Shown piece by piece: positions 1 to 64,000 of a stretch of 64,000 bases of DNA; the first letter of the stretch is position 1; each line of letters opens with the position of its first letter. This DNA is from Artemia franciscana. Lineage: Eukaryota; Arthropoda; Branchiopoda; Anostraca; Artemiidae. The stretch is taken from positions 36,589,902 to 36,653,901 of the forward strand of contig NC_088872.1 of NCBI RefSeq assembly GCF_032884065.1. Direction: 5' to 3'. The translations under genes were made by a program, and so were the position numbers. A model generated the notes under the pieces. It saw only the letters and a list, made by a program, of their open reading frames with translations, was not told the origin of the DNA and ran no database searches.

Positions 1-231
1 ACTGAAGGTAAGGAGCAACATCAAAACTCAAAACGAACAGAAATTATTCCGTATATAAGGGTTGATCCCTCCTCAATACTTCGCTCTTTACGCTAAAGCT
101 GTTGACCGTCCTTAAAAAATTGGGATAAACAACCAACCTTAGCCTAAAGACTGATATACTGAAGATGGGGAAACCCTTCATATAAGAAATAATTTCTGTT
201 TGTTTTGATGTTGTTCTTTACTTTCAGGTCA
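1..231. repeat. Foldback module of element X
   Basis: The sequence beginning CTGAAGGTAAGGAGCAAC returns in inverted form near 231 as GTTGTTCTTTACTTTCAG. Inside, a CCCTCCTCAATACTTCGCTC block is mirrored by a later GATATACTGAAGATGGGGA block. The arms are roughly 100 bp with a short spacer. The same module occurs at 24831-25115, in part at 27403-27520, and almost perfectly palindromic at 53676-53985. Confidence 0.65.
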
Positions 232-1232
232 AAAAAACCTGTTTTATATTTAATTTCTGTCTTTTTTTAAATAATGCAGGTAAATCTGATTGGTGCTCCA
301 TGAAATACACCCCCCTCAAGTTCCCATCCTCGCTGAAAACCTCCCTCCCCATAAAATTTCTTGCGGACGATTCTGCCTGAAAAATTGCCTTAGCATACTT
401 TCATTTGAAAAGGACTTATCTCCAACCAGTTTCTCGATCACTCCGGAAATGCCCTCTTCCGTGAAGTTTTTTTTTCTGAAAATCAAACTACGCGGAAAAT
501 TTCCTCCGGTACATCTCACATGCAAAATTTAGTTGGCAAAGAGAATATAAGACAATAAAAATTTCGTATAGGAATCCTGTCAAATCCCTCCAGTGTAAAA
601 TTTTTCTTCAAAATTCACCCCCCCCCTGGATATTTCCCTCTCCAAGAAAGATTCTTTCAACGAAAATCCACCCCAAACACACAAAAAAAAACGAAAAATG
701 TCTATACTTCCCAATAACAAATATCGTACGTAACCAATGGGCCAATTTCATAACTCACAGGTCTCTCCCTACGGACTCTTGGGGGGGGGGTCATTTTAAC
801 CCTAAAGACATAGTTATTTGAACTTTCTCAACTATACTGAATAAAGGGACTGTCCATCATTAAGTACGATCACCCCTGAAAAAAGAAACAAATAAACACG
901 CATCCGAGATTTTTCCTCGCATCCGTGACCTGGCAAAAGTAATAAAAATCCATATTTTTGTATATAGGAGCTTGAAACTACTACAGTAGGATTATCAGGT
1001 AGGCCGAAACTGGTGGTGTGATGTTCATCAAGATTCATTGAATTTTAGCCCCCCCCCCCTATTTAATAAATCAGGCAAACTTTCTAAGGCTTGTAACTTT
1101 TGATGGGCAACACTAAAATTGATGAATCTTATGTATTTGAAGTCAGCATAACAAGCTGATTCTTTTGATGTATCTATTGATATCGAAACTCCGTTTCTTT
1201 AATTTTGGTTACTTTTGAGCCGAGTTGATCCT

Positions 1233-2395
1233 TATTTGGACGGTTCCCAAAATCACAACGATCTTTTTGCCCATGCTCACAATGACCGTTCTTAGAATTC
1301 CCACGGCTCAAACTGCCAACTGACTCAAAATGCCCACGATTCAGGATGGACACCAGAAATTGGTATCGTTCGAAATGCTGGCGGCTTAAAACGCCGACAG
1401 TTCAAACTGGTCATATGGGATATTAACATCATCCTAGTTTACAATGCCGACTGCCGAAACCGTCCACAGGGGAGGCCGAAATCATCTTGGGACAGCGGAC
1501 TATGAGATTATAAGTGAAGTGTAAACCTATTGAAGGCTTTTTAAGAATCATAAATCGTTTATTGAAAACCAACTTCATAGCTTTCTTCAGAAGAAGATAC
1601 TAAAATTTTGCTGTTTGCTTATAAAAATGAAATGAAATATTTAAACTAGTTCACTTTGTTAAAAATCTTTGTAAAAAAAAAAGGCCCAAACGGATTCAAA
1701 AACCTAGTCTTTCGTCCTTTGACAGGCACTGATTTATTCTGACTTCTGGTCCTGCTGTTTTAGGGGGCATCAGGGGGAGCAAGACTCTGTACTTTTCACT
1801 TTCTAACAACTTTTTACCGAATTTAAAAATTAAGTCTTGTCTCCGGGAGTAAAGACTAGGGACCCTCAACACTGTCATGGACTGCTCATGTGATTCGAAG
1901 TTAGGTCCCATGATAATTCTCACCGTGCGTTTCTGTACTGCTTCTAGCTCTTTTGTTAGATAAAACTTGGATAAACTGCATTTGGGGTCCCCACACCGGA
2001 CAGCAGTATTCTAAAAGATGGCGCACGTGAGTGAGGTATGCGAGACGGAGTTCGAGAACTGTGAAGCCGAGTCTACGCATTGACACTAAGGTTAGCAGTG
2101 AGGATTAGCCTTTTCGCACTACGCTTTCGACGTGGTCTTTGAATGAACAGTCATTGCTGAAAGTTACTCCCAGAAATTTCCATTGTACCAAAGTCAAGTT
2201 CGTGTTACTGTATTTGTGCTTCAACGGCATCGATTTGCCGGCACCCGGTGTACACGGGTTTGGGGAGTGAGCAACCCCTCGTCTCATCCCAAATTAAGGA
2301 GTGAAACCTAAAATGTATCCAATGGTGGGCATTTTGAGTTGTTGGCATTTTTCGTGGGCATTGTGATCGAGGGCATTTTCAGTGTTAGCCCCTTA
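1233..2395. mobile_element. Insertion inside element X with inverted minisatellite-like ends
   Basis: This block separates X sequence that is continuous in the 52-kb copy. The left flank ends in CCTTAT and the right flank resumes with CCTTAC, a possible target-site duplication. The left part (1245-1490) has degenerate short repeats built on CTCAAAATGCCCACGATTCA. The right end (about 2310-2390) has the same motif inverted, as GTGGGCATTTTGAGTTG. Between them lies a degraded minus-strand LINE fragment. The class is unknown; it may be a composite of two insertions. Confidence 0.5.
1690..2290 (-). pseudogene. Degraded LINE reverse transcriptase, C-terminal part
   Basis: Three frames on the minus strand together read like the region after the reverse transcriptase core of Jockey/CR1-type non-LTR retrotransposons. 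In order they give a FLGVTFSNDCSFKDHV piece (about 2105-2170), LEYCCPVWGPQ (about 1985-2030), and MGPNFESHEQS followed by SLYSRRQDLIFKFGKKLL (about 1800-1920). The + strand fragment at 6486-7249 carries the same motifs with fewer breaks. Frameshifts and missing sequence make this copy non-functional. The family assignment rests on motif recognition only. Confidence 0.6.
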
Positions 2396-2599
2396 CTTAC
2401 AGTTCGTTACCATGAACTGTTTGATAAGCCTAATTGGATTTGTTGCAATTTATTGAATAATTCAAATTTTTGAAGCGGACTACAATATCCTGCAATAACC
2501 CCCCGACTGAACTTGATCCAACAGTGCATGAAGATATTCTTAATTGTAGCAAAAGATCATAGACAACACATATGCTATTATTTCTAACTACTTTACAGT

Positions 2600-3030
2600 G
2601 CTACGACTAACAACTTAATGCAGAACCAAGCCGCCAGAGACCAACACAGCTGCGCACGCTCCGCCGCCATATCAATCAATTTAAATCCTTACTTTTTACA
2701 GCTTCTCCAAAAGTTTAAATTCCCCTTAAATCCTCCCTTAGGACCTCTTATCCAAATCGAAGACGAAGTGCTTGACCAAAAAGGTCGTTCTTTGGCAATT
2801 TGTCATCCTTTATCCGCAGAATATGTCCTTGTCATCTCAACTTTTATCTCATTATAGCCCTGGAAAGCGTGATAGAACCGCATTTTCCGCATAGCTTACT
2901 GTCTGTAATATGGTCAGTCAGACGGGTACCCAAATTAATCATTCGACAATTCCTCTGGAAAAAAATCTAGTAAACTACACTCCGTGTTTCGGAGCGCCCA
3001 CACTTCAGAACCATACTGCACTGACCACTA
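2600..3030 (-). pseudogene. RTE-like LINE, 3' fragment (copy A)
   Basis: Read on the minus strand, this gives broken frames resembling the C-terminal end of an endonuclease/reverse-transcriptase LINE. A QYGSEVWALRNTECSLLDFF segment (about 2965-3025) is followed by degraded sequence ending in a tryptophan-rich tail near 2640. The block is repeated at 29930-30390, in diverged form at 14995-15810, and in a short piece at about 3335-3395. The LINE at 51740-54330 is of the same general type in the opposite orientation. Stops and frameshifts exclude function. Confidence 0.55.
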
Positions 3031-3122
3031 GTGCGACTGTGGCTTCCAAAATTCAAATCTTGTTTCGTAGACTTGTATCAAATTATATGCAAGTTTTTAA
3101 ATATATACGAATTATAAAAGTA

Positions 3123-4530
3123 AGTGATATGAGAGGTAGTAACAACTGAGGTGGTAGTTGTCAGCGGGCTTAGGCCTGGGCAGGTGGGGGAGCTGTCTGA
3201 CCAGTTTTTGTGGCATTGAATTCCTTTTATTGTCTATTCTACACTTCCTAACCTTTGTCCCCCCCCCCTATCATAAAGCCGTTTCTAGTAGTGTCATAAA
3301 CCATTGTTTAAGGCATTTTTTTTCTGTTCTTTTTTGCCCACGCTTCAGAACCATGCTGGACTACTGCTGCCATTGTAGCTAAAACCGTTACTGGTAGTAG
3401 TAGTGCCAGTAGCAATCATGGCGGGAGTAATGATTAGAATGACTTGATCATCTAAGCTACCTTTTCGTGATGGCACACACTAAAAGGGGTTCAACCCTAC
3501 TGTTCAGGTAGGAATGTGTTTTACTCTCCCACAATACGTCGTCCTCAAATAACTTCTCGAAAATGTGGATTCCCAGGATCTAAACCAGGGGTTTTCTAAT
3601 GGTTTTGTGTTTACTGGTTTTTTTTCAATCCAGAAGACAAAAACTTTGTGCCCCTGTAAAAGCACACGCCTGAAAAGTCTTGGGCTAGTAGTTCAGAATT
3701 GTTGTCCCAAGTCCCCATGGAGGAACAAGGCTTAAGGTATTATAAAATAAACTGCAAATGGAGAGTGATTCGTACCAGCAAGGTTGTACCTAAGGGGGGT
3801 CACTGGTTTTAGATCCCTCTCCCCGAGATATTTGCCAATTTTTTTTATCCACCCCCCTCATTAGAAAAATCCTGGATGTGCTCTTTTGTACCAGTGCTAA
3901 TTGGAACTTAAGTTTAAAGCCACCAAACGATGTTGGAAAGCTTGCAAAAATTTAGTTCAATTAGTGTGGGGTTGAGGGTAGGAGTTCTTCTCATGTATAG
4001 AGCAAGTCTAAACATGATATCAAAAACAATCGTACTTTAGTTTGTTCTAGCAGGACGAAAAAAAGCCACGCGTAACTCTAAATATTTTGCGGTTACATTT
4101 TACCTATGCAAGTCGAAGCGACCCAAAATTTATTATGTCGATCGGGTGGTTTTAGAACATGGTGGCCGCCGTTTTACCCCCCTCCCCGCGGTAACTTTTG
4201 CAATAACAGTATAGACCAGAAAAATTCCCAGAAATCGTTATTGAGTCAACATCAATTTCAGATTTTTGATGCGGTTTTACAGTTTCTTTTGTAAGCCCTC
4301 CGAAGTTTCTGCGATACTGAAGTGGAGGTGTGGATGAAAAAGGGGCAGTCCCATTGCTATTTAGAATAAATTCTGTTCATTTGTGGGTTTAATGTTATCC
4401 TTTACTTTCATAATAACAGCGTAGACCAGAATATTCTCATAAATCATAAGAGGGTAGATATCAATTTCGCATTTTTGCTGCGTTTTTTAAAGTTTCTGGC
4501 GCAACCATCCCTTTATAAAGCCCCCATCAA
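3123..4530. other. Segment present in copy A only
   Basis: Copy B passes directly from the equivalent of 3122 to that of 4531 (30470-30480). The segment holds another short minus-strand LINE scrap (about 3335-3395, reading QHGSEAWA) and two related stretches at about 4196-4290 and 4410-4500. Each of these carries a TAGACCAGAA motif and also occurs in foldback Z (33270-33370, 34190-34390). No gene is seen. Confidence 0.5.
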
Positions 4531-5568
4531 AAAAAATGTTGGTTACGGCCCTGGGGATTATATATCAATTATATATGTATCTACCTCCACCCCCTTCTCG
4601 TCTCTCCTTTAGAACTAATTCCCTTTTTATCTGATGGCTCAATGAGACCTGGGATGTTTTGGCACTAAAATGTACCCTTTGAAGTATCCCTCTCCCTCCC
4701 AAGCTCTAAAGCATTCAGAGAACCCCATTATAAAAAATTAAGTGTTTTTTTTAAGTTCTGTAATTTGTTTGTTGCTTACACATAGTATTTGTTATTGGAA
4801 AACATAGACATTTTTCGCGGGGGAGTTTTCTGTGGGGGGACTATCTGGGGAAATTTCAGTGCGGAGTAAATTTTTGGGAATAATTTTCTTTCAACGAGGA
4901 TTTTTTTCCGCGGGGGGGGGGGTAATTGTCTAGAACTCTGGAATATCACTAGAAGACTTATCTGAATGGGCAGGTCTAGTGACCTTTTGAGCAATGATTA
5001 CTGCTATTTCATGCAATGAAACGACAATTGGACCCGGCTATGGCCACAATCCTATCATACAAAAATTACATTTATTTCTTTAATCGGTTAAAAACTATTC
5101 ACATGCAGTATAGCCTCCCAGTTATATATGTTGCACTGACATGTGATGGTGCATTCGTCCCTTAAAGTATTCACAGTTCAAACCAAATGGATGGCTACTT
5201 TTGAGAATTTATGCACAGTAGGCTATCTCTATCGGTTCCACAGTATTGAAAATTGTTCAACCCTATTCGGATGGGGTAAATTTATTTGTGCGGGGGGCTA
5301 ATACCTCAAGAAGTACGGGTTTAGGCCAAATCTATCGATTTTTGTAAGGGGTTCTTTACTTTGGAACACACTCAAGAATACGCTGTCTAAGGTCTGACAA
5401 AAACCGGTTTGGTTCTCTGGAATCGGCTATGATTTATTATTTTGAGTGATAAAACTACGATGCAGGCAGGGACGGATCTAAAGCGAAATCTTGGGGGGCA
5501 ATTATGACAAGGCTGCCGATGTCATAGTTAGGTACACCATTCACGGCTATCTTTTTCTATTGAGGACG

Positions 5569-5637
5569 GTTCGTTTAGCTAACATCACGAAGGAAATCAA
5601 TTTACTACTTACCGATCTGTTACGGATGCCATCAGTT
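5569..5637 (+). pseudogene. Decayed fragment of PDK exon 2
   Basis: These 69 bases match 32387-32455 of the functional PDK exon 2 with six differences counted by eye. They encode 23 residues corresponding to V52-V74, with three replacements (Met to Thr, Pro to Leu, Ala to Thr) and three silent changes. The first part of the exon, including the acceptor and the NACEK region, is missing. At 5638 the sequence jumps to intron sequence equivalent to about 32786, so the end of the exon and its donor are also lost. It lies inside copy A, about 14 kb upstream of the PDK start codon. It is a non-functional exon relic, not a processed copy, because flanking intron sequence was duplicated too. Confidence 0.85.
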
Positions 5638-6004
5638 GAAACAGGACCTAGGCTATTTGCAAGAATCACGTAACTCCAAAACTGTCACTTCTTTTTAGGG
5701 GTTAAAATTTTCGCTCATGTGGTTTCAAAACCAATCAGGTTTCAGTGACGTGGGTTTTTTTCCAAAAAGAAAGAAAAACATGATTGTCTTGTGGAAGTAC
5801 GTCACAGATGTAAGCCAATGAAACTAAAGTATGCATTTTTACCATGGAATAATAGGAAAGTAGATTCTCTTTGTCCTGTACAATGCATTATGAGGAATAT
5901 AATAACTCCTTATAATGCTGAGTAGTTGGTACTGAACAAGTCTAGGCGTTTACCCCCCCCCCCCCTGCGGCTGGCTTGTCTACTGTCACTTTCGACAAAA
6001 AAAA

Positions 6005-7300
6005 ACTAGAACTCTCAATTTCTGATCGAACAAGCACCCTCCGGAGTTTCTGCGACCATGAGGTGGGGTTATGGATGAGGAAGGGACAATCCCCCTCCTA
6101 TACGGAGTGAATTTTACTCATTTTGGGTTTAATGTCACTCTTTACTTTCGGTAAAATCTCTTGTTCCTTCCCCTCCCCCAAACATTTTAGCTGGTAACGA
6201 CCCTGAAGGAAGGTGGAGGAAGAAATTGGTATGTAATCCCTGTGACCGTATTCAGGACTTTTGTTTAGGGGAGTATTTTTTTCGGGGAGGGGGTACAAAA
6301 AGACTTGAATTAAACGCATCAAAAATATGAACTTGATATTTAATCCCTGTTAATTTCAGGGAATATTTTTGGTTTATCCTGTTATTATGACATTAAAGCG
6401 TAGCATTAAACCCCTAAATGAGCAGTATTTATTCCGTATAGGAGGGGATTGCCCCTTCCTCATCTCCACCTTATGGACGCAGAAATAGTCTATAGAATAG
6501 TCTACAAGAGAATGAACAGAAATCAAAAGTTTTACGATTTAATCCACTCAGGCGAGATATCACTATCACAGATGCTCTGTTTCCAATTGTTTCCTCTACA
6601 AACAATCCTAGGCGTAAAATTTACAAGTGACTGCTCGTTTAAGCTGTATATAGACAATATTGTACACAAAGGTCACTACTCAATCTAGAGTTTAACAAGT
6701 ATGCGCAGTTAGGCTTCTCTGATCGTCAGCTCTTGCTGGCGTATACAACCTACATCAGGCCTTTTCTCGAGTATTGCTGTCCCGTTTGGGGTCCCCAAAC
6801 TCAGAACACAGCTTACATGGCAGATGAACTAGAACATGTTCAAAAACGCGCTACTAGGATAATACTTGGACCCGGTTTCAGCATCTACGAAAGTGCCCGT
6901 GAGCTCTTGAATTTGCCCACCTTATTCGATCGAAGACATGAGCTAATAATGAAATTTGGGAAATCACTATTAACAAACGAGAAGCACCGATCCATACTTC
7001 TACCAGCCGCATCAATCAGCAGGCATACTAGGCATTACAACAAACTAGAACCAGTCAAGCGCCGTCCAAACAGATTCGCAAACTCCTTTGTACCATATTT
7101 CGTACGTGCATTTAACAAGTGAATTGAAAGTTGCACCGTATTCCATAAGTGTATCTAATTAGTGACCATTTTGTAATTGTAAAAGTAGCGTAATTTAGCG
7201 TTCACTTTTGAGTACTATGATAGCTATTTCAATAAACGAAGACGAATAGGAAAATTGGGAAAGTGCTCATTACGCCAGAAATTGAGAGTTGTAGTCCTTT
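6005..7300. repeat. Foldback element Z, copy A (deleted and interrupted)
   Basis: The left arm (6005-6150) and right arm (6240-6485 plus 7249-7300) are inverted relative to each other, sharing TTTAATGTCA and GAGGAAGGGACAATCC-type segments. Compared with copy B (33125-34475), the centre is shortened and the right arm is interrupted by the LINE at 6486-7249. Confidence 0.55.
6486..7249 (+). mobile_element. 5'-truncated Jockey/CR1-like LINE insertion
   Basis: The insertion has no counterpart at the matching place in copy B: sequence before 6485 and after 7249 joins directly at about 34420. It encodes the end of a non-LTR reverse transcriptase. An ILGVKFTSDCSFKLY piece (6607-6660) is followed, after a frame change, by a 129-residue frame (6733-7122) with RPFLEYCCPVWGPQ, ELEHVQKRATRIILGPGF and FDRRHELIMKFGKSLL motifs. 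The 3' part ends near an AATAAA-like tract (about 7230). The 5' truncation is typical of target-primed reverse transcription. It is related to the minus-strand fragment at 1690-2290. Confidence 0.7.
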
Positions 7301-8384
7301 TTTATAAGTCGAAAGTCACTGGACACCAACAAGCCAAGGGAGGGGGAGAGGGTAACGCTGCCTCCAGTATTAAACACCCAACTCTGTACATATCAACTCA
7401 GTTTAAAATTCGCTCTGCTCAATAATTACTTATTATCCATTTTGAGAGGTATTTAAGGATCAAGAACAGATGGAGGGCGCTGTTCCAAAAAAACTAACTT
7501 TGTGGATTTGTATTTTTATTGTTCTCCTGGGATAATCCATTGGGTGTATACATGACATAAATTTGGAACATACACCCAAACTAAATTAAGGATGTTATCT
7601 ATACTTGTATCATCCATTTTACCAGTACGCCATCGTTATCGGATACCAAGATACTCAAGATTTTGATAATACCCTTTGTTTTGTTTTTTTCAAAATACAT
7701 TTATTTTATTTAAATTTTCTTGCTTAAAGAAGTAGTTTGAAATTGAATTTGTCTATATTAAAATCGGTTTTGCCTATATATCTCAAGGGCCTAAAAACCA
7801 TTGTCGTTCACAATGTATAATACATTTTATAATCATCGCCCAATTCATATAATAAATAGACCTATAAGGTACAATAATGCATTTATAACGAACTCTTAAT
7901 AATCAAGCTTTTACCTCAGTGAAAATAGGAAGGTGTGGCATAAATTACGCAATTTATTAATTAGTGCTATGTTTACTTAGGATATTACCTATGGTTGTGT
8001 GATTTGAAGATGTCCTTGGGTAATTGTCCAAGCTTAGCTCCATGTTTACTTTTCGATTTGTTCGTTTGCGAAAACAAGTGCAACTTTTCAAAGAACCAGA
8101 AATAATTCATAAGTAAAATATTTCTTAGAGAGACAACTGTTGTACGTATCCAGTCGCTTGGTGTAGCCTTTGAAGACCATTCTAGATGAATAGATTAATC
8201 GGCAAAAGCCTACAAGAAGATATGCAGCAGCAAAATAACAATTGTAATCTGGTATGGCCACGAGGGGGAGGCGGTACTTATGTATTATCCTGAACACACT
8301 CAAGAAGTTTGCTTTGTGTGACCTGCGTAAAATTGATTTTTTCTTGCTTTTGGTTATAATTAGCTTATTCTTTCGTGAATTAAA

Positions 8385-9010
8385 CTACGGTGCAAGTATA
8401 TTTTAATTAAATATTGAATATATAGATGTCGTTAGGTTAGGTATTTAATATAATGCGTTCTGGGCGGCCTGCTTTCCATACTTTTTTCTCTAGTTTCCGT
8501 AATTTTGTTATTAACGTATTATAATTTCATCATATTTTGGTATATTTCATTATTATTAACCTAACTTCTCTTGTTGAGTGGGTTTGGGATAATACACAAG
8601 TACCAGTGAGGCTTTGGACTCATTCGCCTTCCTCAAGTTTCGAGATTTGCTCTCAAATTGCACCTGATCCCCTTATTTTTTATTTTAGCCCCCTTCAAAT
8701 TCATTTTAGTACTTACGTGTTATGGCGACCACACCAAAGAAGTGAAGCTAGATTAAGCAAAATGAAATATACCAAAACACGAAGAAAGTAAAATACTTTA
8801 ATTACAAAACTGTGGAAACTACAACAAAGAATTATGGAAAGCAGGCTGCCAGAACGCGTTGTATTAAAAAACTAACTTAGCCAACTACCAACTCGTTACA
8901 TACCGTTTATCTTGCTAAGGCTAAGCTGATGACCTCCGAGTGAACACTGAAAACCGTTTTCATTACAGATCAAAAATAAAGTATAGTCGCTATTACACGT
9001 AGGTATCTTC
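8385..9010. repeat. Inverted-repeat element Y (MITE-like), copy A
   Basis: The left arm (about 8430-8620, with CGTTCTGGGCGGCCTGCTTT and TTTTGGTATATTTCATTAT) is mirrored by the right arm (about 8700-8900, with GGAAAGCAGGCTGCCAGAAC and AATGAAATATACCAAAACAC). The arms are roughly 190 bp. The same element occurs in copy B (36925-37570), and single arms occur at about 31550-31750, 22430-22560 and 55745-56050. The stretch from 8270, with GGTACTTATGTATTATCC, repeats part of the arm end once more. Confidence 0.7.
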
Positions 9011-9088
9011 ATTTCTACGTACTTGCCTGGCTACGAGGAAATGAAACTACTAATTGTGTTGCGAGAGCAACACTTTGGTTTTGTCCCG

Positions 9089-9523
9089 TTTTTTTTTTCC
9101 TATGCCGCCGATCTCAGCTTATTCATGGAAACTAGTGAGGGTCTAACCTTTGCGGTTTTTGTGTGGACCTCGTGGAAAGTGTGGACCTCAGGCTGGGTTG
9201 ATGAATATGACATTATATTTTGGAAAGCTCCGCAGAACTCTTGCCTGGGGCCAAAAAGGATGGTTTTTGCTTATCCACGAGCCAGAGCCTATGGTGTGCG
9301 AAGTGAAGCGGAGTTATATAGCCTATGTCACAGAGGAGTATCTCAAGTTGTGCAGCCAAGCTTTCGTTTCATCAAAGCATGTTTCTGCTTTCGAGTGGAA
9401 AGCCCCGTTCAAGCAGGCAGGCACCACTTTCAAATTGAAGATGGACTAAAATCTATAAGTGTTAAATATATGCGGCAGTTACCCAGCCCCACAGCCAATA
9501 TATCTTCTTTGAGTGATAAATAG
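9089..9523 (+). other. Open-frame block inside the Helentron-like element
   Basis: One frame stays open to a stop at 9523, and a second frame is open over 9150-9449. The block is visibly richer in G and C than its surroundings. The first frame contains WKVWTSGWVDEYDIIFWK and the second WFLLIHEPEPMVCEVKRSY; neither is recognised. No credible in-frame ATG belongs to the second frame at its beginning. Elements of this type often carry pieces of host genes, so a captured exon is one explanation; chance in GC-richer DNA is another. It is not called as a gene. Confidence 0.3.
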
Positions 9524-9994
9524 GAAAATTTACAGAAGCAAAAATGTGGCATTTTACCACGGGTCCGAAAGTGCTGGCATCTATTTTTCTATCCATTTCT
9601 GTTCATGATTTCAGCTGAATTTATCATTCGGTTTTTCAGACTTGAGATTGCGGTAGAGAAATGGTATCAGATGTGCCTAATAAACTTTAAAATTTCTCTC
9701 ATTGCTAAAGAAATTGGAACTTATCCTTTGCTCCTTTCTAAGTGGTGACGTTGGAAAGTTGGCCTACGGCAAAAAAAATAAACTTTTGAACTAAGACACA
9801 TAGATTTTTTTTTTCGACGGCAATCGATAGCTCTTGATGAGCTGATCAAAGAATATGATATCCATTTTTCGGTACAAAAATTCCTTCATGAGGTATACCA
9901 GTTTGAAAGTTTCAAGGAGTTGACAACTTCAGTAGTAAGGTACACACTGAAACGAAATCTAGGCCAATAGAAATTGTGAGACATATAGAGGACT

Positions 9995-10245
9995 TGTAAG
10001 CAACAGTTGGCTGTTAGGTAATAATCACCTTAGGCAATGAGGGGTTAAAAACGTTTGCTAGTTGGTGTATCTATTATTTGTTTCCAGTGTATTTGATGGT
10101 AAACCAATTTGTTTCCAGTGGTAAGACATGTAGGAGACTTGTAAGTAATAATTTGCTGTTAGGCTACAGTCAACTTCAGCGATGAGGGGTTTGCAACTAT
10201 GCTAGTTGGTGTACCCATTTATTTGTTTCCGGTGAACTTGATGTC
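9995..10245. repeat. Two diverged direct repeats, about 144 bp apart
   Basis: Segments at 9995-10095 and 10139-10245 share an ACTTGTAAG start, a TGCTGTTAGG-type centre, GATGAGGGGTT and a GCTAGTTGGTGTA end. They lie inside the Helentron-like element. No coding signal was seen. Confidence 0.6.
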
Positions 10246-10382
10246 TATCACGGGAGAGGGACTTGTAAGAATTTGTTCACTTTGGCTAGAAATTTGTGCA
10301 AATTGGTGCACATTGTACTCGATCTCTTTAAATCTGACAGAATTAAGTGTTTACGCAACAGATATAAACGATTACATAAAAC

Positions 10383-10925
10383 AATGAGGTAGCTTCGTAA
10401 TAATTAGTGTCACCTATGGTATTTTAATCCTGAAAAGTTACGGATAGCTTTATAATAACAAATAGATTATATAAGATATTGTTCCAAGTTTTCATCCGTC
10501 ACGATGTCTACGATTGAAAAGGATAAAGTTCAACTGGCTGCAAAGTCAATTTAGTCCCTTCTTTCGATATTAGTTTGTAGTTGTTGTTTTTTCAACGCTG
10601 AGGAATAGCCTTTTGTCATGTGATAACTGATTGCGTTCTTGTTAGAATATACCGTTTTAAAAACTTCGATAGGCTGACAACTTCATCATTTAACCGATAG
10701 TGAAGAAACAAGCACAATCGAGAATGCAAAATAATGAGATAGTTTCGTAATAATTAATAGAATGTCATCTATGGTATTTTGATCCCGAAAAGTTAGGGAT
10801 AGCTTTATAATACCAACTAGATTATATAAGATATTGTTCCGAGTTTTCATGCGTCACGGTGTCTACGATTGAAAAGGATAAAGTTCAACTGGCTACAAAG
10901 TCAATTTAGTCCCTTCTTTCGATAC
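10383..10925. repeat. Direct duplication of about 190 bp, period about 348 bp
   Basis: 10383-10573 and 10733-10925 are close copies. Both carry TCGTAATAATTA near the start, TTATATAAGATATTGTTCC in the middle and GATTGAAAAGGATAAAGTTC near the end. The intervening sequence is unrelated. The duplication is inside the Helentron-like element, where interior tandem repeats are common. Confidence 0.75.
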
Positions 10926-10995
10926 TATTTTTTTTTCAACGCTGAGGAATACCTTTGATCATGTGATTACTGATCGACAGCGAAGAAACAAAATC

Positions 10996-11074
10996 AAAGT
11001 GTTGCTCTCGCAACACTTTAGCCGGCGAAGCCGGACAAAGGTTGCCGCAACACTTCACGTTGCCCGGGCAACGT
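10996..11074. repeat. Three consecutive GC-rich hairpins at an element end
   Basis: 10996-11019 is a perfect 10-bp stem with a TCTC loop. 11022-11034 is a CCGGC/GCCGG stem with a GAA loop. 11057-11074 is the perfect 18-nt palindrome ACGTTGCCCGGGCAACGT. All lie within 90 bases of the 3' end of the element at 9056-11082 and contrast with the AT-rich surroundings. Confidence 0.85.
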
Positions 11075-11215
11075 AGGTCTAGTTTAATTTTTTGTTATAC
11101 ATTTAAAGTATTCTCACATGTATGTGGTTTGCCTTTTTTTGAATCTGTCCTTCCCCCGGAAAAGAATCCCTCCGTACAAGCCAGATTCGTTTGAAGGTCC
11201 CAGCCCTGATTGTTA

Positions 11216-12797
11216 TGGTATATTAATGACGTTTTATCACTATCATCAAGATATTTGCAGGTCCGAGAATATAAGGGTTGATCATGTATCATGAGGATAT
11301 AAATCTGGATGTTCGCCAAACTCTTCGAAAATATTTTACCTGGTATTTTTTTCAGCCTGTTTTGACCTGAGTTTTCAGCCTTTAAACTCTTTCAATTGAA
11401 TACTTTAGTTTCTGTATACGGCTGGGGGTATTCTTATAGCCGATTTGGACATACAGAGGATGTTAATCTGGAAAAGAAGGAACAGTTTTGGATTAAGATG
11501 TATGGACTTCTATAGACCATAGACTTCTGCAATAATGGTATTTGGAGTGTCAACAAATGCCAGAAGGAATTTATAAAATCTGGAATGTGCTACCGTTGAG
11601 ACAACTAACGACAGAAATTCGAAACTAAGTCTATACTAAGTTAATCATTAGTGATAATTAGAACTTTCAGATACCCTCTTTTTGTTCCTGAAAAAAGAAT
11701 TTAGAATATTCGAGACATAGAAAATCAAACATGAAAATATCCACAATGTGGGGGCCTTACTCCTGTCTCAAAATCCTGATGATTTTACAATTCCTTAAAT
11801 TTCCCAGTTTTTTTTTTCTTCACTTTGTAGGCCACACTATAGCCCTCTTCAAAAAAATAAGCTCCCTACCTTAGATAATATCATGTGCCGTTTATCTATG
11901 GTGCTGTTTTTGTCTGTTTTGTTCAGCACTGTTTCATTCTCTTTGGAAACAGTTCGCTGTTTCTAGAACTGTATTTTGCTTTCTTTGCACTTAATTTGAT
12001 ATCTATTTATCGAGTTTTTGGTGCTTGAATTTTCACAAAAGCCCGAATTGCAATTGACACAAAAAACACAAAAGAAACAGAATGTAACTACTTTTCAAAT
12101 CCAAAGTTTTGTTTGTATTTGTTAAGAATATTTTTCGTGAACGATCAGTTAAGCTTATTTTCCTTTTTTTCTTCTTCAATTTCTTAAGTATTATATAAAG
12201 GTAGAAAAAAAAAATAACAAAATTCAACTTTCATTCTTAAAACAACGAAATTTGACTACTTATTGCTTGTCCTTAAAATATTATTTGAAAAGTTAATGGT
12301 CCACGTTTCATTTCATTATACCCTTTTCATTCTTCTCCTTTATTTTATCTCATCTTTCATACCTTTCTCTTTCATTTTTCTTTTATTTCCAGATTCCCCT
12401 ATGCTGGCCGTTCAGTATAGAATTTCTTTGCCTAGAAAAAACAGAACAAACTGTTTTTGCTATAATAGCCATCATATTTTTAATTTCTTTCTTTTTCGGT
12501 TCTTTTCTTAACTTTGTTTTTAACCCTCTTTCCCATACCATATTTTTGCAGGATTTTCGGGATGGTTAATTCATTTCAGTTTTACCGAAAAGTATAAGCT
12601 TTTAAAAGTATAAAGCTTTTGGATTTCTTATTTACTCTTCAACCTAGGATTAGTTTTACTATAGATTGTAAATTCTATGAAATTAAGTGAGCTGTCTTTT
12701 CGTAGCTAGAGTTGATGAATTACCTCTTTCTTATTTTGTTTTCTGCATCTTGTTTTGTGTATTCATCTTTCTTATTTTGTTTTATTTTTTTTTGCAG
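11216..12797. other. No gene recognised; T-rich, low repeat content
   Basis: No splice-bounded coding segment could be supported. The plus strand is strongly T-rich from 12100 to 12800, as expected of an intron or untranslated region. Short frames such as 12263-12511 are low-complexity hydrophobic translations of T-rich DNA. Upstream exons of the candidate plus-strand gene ending at 12860 would be expected here or further left, but none was found. Confidence 0.4.
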
Positions 12798-12860
12798 GCT
12801 CTTCGTGAATTGGTGTTATCGGTTATGACGAGATTCGAGTCTGAATCCAGCTGCAGTTGA
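12798..12860 (+). CDS. Candidate last exon of an unrecognised gene
   Basis: A very strong acceptor (a long T tract ending TTTTTTTTTGCAG at 12797) is followed by an open frame of 20 codons, ALRELVLSVMTRFESESSCS, and a TGA at 12858-12860. Codons are mixed and not low-complexity, unlike the T-rich sequence before them. An AATAAA follows at 12940-12945. Together these look like a terminal exon with its poly(A) signal. No preceding exon could be identified, so the product is unknown. The gene would converge tail-to-tail on the minus-strand gene ending at 14412. A chance acceptor plus a short frame remains possible. Confidence 0.35.
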   Translation, partial: ALRELVLSVMTRFESESSCS

Positions 12861-12939
12861 CAAGTCATTGTTATTTGTTTGTTATTTTAATGCGTTTGTG
12901 TAAGTTACTTTTATTGCGAAAGTAAACGATTTATTTTGG

Positions 12940-12945
12940 AATAAA
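12940..12945 (+). terminator. Possible poly(A) signal AATAAA
   Basis: AATAAA lies 80 nt downstream of the stop of the candidate terminal exon at 12798-12860. Confidence 0.3.
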
Positions 12946-14341
12946 CTAAGAGGTGTATTTGCGATAACCTATTGTAATTGCTAGGCTCAAAGACCAGCAG
13001 CTCGTTCTCTACCGAGGTTTATCATGCCTAAAATGATTGCCACTTTATCTATACACTTTTTTTAGTGGGCTTAAGGAAAGTTAAATTTCCTTTGTGAAAA
13101 CATCCTTAAAATCTTGATTTAGTATTTCACTGTCTCATTTAAAAGTTTAACCTGTTATTATATTTCAGTTTTATTTTAATTACATTCAAAGCTTCCAAGT
13201 CCGAGTTACAAGCTGAGTGCTAGCAGCAGTATAAGGCTAAATAAAGTGAGGACTTGGCCAGATAACGTCATATAGTCTAGATTAGGATTTGACTGAATCA
13301 CCTCAACAAATTTCGTCGAAAAAAAGAAACAACTGAGACAGAACATAACAGAATTCTACTGCATCAATGCAATATATCAATAATATGGGGGAATTATCAG
13401 GTATATTTAGGTTTGGTTATCTAGCCTTAAGTTAAAGTAAAAGTTACCTAAGCTAACGTCCATTTTTAGCTCCAACTCTCATTTATATTAGAGAAATGCT
13501 ACGTAAGTGTTTCTGTTTTTGTTTTTTCTCGAAGAAAAAAAACATTGAGAAAAAAAGATGAAAACTGGCTTCAGCTAATTTTCAATCCCCCCCTATCTAT
13601 GCTGCAATCCCACACAATGATAGCTGTCCCAGCTAAAAATGATACATCATAAGTTTAATAATAATTGCAATTGATCTCCATGTCTGTGCATATATCTAAC
13701 TTTAATGATATACGCCTTATAATTCTCTTATTATACTCCCTTTATAACTAATAATATTTTCTCATTATTTTTCCTTCTAGTTCAAATAAATTAATTTAAT
13801 GAAGTGGTTTAGAGGATAAGTTGAACATATCGATTGAAGAAAAATGCAAGTTCAAAATCACCTTGCAGAATAATTGTCCAAGATGTTTTCATGTTTGCTA
13901 GTGTGTTCTAAGCGTTGGAAAAGTGTGCAGATACACTTTAGTTTAGACTTACTCAACCAGAGAGTTAGGTTTTTGGTAACTAAAATTATCCTTATTTTAA
14001 GAGAGTATCCTTATTAAGATGGAGGAGGAGCTTGCGCAGCTGTTTGTCTCAGGCTGCTTGGTTTGGCTGTCAGTAGTAGCACTAACAGTAGTCTCACTAT
14101 TGAACTTCTGTAGCTATGTAGTTATACAATATTGAGTATCCCCATTGATTCTGCATTTAATTTAAACTGGTATCTATTGGAACCCATCGTAAATTAAGTG
14201 TGGATTTTTCACACAGCAGTTATCGGGGCGGGACGATTTCTATGGCCCCACTGATTGAAAGGAAAGCCAAATTCTTAAAAGACAAACGCTTTTGCTGCAA
14301 AATATGAAAACATGTAAAAATAAACTAAGTCCTTGAGGATT
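12946..14341. other. Intergenic stretch between convergent gene ends
   Basis: AT-rich sequence without a supported gene, repeat family or RNA. It would separate the candidate plus-strand gene (ending 12860) from the minus-strand gene (ending 14412). Confidence 0.35.
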
Positions 14342-14347
14342 TTTATT
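14342..14347 (-). terminator. Poly(A) signal AATAAA of the minus-strand gene
   Basis: TTTATT on the + strand reads AATAAA on the minus strand, 64 nt after the TAA at 14412-14414. Confidence 0.6.
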
Positions 14348-14411
14348 TAACTATACTTCAGTAATTCTAACTAGAAAATAATATTGCTCCTTGAAAACAA
14401 AGTTTTCACCA

Positions 14412-14891
14412 TTAATAACGGAACCTTCTAATATTCAGGATAAAAGAGGTAATAGACCAATCTGGTTGCTTCTGGGGGCTAAAATCACGATGGAATCGAG
14501 TCAGAACCTCAATCAGAAAGGCATCTCCTGCTTCGGGTCTCCTCTTGATTCCCAAACACAGTAAATCCAGATCACATAGCATGGATTGCTCATCCTCACT
14601 AACAGCTAAAGTAGTGGTGGCACCAAACGTTATTTTATTGATATATGGTCTGACTGTGTCGCTCAATGTCTCAGATTCAGCTTCTATCTCTTCTAGTCCT
14701 TTTATGGATGTCAGAGGTGCCAAAGGATAGTAATTTTGATCCTGCATACACATCAGAACTTCCTTAACAGCATCTTTGGCTGATCTTTCGAATGAAATTA
14801 AGTCAGGCATGTCAGGGTCCCATTTTTTTAGTGTACGGTCAAAATTCCAAGCTACTCTAAATGATCCAAAAAACAGCTGACAATAGCGTTT
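14412..14891 (-). CDS. Last exon of an unrecognised gene
   Basis: On the minus strand the acceptor CTTCTGTTTTAG (just above 14891, after a T-rich tract) opens a frame of 159 residues ending in TAA at 14412-14414. It begins KRYCQLFFGSFRVAWNFDR and continues through a first internal Met at 14810. It is rich in acidic and hydrophobic residues without low complexity, including an EEIEAESETLSDTV stretch and KRRPEAGDAFLIEVLTRFHR. No signal peptide, zinc site or known catalytic motif is visible, and the product is not recognised. An AATAAA follows on the same strand. A candidate preceding exon (15953-15997) joins in frame, giving SLHW|KRYC. Its 5' end would face the PDK start (20047). Confidence 0.65.
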   Translation of the reverse strand, partial: KRYCQLFFGSFRVAWNFDRTLKKWDPDMPDLISFERSAKDAVKEVLMCMQDQNYYPLAPLTSIKGLEEIEAESETLSDTVRPYINKITFGATTTLAVSEDEQSMLCDLDLLCLGIKRRPEAGDAFLIEVLTRFHRDFSPQKQPDWSITSFILNIRRFRY

Positions 14892-14994
14892 CTAAAACAG
14901 AAGAAAATACAGTGCTGTACTAAAACAAAAACAGTTTAGGTTTAGTAGGGTCTATACTATGCTGTTACTGCCAACAAATGATTAAAGGACCAAT

Positions 14995-15810
14995 CTGAAT
15001 GAGGCCAACACAGCTGCGCAGGCTCCACTTTAACCCTTATCTGTTCAAAGTTTTACTTTTTACCCCTTCCATCTAGTTCCAATTTCCTTTACATTCTTTT
15101 ATTTATAGCCTCTCTCCACTAAGTTTGGGGATTTGGCCTCAGATGGATGGCCAGCAAACCTGTTTGGACCCATCATCCTCCATCCACAAAACATACACTG
15201 GCGGATCCAGGAGGAGAGGGGATCCCTGGACCCCCTAAGGTTGTTCTGGTGAACTCATTCTTTTTTTCGCTCTTTTTTAAAATGAATTTGTCAATTATTC
15301 GTCCCCTTGTGACATCCTCCCCAAGATTTTGAGCTTAGAAAAGTGCTATACGTTTCTAGAAGTAATTGGTCATAAAATAAAGAAAAAGGTCAAAACTGAA
15401 AGTTTTATTAAATGCATGAGTGTAATAATTTGAGTTCCGCACAGGTTTGGCCAATTCTTCGCTTATCGCGATTAACAGTCTGGCAGGTTTCCTGTAGTTA
15501 TAAATAATGAAATGAACAATGGAAAGCTAATCTGCTTTTTAGTCCGAGCTCTCAAATAACACCATCTAGACATCTTAGCCTTTTTCATTACAGCCCTAGA
15601 AAGTAGGATCACATACCACTTTTCTTTGAGCAAATTTTTTGACAGAGTGTCAGTCAAAGGATTAGTTAAGACTAGTGTTAGGAGGTTCATCAGCATACCT
15701 TCATCAACCTGTTAAAGCGCCCACGTTTTAGAACCATACTTGACCACCAACATTACCATGGCCTCCAGCACTTGGAAGCGACTCAGCCAAATGTGTGTTT
15801 AAAAAAAAGA
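14995..15810 (-). pseudogene. RTE-like LINE 3' fragment, interrupted
   Basis: The ends (14995-15120 and about 15580-15790) match the LINE fragments at 2600-3030 and 29930-30390, including CCAACACAGCTGCGCA and CGCCCACGTTTTAGAACCAT. On the minus strand 15590-15696 reads NPLTDTLSKNLLKEKW and then LLSRAVMKKAKMSRW, which resembles the region after the reverse transcriptase in RTE-like LINEs. The middle (about 15170-15530) is unrelated and contains CACTGGCGGATCCAGGAGG, a motif with echoes near 31540 and 59190. It lies inside what would be an intron of the minus-strand gene. Confidence 0.5.
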
Positions 15811-15952
15811 AAAAAAAACTCAAGGATTACAAGCCTAAAGATCTTCATACGATTTTTTAACATAATTATGAACAAATGAGAAGAAATTGCATAAAGAACA
15901 GTTTTCAACTGACGTAAAGAGCATATTAAGACTTTAATCAAGCAGAAATTAC

Positions 15953-15997
15953 CCAATGTAAAGAGTAGGCTGACAAGCCTAAGTGTTTCATTCTGTC
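15953..15997 (-). CDS. Candidate internal exon of the minus-strand gene
   Basis: On the minus strand, GTTTCTTTTAG is followed by 45 open bases encoding DRMKHLGLSAYSLHW and then a GTAATT donor. Phase is 0 at both ends, so it joins the last exon (14412-14891) without a shift. A possible preceding exon (16123-16161, encoding MENYENLASPGGK, ending at GTGACA) would also join in phase 0 and supply an ATG, but it has no other support. If both were right the protein would be about 187 residues. The call rests on splice signals and reading sense only. Confidence 0.35.
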
Positions 15998-16679
15998 CTA
16001 AAAGAAACTTTACTGAAAACCTAGGGCATTATGATTGAAATTTTGGGTTTCTTCAGTATTCAAAAAAGGTAAAGCACTACCACGCATGCGTAAGTTAGGA
16101 GGTGTGTCTTCTAGCCTGTCACCTTTCCTCCAGGAGAGGCAAGATTTTCATAATTTTCCATGTGATTTTGTTTGTATATATTCCACAATGTTTGCCTACT
16201 TATTGTTTTGCCTTAGAACTAGCCCCTTCCCCCTAAATAAGATTCTGCAGTCTTGTCTTAGCACAGCAAGTAATCATATTAACATTTTCGGAGTTTTGTT
16301 TTAGCTTTCAGGATTAAATATCTGAATGGGTTTTAGATATTCAATTTTCTCAAAGCAACAATAATTTTAAATTTACCTGCTAGGCTATTCAATGTAAAAA
16401 AACAACTGACAACAAATAGATCAGAATGACAGAAAAAATAAGCTTTTTCATAGGAAAAAATATGCTGTCTCAGGCTGGACAAAAAAGGTTAAAAGACTAA
16501 ATACTGATGTTAAATGTTGTCTGTGTGCTGTGTAATAAGTTGCAGTAAAAACAACAATTAAATGGGGCAGCCTGCTCTCGGTTTTTATAACTTCCTGAAC
16601 ATTTTAAGCTCAAGTCCTGCTCTTTGTTCAGTAATTAAAAAGGTTTTTTCCAAGTAATTTCTGAAAAGACAGTGTTTTG

Positions 16680-17090
16680 CAACTTGGTTTTGCAAAACGA
16701 AATGATAACTTCATCAAACCTTTTTATTCCACTTTAACTTGAAAGCAATTTTATGGCGAAAAAATCTTTATTTGCTAAGATAGCATTTGGGACTCAGTTT
16801 TGCAAAAATAAATCATACTCTCACAAAACTATTTTCTTAGCCACAGTCTGAAAGTAATAAAAAAATGTAAATAAGGTAGCATTTGCAGCTCAGTATTACA
16901 AACAAAATTACAAATTCAGCAAATATTTTTTTTTAAGCCACACTATAAGAGCAGTCTTAAAGCAGTAGAAAAAATTACCTACATAGTAGTTTTTGTAACT
17001 TACTTTTCCAATAATAATTTGTGGCATTTTAAACATTACAGTTTTTTTTAATGCAATCTTCAAGAGCAGTTTTATCCTGCATCTAAAATA
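16680..17090. repeat. Diverged tandem repeat, period about 100-115 bp
   Basis: About four degenerate units begin near 16690, 16795, 16890 and 17000. Recurring pieces are CAGTTTTGCAAAA-type starts, TTAGCCACAGTCTGAAAG / TTAAGCCACACTATAAGAG centres and TAGCATTTG ends. Minus-strand frames here are not preserved from unit to unit. Confidence 0.55.
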
Positions 17091-17379
17091 TATTTCTGGA
17101 GACATAACCGAAACAAAGGCTAGCACAGATTGATACTCACAAAAAGGTGGGGAATGATTGCCCATGGCTGTTCTAAGTCATATGATCTGAGTCCAAGATT
17201 CAACCTTGAAACATGGAAGGACCTAATTGAGGTGACACATAGTTTTTTAAACATAATCAGTTGTCTGATCAGCACAAATCATCAGATACATTTACACCGT
17301 CAATATATTTAGTACTCTGAAAAGATAAAAAAAAACATTATATATTTGTATGAGCATTGTAAAGGAGTCAAGTCTGAAG

Positions 17380-17710
17380 CGAGTTTGGCTTGACATCTGC
17401 CTGCTGGACAACATCAAATGATTTTTCTTGCCACTGGCTTGCTTTGCAAGCTTTTTTAAACATGTTTTCAAAATTTTTGACTTGACACAAGCTAAAATCA
17501 AGGACTTTTCTTGACCTAGGCTTCTTTTGCAAGCTTGGACCAAGGATTTGTCTTGACATTTGCTTGTTTTGCAAGTTTTTTTCAAGACTTGTTTTAAGTT
17601 AGCAAAAAGGCAAAATTGACCAACTAACAGGCTTTAAGCAAGTTTATTTCAGGATTTTTGCTTGCTTTTGCAAGCTTATTGCCTTTCATAGTAAGCTTGA
17701 TGCAAGAAAA
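17380..17710. repeat. Degenerate repeat with TTTTGCAAGC core
   Basis: Motifs like CTTGCTTTGCAAGC recur at about 17440, 17521, 17564 and 17660, each near TTGACTTGAC- or CTTGACATTTG-like text. Spacing is irregular. Minus-strand frames (17292-17585) are lysine/serine-rich translations of the repeat and are not called. Confidence 0.5.
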
Positions 17711-18464
17711 GCTGCTGTCTGGGTAATTATCAGACGGAGAGCTAGTCCAGAAAGCAAATATTGCCTTTAAATCGGTAGTCAAACTTATTACTGAAAAAAA
17801 AAGAATGATAAAAAAAGTTTCAGTTCAAAATTGTCCTCTTACATTAGGCCCAGGGCTAAATGATATATCTGGTAATCTCAGAATACAAAGGAAACAGTAG
17901 TTAGCCTTTTTATTAAAGGGTAGATATTTGCATCATGGATGCAACTGTATCCCAGAAACAAGTGCAACCATTTTGGACCAGTTTTATAGTGGTACTCATA
18001 AATATGATCAGACTCTATTTTGGTCAACGACATGTATTATTGCAATTGAGTCTCAAAGTGAGCATTAAGCTTTGTCAAGTATTGCCAAAAGAAACATGCT
18101 TTCATATGTTAATAGAGTAAGAGGTAAAAATTGTGAGATTTTGGTAATTGGAGTCTATTGAAGGAAGAGATATGATTTCCTTTCCTTTAATTTATTAGGA
18201 TTTAAATAAAATATGAAGAAAAGCGTTTACTTCACCAGAAAAAGACAGTGAGAAGTTCTTGTGTTACAAAAAAACATAAGCATAAACACCATTACTAAAA
18301 CAAAAATCATTATGAGAAATACTTCTACTCTGCAAAAATAAATAATGTACTTTGCTGAGTCAAACAATTTAAAATATCTCTCTAGAACAACAAAAGACTG
18401 TCACTGTGAGCACGGTGATCTGATGATAGGCTCCATAGCTGATATACCTATAGCTATGTAAAGC

Positions 18465-18632
18465 ATAGCATATATTAAATATGTAAACTAACCATTGCTG
18501 TATTTTTTTTTTTTTATGTGTTTGTGCTGTTGCACTGGTGATTTCTCTTCTTGCTAAAATTCAATGTGCACAAACACATAAAAAAAGATACAGCAATGGT
18601 TAGTTTACATATTTAATATATGCTGTGCTTCA
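18465..18632. repeat. Near-perfect inverted repeat, about 65-bp arms
   Basis: The left arm (18465-18528) contains ATATTAAATATGTAAACTAA and CATTGCTGTATTT. The right arm (18568-18632) is its reverse complement, with AGATACAGCAATGGTTAG and TTTACATATTTAATATATGC. The spacer is about 40 bp. No open frame; a MITE or foldback-type element about 1.4 kb upstream of the PDK start. Confidence 0.85.
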
Positions 18633-20046
18633 CCCCACCCCCCTGATGTGCAAATATATAGCCCAAATTTGTTTCTAAACCATTACAGATTTGTAATGAC
18701 CTCGTATTTAGGTCATTTTTAAGAGGTCAAAAAGTGCTTAAATCTGAATTTCTGGTAGAAGCAATTATTTTATTAGTAAAGAGCATTAAAAAAGGCATCG
18801 AGTGGTATAATCACTTTATATGAAAGCCAGTAATACTGTTTGCTCTAATTTTACCTCTAAAGGCTGAATTTATATTGTCTTAAAAAAAAAAAAAAAAACA
18901 ATAAACTTTGCATAGACTGTATAGATATAGGCATAAATCAAGAGAAGGGGCTGAGATACATTCAAAACATAGACCTATCAATTATTACCCTATAGATGGT
19001 GTGGAATTGGGAATCAAATGTGTATTTCTTTGTTTGCTACCTGATCAATGTGTTATAAGATACATCACAAACATTTTGATTTTGTTTATTCACCTGGGCA
19101 ATACAGTAAGTTACTGTCTGTGATTCAAGTCACAAATGAATGTTAAATTTATGTTCAAGCCCTAACAGGCCTGGATTTCAAAGCTTTGGGCACTTATAGA
19201 TATGGATATTTTTGAAAGATTTTCAGGGAAATCCCTGGAAATTCCAGGATAATGGAGGCACTGAACAGAATGGATCTGACATGCCAAAAGCAATGAAAGA
19301 GATACTGATGAAGGTGATACTGAACTCTCAGCTGCCATTCATGGGAGACATCTGAAACATAAGTGGCAACAAAAATTCTGTGTTGTTTTAAAATTACTAT
19401 TCTCTGAATAAGTAGCACAGCATCAAAGTCCACCTGGTACTTTGATGATACATCACATCAGTGTAGCTTTTATTAAGAAAAAATTACTCAGTGATAATTT
19501 ATTCCATCCTCTGACATTTTGCATCTTTAGGTCTTGGAGTGTTATTGGTATATCCAGACCTGAGTATTAATCTTCCATTCCCAGTCAGTTTTTTGTCAGT
19601 CTGTATTAATGAGCAATAACCTAGCCTAACTTCAAACTCGGTGATGGCTTTCATCTTCTTCAAAGCCTCTAGTCATCTCAATAAACTATAAAGACTGAAA
19701 ACTTTCTGATACTACTTGAAGAAAGTAACTTACAGGAAAATTATTCAGCACCTTTGATGGAACCTTTAAATTTCATGGGCTCTAATTTTGAAAAACTGTA
19801 CTGAAAACGTCATCTTGTTTATAAAATTATAGATGGCAGTTAAAAAGTAGGCGGTCCTTCGCATACGTCATAGATTAGAATCAAATTTTCATGTAACAAA
19901 TTGATACTGAGAGAATAAATAACTACTTGACAATAATCATCTGAAGGTTGATTAGATGAAATTGAGGTATAGAGGATATAGAACATACTGTACCCTAGTT
20001 GAAGGTGTAAGACATTCGCTTGTTGGCAGCTGATAACCAGACGAGA
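18633..20046. promoter_or_regulatory. Upstream region of PDK; no defined promoter motif
   Basis: The 5' UTR and promoter of PDK should lie here, but no TATA box or initiator could be chosen with confidence. An in-frame TAA at 20008-20010 shows that translation cannot begin further upstream on this exon. If the minus-strand gene starts in 16-20 kb, the region would be shared by divergent genes. A 79-residue minus-strand frame (19194-19433) has no splice or motif support. Confidence 0.3.
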
Positions 20047-20146
20047 ATGAGGCTGACAAAAGTTGTGTTCACTTTAGCAAGACATATTGAGCAGTATGCC
20101 AAGTACTCCCCATCCTCCCTTTCAGTCAAGCAGTTTATGGATTTTG
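20047..20146 (+). CDS. Pdk: PDK exon 1 (codons 1-33 plus 1 nt)
   Basis: ATG at 20047 is the first in frame after a TAA at 20008. It encodes [20 protein letters not shown] and then [13 protein letters not shown], the conserved PDK N-terminus; the first residues form a short basic/hydrophobic mitochondrial-type leader. The donor is GTAAGT at 20147. It ends in phase 1, and the split Gly codon is completed by exon 2. Confidence 0.92.
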
Positions 20147-23100
20147 GTAAGTCACTTTAGTGCCACTAATTATGCCCTACGTGTAAAACGGTGGGGGGGG
20201 GTCAAGAGTTGAAAGCATTTATGTAAATGAGTAGGCTAGCATTTTATTAAGCCTGGGCTTTGCCTTTTTTTATGTAGCCTAGGCATGTATTGAGGATGCT
20301 GGGTTTTGATGACCTTGGACAGAATAAGACACAAGCTATCTTACAGTATAGGCCAAAGATATGATGTAAGATAACCTACAGCATAAGGTCAAAGGATAGT
20401 TCTTTCAAATCTTGTATCTTTTCTAAATTTTGATTTGTGTGGGTTTAGAGATTTTGTCAAAAAATGTCATAGCTAAGCATAGCTATATTTAATAGAAAAC
20501 CCCTAGCCAAAAATCTTTACTTCTACTTTTAGCTAGACCTACTTTTCTTTCTTCTACTTTAGCTACTTTTAGATATCTTGGAAAGGGGTTAGGAAAATGA
20601 AACTTCCAGGGTTGGGTCAATAAAGCATATCCCAGAAAGGTATTTTGAAGTACCAAACTCTACTCCTTCTCTCTCTAGAGGTACCTGAAATTTGCCTACA
20701 TGAGATGTCTACTTATTGAAATTTTGAAAAAAAAAAATCTTACCTTAATTTTCAGTTGTCAGTTTCTTTTTCTCTGGCCTTAGTTCTGAATATGCAGTTC
20801 CTATTATTTGAGTAGAATTTTAAGCCATATTGATGGGTTTTTTTTCAAAAATTTAGGAAATGTATTTGTATATCTTTAAAACCTTGTAAATTGGGATTAA
20901 GCAAAGTTGTTAAACTGAAAATAATTTTGTTATATTTTATTTAAGCAGAAGATCTATTTTGCAAGGTTTCACTTTTATAGGCTAACACACAGATTTTAAA
21001 GGTCATCAAAGGTCAGGAGCCTCTAGAGGGGGAAGGAGTAGAGGTAAGTACATCAAAATACCTTCCCAGGATATACTTCAACCTGTAGACCAATCCCTTA
21101 AGCTTTCATTTGCCTAACCTAACCCCTTTTCAAGATAGCCAAAATTAGCTAAAGTAGAATTTTATCTAAAAATCTTATCGAGATAAGTATTCTACAGTTG
21201 TCTTTTCTTAACCTTCAGCCAAAAGAAAGTAGACTTCATCCATAAACAAGGAGTAAATATAGGTGAAGACCCATGGGCCCTTCTGAACTACAATGACCCT
21301 ATAGTAACAAAAGAATATTGACGTTTGATTCCCTATTCTACTGCAAATATAGGCTAATAGTTGCAGATTGTAATGGTAAAGTTCCAGATGAAGGGTTTTT
21401 GTCTATATTAGAAAGTAGTCAAAGAAGATGAATGAATTCATTGCCTCAATGCTTACATAGGAAAGTAATGTAAAGTACTTGACTACTTCTTCCTCCAAAG
21501 GGTACCAATCTTTGACCTTGTGCAATCTTTTCTAAATATATCATTCATTTTACTCAACCGCATTCCAATTCCACGAAAGCTCCACAATGTGGAAATATTG
21601 TCTTTGGCATTGTTTGGGGAGTGTAGCTGCCCTTCTCAAAATAATTTGGAGAAAAAATATTATATAGCCCATGCCCCTTGACTTTCTGGATGTAGATCCT
21701 TCTTGCACCCAATAAAAATACTGGAGCTACACCCCTACATATAACCTAATGCAAATAGGATTGCCCTACTTGTAAATAAAACTTCATATAGTTAATCTCT
21801 GCTAACGCCGAATTGGTGGAGGTATCATAGGCGATGGAATAACATTATCTAAGTTTTAAGCTTAATTTCATTTTTAACTTTCATTTACTAGGAGGGATAT
21901 TAAGGGGTTGAAAATACTTGTCCATGCCCTTATTTGGGGTATACGTTCATTTTGAAAGCTTTATCCTCTGGCCCAAAACTGTTACGTGTCCATGAGGTAT
22001 CAGTGTCCAGACAGCTACCCGACCCTAGCTTTATCTGTGGATCCACTCCTATAACCCTCATTCAGAGCAGTATCCAGGGTACTGCCCGGCTTGACCATCC
22101 CCTCTCCCTTCCCATTTCTCCGATTTGTATATTGGTTGTCAAACTACAGTTAAAAGAATTGTTTGTAAAAATATTCCCCAACTCGCAAATATATCTTAGA
22201 AATGAAGGTAAAATAAGCCTTATTAGAGACTATTAGACAAAATTATGGATGTAAACCCTCTTCTCTTCAAGCTTTGCTCACCTATCTCGGTGGTGTCAAT
22301 TCACGGAAATGGGGAGAGAGGGCAGTTTTGTTCTTTTGCAATAAAAATACCAAAAACAAGCCATTTTTTCATGAAAATACAATTAAAAATGTGGCACTTA
22401 AATATTATACGAGAGGCGTGACTCGAGGAGTGAAGTTTGGTTACTGCTATTGAAATAAAACAAAATATAAGGAAAAATAATATTTTTTAGCAAAATTATG
22501 AAAACTACAACAAACAATACTCGGGGTGCCCAGTGCGCATTATATTAAATACGTAACCTAAACAAAACGCCTACTAGATGTTTATTTAGAATATATCTCT
22601 GTGCATTTTTCCCAGCAACCCGAAGCTAATTGTTTGCTATTATCACCGTGAAAAGCGGGTAATGTCTCATGTTCGCGATCCAAATTCTCGAGTGTTTCTC
22701 GTATGATACTTAAATACCAGAAATGTTATCCAGGGGGATTTGTGCACACCCTCCCCGCCCTTAGTTGACACCATTGACCTATCTGAACAACTTTCTAAGT
22801 AGGCAAGGAGCTACTGCTCTGAAATTTCAATTCGGATACACAGATTTTTGGCTGGGTGAAGGTATGACACCTTTTGATTCAGTGCGACCCTATTTCCGAA
22901 CGGAGGGTAATAAGTCGTGGGTGTTTGATTCAAGAGGCTGAACATAAATACTAGTTCTATATTGGTATTTTCGCTGTTTATGTATGGTATCACTGATACC
23001 GAGAAGCGGCCCTCTGCTTATTTCCACATCTTCCTTGTTTTTTCTTTCTTTTTTTTTAAATTGATACTTTGAAAGCAAGGTTCCCGCGGCTTTTTTTCTT

Positions 23101-26100
23101 CTAGAAAATTCAGGTGAGATCGAGAATGGTATTTGTTTTGTTTACATGCCTAACGGCATGCTTTTCTCCTTTATTTAAGTTTCTTCAACCAAACAGAAGG
23201 CTGTTGACGGAGGTGTGACTTTATATAGATTATTGCGTAGACAAACCAGTTTTAGACTATACATAGGCACACAAGTTTTAAAACTGATAAAAAATTCCTT
23301 ATGAATTGGAAGTATTATATTAAATAAAGCCTAAGTAGGCTGAATGGGAAGAATCTATGAAAGTCGAGTAGACAAGAAAGAGAGGGAGATACCCCCTTCC
23401 TCCTATGAACTGTTTGTCCGGCTCGTAAAAACTTAACATAACAAAGTAAATATAAAACAATTTTTGATTTGTTTATTTTTATAAGTTTTGTATATTAAAC
23501 CCCCCACACCCGAGGAAATTTTTTTGACCCCCCCCCCCGAAAAAATTATGGATATGTCCCTTATTGTCTCATTTTGAGACATTAATACCGAAAACTATTG
23601 CCCCTAATGCTTCTTCGAATTCATCACGTCGTTAAGTCGTCTGAGCCCTACAAAATTATGAAACTCCCCCATTCCACCCTGTTCTGTCTTGGCCGCTCAC
23701 CATGATATCTGCAAGGATTTAGCTATTTTTACACATTAATCACACCTGCCCCATAAAAAGCCAAGATTTATGAATTACATCTGTTTTCCTTGATTTCAAC
23801 GTCATACTTGTAGTACCGAAGCGAAAAATTGAAGTAGCAAGGAGTATGATAAGCATATATCGACAATTATCTATTTCCGTCTATTGCTTATTCCTACTAT
23901 GAATTTTTATATTTTGCTAGATTCATCTTACTGATAGCCAGACTTCTGTTCTGAGCAGTATTGCATCCTGTGAGGAAATATCACTATATTTTAGTGATTT
24001 GTTGGTTGATTTAGTGATTTTCTTCAATAATCTAGTGTTATTTATTTGCTGTTTAGGCAATACAAAAATCATTAGAAATAGTGATAAATCCCTAGGGGTG
24101 GCAATTCTGGTTCTAAGCTTTCATTGTTCTTTTCCAATTTGTGGAACTCTGACTGGTCAGTCACAAATTTATGCGGAATTTGAATATAATATGGCCGGAC
24201 ATGCGTCTAATGTACTTATTCATAAAACCTTTTGGCTATTTACTAGAACTACTCACTCCTTTTTTTCACCTTTCCTGTTTTGCACATTCGTGCCTGATTC
24301 TAAAATGCACCTGTCTTATTATCTGGGTAGTCTTTGAACTTATTTTTCCGGAGTTTCATAATATTTATAATATGCATAGTGTTTTAATGTTTACTGGGTC
24401 AATGAATACTAAGCTGCAATTTCAAATAGATATTCAATCAATATAGGTCATGGTCAAGTAAATGCATTTTATTTGGTTTGAAAAGGAGCATAAAAATTCC
24501 ATAGGGACCAAAAAAACCGTTCAGGGACATCCGAGGAATTCTCGAGTCTATTTAGTTGCCTTTAATTTAGTGGGTTGCTTAGTTTATAGTAATTTATGCA
24601 GTCGTTGCATTACCTTTACATTTGACCTGCTCTTAATTTTTATCTGACTGACATAGTTTAGGATGTTTCGTAACCTTGTTAGTTTTTAAGGATTCTAAAA
24701 CAATGTACTAATAGCACAAAGGATTAGGATAGCAAAAGGATGCAACGATGGCAAACAAAAACAAAAAAGATTTGCTTTTAAGCTCAATGGCATTTATTAA
24801 TAATTAAAGAAAAAATACAAGCTTTTTAACTGAAGGCAAGGAGCAACATTAAAACTCAAAACGAACAGTAATTATTCCGTATATGAAGGTTTGCTCCCTC
24901 CTCAATACCTTGCTCTTGACGCTAAAGCTGTTGGTACTTCTAAAAAAAGCTCCCTATTCTAACTAAACGGCCCCAGTGTTTCAGTAGCCGCTCTTAAAAA
25001 AAATTACAATCAACCAAACTTTAGCCTAAAGAGCAAGATATTGAAGAGAGGGAAACCCTTCATATACGGAATAATTTCTGTTTGTTTTGAGTTTTAATGT
25101 TGTTCCTTACTTTCAGCAAAAAAAAAAGTTATTTTTACATTTAATTTATGTTCTTTTTTTTTAATAATGCAGGTAAAACTGACTGGCCCTCCATGAAATG
25201 CACCCCCTCTCTCACGGGAAGCTCCTCCGTGAAAATTTCATCCAACGTGAAGTACGTAAAGTACAATAAAAATAATTTCAGATAGAAATGTCAATTCCCT
25301 CCAGTGTAAAATTTTTCCTTGAATACTCACCTCCCCTCCCCGGAAATTCCCTTTCCAAGGAAGATTCTCCTAATAGAAATCCACCTCAAGCGCAAGATCC
25401 CCCCCCCCCGAAAATTGTCTATACTTTACAATAATATATACCATACGTAAGCAATGGGCCAATTTGATAACTCACAGGCCTCTCCCCACTGACTCAGGGG
25501 GTCATTTAACCCTAAAGACATAGTTACTTGACCTTTCAACTGTACTGAATAAAATGGCTGTCTATCATTTCGTACGATCATCCCTGAAAAAATAAACATG
25601 CATCCGTGATCTGTCCTCTGGCAAAAGTAACGAAAATCCACATTTTTATGGCACTAGTTATTTACCAAGTGACATAGCGATCGCAAATTCTGTCGGTTGG
25701 TCCCGGTTTTGCTAGTTTGGGCACTTCCAGATAAGCTAGGACGATGAAATTTGGCAGGTGTATCAGGGACCAAACCGGATTAATTTAAATATAGTCATTT
25801 CCCCGATTCGGCCATCTGGAGGGTGGGGGGACGGTTAATTCGGAAAAAAATAGAAAAAATGAGGTATTTTTAACTTACGAACGGATAATCGGATCTTAAT
25901 AAAATTTAATATTTAGAAGGATATCGTGTCTCAGAGCTCTTATTTAAAATCCCGACTGGATCTGGTGACATTGGGGGGAGTTGGAGGGGAAAACCTGAAA
26001 TCTTAGAAAATGCTTTGAGTGGAGGGACGCGGATGAAACTTGGTGGGAAAAATAAGCACTAGTCATAGATACGTGATTGACATAACCGGAACGGATTTGC

Positions 26101-29100
26101 TCTCTTTGGGGGAGTTGGAGGGGCACCCAATTCGGTAATTAGAAAAATTAGAAAAAATGACGTGTTTTTAACTTACGAGCGGGTGATGGGATCTTTAAAT
26201 GAAATTTGATATTTAGAAGGATCTCATGTTTCAGAGCTCTTATTTTTAATTCGGCTGGATCCGATGATGTTGGGGGGAGCTGGAGGAGGTAACTGGAAGC
26301 TTTCGAAAACGCTTAGAGTGGAGAGATCGGGATGAAACTTGGTGGGAAAAATAAGTAGATGTCCTAGATGCGTGATTGACATAACTGGGCCGGAAACACT
26401 CTCTTTTGGAGAGTTTTTTTTGGGGGGGGGGCATAATTCGGTAATTCGGAAAAATTAGAAAAAAGAGGTATTTTTAACTTACAAATTGGTGATCAGAACT
26501 TAATGAAATTTGATATTTAGAAGGATCTGATATCTCGGGTTGAAACTTGGTGGCAAGAATAAGCACAATTCTTAGATACATGATTGACATAACCTAATCG
26601 GATCCGCTCTCTTTGGGAGAGTTGGGGGGATTCCCAGTGCTTTGGCGTTTTCGGTTCTCTGGACTTGCTAGGACGATTAAAATTGGTAGGCGTGTCTGGG
26701 ACCTGCAAAAATTGACTTGATAATAGTCATTTCCCCGATTCGACCTGGGCGATCGGATCTTAATAAAACTTGATGTATAGAAAGATCTTGTGTCTCAGAT
26801 GTTCAATTTTCAATTCGGATTGGATCCGAGGACATAGGGGGTGGAGGGGGGAGCAAAAATATTGGAAATCAGAAATCTTGGAGAACGCTTAGAGTGGAGA
26901 GATCGGGATGAAACTTGATGGGGAGAATAGGCACGACTTCTAGATACGTGATTAACCTTACTGGACGGGATCTGCTCTCTTTGGGGGGGGGGGGGGGGTA
27001 TTTCTAGTGCTTTGGTGAGTTTGAGAATAAGCACAAGTTATTGATACGTGATTGGCATAAGCGGACCGGATCCGATCTCTTTGGGAGAATTGGAGGGATA
27101 TCTAGTGCTTTGGTGAGTTCGGTGCTTCTTGGCATGCTAGGAAGATGAAATCGATATCTCTAGTACCGAGTCTAATTTTAGGTTCCAACCTCGTCACAAG
27201 TGCCATATGAGCTCTTGGCTCTGAATTGAAAAGTGCTAACAGCTTTAGCGTAAGGAGTAAGGTAATGAGGAGTGGGCAAGCCCTCACATAAGGAATAAAT
27301 CTTCTAAAATTAATTTGCAAATTTTGTTTTTCGTACAGGATGAGCCAAATTCGAACCTGTACTAGCGGAAAAACGTCCAGAAATTGAATAAAAAGTGTAA
27401 GTTTTTAACTGAAAGTAAGGAGCAACATTAAAACTTAAAACGAACAGAAATTATTCCTCATATGAAAAGGGGCTGCCCCCTCCTCAACGCCTCACTCTTT
27501 AAGCTAGAATTTTATTTTTTTATAAGTAGAGTTGTGACAAAAAATCAAACTTGCATAGCCAAAAATAGCCAGTAGTTAATTTTTCTTTATCCGGAGGCTC
27601 GCCCGTGTAATTTCAAATCTAGATTTTTATGGTAGGCTAAGAATTTATGTCATCGAACCTTGTTTTTATATTATTCAATGACTGGAAACAATTGTGCAAA
27701 ATACCTCTTTAATTACAATTTTTGTTATTGAACTTTAGCAAAGCGAAGTTAATCAATTTGAGCAAAAAAGAATGATCGGAGATATCGAAACCATTGTAAC
27801 AAATATAGAAAGTGAAAACATCGATAGATCGTTTAATCAAATTATCGCCAACACATCCAATTTAAAGCGAACATCTCATCGTAAAACTTACCTATTAACA
27901 GACTTGAAGCAAAACAGTAGTTCCCTTTTGATGCATGAGCTAATTGCCTGTTGGCAGTTAGATTGCCTCTGCATCGCCTTTGTCAACATAGCGTTAATCA
28001 GCCATGCAAGGAGAAAAGGTGACGTAAATTATGAAAATAAGGTACAACACTTTCCTGGGGTTCTGACCATAGCTGACTTCTAAAAAAGAAAAAAACGGGA
28101 TGAGACAGGCGTAAGATAGGGATGACAATCAGCAAAACATACAAAATTTTAGAACAGCACGCTACTGTAAACGGAAAGAACAACCTTCTTCAATTTTTTC
28201 AAAGTGAGCAGCGATGGTGGTTTACTTACTAACCCAAATAACTTGTGTTTATTCGGAATGAGAAGAGGTTGATATCTTTGACTTAATCTCGCTCTCTGAT
28301 TCTTGGAAAATGGGATAATCAATCTGTATCATTGAAATGGAAAATTTGTCTTAGATCAAGAAAATCGAGAAATACAAAAGGTATTTTTGTCTTTGATAAT
28401 TTTTCCGTTCTCCTGGGGTGAGCTATAGCATGGTCTAAAATTATTATTTGATTTTTTCTTGACAATTTACAGCCCTCGTAGATTTGAAGGGTAACCATGA
28501 TTCCTGGACACTGTTGATCTGAGTTTACTATTATGTGTTTTAAATGACAGAGAATCAATGTATTCTCCTAAATATCTAAAAAATATTCACTCTTTTAAAG
28601 AAGAAGTCCCAATACTAATGTTTTGAATTCTTGGAAAACGTTTAGAGTGTAGAAATCGGGATGGAACTTGGTGGGAAGAATAAGCACATGTCCTAGATAC
28701 GCTATTCACATAACCGGATCTGCTCTCCTTGGTGGAGTTGGGGGGCACCTAATTCGGGAAAATTAGAAAAAATGAGGTACTATTAACTTACGAAGGGGTG
28801 TTTGGGTCTTATTGAAATTTAATATTTAGAAGGACCTCGGGTCTCAGAGCTATTATTTTAAATCCTGACTGGATCCGGTGACATTGGGGGGAGTTGGAGG
28901 AGGAGACTGGGAATCATGGAAAACGATTAGGGTGGAGATGAAACTCACCTGGATCGTGATGAAACTTGGCGGGAAGAATAAGCACATGTCCTAGATACGC
29001 TATTCACATAACCGGACCGGATCCGCTCTCTTTGGGGGAGTTGGTGGGGATTTACTAGTTTGTGCACTTCCCGATAAGCTAGGACGATGAAAGTTGGCAG

Positions 29101-32100
29101 GTGTATCAGAGACCTGACTATATTAAGTTAGAAATAGTCTCTTCCCCGATTCGACCATCTGAGGGGGGGGGGGAGTGAACAAGATAGTTGAGAAGAATTT
29201 TATTTGCCGATGAAACCAATGATTGTTCTTCTTAAGTATGGCTTGTGGTCTAGGGGTACGAATCTCGCTTAGAGTGCGAGAGGTCTCAAGTTCGAATCCC
29301 AGATCACCCAATTTTGCATGCAGAAGATCCGAAACTAGATCGTGATCAATATAGCGATCACTGAAAGTTGGCAGGTGTAACATGGACCCGACCAGATTAA
29401 ATTAGAAATAGTCGCTTCCCCGATTTGACCATCTGGGGGGAGTGGAAGGACGGTTAATTCGGAAAAATTAGAAAAACTAAGGTATTTTTAACTTACGAGT
29501 GGGTTATCGGATCTTAATGAAATTTGATATTTAGAAGAACCTCTTTAGAAGGACTTAGTGGGAAGAAGCTCTTGGCTCTTCCGACCTCGTCACAAGTGCC
29601 ATATGAGCTCTTGTTGTATATAGGAGCTTGAAACTACTACAGTAGGGTTCTCAGGTAGGCTGAATCTGATGGTGTGATTTTCATCAAGATTCCTTGAATT
29701 TTAGGGGGGGGTTCCCCTCTTGAAAATATCTGGCAAAACTGGTGAATCTTATATATTTGGAATCAGCTTAATAAGCTGATTCTTTTGATGTATCTAATGA
29801 TATAAAAATTCTACTTTTAAAGCTTCAGTTACTCTTACTTTTAGGATCCAACAGTGCATGAAGACATTCTTAATTGTAGCAAAAGGTAATAGAGAACACA
29901 TATGTTACTAATAATAAATACTGTTACTATGCCACGACTAACAACTCACTGCAGAACCATGCCGCCAGAGACCAACACAGCTGCACACGCTCCGCCCCCA
30001 TATCGATCAATTTAAATCCTCACTTTTTACTACTTCCCCAGCAGTTTCAATTCCCCTCAAATTCTTCCTTATGACCTATTATCCAAATCGGGGACTAAGT
30101 GCTTTTTCTTTGACCCTGATAGTTGAACGGAAAGGTTGGTCTTTGGAAATTAGTCATCCTTTATCTGCAAAATGTGTTCTTGCCATCTCAACTTTCCTCT
30201 CATTATAGCCCTGGAAAACGTGATAGAACCGCGTTTTCGTGTAGCATAGTGTCTTTAATATGGTCAGTCAGACGGATACCCAAAATAATCATTTGTCAAT
30301 TCCTCTGGAAAAAATCTAATAAATCCCCCTCTGTGTTTTGGAGCGCCCACGCTTCCGAAGCATACTGCGCTGATCACTACCGCCACTGTAGCTTTCAAAA
30401 TTCAAATCTTGGTTCGTAGACTTGAATCAAATTTTAACAAGTTTATTAATATATACTAATTATAAAATGTAAAAAATCTTGGTTACGGCCCTGGGGATTA
30501 TATGTCAATTTCTACCTCCACCCCCTTCTCGTCTCTCCCTTAGAACTAATTCTGTTTTGATCTGATGGCTCAATGAGATCTGGGATGTTTTGGCTCTAAA
30601 ATGCACCCTTTGGCGTATCCCCCTCTCTCCCAAGCTATAAAGCAATTGGAGAACCTCATAATAAAGGTTTAAGTGCTTTTTTAAGTTGTGTAATTTCTCC
30701 ATTGCTTACACATAGTATTTATTATTGGAAAACAGTGGTATTTTTCGCGTGGGAGTTTCCTGTGGTGGGATTGTCTGGGGAATTTTCAGTACGGAGTAAA
30801 TTTTTGGGATTAATTTCCTTTCAATGAGAATTTGTCCGAGGGGGGGGATAAATGTCTAGAACTGTAGAATATCACTAGAAGGCTTATCAGATCGGGCAGG
30901 TCTAGTGACCTTTTGAGTAATGATCACTGCCATTTTATGCCACGAAACCACAATTTTGCCGGCTATGGACACAATCCTATCATGCGAAAAATTATTATTA
31001 TTTTTTTTTAATCGTTTAGAAACTAGTCACATGCAGCATAGCCTTCCAAGTTATATATGTCTCACTGACATGTGATGGTGCATTCGTCCCTTAATGTATT
31101 CACAGTTTAAACCAAACTGATGACTACTTTAAAGAATGTATGTGCAGTAGGCTATCTCTATGGGTTGCACAGTATTGAATAGTTTTCTACCCTATTCGGA
31201 TGGGATCAGTTTATTTGGGCGGGGGGGGGTCTCAATAAGTACGGGTTTAGGCCAAATCTTACTATTGTTGTAAGGGGTTCTTTACTTGTCTGTTAAACGA
31301 AACACAATTAAGAATGATGCTGTTCTGACAAAATCGGTTTGGTTCTCTGGGATTAGCTATGATTTAATTATTTTGAGTCATAAAACTACGATGTAGGCAG
31401 GGACGGATCTAGAATGAAATTTTGGGGGGCAATATGACAGGTGCAAATAATTGACTCAATTGACAAATTTATTCTAAAAAATAGTGAAAAAAAGGGAAAG
31501 AGTGTGCCAGAAAAATCTTGAGGGCCCAGGCCCACCTAGATCCGCCAGCTGATGTAAGTATATTTCAATCAAGTATTTAGTAGTGGTTAAGGGTTAGGCA
31601 TTTAGTATAAATGCCTGCTTCCATAATCGTTTGTCCATAATTTTTTAGTTTCCATACTTTTTTTCTAAAGTATTACATGATTTTCATGTTTTGTTATATT
31701 TCACTTAACTTCTCGGTTGTGTTCCGTTTAACCGACAAGTACCAGGGATTCTTATGATCAATATAGATGGTGTATTCGACTATTAAAATTACCTCCTTTG
31801 GGAGAAGAAATTTGGACTGAACTTACAATATCGGTCCTTATGGGGGAATAGCTCACCTCTTTATGCAGAAATAATATTAGTGCGAAATAAGAGATCAAAT
31901 TGAGAAATCAGAAGCAATATTCCCCTCTCCTGGAAGTAATGCCCCCCCCCAGAAGTCATGTAGGCGATTTCGGAGCCATCCCAACTCTGTTCGAATAAGT
32001 TTAGGGGGGATTTCTTTTTCAGGGATGATTTTCTTTTTATTTTGGAAATAACGTTATTCAAAAGTTAAACTTTTGCGTTAAAAAGGGAAGAGCACTTGCC

Positions 32101-35100
32101 CCCCCCCCTGCCCCTAGTTGGTGTCCCTGTGTGGGCCGCTGAAGTTCACCTTTAGAACATTTGAACTTATTAGGGATCATGCTAATCAGCATGCCGTCCA
32201 AATTAAAAAAAAAATCTGAAGGAACAGATTTTGAGTTAGGTACACCATTCACGGCTATCTTTTTCTATTGGGGACGTTTGTGAAATTGTTTAGTGTCTCT
32301 TTCAATTTTTTCTAGAGCTGCTTGAATTTCTAGGTCAAAATGCTTGCGAGAAAGATTCTTTTGAATTTCTTCGCCAAGAACTGCCAGTTCGTTTAGCCAA
32401 TATCATGAAGGAAATCAATTTACTACCTGCCGATCTGTTACGGATGCCATCCGTTGTAACTGTACATAAATGGTACGTGGACAGTTTTAAAGATGTGTTG
32501 GAGTTTACAGACAAAGATTCAGGAGACTCCAAGGTGTTGCAATCGTAAGTTACCTCTAACCCACTATTGCTATTCAACCGTCAGGGTATAATTATGAGCC
32601 AACTTATAAATTGTAAGGATCGCCACTTAAATTTCTAGATTAAGCATTTTTAATTTGTTTTATTGTAATTTTCTCATACCATTAAGGCCGAATTGAAATT
32701 ATATTTATTGTTTTAAGTTTTAAGTAAATTTTGTTGCATGAAATCAGTTTGTCATTTGACTCGTTCAACTACTATACAGAGAACCACAGGACCTAGGCTA
32801 TTTGCAAGAATCATGTATTTCCAAAACTATCAGTTCTTTTTAATGGTTAAAGTTTTTGTTCATGGGGTTTTAAAACCAGTCAGGTTTCAGTGACGGGGGG
32901 TTTATTCCCAAAAAAAGACATGATTGGCTTGCGAAAGTACGTCACAGATGTAAGCCAATGAAACTAAAGCATGCATTTTTGCCATGGAATAACAGGAAAG
33001 TATATTCACTGTGTCCAGTGCAATGCATTATGTGGAGTATAACAAGTCCTTATGGTGCTGCTTGTCTACATTCACTTTCTTGTCTACAGGCTTGCTTGTC
33101 TACACTCACTTTAGACTTATAAAGAAACTAGAACTCTCAATTTCTGATTGAATGAGCACCCTCCGGACTTTCTGCCACCATGAGGTGGGGTTATGGGTTA
33201 CGAAGGGGCAATCTTTCTCCTATACGGAGTAAATTCTACTCGTTTTGGGGTTTAATGTCACTCTTTACTTTCATAATAAACAGTATAGACCAGAAATATT
33301 CCCAGAAACCAACAGGGATTAAGTATCGATTTCAGATTTTTGATGTGTCTTTTAAAGTTTTTTTTTTGTATGCCCCCCCCCCCCCTCGAAAAAATAACGC
33401 CCCAAACTACTGACCTTAATTCGGCCTTGGGGATTTTTTCATCAATTTCTTTCTACACCTCGTCTCTCACTCAGAACTAATTCTGTATTTATCTGATGGG
33501 TCAATGCGAGTTGGGAAACTTTGGCATTAAAATCCACTCTTTGAGGTATATTCCTTCCTCCCTAACTATTCGATATATTTTAAGGTCTAAACAAATTTCT
33601 CTGTCTTAGGTAATTTTCCTATTGTTTTACAGTTCCAAACATTTGCATATAAGGACTCTAAACCTGTACAATGGGGTTCTCTGATTGTTTTGCAGTTAGG
33701 TAGGTAGGGAGATATCTCAAAGGGCGTATTTTAATGCAAAAACATCCCAACTCTCATTGAGGCTTTTGGTAAATTCAAAATTAGTTCTGAGAGAGAGAGA
33801 CGAGGGGAGGGCAGGCCCGTTACGTATGGGGAGACAACCTCCCCCGATGATTTTGGTCACTCGGTAAAAAAAAGAAGTCGGTAAAACCGCGGCGGCCGCA
33901 ATTTTCCATTTGGTTAAGTAAACAGCATTAGAATAGTACTATGATATGTACCGAAATCTGAACCTCGGTTGGTAAATATAGTGGTTTTACCGACTCATGC
34001 AGTGATTTTTCGTATTGTATTCAAAACGGCCATTATGCTAGTTTTTGACAAAAATAGTCGATGAAAACGACCAGCCAGTCGGTAAAATCTCTTGTTCCTT
34101 TCCCTCCCCCAAGCATTTTAGCTACTAACGACCCTGAGGAGGGTGGAGGTATAAATTTATATGTAATCCCCATGGCCGTATTCAGGACTTTTGTTTAAGG
34201 GAGTAATTTTTTCGGGGGAGGGGTACACAAAGACTTGAATTAAACGCATCAAGAATGTGGGCTTGATATTTATACCCTGTTAATTTCTGGGAATATGTCT
34301 GTTCTATGCTGCTATTGTGAAATTAAAGCGGAACATTAAACCCCCAAATGAGCAGAATTTATTTCTTATAGGAGGAAATCGTCCCTTCCTCATGTCCACC
34401 CCCACCTTATGATCGCAGAAAATTGGAAGGGTGCTCATTACGTCAGAAATTGAGAGTTCCAGTCCTTTTTTTTTACAAGTCGAAAGTCATTGGACACCAA
34501 CCAGCCACGGGAGGGAGGTAACGCTGGCTTCAGTATTAAACACCCAACTTTATACACATCAACTGAGGTTAACATTCGCTCAGCTCAATAATTACCTATT
34601 ATCCACTTTGAGAGGCATTTAAGTATCAAGACCAGATAGAGGACGCTGTTCCAAAAAACTAATTTTGTGGACTTGTATTTTCCTAGTTCTCTATCTTACG
34701 TTCTCTTGGGATAATCCATTGGGTGTTTACGTGACATAAATTTGGAACATAGCCCCAAACTAAATTAAGTATATTATCTAGACTTGTCTTACCATTTTAC
34801 CAGTACGCCATAGTTATCGGGTACCAAGATACTTAAGATTTTGATAATATCCTTTGTTTTTTGTTATTTTTTTTTTTCAAAATACATTTATTTTGTTTAA
34901 ATTTTTTTACTTAAAGAAGTAGTTTGAATTTGAATTTGTCTATATTAAAATCGGTTTTGCCTATATATCTCAAGGACTAAAAACCATTGTCGCATAAAAA
35001 AAATTGTTGTTCATAGTATATAATATATTTTATAATCATCGTCCAATTCATATTAATAGACCTATAAGGTACGATAATGTTTTTATAACGGAATCTCTTA

Positions 35101-38100
35101 ATAATTAAGCTTTTACCTCAGTGAAAAAAGGAAGGTGTGTCTTATTCGATTGACTTGAACCTTTGCCCAATCAGTTTTTCAAATGTTATAAATTACGTAA
35201 TTTATTAATTAGTGTCATGTTTACTTAGAATATTACCTAAGGTTGTTGTGATTTGGAGATATCCTTAGGTAATCGTCCAAACTTAGCTCCGTGTTTACTT
35301 TTTGATTTGTTCGTTTGTGAAAACAAGTGCAACTTTTCAAAGAACCAGAAATAATTCATAAGTAATATTTCCTAAACAATTGTTGTACGTATCCAGTCGC
35401 TTGGTGTAGCCTTTTCAAGACCATTCCAGATTAATAGATTAATCGGTAAAAGCCTGCAAGAATGTATGCAACAGAAAAATAACATAATTGTAATCTGGTA
35501 TGGTCACGAGGGGGAGGCGGTAATTGTGTGTTATCCCGAACACACTCAACAAGTTTGCTTTGTTCGATCTGAGAAAAACTGGTTTTTTATCGCTTTCGGT
35601 TATTATTAGCTGATTCTTTGGTGAAATAATATGAAAAAAACTTGTTTTCTTAAAGAGTTAAAGAGGCTGCGTCCCAAAGTCGAACCTTAAAACGTACAGG
35701 AATTAGGAGAGGCAGTTGGGGGGCTGCCGCCCCCCAAACCCCCCGCTTTTAAAGACTCTTTTGTACAGGTCTTTTGTTGTGGGGGGACTTCATTGTTACT
35801 AATTACTAGTTTCGGCGCAATGGTTCTCCTGTCCTCTTGTGTTTAACATTTTTCGAAGTTATTCCATTATTCATTCATTTCAATTTTTTGTTAATTAAAA
35901 GAGGGCCTTCCGAAGCCAAGAGCTGGGTGCAACAAAAAACCTGTACAAAGGAGTCTTAAAAAACCTGTACAAAGCGGGGGGTTTGGGGGGCGGCAGCCCC
36001 CCAACTGCCTCTCCTAATTCCTGTACGTTTTAAGGTTCGACTTTGGGACGCAGCCTCTTTAACTCTTTAAGAAAACAAAGTTTTTTTCATATTATTTCTG
36101 TACGTTTTTCTTTTGTGAAAAAAAACTGCCCGATAAGGGACTTGAACCCTTGACCCAAGGATTAAAAGTCCCACGCTCTACCGACTGAGCTAACCACCTG
36201 CATGTGTGTAAATATAACTTTTAAATAAATTTTAAAAATTTCAAATTAACATGGGCTCTTATGGAGAAATTGGTTAATTAAGTGGCTAATGCGTGGTTTC
36301 TGGAAAACAGGGAAGGAGTTATCGGATCGAGCTGAAATTTCGCGGATAAGCTTCTGGGCCGTAGGGACCGTAACTTGTGAATTTCAGCCCGATCGGACAA
36401 CGTTAAGGGGGGGGGGGGGTGGTGTTGGGGGGTCGAAACTTTCGGGGGGTTAAGATTTTCCCACAAAACTTTCAAGGGCACTTACTCGGAGAATTCCGCG
36501 TCGAATGAGTCTTCGTACACCCAGATCCGATGTCGGCTGTGACCTGTAGGCGTCGAGAAAAAAAAACAAAAGGAGAATATGAACATTAAGTGGCTATGCG
36601 TGGTTTCTGGAAAACAGGGAAGGAGTTATCGGATCGAGCTGAAATATCGCGGATAAGCTCCTGGGCCCTAGGGGACCTTAACTTGTGAATTTCAGCCCGA
36701 TCGGACAACGTTAAAGGGGGGCTGGGGTTGGTGGGTCGAAACTTTCGGCCAGATTTTCCCCATGAAGGAAAAGTCGGAGGGGGATGAAATTTGGCAGGTT
36801 TCTTAGTTGGAGCTCGGGCTACGAAATGCATCCCCCCCATCCCTCTGCGACCACTGGAACCGAAGATCGCTTAACATTGTCGTGGTTCGCCTCTTTATAG
36901 AGGCACGAGTGTGCCTCCTTGATAAACTATGATGCAGGTATATTTCAATTAAATCTTGAATATATAGAGGTTGCTAGGTTAGGTATTTAATATAATGCTT
37001 TCTGGGCGGCCTGTTTTCCATAATTCTTTGCTGTAGTTTCCATAATCTTGTTATTAAGGTGTTATACTTTCATCATCTTTTGGTATATGTCATTATGATT
37101 AGCCTAACTTTACTTCTTGAGTGTGTTCGGGATAACACATAAGTACCGGGGAGGCTTTGGGCTCATTTGGCCCCCTTAAGTTTCGAGATTTGCTCTCAAA
37201 TTGCACCGGCTTCCCTTAAAATTTGCCTATATATATATTTTATTTTAGCCCCTTTCCAAATTCATTTCGGTACTTACGTGTTATAGCGACCACATCAAAG
37301 AAGTGAATCTAGGTTAATCAAAATGAAATATACCAAAGTATAATGGAAGTATGATACTTTAGTAACAAAATTGTGGAAACTACAACAAAGAATTATGGAA
37401 AGCAGGCTACCAGAACGCATTGTATTAACAACCTAACTTAACCAATTACTAGCTTAATAGATACCGTTTATCTTGCTCAGGCTAAGCTGATCATCTCTGA
37501 GTGGACAATGAAAACCGTTTCCATCACAGATCAAAAACAAAGTGTAGTCGCTATAACACGTAAGTACCTTAATTCCTACGTAACTGCCTGGCTACGAGGG
37601 AATGGCACTACTAATTGAATTTGTTCTTGTTGTTGTTATACATTTAAAGTATCCTCACATGTATGTGGTTCGCCTTTCTAATCTGTCCTCCCCTACGGAA
37701 AAGGTTCCCTTCGCACATGCCAGGTGTCGTTTGTATTTCCTAGTCCTGGTTTACGCGAAGCGGTCTAGAACATAACTTCTTGTTGTAAATGCGGAACATT
37801 CTTACATGGTTCAACAAACATCACGTCTAAATCGTGGGAAAACAAGTTTGTTGACCTTCACACTTTGCGTTTCATTCTTGCCAACTAATCATGGATTATT
37901 TGGTGTTAATTATAAAAATGTTCACTTCTTTTCAAGTTACCTCTAACGTTACCTCTAATTCTAACGGACTAAATTTAAAAATTCGTGTCATTTTCCTTCA
38001 GTTGAAGTTTTCCTTAAGAACCCTCTAAATCATTTCTCTACTTACGATTACGATCTTACCGGATTTTTAGTGAACGTGTGAAAAATGTTTATTTTATAAT

Positions 38101-41100
38101 AAAACTAACACAGTATAAGACCGTATCATATAAGGCGGTTTAGGGGAGGTACAGAAAAGGCACTTGTCTCGGGTGCACAAATTTCCAGGAATTACTCTTA
38201 ACAGTTATAATCATTTTGTACTTTTTGAAATTTATTTCTATTGAAATAAAAGCAGAGGGCGCGGTTACATTAAAAATAATTAATAACTTATTAAAATAAA
38301 AAATAAATTAAAATAATTAATAATAATTTAATTAATAAATTTAAAAATGTGTATTAATTAATAAATCAAAAATAAATTTGTTAAAATTTGACCTGAAAAT
38401 TTTGTGGGAGACAGGAGGGGGACTAGTCAAGATTTTACTTGAGTACAAGAGAGGCCAGAAACGCAACTGCGTATCAATATCCTTTGTCTGCTCACATCAT
38501 AAGTGTTCATGAAGTGACCAAGACCCTTTATTCGCAAAAATTATTAGCTTCTTTTCTGAATATATGTGAGTCGGTCGTTTTCTTTTGAATTTTCTGGTTT
38601 TTATTAATCATATTTCCTGTGTTGTGAAAAACGTGCCATCCATCGGTTTCAAACCTTCGGTCTTTAGAATATCATTCCAAAAATTTGTTCAATTTCTTTT
38701 TTAATTCTAATTGATTATTTTTGAATGTTTAAAATAATTTTATTGATATTGTTATTATAGGTTTGCAGTGGCATTGGACAAGATTCGTAATCGTCACTCG
38801 GATGTGGTCCCAACTATGGCACAAGGAGTCCTTGAGCTTAGTGAATCCGTGTTTGTGGACAATGACACTGATGACAAGATTCAATATTTTCTTGATCGAC
38901 TTTATATGTCCAGGATTGGTATCCGTATGCTGATAAACCAACACGGTGAGAAAATTCATAATTCATTTTGCTGAGAATAGACACATACTGGTGAGGGTGG
39001 AGGGGGGGTTCAAGTGAGAAAGAATCGCCTAGCAGCCCTATGGAATATTTACGCAATTGTTCCATTTGCTGAGACATTATTCCTTCATAAGAGCTGAGGT
39101 TGGTCCAATCTGGGATAACGAATCATTCATAAAGGCTTATCGCTCACAGACTGTTGAAAATAATTTTGTATGCTGTGTATGGGAATTGTGCCACCTCATT
39201 AAGCTGCACGCTGGAGTCTTTTTTCATATAATCTCCTTTTGTATAGACTTTGAATTAGAATATGTACAAAAAAAAAAACTATTATACGGGAGTGAAGAGA
39301 ATTTGAAAAAAAATATCTGAAAGGGGCAAGGAATTACTAGAAATTAGTGGCATTGCGCAACATGCAGTAACTACGATAACCAATTTTTATTAAAAGCTAT
39401 ATAGAGTTGATAAAAGAAGCAGAGAATCGACTAAGTGAACATCTTACCATCGTAACATTCTTACGACTAAGATTAGGATATTAGATGCTATTGTTGTAAT
39501 CGTTGTTAAACATGGTTTTGAAATTTGTGCTTCGTGGTGTTGAGGTTGATATGCTCGTTGTTTTTTTTAGGGCATGTCGGAGGATAGTTTTAGGTCTTGG
39601 TTTGGATCATCGGTTAGGTAAACAATTGCTTTCGGAGTGATGAGCTTGGAATACCGAGAGGGAGACAAAAGTGAAGTTTTGAATAGGGTATATTTTATTT
39701 TCAATTGAGCTTCGATTTTATATGCTTCAAATAGGTAGACGGTTGCTGGTATAAGTAATTACGTTTAGAATCATGACCCCTGAATAGTGAAGGGGGACAA
39801 AATCATATTCTGGTTCAATTATGCAACTGCATAAAACTCGTAGACGATTAACATGTATGATTGCGTTCCTAGCTCTGGCAAGACCGTATCCAAGGGGAGT
39901 TACTGGGTTTGAGCCCCCCCCCCCCCCCCAAAAAAAAAATATATATATATATATATATAATGTTCGAAAGCGTAACAAAAATAAATGTAAACATATTTTT
40001 GATGTGTGTTTAAAATGTTTGTCCCCCCCCCGAAAGAGATTTCCATTCGGAGCCTTGATTACTCAGTAGTAAGATACAACAATTCCATCTCTTAGTAGAG
40101 ATCCAGCTATATTTTTTCACCAAGTTAGTTCCTGTCCCAGTAGATGATTACCTTTGGAGATGGGGACCACAAGTGAAGTTTCGAATAATTTATGTTGAGG
40201 TCTGAATAGAAACTAAAATCCAGGCAGTTCTCGTTTACATGTAAGATTCGGTCCTTGGATGCACCCAGCTGCAGCTAAGTATCTAGCTCTAGAGTCTAGA
40301 ACTAAGCCTATGCCTAAAATTTTAAATTCAAACAATAGAGAAGCCTCCTTTGCACTATATTTATCATATATACCTAAAGGTGCTGTTCACATGTGTGATT
40401 GGCCGACCTTACTTGCTTAAGCAAGTACATGGCCAGACATGCTTATCTAGGCATGGAAGTGTTGCAGAACTTTCAGGTGAATGCTACTTAAACAAATAGT
40501 GTTTAAATAAAGGCTTAGAGAAGTTAGAGGTTAATTTGGTTATCTTTGTTTTCAGCTCTACTATTTGGAGAAACATTAAATCAAAACAAGCGTCACATTG
40601 GATGCATCGATCCGTATTGCGACGTTGTTGATGTAGTTAAAGATGCCTATGAAAATGCCCGTTTTCTCTGCGAAAGATATTATTTAGCATCGCCTGATCT
40701 CAAAGTTGCCGCCATTAACAGTAAGCTTTCTTTTCTTTACTTGTGCTGTTTTACGGACTAAGGGGTGTGGGGCAATTTAATTCATTCTTCAATTTGGATA
40801 GATTGTCCATCCAGAATCACAACTCATTCTGTACATAAAATCAGACTTTAGCTCGATGAACCACGAACGGCTATTAAATCCATTGGAGATATCTTTGATA
40901 GCTTCATCAATTTGCGAAAAATATGGGTGGGGGAATGGGACAAGGATCTTCCTTATTTTTAATGTAGCTCCGAGAAACGGTATTTTAAGATCTAGGGCGA
41001 ATAAAATTTTCCCTATGAAACACCAAAAACAGGTATTTTTAAACTCTAGGGGGATTCTTTTATTTATTTTTGGTTTTTAAACCAGAGATAATGATAACAC

Positions 41101-44100
41101 TATAGGTAATAAACCCAGAGTGTGTTATTTTAATTGTCTTTGTCGGATAGAAAACACGTCTTGTGTTATATAAATGACTGGCTAAAGCTTAAAAAATTAG
41201 GTTAAAATGAGGTCTTATTTAACTGCTTACTATTTAGTTCTTGAGGAGCCTTTTCTATCTACCAGATTATATCTACGGCATTGCATGTGGAGGAAACCGA
41301 TATTCAAGTCGAATCTTAGATTTTCCTCTCTTTCCTTTTCACCTTTGTTTTGCCTTGCAGATTAAACAATATTTTTCTACCAAAATAAATAAAATGAAAG
41401 AAGAGTGGAAAGGACTGTGTTGAATTGTTATATATGCTATTGTCTTAAATCTCTTCTTCCATGAATTTTTGGTTTTGTGAAAGCCTTTGCGGAGAAATGA
41501 TTGTGATAAAAAAAAAAAAAAAAAAACACAATGACACAATTTTAGGGTTTGAATTGCTTACTTTTCAGATTAAATTGAAAAGCTAGATATAGTTTACTAA
41601 CCCCAGTAAGCCTGGTGTGTAACCAAATCCGTTTTTGCTTGAAAGAGTGGGAAACTAGAATAGTGGGGCCTTGAATTCAATTCATTTTTGCTGTTTTTTC
41701 CTAGTCTCAGTACCCCATTTCCAGTTCGTTGGAAGTTATGAGTAATTTGTAATTTTATCGATATTCACATCAGACAGGAGTATTCTATTGGGACTCGAGA
41801 GGGCCAGGCCTCTGGGAGGGGCTTCCCCCTTCCCAAGGTTGTAAATTTCTACTCACTTTTTATTCAAATTAACAAATAAAAATTATTTCTTTTCGTTATT
41901 GCCCTTACTCCCACGGAAAAAAATCATGCGTATTTGCCTGATATCAAGAAGCAATTTGGTATGTCAATTAGTTGGCATTAGTTGGTATATCAATATCATG
42001 TCACTGGTATCATCAATAGCAGCCCGTCATTACCCGTATTAAACAAACCACTTCTTAAATTCACCAGTTCATTGGCCTAAGTCTCGTTCCATTTGCCAAA
42101 ATACCATAAATTGGGCAAGCTAGCATATTGGACTACAAAATATATTACTTGCTGGGGAGTATTTAATTTGATGGGGGAGGGTGGAAGGCGAGGATTAAAA
42201 AGCATGAGTGTAACTCCTGTTTATTGAATAATTTATTGCACTAGCAGAATAAATCATGAAGATTAATAAGCTCGTGGCACCCATCATAGGGATTGGATTG
42301 CGATTTTTTTGCCTTTTGCTGCTCAGAGAAAACGGAAAAGTAAATATCAGATGCAAGCTTTAATAAGTCTGACATACAACCGAAATCTTGTTTTGATTAA
42401 AGGATGGAAAATTATTGTAATTTAGTTTGATAGATTCGAATTTTCTTCTTTACTTTTTTGTAGAATTCTTCTGTTGTAGCTCTGGTGTTGGTACCTGAGG
42501 GAAGTGCATTGCCTGTTTCCATGTATGTTCAATTTCATTCGTATTTTTATTTTTTTTTATTTTAGGATTTAGGATATTCCAGGCATCCTGGGATATCCAA
42601 CGAATTTTCAGCTAAAAAGTAACACTTACTACTTTGGTTTAACCTCAAATCTGCAATCATCATCGATTAGACTTATTTATTTTCTAATACCTTGAATACT
42701 TCAGTGCCTTAGAAGTTTGTCATTTTAGATTGGGATTTTGTTTTGTAAGAGGTATAAACCACTTTTTTTTTCGAGGTTGAGAGTATCCGTCGATTTTTGT
42801 ATTTGTTGAAATAATGGTATAATAACTAATGGAGAAGACTCGTATAACTAAATAAAAGGAAGAGATAGTTCTAGTAAACATTTGGGTCGTTTGTATTGCA
42901 AACCGATAATAAAATAGTCGTCTTAATTTTATGCCGCGAAGAATGAGAATCTTGTAATACAAGACGTGTGTTTTGGACACGAGTGTGTAGGTTTGATGAT
43001 TGTTTATTATTATTATTAGAATTCCTGTCAGTTTTTATTTCGACTACTCCTCTTTTTAATTTTGTGACACAAAGACGATGTTTGCAGTTGTCCATTTTGT
43101 CGTAGCTCTGGCCACTCAGAATTTCAATGCAAAGGGTTTAAGAACTTTTAATTTGGCCACCTTATAATGTTCTAGAAAATTTTCTGGGATAACATTCACG
43201 TGAGGTATTTTTGGACCTCTCCCGAGTTGATTTTTCTTAAAAATACAACTGAATTTAGCTTTGAATACGGTCTTAAGTGAAATACTGTCAACGAGTTGAA
43301 TTTTTTTAATTTTGTTGACAAACTTACATAATTTAAGTGGACTTTTATAATATTTTACGGCAAAAGACAACCCGAAAACCATCGGCCAGATTTGGTCATT
43401 TTTATAATACATTTTATGGTGTCCCGCCCATTTCTAGAGCTAGGTATACTGGCTACCGCTAGTCCTTTTGTCGGTTAATTCTTGTATCTCTTGAACTTTT
43501 GTTTAAAGGAGTCAGTGGATGCCTTTGATGGAAGAACTTTTCTGGGGGGATGGTTCCGGATAAATCTGCTGGGCCAAACAACCCTGTTTCTTAGGCATTT
43601 ACTCCTAAGCATTGCGAATTATCGGCCTACATTTTTTGAATGTAATAATGTTGTGCTGTGTTTTTCAGAGAAAGAGAATGGCATTCCCATCCAGATTGTA
43701 TACGTACCTTCTCATTTGTATCATATTCTATTTGAACTATTCAAGAATGCCCTTAGGGCTGTGATGGAACATCATGGAACAGCTGCTTATTCTTACCCAC
43801 CTGTTGAAGTTCTCGTTGTGAAGGGAGATGAAGATGTGACTATTAAGGTAAGTGGAATATTTTTAATCCCTTTATTCTTCTTCTTGCCTTTGCCTGATAT
43901 AAAATAGTAAACAGTAAATTTCAGATAGATGTCTAATTTTGGGCGAAATTCATTATTGTTGTATCACCATACTATGTTCCCTGTGATGAGTCCTCGGCTC
44001 TAATTGAGATTTGTGGACCTGAAGAGTACTATCTAGCCTTGGTACCCCCCTCCACGAAAAAAAACTCAAAACATGTGTTAGATTAGTTGACAGGGAAATA

Positions 44101-47100
44101 CAACATAATTGTCTTATTTATTAAATCGTGCTTATCTATTATTAAATCTTATTTGAAAAAATGGCTAAGATCTTGATATCCCCCTCCGATTATTGGCTTA
44201 AGTTTAATGTATCTCAAGCAATTCTTGAGTGTATCATTTTCCAGTTGTATATATCTGATACTTAGAGTTGGCATCTTTATATTTTTAAGTCTGGTATTTA
44301 AGCTCTTTTTCTGTTAGTCATGCATTGATAATTTACTTAGTGAACAATTCTAAAAATATTTCAATTATAGTATCGATAATGGATAATCGTTTGTGTAGGA
44401 TTGCTGCTGCTAAGCAACTAGTTTGAAAAATTAAATGAGACAAGTCGAGGTATTGTATTCTCCTTTAAACTGTCAATTTTTCTTTATGAAAATAAAGCCA
44501 TTTGGTTCATATATTTGGATTTTCATCAGAAAATACGAAAAAAATTTTTGTTTTTGTCACATTTTTTCGTGAGCATAGTCTTTCATGTGCTTGTACGGCC
44601 AAAACCATACATACACGCAGTATCGGGAGAAATCACCCCATGCAAAATCTGCTCGAATCAGAGGAGGGAGGTGTCTAACCCCAATACTTATTTCAAGACC
44701 CCCTCGCTCCCAGGATTTTTTTTTGGAGAAAGACTTGCATGTTATCTGTCCATATGCTGCTTTACAAACATTCTTCATAAAAACTGGAAGTGTTAATATC
44801 GTCTTGCTACCTTAAATCGCAAGCACTATTTGTAGTAGCGTACGATAAGGACGAGGCTTTTTTCGCCTTCCCTTTAGATTTTGAGAAACACCTATTTTGA
44901 TTTTCTCATTGAAAAATACCATTTGTACATTTCCCTTGAAAAAGAAAACAAACCCTTCCATATTTGTTGATATTGTCTGTTGTTGGCACAGAGGTATACT
45001 TATTTATTTCCTGCTTGCTCAGATACTTGTGACCTTCGGCAAGAAATACTGACAGGTTTGTCATTGCCACCGTCAAATATATCTCATAAAAGTCTTTCAG
45101 GCTTGTCTCTACTTGTTTGTTACCTTGAGAAAGATTTGAAAAATACCTTAGCCCACGAGTAGATCTTATTGATATAACCTAAAAGTAGCAGGGCAAAAAT
45201 ATGGCTTCTGATATTACGCTAATTCATACCAGGTGGAGGTGGGTCCAGATTTTTAAACCTTGAGTTTAAACTGTAGAACATGTCAGTCAAAGCACTTCAC
45301 GTGATTGTGTCACACTATGGATAGCACACGGTACCCTCTGGCACCTTCATCTTTCCAAAGGCATTTCTCAGATTCTTTATTATAAAAATGTGCTCTAAAT
45401 TAGATGGTTCGTGTTTTTGCAAGCCACCCTCAACTTGGCACGCCATCTTAATTCACGGCACCGTGCAACACTGACTGACCCTCTGGCACCCCCTCATCAT
45501 CCCCATGTTTTCGCAACCCAACCCTCCATAATAGACCATCTCAATTCACGCCACAGTGCTGCACTATGATTCTTTTAGCACCTTCTGGTGCTTCCTCGTC
45601 ATTCTTAAGACATTTTCCAAATATTCTCCTGTAGGAAAATGTCTGGAAAATTCTTTGGGTGTGATAATTCATTCTAGAGGGTGTCATTGCATGCCATGCT
45701 GGCGTCAATTGCTTGGAATCATCAGAAAAAAAGGCTATTGGGAGTTTTATTTTAAGTTTAAATGATCGTTTCTAGTGTAAACGGTTGTTTTTGTAGGAAA
45801 ATGTCTGAAAATTCTTTAGGTTTGACAGTGCACGCCAGAGGGTCCCATGTGCTAGCCAATGAGTGCCACTGGAAATTGCCATGAAACATTACAATCTAAC
45901 GATGAAACTGCAAATCTCCGCTTTTTAATATAAGCAATGGTAATTTTTAGTTTATAAAGTTGTTTTTGTAGAAAAATGGTGGAAAATGCTTTAGGTGTGA
46001 TAATGTACGCCAGAGGGTGTCATAATGTGGCACAGTGACAGGAATTCACTTGGTGTATCACGTTTAGGGTGGCTTGCAAAAATACGAACCATTGGGTTTA
46101 AAGCATATTTTTATCATAAGAAATATCTGAAAGATGCATTTGGAATGATGAAGGGTGCCAAAAGGTACCGTGTGCAATCCATAGTGTGACACTGTGACGT
46201 TAATTGCTTGGACTAACAGGTTCTACAGTATAAGGTTAAGCTGGGAGGTGTTAAACGAATTTTTCGGCTTAGGGGGACTAAAATCTCACCCAGTCACAGA
46301 AACGAGGCATTTTCATTAAGATCTCTGAGAAATAACTCTTGATATAGCTTAAATTTATCTCTAATAACAACCCTCCCCCTCTGGAATCGCTTGCTAGGGT
46401 GAGCTAGCCGCATTGCCACGGTGGCGTGAATATACACAGTCTTGGCTAAAAGAAACGTCGTATTTTCATTAATACATCTCAGAAATAACTCTTAAAATAG
46501 TTTAAAATAATCTCTTAACAACAAGAAAAGACGTGAATTCACATGGTGTATCACGGTGAGGGTGGCTTGCAAAAATATGAACCATTAGATTTAAAGCATA
46601 TTTTTATCATAAAAAAATCTGAAAAATGCAATTGGAATGATGAAGGGTGCCAAAGGGTACCGTGTGCAATCCATAGTATGACACGGTGGCGTGAACTGCT
46701 TGGACTAACAGGTTTACTGCATAAGGTTAAGGTGGGATGTGTTAAAAGAATTCAGCTCTGAGGGACTGAAGTCTAACACCCAGTCACAGAAACGATGCAT
46801 TTTTATTAAGAACTTTCAGAAATAACTCTTGATATGGCTTAAATGTATGTAATAACAACCCCCCCCCCTCTGGAATTGCTTGCTAGGGTGAGCTAGCCAC
46901 GTTTCCACGGTGGCGTGAATATACACAGTCCTGGCTAAAAGAAATGTGGTATTTTCATTAATACGTCTCAGAAATAACTCTTAATATGGTTTAAAATAAT
47001 CTTTTAACAACAAGGCTCCCTTTTGGAATGGCTTGCTAGGGGTGAGCCAGCCAGATATTGTCACGGTGGCGTGAAATATGCATAGTCTTGGCTCAAAGAA

Positions 47101-50100
47101 ACGTGACATTTTCATTAAAACCTCTCAGAAATAACTGAATGCAAGAAAAAATGTGTCTTTTTCTTGCAGGTGCGTCTAATAGAGCAACAGAAACGATGCA
47201 TTTTCAGTAAAGTCTCAGAATACCGCTTAATATCGCTCAAATTTTCCTCTAATAACATCCCTCTCCCTTTGAAATGGCTTGGTAGGTTGGGCCAACATCA
47301 TGTTGCAAAGCACGCTAAAAAAGAAGTGCTTTTTCTAAAAATTTATAACGTGTTTTCTGTACCCCATTTGTTAGCTTTGTCACCTTTTTGGAAGGTTTTT
47401 AGTATGTCAGAAAAAGGAGCTTGTCTCTCTGCGGACCAAAAATCAGCGTATGATTTCTGTATATGGAATTGTCGATCCGTTTGCTGTTGTCGTGGTTACG
47501 CTTTGAGCAGAATTTGGATACTTCAAATAGTTTATTTAGTGCCTTTGTATAAAAGTTTCCCATTGAAGTTGCGTTTTGTTTCCTTCTTTTTTCCCTTGTA
47601 TGCCTCATTTTGACACCGCTGCATTTTCATTAAACCTCTCAGAAATGCCTGTTATATCTAGGAACAGATGCGTTAGGTGATCCGCTACTGTCACGGGGGC
47701 GTGAATTTGCATAGTCATGGCTCATAGAAACGTGGCATTTTTTATTAAAATCTCTCAGAAACAACCGAATGCAAAAAATGTCTCTTTCTTGCAGGTGTGT
47801 CTAATAGAGCAATAGAAACGATGTATTTTCATTAAGATCTCTCATAAATACCTCTGAATATGGCTTAAATTTACTATGGCTTTACTATTTACTGTAGCTG
47901 TGGCTTAATAACATCCATTCCCCCTTGGAATTGCTTTCTACGGCGGGCAAGCCACATATTGACACGGTGGCGTGAATATGCATAGTCGTGGCTCAAAGAA
48001 TCGTGGCATTTTCATTAAAACCTCTCAGAAATACCTCTTAATATGGGTTAAATTTACCTCTAATAACAACCCTGCACTCCCCCTCCCTGGAATTGGTTGC
48101 TATGCCTCACTGCCTTTCAATTCGTGGTTCTACTGCTTATATCAGGTATTTTCACTCTTCGTTTTTCCATTAGTTGAGTTTTAACTGCTTTTTCTGCTAT
48201 TTCACGATTTTATAATGTTTTTTTAATTATTGAAATCGCCCATGTACATATCCTTATTTAGAGTATAATGATACTCTTGCTTTTATTTCATCACTAATAG
48301 CACAATCAAGTTCCAATAGAGTAAAAGACCCTATTACAAAAAAATGACCTAAGAACAATCCCCAATATTATCTAATAATACTCTAAAGTATTACTTAACA
48401 AGTAGGCCCATATAAAATATACCCAAAACTAATCGATTTTCTCCCCTGCATGTCATTTGTTGCAATCGTAGGAAAACACGTGATCCATTAAATCATTCGA
48501 ATAAGCGGGCCAGTGAATTCTTCGTGCGTCGAATTATTTATAATGTAGATAGTATCAGCCGAATAGTAATATTTGAAAGGCTTTCATAGTTCAGCTGTCT
48601 AGTGCTCCATTCCTTTGGATGGAAATCTCTTTCAAATCCTAATGCTGACAGAAATCCTTTGATTATAGTGATTCCCTGAGAAAAAAAAACGTTGAAAGAA
48701 AAATGATATCTTAAAGAAAAATGAAATCCCGAAGAAAAAAGTATCTTAAAGTATTATGCAACACCTGTGTGTGCACTGTCATTACGTAACAGCCTACGTG
48801 TGCGTCTCCATTACGTAAAGCCCACGTGTGCACGGTTATTACGTAACATCCCACGTATGTGCTGTTATTACTTACATCCCACCTGTGCGCTGTCATTACG
48901 TAACACCCACGTTTGCACCGTCATTACATAACACCCAAGTGTATGGTCCCCTCAGTTACAACCAGGGATTCCCCGCTTGACTTTCGGAATCTAACAAGTC
49001 CTATAACATGTAACTGCGTATTGAAGAAAATTAATATCACTTGTATCTTGGGGGAATCACCGTTAAACTTCTTCATCATCTTAAATTATTAAAGGAAGAA
49101 AGGAGTAGCGGCTATATGTCTGCCTAAATTGCCTATGGCGTCACTACGCAAATAATATTAGTAGCTAATCTGTATTTATGTATTGTTTTGCCTTTTTAAC
49201 AAGTAAATTGGCTTCGTACCACTCCTACTTTTTTTTCTTCGTGATTTGAATGTATGCCTGAAATTCAGGGAAAAAAGCAGGAAGTCATCTGACAGGGGAA
49301 GTTTAACTATAGTTTAGCTTTTAATGAAGAGTTTAGCTATTGCTGTTTTATTTGAAGGGAAGTGGGTGATTTGGGCCTTGGTTACTTGTTTTATTAAATG
49401 TGTTCTGCTCTGCATGGGTGTAGTGTATTCAAGTTAAATGTATCCTACGTTTTAGATAATGGACAGAGGAGGTGGTATGCCTCGTTCTACTGTGCCCCTT
49501 CTTTTCAAGTATACCTACAGCACTGCTCCGCGGCCATCAGTTGGAGATGCGACTGGTACACCTCTTGCAGGTCAGTTTCTCTATTCTTTTGCTTTTTTTC
49601 AATAGCAATACCTTAAAACTATAGCGTTTATCCACTTTGCATCATAAAGGAATGAGTCAGTCGTAAAGAGTTTTTTTTAGATACTAATGCCATCCTCGTC
49701 GCATTCGGAATAGCCTATTATGCTGGAATTATTTGTTTATTTTAGAAGAAGAAAAAATGATATAGTACAAACTTAAAAATATTTGAAATATAATAAGACG
49801 TATCACTGAATTAAGGTATAAAAACACTAGGCGCTTGGATCATGTACCAACACCGATGGCTTCGCAACAATGCTCCACTTTGCGATGAACATTTTAAATT
49901 TCTCGAAAAATATCTTTTATTCTTCCAAAAACGTATGCAATTACACTACACAGCCTGCATATATGCTAAATGATCCTTTAAGGTTAAAACTTTATAGGGC
50001 CTCTTTCCTTCTATAAGTGAGTCCTGGCTGTGCTTACTAAGTGAGTGTGCTTACTGCGCTTACTACAAGATTGTCTCTTCACTTCTATTATTTTGAAAAT

Positions 50101-53100
50101 TGAAAATAGCGAATCACTTATTAATGTACCTAATTTCATTATATGTGAAATGTCCTTTAAAGTCGTTGCATATCGTTTCGTACGCTAAAATTGCATATTT
50201 TCTCATTGATGATTCTGTTCCTTAATTAACACCATTTAGATGATGCTTTGTTATTTGCTCGAGCAAAATGAATAAAAGTCTTGCTCAGCAAAGTTTGCTA
50301 AGAACCTTGAAAGATGAATGATAAACTAAAATTAAGAGTTTGAGTGCTTTTGAGGTAGAAAGATGGTCTTTGTCAAATCAAGCATCCTTATAAATTTATC
50401 TGCGTACAGGTGTAAATTTTGGAGATACCCCTTTCCCCAAGATTTACTATGGGACCAAGGCCACTCATTGGGAGGTAAGGGCCGTATTTTTATTGAACAA
50501 AAACACCCTCCCCTCCCACTGAAACTTCAAAAAGTATTCATTGAAAAAAAAATACTTGTTCCTCCCTTTATTTTCGTGAATTAGCACCCCAGCATAGGGC
50601 TGCTGTGTATCTCGTGTGAGTTACTGACCTGGGCATTTGTGTCAACAAGAAACGGAAAACTGCAGGAAAAGGCCACCACCCCAAAAAAAACATTATATTT
50701 TTATCTTGGTGTGCCTTTTGACAAAATTGTTCCCTCGTGGCTGGTTCAAAGCTTAAACAGTTTTGCGAGAGTAAGGCTGGTGTGTTGTTTCTTACACAAT
50801 TGTCTCTTTAGAAGATACTTATAAGCAGAGCCGTTCAAAGGGGAGACAGCTGGGGCAGCTGCCTGGGTGCCATGGCTGGGACGTTGTACATTTTATTCAG
50901 ATTTTTTACTTTGATTTGGCTTTTTTGCTTATATTTGAGTCGGGGGGAGGTGGCTGTAATTGATTTTTCCCGGCTCTAGGAACCGCTCTGCTTATAAGGA
51001 AATAAAACTGTTTTGCAATTTCCTTGGAACTTTTGAATGGTACCTCAGTAATAAAAGATCCTATGCTGAATTTCGATGAATTATTGACGGGGAAATAAAA
51101 CTAAGAATCAGTTCATAAATCGGGACTTTCCGTGTATTGGTTTTTTTTTTTTTAATATTATCTTTGTTCAATCAAGGAATTTTTTCAACCAGTTTCATTT
51201 TTAAATAATTAAATAAATTGTTTTAGTCCTCGGAAAAAATGTTACTATTTAAGATAAGAGAAGAAACCATGCGGCTTTTAGGAAATAAAAAGTCATCAGT
51301 ACTTCCTAATAGTCATTATGGAATGGTCTTTATAATCATATTGGAGAATACGGCGTCATTAAGACTTTAAGGTCTTAACTTTTGAACATGAAATTATAAT
51401 GGTTCTTGTAGGCCTAATTATTATTTTAGTGCGATAAGAATGTTAGTTTAAAATTTTAGTGTAGTTTTGCATATATGACTCAAGAATTTACTGAAATTAA
51501 GGCAAATTGCTAATTTTATTCGCGCTAACCCCCATATATAAGATAGTTGATAAGAGCGAGTGTTGTAATTATAGAAGCATAGCAAATAGCTAGGTTTTTA
51601 TAGGAAGCAGAAGTCCTTAGCATGGTGATACTTATGATACTTATGAGATGTTGTAGATAAAATTTTAAAGAGAAGAGTATAGTTTCAAGATGGGGAAAGG
51701 AGGAGTGGATCGAATTAACTCCGTTAGGGTAATAATTAAGAATTAACGGAATCATCAGTCCTCAGTGTTGTATATTGTGAGCAAGCGTTTGATTCAGTTG
51801 ATAAAAGATCCTTAGTAAAGGTCCTATCCTTCTATGATAAAAGCGATTAGTACTATGCACTAGAATTGCTGCGGCTCAGGTAGAAAGTGAGGCAAGTACC
51901 TGGTTTGGTGTTGAATCAGGAGTTAACCAAGGTTGTGTTTTTAATAATTATTTTAATAGACTTTATCTTAACAAACAGGGCAAAGACTTGGAATCAAATG
52001 ATAGGTAAAACTCTTTTAAACCTAGTTTGAGCAGATGATTTGAGTGCACTGGATAAAAATGTTAGGAAAATAATTTTTGGGGTTTTCAGAGTTCAGGGTA
52101 GCAGAATAGGTTTGAAGATTAATGTTAAGAACACTAAGTCGCTTGAACTAGGAATAAATAAAGTTGAAGAGGTGATCTTGGACAACGAGAAAATGGATCA
52201 AGTGAATAGCTTTACTGGCCTGTGTTGTATTAGCAAACAGTTCGTGGTAACGAACTGTAGTAAGGAGCGACCCGGCTCAATAGTAAACGAAACTCTAAAA
52301 AACGGAATTTTGATGCTAAAAGATACATCAAAAGAATCGGATTTTCATGCTGATTTTAAATTTAAGTTTCATCAAATTTAGTCTTTGTCATCAAAAGTTA
52401 CGAGCCTCAGAAAATTTGCCTTATTTTGGAAAATAGGGGGACATACCCCCTAAAAGTCAAAGAATCTTAACGAAAATCACACCATCGCATTCAGAGAACC
52501 CTATAGCAAAAATTCCAAGCTCCTATCTACAAAAATGTGGAATTTCGTATTTTTTGCCAGAAGACAGATGCGTGTTTTTTTTTTGTTTTTTTTTTTTTTT
52601 TTTCCAGGGGTCATCGTATCGACCAAATGGTCCTAGAATGTTGCAAGAGGGCTCATTCTAACTGAAATGAAAAGTTCTAGTGCCCTTTTTAAGTGACCAA
52701 AATAATTGAAGGGTACTAGGCCCCCTCCCATGCTCATTGTTTTCCCAAAGTCAACGGATCAAAATTTTGAGATAGCCATTTTGTTCCACATATTCGAAAA
52801 CCATAATAACTATGTCTTTGGGGATGACTTACTCCCCCACAGTTCCTGGAGGAGGGTCTGCAAGTTACAAACTTTGACCAGTGTTTACATACAGTAATGG
52901 TTATTGGGAAGTGTCCAGACGTTTTCAGGGGGGATATTTTTGGTTTGGGGGTGGGGTTGAGGGGAGGGGGCTATGTGGGAGGATCTTTCCTTGGAGGAAT
53001 ATGTCATAGGGGAAGAGAAATTCAATGAAAAGGGTGCGGGATTTTCTAGCATTACTATATAAAAAACAATGAAAAAATACACATGAAAAAGTTTTCTCAA

Positions 53101-56087
53101 CTGAAAGTAAGGAGTAGCATTAAAATTTAAAACGAACAGAGATTATTACGCATATGAGGGGTTCTAAAAATACTTTAGCATAAAGAGCGAGGTATTTAAG
53201 AGGAGATAAATACCTCTTTATGCTAAAGTATTTTTAGTAATTTCAATTATATATTCTACAGCCTTTCTGATTCAGGGGTCATTCTTAAAGAATTAGGACA
53301 AAACTTAAGATTTAGTTTAAAGAGCGAGGTATTAACGAGGGGACAAACCCCCTCATATACATAATAAAAATATAAGAATATAAAAGTTTGTTATGTAAGT
53401 TAATTCTTACGTTACGTATATTTTTTACTAATAAAAATGTTCGTTAAAAATTAAAAGTTCTAGTTGCCTTTTTCGGTCAAGTGACCGAAAAATTGGAGGG
53501 CAACTAGGCCTCCTTCCCCACCCCTTATTTCTCCAAATCGTCTGATGAAAACTAAGAGAAAGCCATTTCGCCAAAAAAAAGAATTAATATGCAAATTTCA
53601 TTTTAATAATTTATTTGCAGAGAGCCAAAATCAAACATGCATTAATTCAAAAACGTTCAGGAATTCAATAAAAAAAACTAGTTTTTTTTTAACTGAAAGT
53701 AAGGAGCGACATTAAAACTTAAAACGAACAGAAATTACTCCGTATATAAAATGGGTTGTCCCCTCCTCAATTCATCGCTCTTTACGCTAATGTTTGACTC
53801 TTTGCCACAGTTCTATTTTTTTAAAACAATTAAAAACTTAGCGTAAAGAGCGAGGCGTTGAGGAGGGGACAACCCATTTCATATACGGAGTAATTTCTGT
53901 TCGTTTTAAATTTAAAACGAACTTACTTTCGCTCCTTAACGCTCCTTACTTTCAGTTAAAAAAAAACTAGTTTTTTTTTATTTATTTAGTAAAAGATGTC
54001 GCTTAACATGCTTAAGCTAGGAATATATAAAGATGAAGAGGTGATCTTGAACAACGAAAGAATAGATCAAGTGAATAGCTTTACTTGCCTGTGTTGTATT
54101 ATTAGTAAAAGATGGGGGATGCAGTTAAGATATAAAAAGTAGAATAGTCGAGGTAGAGAATGTTTTTTCGCAATTAAAAAAAAAGTTTAGCAAAATAAGA
54201 AGTTAAGTCTATGAATCTAGATTAGAATATTGGGAGCTACGATAATGTCACTGGTTGTGTATGTTTCTTAAATATGGGTGCTTGAAGAGGCAGAGGAGGA
54301 CTTGTTAATTGTTTTCAATTAACATTTGTCTTTCAAATTTTTGAAAGACATCTAAGGAATCCTAGTGGCCCAATTGCAATAAAACCGCCATGATAGTATT
54401 ACGGTAACGTGAATTAACGATACTGAACAGGAAACTGGCTAATTAAAGTGATATCTAATTGACTTTTGGAATGATTTTTTTTTTTACTGTTTAAGTGGTT
54501 GTATTGGGCCAATGAGTCTACCGTAATAGCTACACATTACAGAAACTACAGTTGTGCGAATTTCTGGTATACAACAAATTTTACAACCTGTAGAAAGAAA
54601 ATTGTCGAAAATTCGAAATGATTTATTACCTTAAAAATAAAAGGACAAGAATTTTAGCATTCAAAAAGTTCAAAATTTCCCTCAAATACTGGTCGGTTCT
54701 ACAAATATTCTTCTTCTATTGCTCTTCTATTACGTTCTCATACAACAAACCCTGTTAACTTTAAGGGTTTTTTACAAAACATAAAAAGGGTGAAACCTAT
54801 GTTGTTTTCTCTATTTGATTATGAGAAATCTGAAAGAAACAATGCAGCTGAAAACTGCTTAAGCCGCGCCTTTCAATCATGGTCTCATAGCGTAGGAATA
54901 GCATTCGATAGAAAGTGCCATGATTGACTTTAAAGCTTGATTTTTAAGCTTTATGTGCTGCCCTGCTTGTATTATTGTTTTTGCTTTTTTTTTTCTATTT
55001 AGTGATCTAATTTTGTCGATAAAGGTGAAACCCAACCCCAGTCGGAAAAAACAGTAATTCCCCGTCACATTTCCTCTATAGATTTGATGGGTCGTACACA
55101 TTATTTAACTAAATGTTGTTGTTTTTTCTCACTAGGGTATGGCTACGGACTTCCGTTATCTCGTCTCTATGCCCGATATTTACTTGGTGATTTGACTATT
55201 ACCTCGTGTGAAGGATATGGAGCTGATGCCGTTATTTATTTAAAGGTAAGTCCGTGTTTCATCTTTTTTTGTATTCATATAAATCATTTGTTTTTTTATT
55301 ACCACCATTTTTAGAATTAAAGTGAACTAGCTTAGCAGATTGATGTCAGAATCTGATTTTTTGGGGGGGAGGGGTTTTCCTTCTCTGCATACGTGCCTGT
55401 TGGTGCTTTTGGGCTTCACTGTTATGTTCAGCTTGTATCACATGACTTTTATATTTTGTGTTTATTAAATTGGCACCCTGATTTAATTACTGATCCAAAA
55501 ACCATGCTAAATTGAATATCAAGCCAAAAAAGTGACGTAACTTTTTTTTTCCTTTTCTTCAATCTTTACAACAATTTATCTTATGTTGTACATAGGGGGG
55601 CAATGGCATTCTTTTAGGGGGTTGTAGATGTATTTTTTGTTGGCATTGAGTTTACACTAAAAGTTGGAGATTTTTCTGGAATTTTCAGCTACTGGATATT
55701 TTTTTGGAATTTTTTTCATTCACATTTATCTAATTTAACTGTATTGGAATTTGATCCTTTGCCGGTTATGTATTAAAGTGACCACTCTCAATAAGTGAAG
55801 TTAGGTTAATCCCAATGAAAATATAATACTTTAGTAACAAAATTACGGAAAGTGCTACGGTGAATGATGAAAGCAGGCCAACCAGAACGCATTATATTAA
55901 GTACTAACTTAACCATCTCTATATATTAAATATTTAATTAAAACATACCTGCATAGTAGTTTATCTCACTCAGGCTAAGCTAATTATCTCCGATTGTTCA
56001 CAGAAAAACCGCCTTTACAGCACAACAGTGTGGTCTCTATAAAACACAAGTTCCGATCTTCTTCTTTGTCTTCCACTATGGACTTCC

Positions 56088-56159
<72 letters not shown>

Positions 56160-56809
56160 GCTTTTGTCTTGAAGCCTGAAATATTATCCTCCGAGTGACT
56201 TCCATACAAAGCACAAGTTGGGTCTTCTTTCTGATGTGTCAAATTGACAATCCCTTTTAATGATTTTTTTTTTCGTTTTATAGCATGGTTTCTCTTTAAA
56301 TTTCAGACAATAGTATCCATGGATTGAAATACTACTACTAACTACTCATTGTAGCACCAATCTAGCTAAAGACAGCACTACTGTAAGCACTCCTCATCCA
56401 CTCTTACCTGTCCAAAACCTTAATTTACTGCCTCCCATGGGATCCCTATTTCGTTCAGGTTCTTCCTTGTGACCTCTTCTCACCTAACTTGGGGACACAC
56501 GACCTGGTTTTCTTTTGGCCTCATATATGTGGTAATCTACGGGCTCTAGAATTAACTTGAATTTTCACTGAATTGAAACTTCATCACGGTTTGTGGCGTA
56601 GTATCACATATTTGGCATGGAGAATCGATTTTGTATCTTAAATGAATGTTAAAAATTGGCAATCAAAACATCAATCTTGGGCCAGTATTGGCATTATTGG
56701 AGGTTTGACAGGATCACGAGCGTGTTTTGTGACATATCCTTGAGACGTATTTACGGCCAAAGACTGTATTTGAGAGAAACACCGACTACCTTGCCAAACA
56801 TCACAGCGG

Positions 56810-56858
<49 letters not shown>

Positions 56859-59800
56859 AGAAAGCGAACTCTCTTGTCATTATTTGCTGCAAAATATAAA
56901 TTTATGTTTGTAAAATCCTCAGCTTCTGACTTTGATGAGGGAATTTGTGATACTATTATTTTGAATTCGAGAGCCCCGTTTTATGCCCTTCATTCATATG
57001 TATTCATATGCATTGTGCATCAGCATTATCATATGCATTCAATCATATGTATATCCTTGAAATGTTGGGAGTTTTAAAAAATTAAACTTACACAAATCCG
57101 TTATTTCTGAAGATCCAACTACAGAAATAAATTATATGAGCCATTAACTTAGCGTGGCAGTTTTTATGATGAGTGTCTCATGCATTTAAAGAAATGTAAA
57201 AAAAAATTATTTAAACATGCAAATAATTAATATAATTTAATAAAAGAAGCTTTGCTTTAGCTTTCAATTTAAAGATTCGTGTATCCGATATTATTGAAAC
57301 CTCCGCTCGAGTAGTCATCGGATCTTACTCATGAATCCAAAAGCTGCATCTCGTTACGAGAAAAAGAAAACAACACAGACGCATGTGAACAGAAACTTCT
57401 TGTTCTTGTCAATTTATCTATTACTCAGCTCTTTTTTTTAAGCTGAAAAGTCGTATCTAAACAAAATGACAAATATGAGTCGGTCAGTCGGTCTGCAGTA
57501 ATTCAGACAGTATGGAGAAAAAAAACGTAAATTAGTATCTAGATGGCTCCGTCTGGTAAGTTTAAGCGTTATAGGTACTGCAAAGCACTTGCATCCCATT
57601 TGTATTAAGTGTTTCTCCGAGCTTCTGAGAATAAGTATGCAACCATTGTCTGTTTTGTAACTTATGCCTGGCCGAGTGGGTTGGTGCGCTGGATTCGGGA
57701 TCCCTTGTCTGAGAGGACGCGGGTTCGAATCCCAGTGTACCCAATTCTTCAGTTTGGGACGGGGGTCAGTGGCGTGACTCTGTAAGCTTAGCCAGAGTCG
57801 ACCCAGCTCTAAATGGGTACCTGGAGAAATCTGGGGAAGGGTGTGCGAAAGGACAGGATGGCTGGCCCCCAACCCCCATTGCACTTCCTGGCTGAAGGGC
57901 CAAGAAACGGAGATCAGCACCGCCGTTACGGACTGTAAAGTCTAATGCCGTATCCTTTACCTTTTTTTTATCCCTTTGGACAGAAAATTTCATTGCTACA
58001 GCTGGTCTTAGGTCGCCCAGTAACAAAGAATTATATTTTCTTTTTTCTGGCTATAAAATACTGTGTATAAAATAAATATATAGAGCCCAATTGTTGGTAA
58101 TCTACGAGTTGGGATTCACATACCGACAGTCTCATTCATTTTCTAAAAAATGAATAGAATTATCCCTGTATAAATGATAATAATATAGCTCTATTCAATA
58201 AAGCTGTGCAAGCGCCTAGAAAACTAAGTTTGTTGAGCTGACTAAAATTTGTTCCAAATTTCACTTTTTTCCGTCATGGATTAGTTTTAAAAAATGTTTT
58301 CGGGATTTTCTCCTCCTTTTTTTCCAAAAAAAAAACGGGAGAACATTTGAAAAATAAGTGAAAATTCGAAATAATTTGGCCGAAAACCAATGAAAACTGG
58401 ACTAATTGAAGGCAATTGTAGAATAACAGTTCTTGAGTTCATGCTGATAAGAAAAAGTAATAAAACGATTGTTTTATGAATTCATTTATAATAGGAATGA
58501 AATTTTATGATTATCTTTGATATTTTTATACTGTTAAAATGTACTATTAATATTTGTTTTAAATAAGTATTTAGTGGAGTCTTTGTTTTTGAGAAATTTC
58601 TCCTAACGGCTTCCACGAATGTTTCTTTTAATCAAATCTACGAGCCAGGATTCTCATACCATCATCGCTCATAGCGACTGGCTCAAAACAATTCTTTCTC
58701 TTAGCAGTCGCCTAAAAATCAGTGCTGCTACTTCCACGCAGTTCTGTTTATTCAAGGAAAACACAATAACTACCCACAGTAGCACAAATCCTGTGAAGCC
58801 AAAAGCAGCGCAAAGCTATGTCAGTTCATGGCTATGTTTATCTATAGGTTCTCTGTTTCTTAAATATCTTGCGACTGGAAGACTTGAACCGTCGTTCATA
58901 GAATCTCCAGGCGATACTTCATAACTACTCTGTCACGAGGTTTGAGGAAGGGCTTTGCGGGAATAAAGGATGCCGCTCTTGTACTTAGCACGGATAATTC
59001 AGAAAAACATTTCACATTTCTTCTTGAAAAGGTTGTTTTAACGTTTAGAAGAGAGAATTAGTATTTGGTGATGCGATATTTGATTAAAAATTGTTTACCA
59101 TCTTCGTCTCCGAAAGTTTTGTGTCGTTGCTTATCTCGAATATATAATCGAAGATTATGAACAAGCAAACCGAGGGATCTCCCCTGCCTCCCTATGGATC
59201 CGCCAGTGCAAATAACAAGAAATAAAAGTAAAAACGATCCAAAATCAACTTACTTAAAACATTTTTAATAACATCGATTTCAACTTTTCTTGATTGTTTT
59301 ATTGTAGTATAGTTATTAATTACTTGCAAGTGCAATATTTGTTCCTTTCATATGCTGAATATGATGTGAAATTTTATGTGAATTTTGGATTGCTATTCTA
59401 GACAGATAAAGTAGCTAGACTTCCAAGAATAAGCTGAAAATTGCTAAATAATTGGAAAATTGCCAAGAATAAATAATATGACAAATTGGGGAACTAGGCG
59501 ACAGAGGATGATACCTTGCGACCAAGACCGTATGAAGAAGTTGAGGGGTTACCAGGCTTGAACCCTCCCCCTCAAAATCTTGCTTGACTCGTAAAAACAT
59601 AACAAAAATATTATGAACAAATTTTTGGTGCGCTTCTTAAGTTTTTTTGTAAACCCCTCCCTATCCCCCCGCAGCAAAAAAAAAATATATTGGATGCGCC
59701 CTTGCTTGTGAAAAAGCTTATCAAAGAGAATCTCTAGTAAAAGAAAAGTTTTTTTTTTTTTAGTTCTACTGCCTTTTTTAAATGCGGCTAAGAGAAGTAT

Positions 59801-60004
59801 TTTAGTGACTCTTAGAGTCTCATGCTTTATTTGCTTAAAAAACTGTTTCTTTTTTAGGCATTGTCAAGTGAGGCAAATGAACTACTGCCAGTTTTCAATG
59901 TAAGCTCTTGTCGTCACTATACAACCCCAACTTTTGAACGGGATTGGTTCACCACTGGAGATATTAAGAGGCTTAGAGCTAATCGCAATGGATCTGGAAA
60001 ATAG
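20047..60004 (+). CDS. Pdk: Pyruvate dehydrogenase kinase (8 exons, 403 aa)
   Basis: Mitochondrial kinase that phosphorylates the E1-alpha subunit of pyruvate dehydrogenase and switches the complex off. Joined exons: 20047-20146, 32334-32544, 38761-38945, 40556-40720, 43669-43847, 49456-49570, 55136-55245, 59858-60004 (1,212 nt). All junctions are GT/AG with matching phases. The protein has the N-terminal helical BCDHK domain (about 20-180) with [15 protein letters not shown] and His116, then a GHKL ATPase domain. In that domain are the N box ELFKNALRA (Glu243, Lys246, Asn247), the DRGGG box (283-287), the ATP lid and the [15 protein letters not shown] glycine box (319 on). The DW motif of the tail is at 384-385. 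At 403 residues it is close to animal PDKs. A Met at 282 replaces the usual small polar residue before the DxGGG Asp. The gene is single and intact; only exon 2 has a relic copy, at 5569. A branched-chain kinase is less likely given the DW tail. Confidence 0.96.
20500..21185. repeat. Diverged foldback repeat just after PDK exon 1
   Basis: The left arm (about 20520-20700) has TTGGAAAGGGGTTAGGAAAA, AAGGTATTTTGAAGTAC and CTACTCCTTCTCTC. The right arm (about 20995-21180) carries their reverse complements: CTAACCCCTTTTCAAGATA, GTACATCAAAATACCTTC and GGGGGAAGGAGTAG. The spacer is about 300 bp. Confidence 0.7.
27403..27520. repeat. Partial foldback arm of element X
   Basis: AACTGAAAGTAAGGAGCAAC and the following CCTCCTCAACGCCTCACTC match one arm of the X foldback module. 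The inverted arm is missing. A reversed scrap of the same module is at about 27236-27300. Confidence 0.6.
27740..28083 (+). other. Open frame with exon-like edges, not recognised
   Basis: After TTGAACTTTAG a frame stays open for about 114 codons to a stop at 28081-28083. It reads [20 protein letters not shown] and later [17 protein letters not shown] possible donor (AAG|GTACAA) is at about 28042. It lies in the sequence that interrupts the 300-bp array and is less repeat-like than its surroundings. It does not belong to PDK: phases and homology are complete without it. It could be a captured exon, a decayed transposon protein or chance. Confidence 0.25.
29240..29311 (+). pseudogene. tRNA-Pro-like sequence (SINE head or pseudogene)
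   Basis: The text follows a tRNA-Pro: a D-arm with GGTCTAGGGGTA, a perfect CTCGC/GCGAG anticodon stem around TTAGAGT, and a B-box-like AGTTCGAATCC. The anticodon reads AGA instead of AGG. The T stem and acceptor stem do not pair, so it is not a working tRNA. Flanking sequence (about 29180-29355) interrupts a 300-bp repeat unit, which fits a tRNA-derived SINE insertion. Confidence 0.6.
29930..30390 (-). pseudogene. RTE-like LINE 3' fragment (copy B)
   Basis: Paralogue of 2600-3030, sharing GCCGCCAGAGACCAACACAG and GAGCGCCCACGCTTC. On the minus strand it gives the same broken C-terminal reading with further substitutions. It was present before the segmental duplication. Confidence 0.55.
31440..32235. 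other. Segment present in copy B only
   Basis: Absent from copy A, where 5505-5535 bridges the gap. It includes a Y-like arm (about 31550-31750) and the motif AGATCCGCCAGCTGATG. There are C runs near 31947 and 32100. No gene seen. Confidence 0.45.
32334..32544 (+). CDS. Pdk: PDK exon 2 (codons 34-104)
   Basis: The acceptor TTTCTAG precedes GTCAAAATGC and the donor GTAAGT follows CAATC. It encodes [20 protein letters not shown] and then [16 protein letters not shown], the conserved N-terminal region that helps form the lipoyl-domain-binding fold. 211 nt, phase 1 in and phase 2 out. Part of it (32387-32455) is duplicated as a relic at 5569-5637. Confidence 0.95.
33125..34475. repeat. Foldback element Z, copy B (arms about 280 bp)
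   Basis: The left arm (33125-33405) contains GAACTCTCAATTTCTGA, GGTTTAATGTCACTC and a C-run followed by TCGAAAAAAT. The right arm (34200-34475) carries the reverse complements in reverse order: TTTTTTCGGGGGAGGGG, AGCGGAACATTAAACCCCC and TCAGAAATTGAGAGTTCC. The centre of about 800 bp has a further inverted relation between 33470-33550 and 33700-33800 (GGGAGATATCTCAAAG). The shortened copy A form is at 6005-7300. Confidence 0.75.
35624..36097. mobile_element. Foldback element with about 150-bp arms
   Basis: The left arm (35624 to about 35780) and right arm (about 35930-36097) are almost perfect reverse complements. Outer ends are AAATAATATGAAAAAAACTT and its complement; inside are GAGGCTGCGTCCCAAAGTCG and a GC-rich CAGTTGGGGGGCTGCCGCC block. 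The right arm has an extra CCTGTACAAAG repeat. The spacer is about 150 bp. The element is missing from copy A (junction near 8380), so it inserted after the duplication or was lost there. Confidence 0.85.
36128..36198 (-). pseudogene. tRNA-Lys(TTT)-like sequence
   Basis: The minus strand reads like a tRNA-Lys: GGTTAGCTCAGTCGGTAGAG (D arm), CTTTTAA anticodon loop with TTT, a perfect AAGGG/CCCTT T stem around TTCAAGT, and a 3' half ending TATCGGGC. The outer acceptor stem does not pair because the first bases differ. A T run follows at once, as in Pol III termination. More likely a SINE head or pseudogene than a working tRNA. It lies between the foldback element and the 306-bp repeats, all absent from copy A. 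Confidence 0.6.
36278..36845. repeat. Two tandem units of about 306 bp
   Basis: GCGTGGTTTCTGGAAAACAG begins units at about 36290 and 36596, and both continue with GGAGTTATCGGATCGAGCTG and CAGCCCGATCGGACAACG. The second unit continues into GATGAAATTTGGCAGGTTTC. Unit size and pieces such as ATCGG…TGAAA resemble the 300-bp array at 25650-29606, suggesting a distant relationship. Confidence 0.65.
36925..37570. repeat. Inverted-repeat element Y, copy B
   Basis: Matches 8385-9010 throughout, with the left arm (CTTTCTGGGCGGCCTGTTTT) and right arm (GGAAAGCAGGCTACCAGAAC) again inverted. Confidence 0.7.
38761..38945 (+). CDS. Pdk: PDK exon 3 (codons 104-165)
   Basis: Acceptor TATTATAG, donor GTGAGA. 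It encodes [17 protein letters not shown], with the conserved His116, and [18 protein letters not shown] up to NQH165. 185 nt, phase 2 in and phase 1 out. Confidence 0.96.
38946..40555 (+). other. PDK intron 3 (1.6 kb)
   Basis: Donor GTGAGA, acceptor TTTTCAG. Contains a C/A/TA microsatellite (39913-39959). A frame at 39057-39320 has no splice or motif support. Confidence 0.85.
39913..39959. repeat. Compound microsatellite: C run, A run, (TA)n
   Basis: Fifteen-odd C residues are followed by about nine A and about ten TA units. Confidence 0.9.
40556..40720 (+). CDS. Pdk: PDK exon 4 (codons 166-220)
   Basis: Acceptor GTTTTCAG, donor GTAAGC. It encodes [20 protein letters not shown] and then [20 protein letters not shown]. 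165 nt, phase 1 in and out. The loop after LFG is shorter than in many PDKs. Confidence 0.95.
40721..43668 (+). other. PDK intron 4 (2.9 kb)
   Basis: Donor GTAAGC, acceptor TTTTTCAG. No repeat family was recognised by eye. A short plus-strand segment at about 43075-43135 encodes a CX2CX4HX4C pattern, discussed as a finding. Minus-strand frames at 42720-43095 and 43116-43412 have no support. Confidence 0.8.
43669..43847 (+). CDS. Pdk: PDK exon 5 (codons 221-280), N box
   Basis: Acceptor GTTTTTCAG, donor GTAAGT. It encodes [20 protein letters not shown] and then [12 protein letters not shown], the ATP-binding N box with Glu243, Lys246 and Asn247, followed by [15 protein letters not shown]. 179 nt, phase 1 in and phase 0 out. 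Confidence 0.96.
45250..46250. repeat. Foldback repeat with about 200-bp arms
   Basis: The left arm (about 45250-45480) contains GTGTCACACTATGGATAG, GGTACCCTCTGGCACC and TTTTTGCAAGCCACCCTC. The right arm (about 46030-46250) carries the complements: GAGGGTGGCTTGCAAAAAT.., GGGTGCCAAAAGGTACC and CCATAGTGTGACAC. Between them 45600-45660 holds a smaller palindrome (AGACATTTTCC…GGAAAATGTCT). Confidence 0.7.
46030..48110. repeat. Direct repeats with a GGTGGCGTGAA core
   Basis: 46030-46250 is repeated at 46540-46745 (offset about 495-500). Units with CACGGTGGCGTGAATAT, AGTCTTGGCTAAAAGAAACG, TCTCAGAAATAACTC and CTTGCTAGGGTGAGC recur around 46420, 46910, 47055, 47690 and 47960. The 149-codon frame at 47164-47613 lies within this complex and begins in repeated sequence, so it is not called as a gene. 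Confidence 0.7.
48762..48945. repeat. 28-bp minisatellite, about 6.5 units
   Basis: Degenerate units of 28-29 bp of the form CCCACGTGTGCACGGTTATTACGTAACA. Each joins an ACGTGTGC-type half to a conserved ATTACGTAA palindrome. Units differ by one to several bases and there are no spacers. Confidence 0.85.
49456..49570 (+). CDS. Pdk: PDK exon 6 (codons 281-318), G1 box
   Basis: Acceptor ACGTTTTAG, donor GTCAGT. It encodes [20 protein letters not shown] and then YSTAPRPS…LAG. The DxGGG motif (Asp283) binds ATP and the following segment is the ATP lid. 115 nt, phase 0 in and phase 1 out. Confidence 0.95.
52246..53985. mobile_element. Element X, copy 3 (reversed, both ends visible)
   Basis: It interrupts the LINE between GTGTTGTATTAG (left) and TTTAGTAAAAGATG (right), and the shared TTAG may be a target-site duplication. 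It starts with a hairpin, CAGTTCGTGGTAACGAACTG, followed by TAGTAAGGAGCGACCCGG. It carries the X body reversed (about 52260-53090) and ends in foldback modules at 53093-53375 and 53676-53985. About 1.74 kb; no coding frame. Confidence 0.65.
53676..53985. repeat. Nearly perfect foldback module of element X
   Basis: The left arm AACTAGTTTTTTTTTAACTG, AAAGTAAGGAGCGAC … ACTCCGTATATAAAATGGGTT is answered by AACCCATTTCATATACGGAG … CTTTCAGTTAAAAAAAAACT. The arms are about 125 bp with a 45-bp spacer. Confidence 0.85.
55136..55245 (+). CDS. Pdk: PDK exon 7 (codons 319-355), G2 box
   Basis: Acceptor TTCTCACTAG, donor GTAAGT. It encodes [20 protein letters not shown], the glycine-rich nucleotide-binding box, and then [11 protein letters not shown]. 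110 nt, phase 1 in and phase 0 out. Confidence 0.96.
56089..56153. repeat. Poly-T run of 65 bases
   Basis: Uninterrupted T. On the minus strand it is a poly(A) tract, so it could be the tail of a minus-strand retroposon lying to the right. ACAAGTTCCGATCTTCTTC (56046) and ACAAGTTGGGTCTTCTTTC (56213) flank it as imperfect direct repeats. Confidence 0.9.
56811..56857. repeat. Poly-T run of 47 bases
   Basis: Uninterrupted T after CACAGCGGC. A second possible minus-strand poly(A) tail within 700 bases of the first. Confidence 0.9.
57660..58060 (+). mobile_element. tRNA-Ser/Leu-derived SINE
   Basis: The head (57664-57743) has a perfect Pol III A box (TGGCCGAGTGG) and B box (GGTTCGAATCC), with a long variable arm as in class II tRNAs. 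The anticodon loop reads TTCGGGA and the acceptor stem does not pair. The body (57744-58030) includes CAGCTCTAAATGGGTACCTG and GAAACGGAGATCAGCACCGC, unlike the AT-rich intron around it. The end is AT-rich. A 160-codon minus-strand frame here is its shadow. Confidence 0.7.
59858..60004 (+). CDS. Pdk: PDK exon 8 (codons 356-403 and stop)
   Basis: Acceptor CTTTTTTAG. It encodes [20 protein letters not shown] and then the C-terminal tail with the DW motif (Asp384-Trp385) used in dimer contacts and activation, and stops at TAG 60002-60004. 147 nt, phase 0. Confidence 0.95.
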   Translation, partial: ALSSEANELLPVFNVSSCRHYTTPTFERDWFTTGDIKRLRANRNGSGK

Positions 60005-60028
60005 CTTATAATTAATTGACATTGAGAG

Positions 60029-60034
60029 AATAAA
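60029..60034 (+). terminator. Pdk: PDK poly(A) signal AATAAA
   Basis: AATAAA starts 25 nt after the stop. A further AATAAA at about 60193 could be an alternative. Confidence 0.65.
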
Positions 60035-63000
60035 GATGCAATATTAAAACAGTCCTTACACGAGCAACGATATTACCAATAACCTGTGATCTTTATTGAT
60101 TGAATTTAAAGATTGTGAATTTTTTCTCGTAATACTTTGGAATTGTCGATGACGAGGAAATGAATGTATAAATTGAAAAAAATATATAATAATAATAAAA
60201 ATGAGAATATAATCCTGTCTGATAATTCAAGATGGTAAATATTATTGCCAAATTTCATAAATAAATAACGTATCAAGCAGTGAAGGCTACTAATTTTCTG
60301 ATTTGAGTAAAATACTTAGAGATAGCTGAATAGTATTTCATCGTCAATCAGCTTGCCTCTTTTATCCCCTCGTTTATAAATGGGTATTATATGGAATAAT
60401 AAAAAAAAAATCATTTGAACGGTATTTTAGAAAGCCTATCAATTTGAAGATTATGCGCAAAATGTTATAGTAATCATTGAATTATTGGTAGTAATGTTCC
60501 TCGTGTAGAGACTGTTTAAGTCTTTTCTTGCATCATCCGAAATGATATTTATTTTCTACAAATATAGTGTATGCCTAATGGTTGTGTAAAAGGTGATATA
60601 CAGCTTAGAGAGGGGGGGCTATGTTCTTGGATTAATGAAAGCTTATAATCGCTAAATTTTATAAATTGTGTGAAATATAATTTAATAGATAATGAAAATT
60701 TTCTAACGATCTTGTGGATTAATCTTATTGACTATTATTAATGGGAAGCAATAAATGATCACACAGAAGAATCTACTTTTTTCTAGCGAAGCTTGAAAGA
60801 AAATTAACCTTCATTTCCCAAACTCACATTTTTGTTAGTATGTCCTAGAAATAGGAAAAAAGGGACTAGTCTGTGCATTAGTTCCGAACTGGATGTGTAC
60901 CGACTTACCTGCCGAATCGTGTTTTAGAAATTTTTTTAACTCGGAATTCTTGCTAAAGAGATATATATCTTGTTTGTTTATATCAACTTGTGAGGTATGG
61001 ACAACGGGTACCCTGCAGCGTATACAAACATGGAAAATATTTGACTTAGTAATATGTATTACCAAATAGTCAGGGCATATCCTGGATTGGGGGGGGGAGT
61101 TTTGCGTTGTTGTTGTTTTGTTTTTCTGATGTAACCTGTCGGTTCTGTTTTCTTTCAGTTCTGTTCTTTTTGAAAAGGGTTTAAGTCAATCATAGGGATT
61201 TTTTTCAAATCACTGTTTACTCTATCCACATTGTAATTTATTAGTAGGAGCAGGGTGTATCTATGAATGGGGCTCAACAACATCTCCCCTGGCCTTGGGC
61301 TATCAAATTTTGTTCTGAATAATAAAGAAAACTTGGGAATTTAGTTGATATTACGGAATTTTTCACTTTCCCAAGTTCTTAGTTCTCAAATGCGGGGGGG
61401 GGGGGGGGGCTCCTCTTCTGGATGTCCTCGTGCTAATTTATTTTGTTATATTCTTTTATTTTTCTTCTTTTTCTTTATTTCGCAACTTTTTTAATTCCCT
61501 TTCTATTTTTTATCTAGCAAAGTTTGGTTTACAGGTCTCTTTTTTATTAAAGAAAATGAATCGTAATGTTCCGTAATGGAAGTTTGATAGTTCCGTAAGG
61601 AGACTGTTTTGCTATTTTTTTGGTAGATTGTATTTTGAGGATCGGAAAAATAAACGTATGTATTGTTTTCACAGTCTTATAAGAACCTTGATTTTTTGTT
61701 GGTCTCTGGTAGCCTTTCCTAACTACTGATTTAGTTAGTAACGACTAAAATAATTTTGTTTTTCTTATGTATTAAATAATATCTCGTTTTTTTTTTGTTT
61801 TTTTTTGCAAGCTATTTGAGACTTGGCTAGCGACAGACCATGAAAGTGAGTCAGTGAGCAAGGGATGTTGAAAGCAAATAAAATAGGGAATCAGCTACTA
61901 TATAACTAAGTTATAGGATATTGATAAGAGCCAAATGTTATTCTGCAACATAATAATGGTCTTTAAGTGGGCCATATTTATGCCTCCATTAATGCAGATT
62001 GGGAGTCTCAACCTGTTTCTTTTTTTTTAAAGGTACAACAAGCCTTCCTCTATGCAAAGAAATTTGTGTGGAGAGAGGAGTTAGTTGGAGTCCATGGGCC
62101 CATCTATTGCATCCAATCATAAATGATATGAATTTCTCTAAAAATAAGATACGACATACCTACGCAAGCACGCGTACAGGGGGGGGGGGGGATTGCCCAC
62201 TCTACCAACGATTTTTTTTCAGAATCCTTCCCAAATTACTATATACAATGAGTACCATATTCGAGAAATAAGAATAAAAAAATCAATTATTTTCTTGTGA
62301 TAAAAATAACAAAGCATATAAACACAATTGAATTGTTCAAAGACAGCCAGTTCGTGAAAGTCAAGTCAAAGACAGTCAAAGTCGTGAATTTTTCCGTCAA
62401 GGAGGAACATGACAACCTTAGCACAAAAAAGTGACGGGAGAGGGGGTGTGCGGAGGATCACATATCCTCTTTCATCTTCATTATTGCATATCAAAATTGC
62501 TTGAGCGATTTTACTTCAAGCAAAGTGCGAATTCCTCCCTATTCCCTTAAAAGCTGATGGAAAGAGGGGGGCGGAAGGGCCAAATACCCTTTTAGTTTTC
62601 TTCAGCTGATTTTGCATCGAATCAGAAATTAGCTCGTTTTGAGCTGAGACATTATCTAATTTCTTTTCCACTTCAAATTCGACATTCTCGCGAAATTATT
62701 AAAATAATTTATCTCATAACAAACTTTCGTATAAAAAGAACTGATGAATCCAACTTTTGTCTGCTCCAAGTATTTTTAAGCAGGAAAAAAAAATCATCTT
62801 TCGTAGTTCAAAAACTAATTTTCTTGCAGTCGGCCAACTTTCTAATATTACCACTGTATGATAAGATTTCTCTGCCTCAGCCCCAAACACGGTGGGAAAA
62901 TGGTCTCATTTTTTACCTAAATTTGTCCATTTATCGTTATAAGAAAACACCTTGGCAATGGGACCAGGGAACCGCCGCGCAGCTTAAATGAATTTTAAAT

Positions 63001-64000
63001 CCGACTTCAAATGTAAACTAGTGGTTGTTTGAATGGGGCTTATTGCTCGAAAGTAGAAACATGGTTCGAAACCCTGGCAGAACAGCTTCAGATAGTCCTC
63101 TCTGACATTTATTTATTTTCAAATAAACCGGTAAGCATTCAGTGCTTGTCGTAACAACACAGACTGTAAAACATCCCTTCAGTTTACACACTGTTGGCTC
63201 TGGCTCAAGGACAAGCTAAGACCAAACTTTTTGGTCCAGGCAAGAGTAATCCGCAGCTTTCGAAATTGTAGGTGTATATTCATCAATCCAGCCAGAAGTT
63301 CACCCTTTTCGTAAAACCACTGAGGTTAGATCCTTATCCGGTCCTTGCAATGAACTGAAATTAAAAAAAAAGGGACAAAACCAAGGAATTTCTCCCACGA
63401 AAAAAAATCAACTAAGAAATAATGTACCAGTAGGTAAAGTAGTATGAATTGTATTAATATGAGACATAACGATCCGGATTATTTAAATGGTGAGCCGATA
63501 GGTAAATTGAAGTTTACCGTGCCCCAGTAAAACCCGTAAAAACGTCTGAACCAGGTCATAATTTCAAAATTTTTGAGGCTTTATTCATTTCCATTATCCT
63601 GAAAAGTATCCTTTTTCGTCAAAGGTGCTTGACGACTTAAAATTTTGCGAGCAGTTGTGCACATTGGCCTGGGTAATAACCCGGAAAATTATTGAAATTT
63701 ATTTTATTATTCCAATTGTTATATTCAAAAAAAGCATAAAAAGGTATTAAAAACTATGTTCACCTAATTTGTAGCACAGTAAAGGAAATCTTGCTGAGTT
63801 TACTACTGTTTTATGGGACACTTTTGTACAATCTCACCAAACCAAAAGAAAACAACAAGAACATCTTATTGTAAAACGTGAGACTAATCTGTTATCAATT
63901 CAGCTAGCCTATGATGTTATACTCAATACATTTTTGTTATTTGTCAAGTTTTCAAACTCCTGATTTAGCCATGGTGTTAAACAACCGCCGAATTAAGGTG
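60035..64000. other. Downstream flank of PDK; no gene recognised
   Basis: AT-rich sequence with isolated G runs (about 61394-61409 and 62180-62191). Short frames (60835-61065 minus, 61999-62271 plus) lack splice or motif support. Confidence 0.4.
63018..63240 (+). mobile_element. Possible tRNA-derived SINE
   Basis: AAACTAGTGGTTGT resembles a Pol III A box, and GGTTCGAAACC, about 40 bases later, resembles a B box. GC-richer sequence follows up to about 63240. Stems were not convincing, so this is tentative. Confidence 0.3.

Follow-up and report, generated by a model that had tools for sequence, protein, structure and literature searches.

A clipped relic of PDK exon 2 in duplicated DNA upstream of a PDK gene of Artemia franciscana

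A short fragment closely resembling the second exon of a gene for the mitochondrial enzyme pyruvate dehydrogenase kinase (PDK) lies upstream of exon 1 (20047) of the same gene in a 64,000-nucleotide stretch of the Artemia franciscana genome (assembly GCF_032884065.1, contig NC_088872.1, positions 36,589,902 to 36,653,901 of the forward strand; hereafter referred to as the window). This arrangement raises the questions of how the fragment was copied, in which kind of duplication it was left there, and whether it is still of any use. The coordinates of the relevant features are summarized in Table 1.

Table 1. Features of the PDK gene and of the duplicated DNA, numbered from the first base of the window
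Feature	Coordinates	Strand	Remarks
Probable left continuation of copy A	1-1216	+	pieces 1-339, 552-959, and 955-1216; dispersed repeat, less certain than the rest
Upstream copy A, left bound of the preliminary description	2515-11211	+	nine collinear pieces with 29845-37751
Intron 1 remnant adjoining the relic	5526-5571	+	44/46 identical to 32234-32279; final 3 bases overlap the relic start
Exon 2 relic	5569-5642	+	74 bases versus 32387-32460, 7 differences; last two bases common to both sides of the deletion junction
Intron 2 remnant adjoining the relic	5641-6149	+	partner 32786-33272
Proposed tandem unit with the intact gene portion	11212-37751	+	26,540 bases (26.54 kb); predicted unit junction 11211/11212
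Presumed PDK exon 1, coding part	20047-20146	+	33 codons plus one base; donor GTAAGT at 20147
Source copy B inside the gene	24829-37751	+	intron 1, exon 2, and part of intron 2
PDK exon 2 (source of the relic)	32334-32544	+	acceptor TTTCTAG in front; donor GTAAGT at 32545
Stretch with a further PDK exon	43650-43880	+	matches PDK1 chain residues 217-277 (PDB search)
Stretch with a further PDK exon	55006-55314	+	matches PDK3 chain residues 335-376 (PDB search)

The translation of the source exon 2 matched PDK1-4 chains in the PDB (best E value, 3.6e-23) and Pfam family PF10436. No Pfam match was obtained for the six other frames submitted, two of which hold PDK exons according to the PDB search. 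Exon 1, which we take to be the interval given in Table 1, was assigned from a sequence motif; its translation joins that of exon 2 as DFG followed by QNACEK, and the reading frame was counted from its ATG at 20047. The PDK residue numbers matched rise along the window from exon 2 through the exon at 43.7 kb to that at 55.1 kb. Because all of the PDK exons examined are on the forward strand and in protein order, the source gene looks intact over those exons, on a partial map comprising exon 1, exon 2, and the 43.7- and 55.1-kb exons only, and the intact exons suggest that the gene is functional.

The 69 bases at 5569-5637, originally described as matching codons 52-74 of exon 2 with six differences, were aligned without gaps to 32387-32455, with 63 of the 69 bases identical (BLAST E value of the relic versus exon 2, 1.3e-19). 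The next-best ungapped placement of the 69-mer on either strand of the window has only 34 identical bases (mean 18, sd 3.6), which rules out a chance match as the origin of the similarity. Five of the differences are transitions and one is a transversion. As had been noted, three of them change the amino acid (M58T, P65L, and A66T), those in codons 55, 56, and 73 being synonymous, and the codon numbering is correct if counted from the exon 1 ATG. Both M58 and P65 are retained in the four PDK2 rows among the PDB matches listed; M58T and P65L thus most likely arose in the relic. The exonic match extends beyond 5637 to 5640 (codon 75, V to E), or to 5642 if two ambiguous bases are included. The source exon, placed about 27 kb away inside the matching block by the preliminary description, was measured to lie 26.8 kb downstream of the relic. 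Searches of viral and genome contig collections, neither of which is of eukaryotes, yielded no identical match to the relic or to the exon stretch.

The similarity is not confined to the exon. Nine collinear pieces link copies A and B in the same order and in direct orientation, offset from each other by 24.7-28.7 kb depending on insertions and deletions; the flanking intron sequence is thus paralogous, as had been proposed, and the claim that duplicated DNA surrounds the 69 bases stands. In total, 522 of the 4388 aligned bases differ between the copies, or 516 of 4319 (11.9%) when the exon is set aside, and 40 windows of 100 aligned bases have a mean of 11.9 differences (sd 3.1). Within the window, some pieces are mostly unique (for example, 777 of the 979 bases of 4531-5509 and all 123 bases of 11089-11211), and others are mostly repeat (for example, 8381-9056, with only 55 of its 676 bases unique). 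Intron sequence adjoins the relic on both sides, namely 46 bases ending at 5571 and approximately 500 bases from 5641. Because the introns were copied along with the exon, it was DNA that was copied, and an origin from mRNA is excluded. A processed (retrotransposed) fragment of PDK mRNA, in which introns should be absent, is refuted by this intron homology, and its probability is negligible. The same alignment bears on the accuracy of the assembly, in which two haplotypes or misjoined contigs might have been set side by side. Such an artefact is very unlikely in view of the 11.9% divergence, the insertions and deletions specific to each copy, the truncation of the exon in one copy only, and the different flanks beyond 11211 and 37751. 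Divergence and structural difference of this order far exceed the usual allelic difference.

Both exon edges are gone from the upstream copy, and the alignment attributes their loss to two deletions that took the exon ends together with both splice sites. On the left, position 5568 pairs with 32276 and position 5569 with 32387, so that 110 source bases (32277-32386), including the acceptor and the initial part of exon 2, are absent from the copy. On the right, the sequence from 5641 onward pairs with that from 32786 onward, and 327 source bases (32461-32787 or 32459-32785), which cover the last part of exon 2, its donor, and the beginning of intron 2, are absent. Because the exon is the ancestral state, both losses are deletions in the upstream copy, which is the derived one. 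By eye, the right junction shows a microhomology of two common bases (AC) and the left junction strictly none; both clipping deletions may have been produced by end joining. A further 794 bases of the source intron 1 (31440-32233) lie opposite only 16 bases in the copy (5510-5525).

The right edge of the duplicated block is abrupt at 11211/37751, where flanks of 300, 1000, and 3000 bases never beat the best of 20 shuffles. The left boundary is less clear. Position 2515, the left edge in the preliminary description, is probably not the end of the duplication, because three more collinear pieces (1-339, 552-959, and 955-1216, paired with 24829-25235, 25263-25647, and 29611-29836 of copy B, respectively) reach the first base of the window at a similar divergence (105 of 840 bases, or 12.5%, in four hand-trimmed stretches that exclude non-aligning stretches such as 315-551; Fisher p = 0.64 versus the main block with the same aligner). 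At full BLAST length, the three pieces differ by 0.113, 0.141, and 0.128, respectively. As the homology starts at the first base of the window, nothing shows that it stops there. Part of the reason why 2515/29845 resembles an edge is that insertions disturb both copies at this point: copy A contains an insertion of approximately 1.15 kb inside a dispersed repeat, and copy B contains a satellite-like insertion of approximately 4 kb in the same dispersed repeat. Copy B also lacks the tail of the repeat and a counterpart of the 87 bases that separate this tail from the block in copy A (2428-2514). Since the left continuation is a dispersed repeat with other copies in the window, it is not proof of a longer duplication; independent insertions at matching places could also account for it.

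To these two copies of the repeat can be added a third, copy C (52.2-54.0 kb), which differs from copy A by 17.6% (p = 0.006) and from copy B by 16.6% (p = 0.03). The A-C value omits one overlapping piece (1-206 versus 53692-53907, 11.1%), and its inclusion gives 142/875 (16.2%) and a weaker contrast; in the B-C pooling, two of the five pieces overlap within a part of copy C where the repeat is palindromic. Of 2000 bootstraps, 99.75% placed copies A and B closest to each other, and a three-way alignment of 428 columns gave differences of 20% (A-B), 28% (A-C), and 32% (B-C); these values exceed the pairwise ones because badly aligned columns were retained. Two comparisons with a fourth fragment, near 27.4 kb, gave 14.7 and 16.4% and were left out of the pooling. 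Some A-C and B-C comparisons drop to 11%, and among the other repeat matches of at least 150 columns in the window, 7 of 59 are no more divergent than the A-B block, differing by 13.6% or less (two of these by 0, through gap placement). Taken as a whole, these sequence comparisons favour the repeat having been copied together with the main block.

The insertions and repeats in the two copies have some features of their own. The satellite-like insertion of copy B (25648-29610), situated inside the dispersed repeat of intron 1, consists of tandem and scattered repeats with a unit of approximately 299 bases at 25836-26536, includes a tRNA-Ser call (29239-29311), and is missing from the paralogous copy (957/958) and from the third copy (near 52535). 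The insertion of copy A (1235-2387) is flanked by a likely short target duplication (CCTTA, identified by eye) and contains a reverse-transcriptase-like frame on the reverse strand (1696-2010), also recognized by eye and without a Pfam match; part of it (1650-2173) resembles 6608-7123 in inverted orientation. Near-palindromic, foldback-like long repeat pieces were found at 8433-8879, 36975-37440, 33458-33805, and 24802-25146, some with other copies in the window. A stretch found only in the source (35630-36922) contains an Rfam tRNA match on the reverse strand (36132-36195), possibly a tRNA-derived SINE.

The arrangement is best explained by an old head-to-tail tandem duplication of approximately 26.5 kb, extending from the 5' flank of the gene through the start of intron 2, after which the upstream unit decayed; we give this reading a probability of roughly 0.6. 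The event would have copied the 5' flank, the first two exons with intron 1 between them, and the beginning of intron 2, inside which its breakpoint would lie. A break at this position would make the upstream unit a 5' gene fragment that lacks the later exons and is hence free to decay. The unit would then have gathered substitutions, repeat insertions, and deletions, including the two deletions that left at most 74 bases of exon 2 and neither of its splice sites. The arrangement seen here, a direct copy that stops in intron 2, adjoins the sequence preceding exon 1, and keeps its homology up to the left end of the window, is the expected outcome of such a tandem event. Both the tandem nature of the duplication and the inclusion of exon 1 are inferred. 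The model predicts that the decayed exon 1 of the upstream unit lies approximately 4.7 kb beyond the left end of the window; in agreement with this, no second exon 1 was found in the window (best other match, E = 0.09), although such an absence lends the model no positive support. The model also requires copy B to have lost the 87 bases at 2428-2514. Thus, the part of the preliminary description that placed the relic in copied DNA upstream of exon 1 is borne out, but the segment is better read as a tandem unit than as a segment dropped there.

Alternatively, a dispersed segmental duplication may have placed a copy of just 8-13 kb or so, comprising intron 1, exon 2, and part of intron 2, ahead of exon 1. 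Template switching that started in the repeat copies flanking both left edges is a conceivable mechanism, and the relic would have decayed likewise. One repeat family in the same orientation lies close to the left of both 2515 and 29845 and could have primed such a switch, and 2515/29845 is the obvious edge of the homology. However, the A-B divergence of the repeat equals that of the block and is smaller than the divergence to the third copy, as if repeat and block had been copied together, and a dispersed copy needs an insertion in addition to the copying event. We regard this alternative as the less likely of the two.

The sequence of the relic is compatible with neutral change. Its divergence (6/69, 8.7%) fits the noncoding rate (p = 0.58) as well as half of that rate (p = 0.31), the value to be expected had change been confined to the dead copy, and 69 bases cannot discriminate between the two. 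The proportion of replacement changes (three of six) also fits neutrality (p = 0.25), though the differences are few. It is highly improbable that the relic has been kept for use as a cryptic exon, a regulatory RNA, or a regulatory DNA site. Its 69-base frame is open, but after six neutral changes this would be expected with a frequency of 87%. A pyrimidine-rich tract ending in AG (TATCTTTTTCTATTGAG) directly precedes it on the same strand, but the true splice sites have been deleted and two conserved residues altered. The adjoining 46 bases differ at only two positions; this low divergence, however, spans just 46 bases and can be due to chance. Also highly improbable is a version in which the upstream unit retains a PDK promoter and an exon 1 copy beyond the left end of the window and its transcription runs across the relic and on into the real gene, either via the AG before 5569 or as a regulatory RNA overlapping PDK sequence. 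No sign of relic function was found in these sequence features, and the relic is probably not transcribed.

The relic shows homology to the gene, intron and flank copied along with the exon, and a loss of coding capacity, as in unprocessed pseudogene fragments. It is an ordinary leftover of partial gene duplication and adds one more old, decayed case to a class in which such duplicates and unprocessed pseudogenes are already well described. Like the unprocessed (duplicated) pseudogenes described in the human and mouse catalogue (PMC1484586), it is a DNA-level copy with introns, disabled coding, and an expected neutral decay, but only one clipped exon is left in view here. A relic reduced to a single clipped exon could escape a catalogue that relies on coding matches. 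Partial gene duplicates are common, accounting for 21% of 290 young pairs in C. elegans and 53% of pairs in D. pseudoobscura, as reported by Katju (2012, PMC3449122). A schematic in the same article, in which a break in intron 2 carries along the 5' flank, exon 1, and exon 2, corresponds to the structure proposed here; compared with the partial duplicates it describes, the present one is older (approximately 12% noncoding divergence) and mostly decayed, and its copy of exon 1 would lie outside the window. Judged by titles and abstract openings, none of the literature retrieved for PDK with exon duplication was relevant.

The locus neatly illustrates what becomes of a duplication with a breakpoint inside a gene, namely decay of the fragment left unsupported. 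The paired introns, whose relationship is known, could be used to gauge neutral change, insertions, and deletions locally in this genome. Annotators should also be warned that similarity to PDK ahead of the gene does not amount to a second gene or an alternative exon. Elsewhere in the window, a 489-base unit is present in two tandem copies (46042-47014) that match at 88%, and a 159-residue open frame on the reverse strand (14412-14891), without a Pfam match, looks like a protein fragment.
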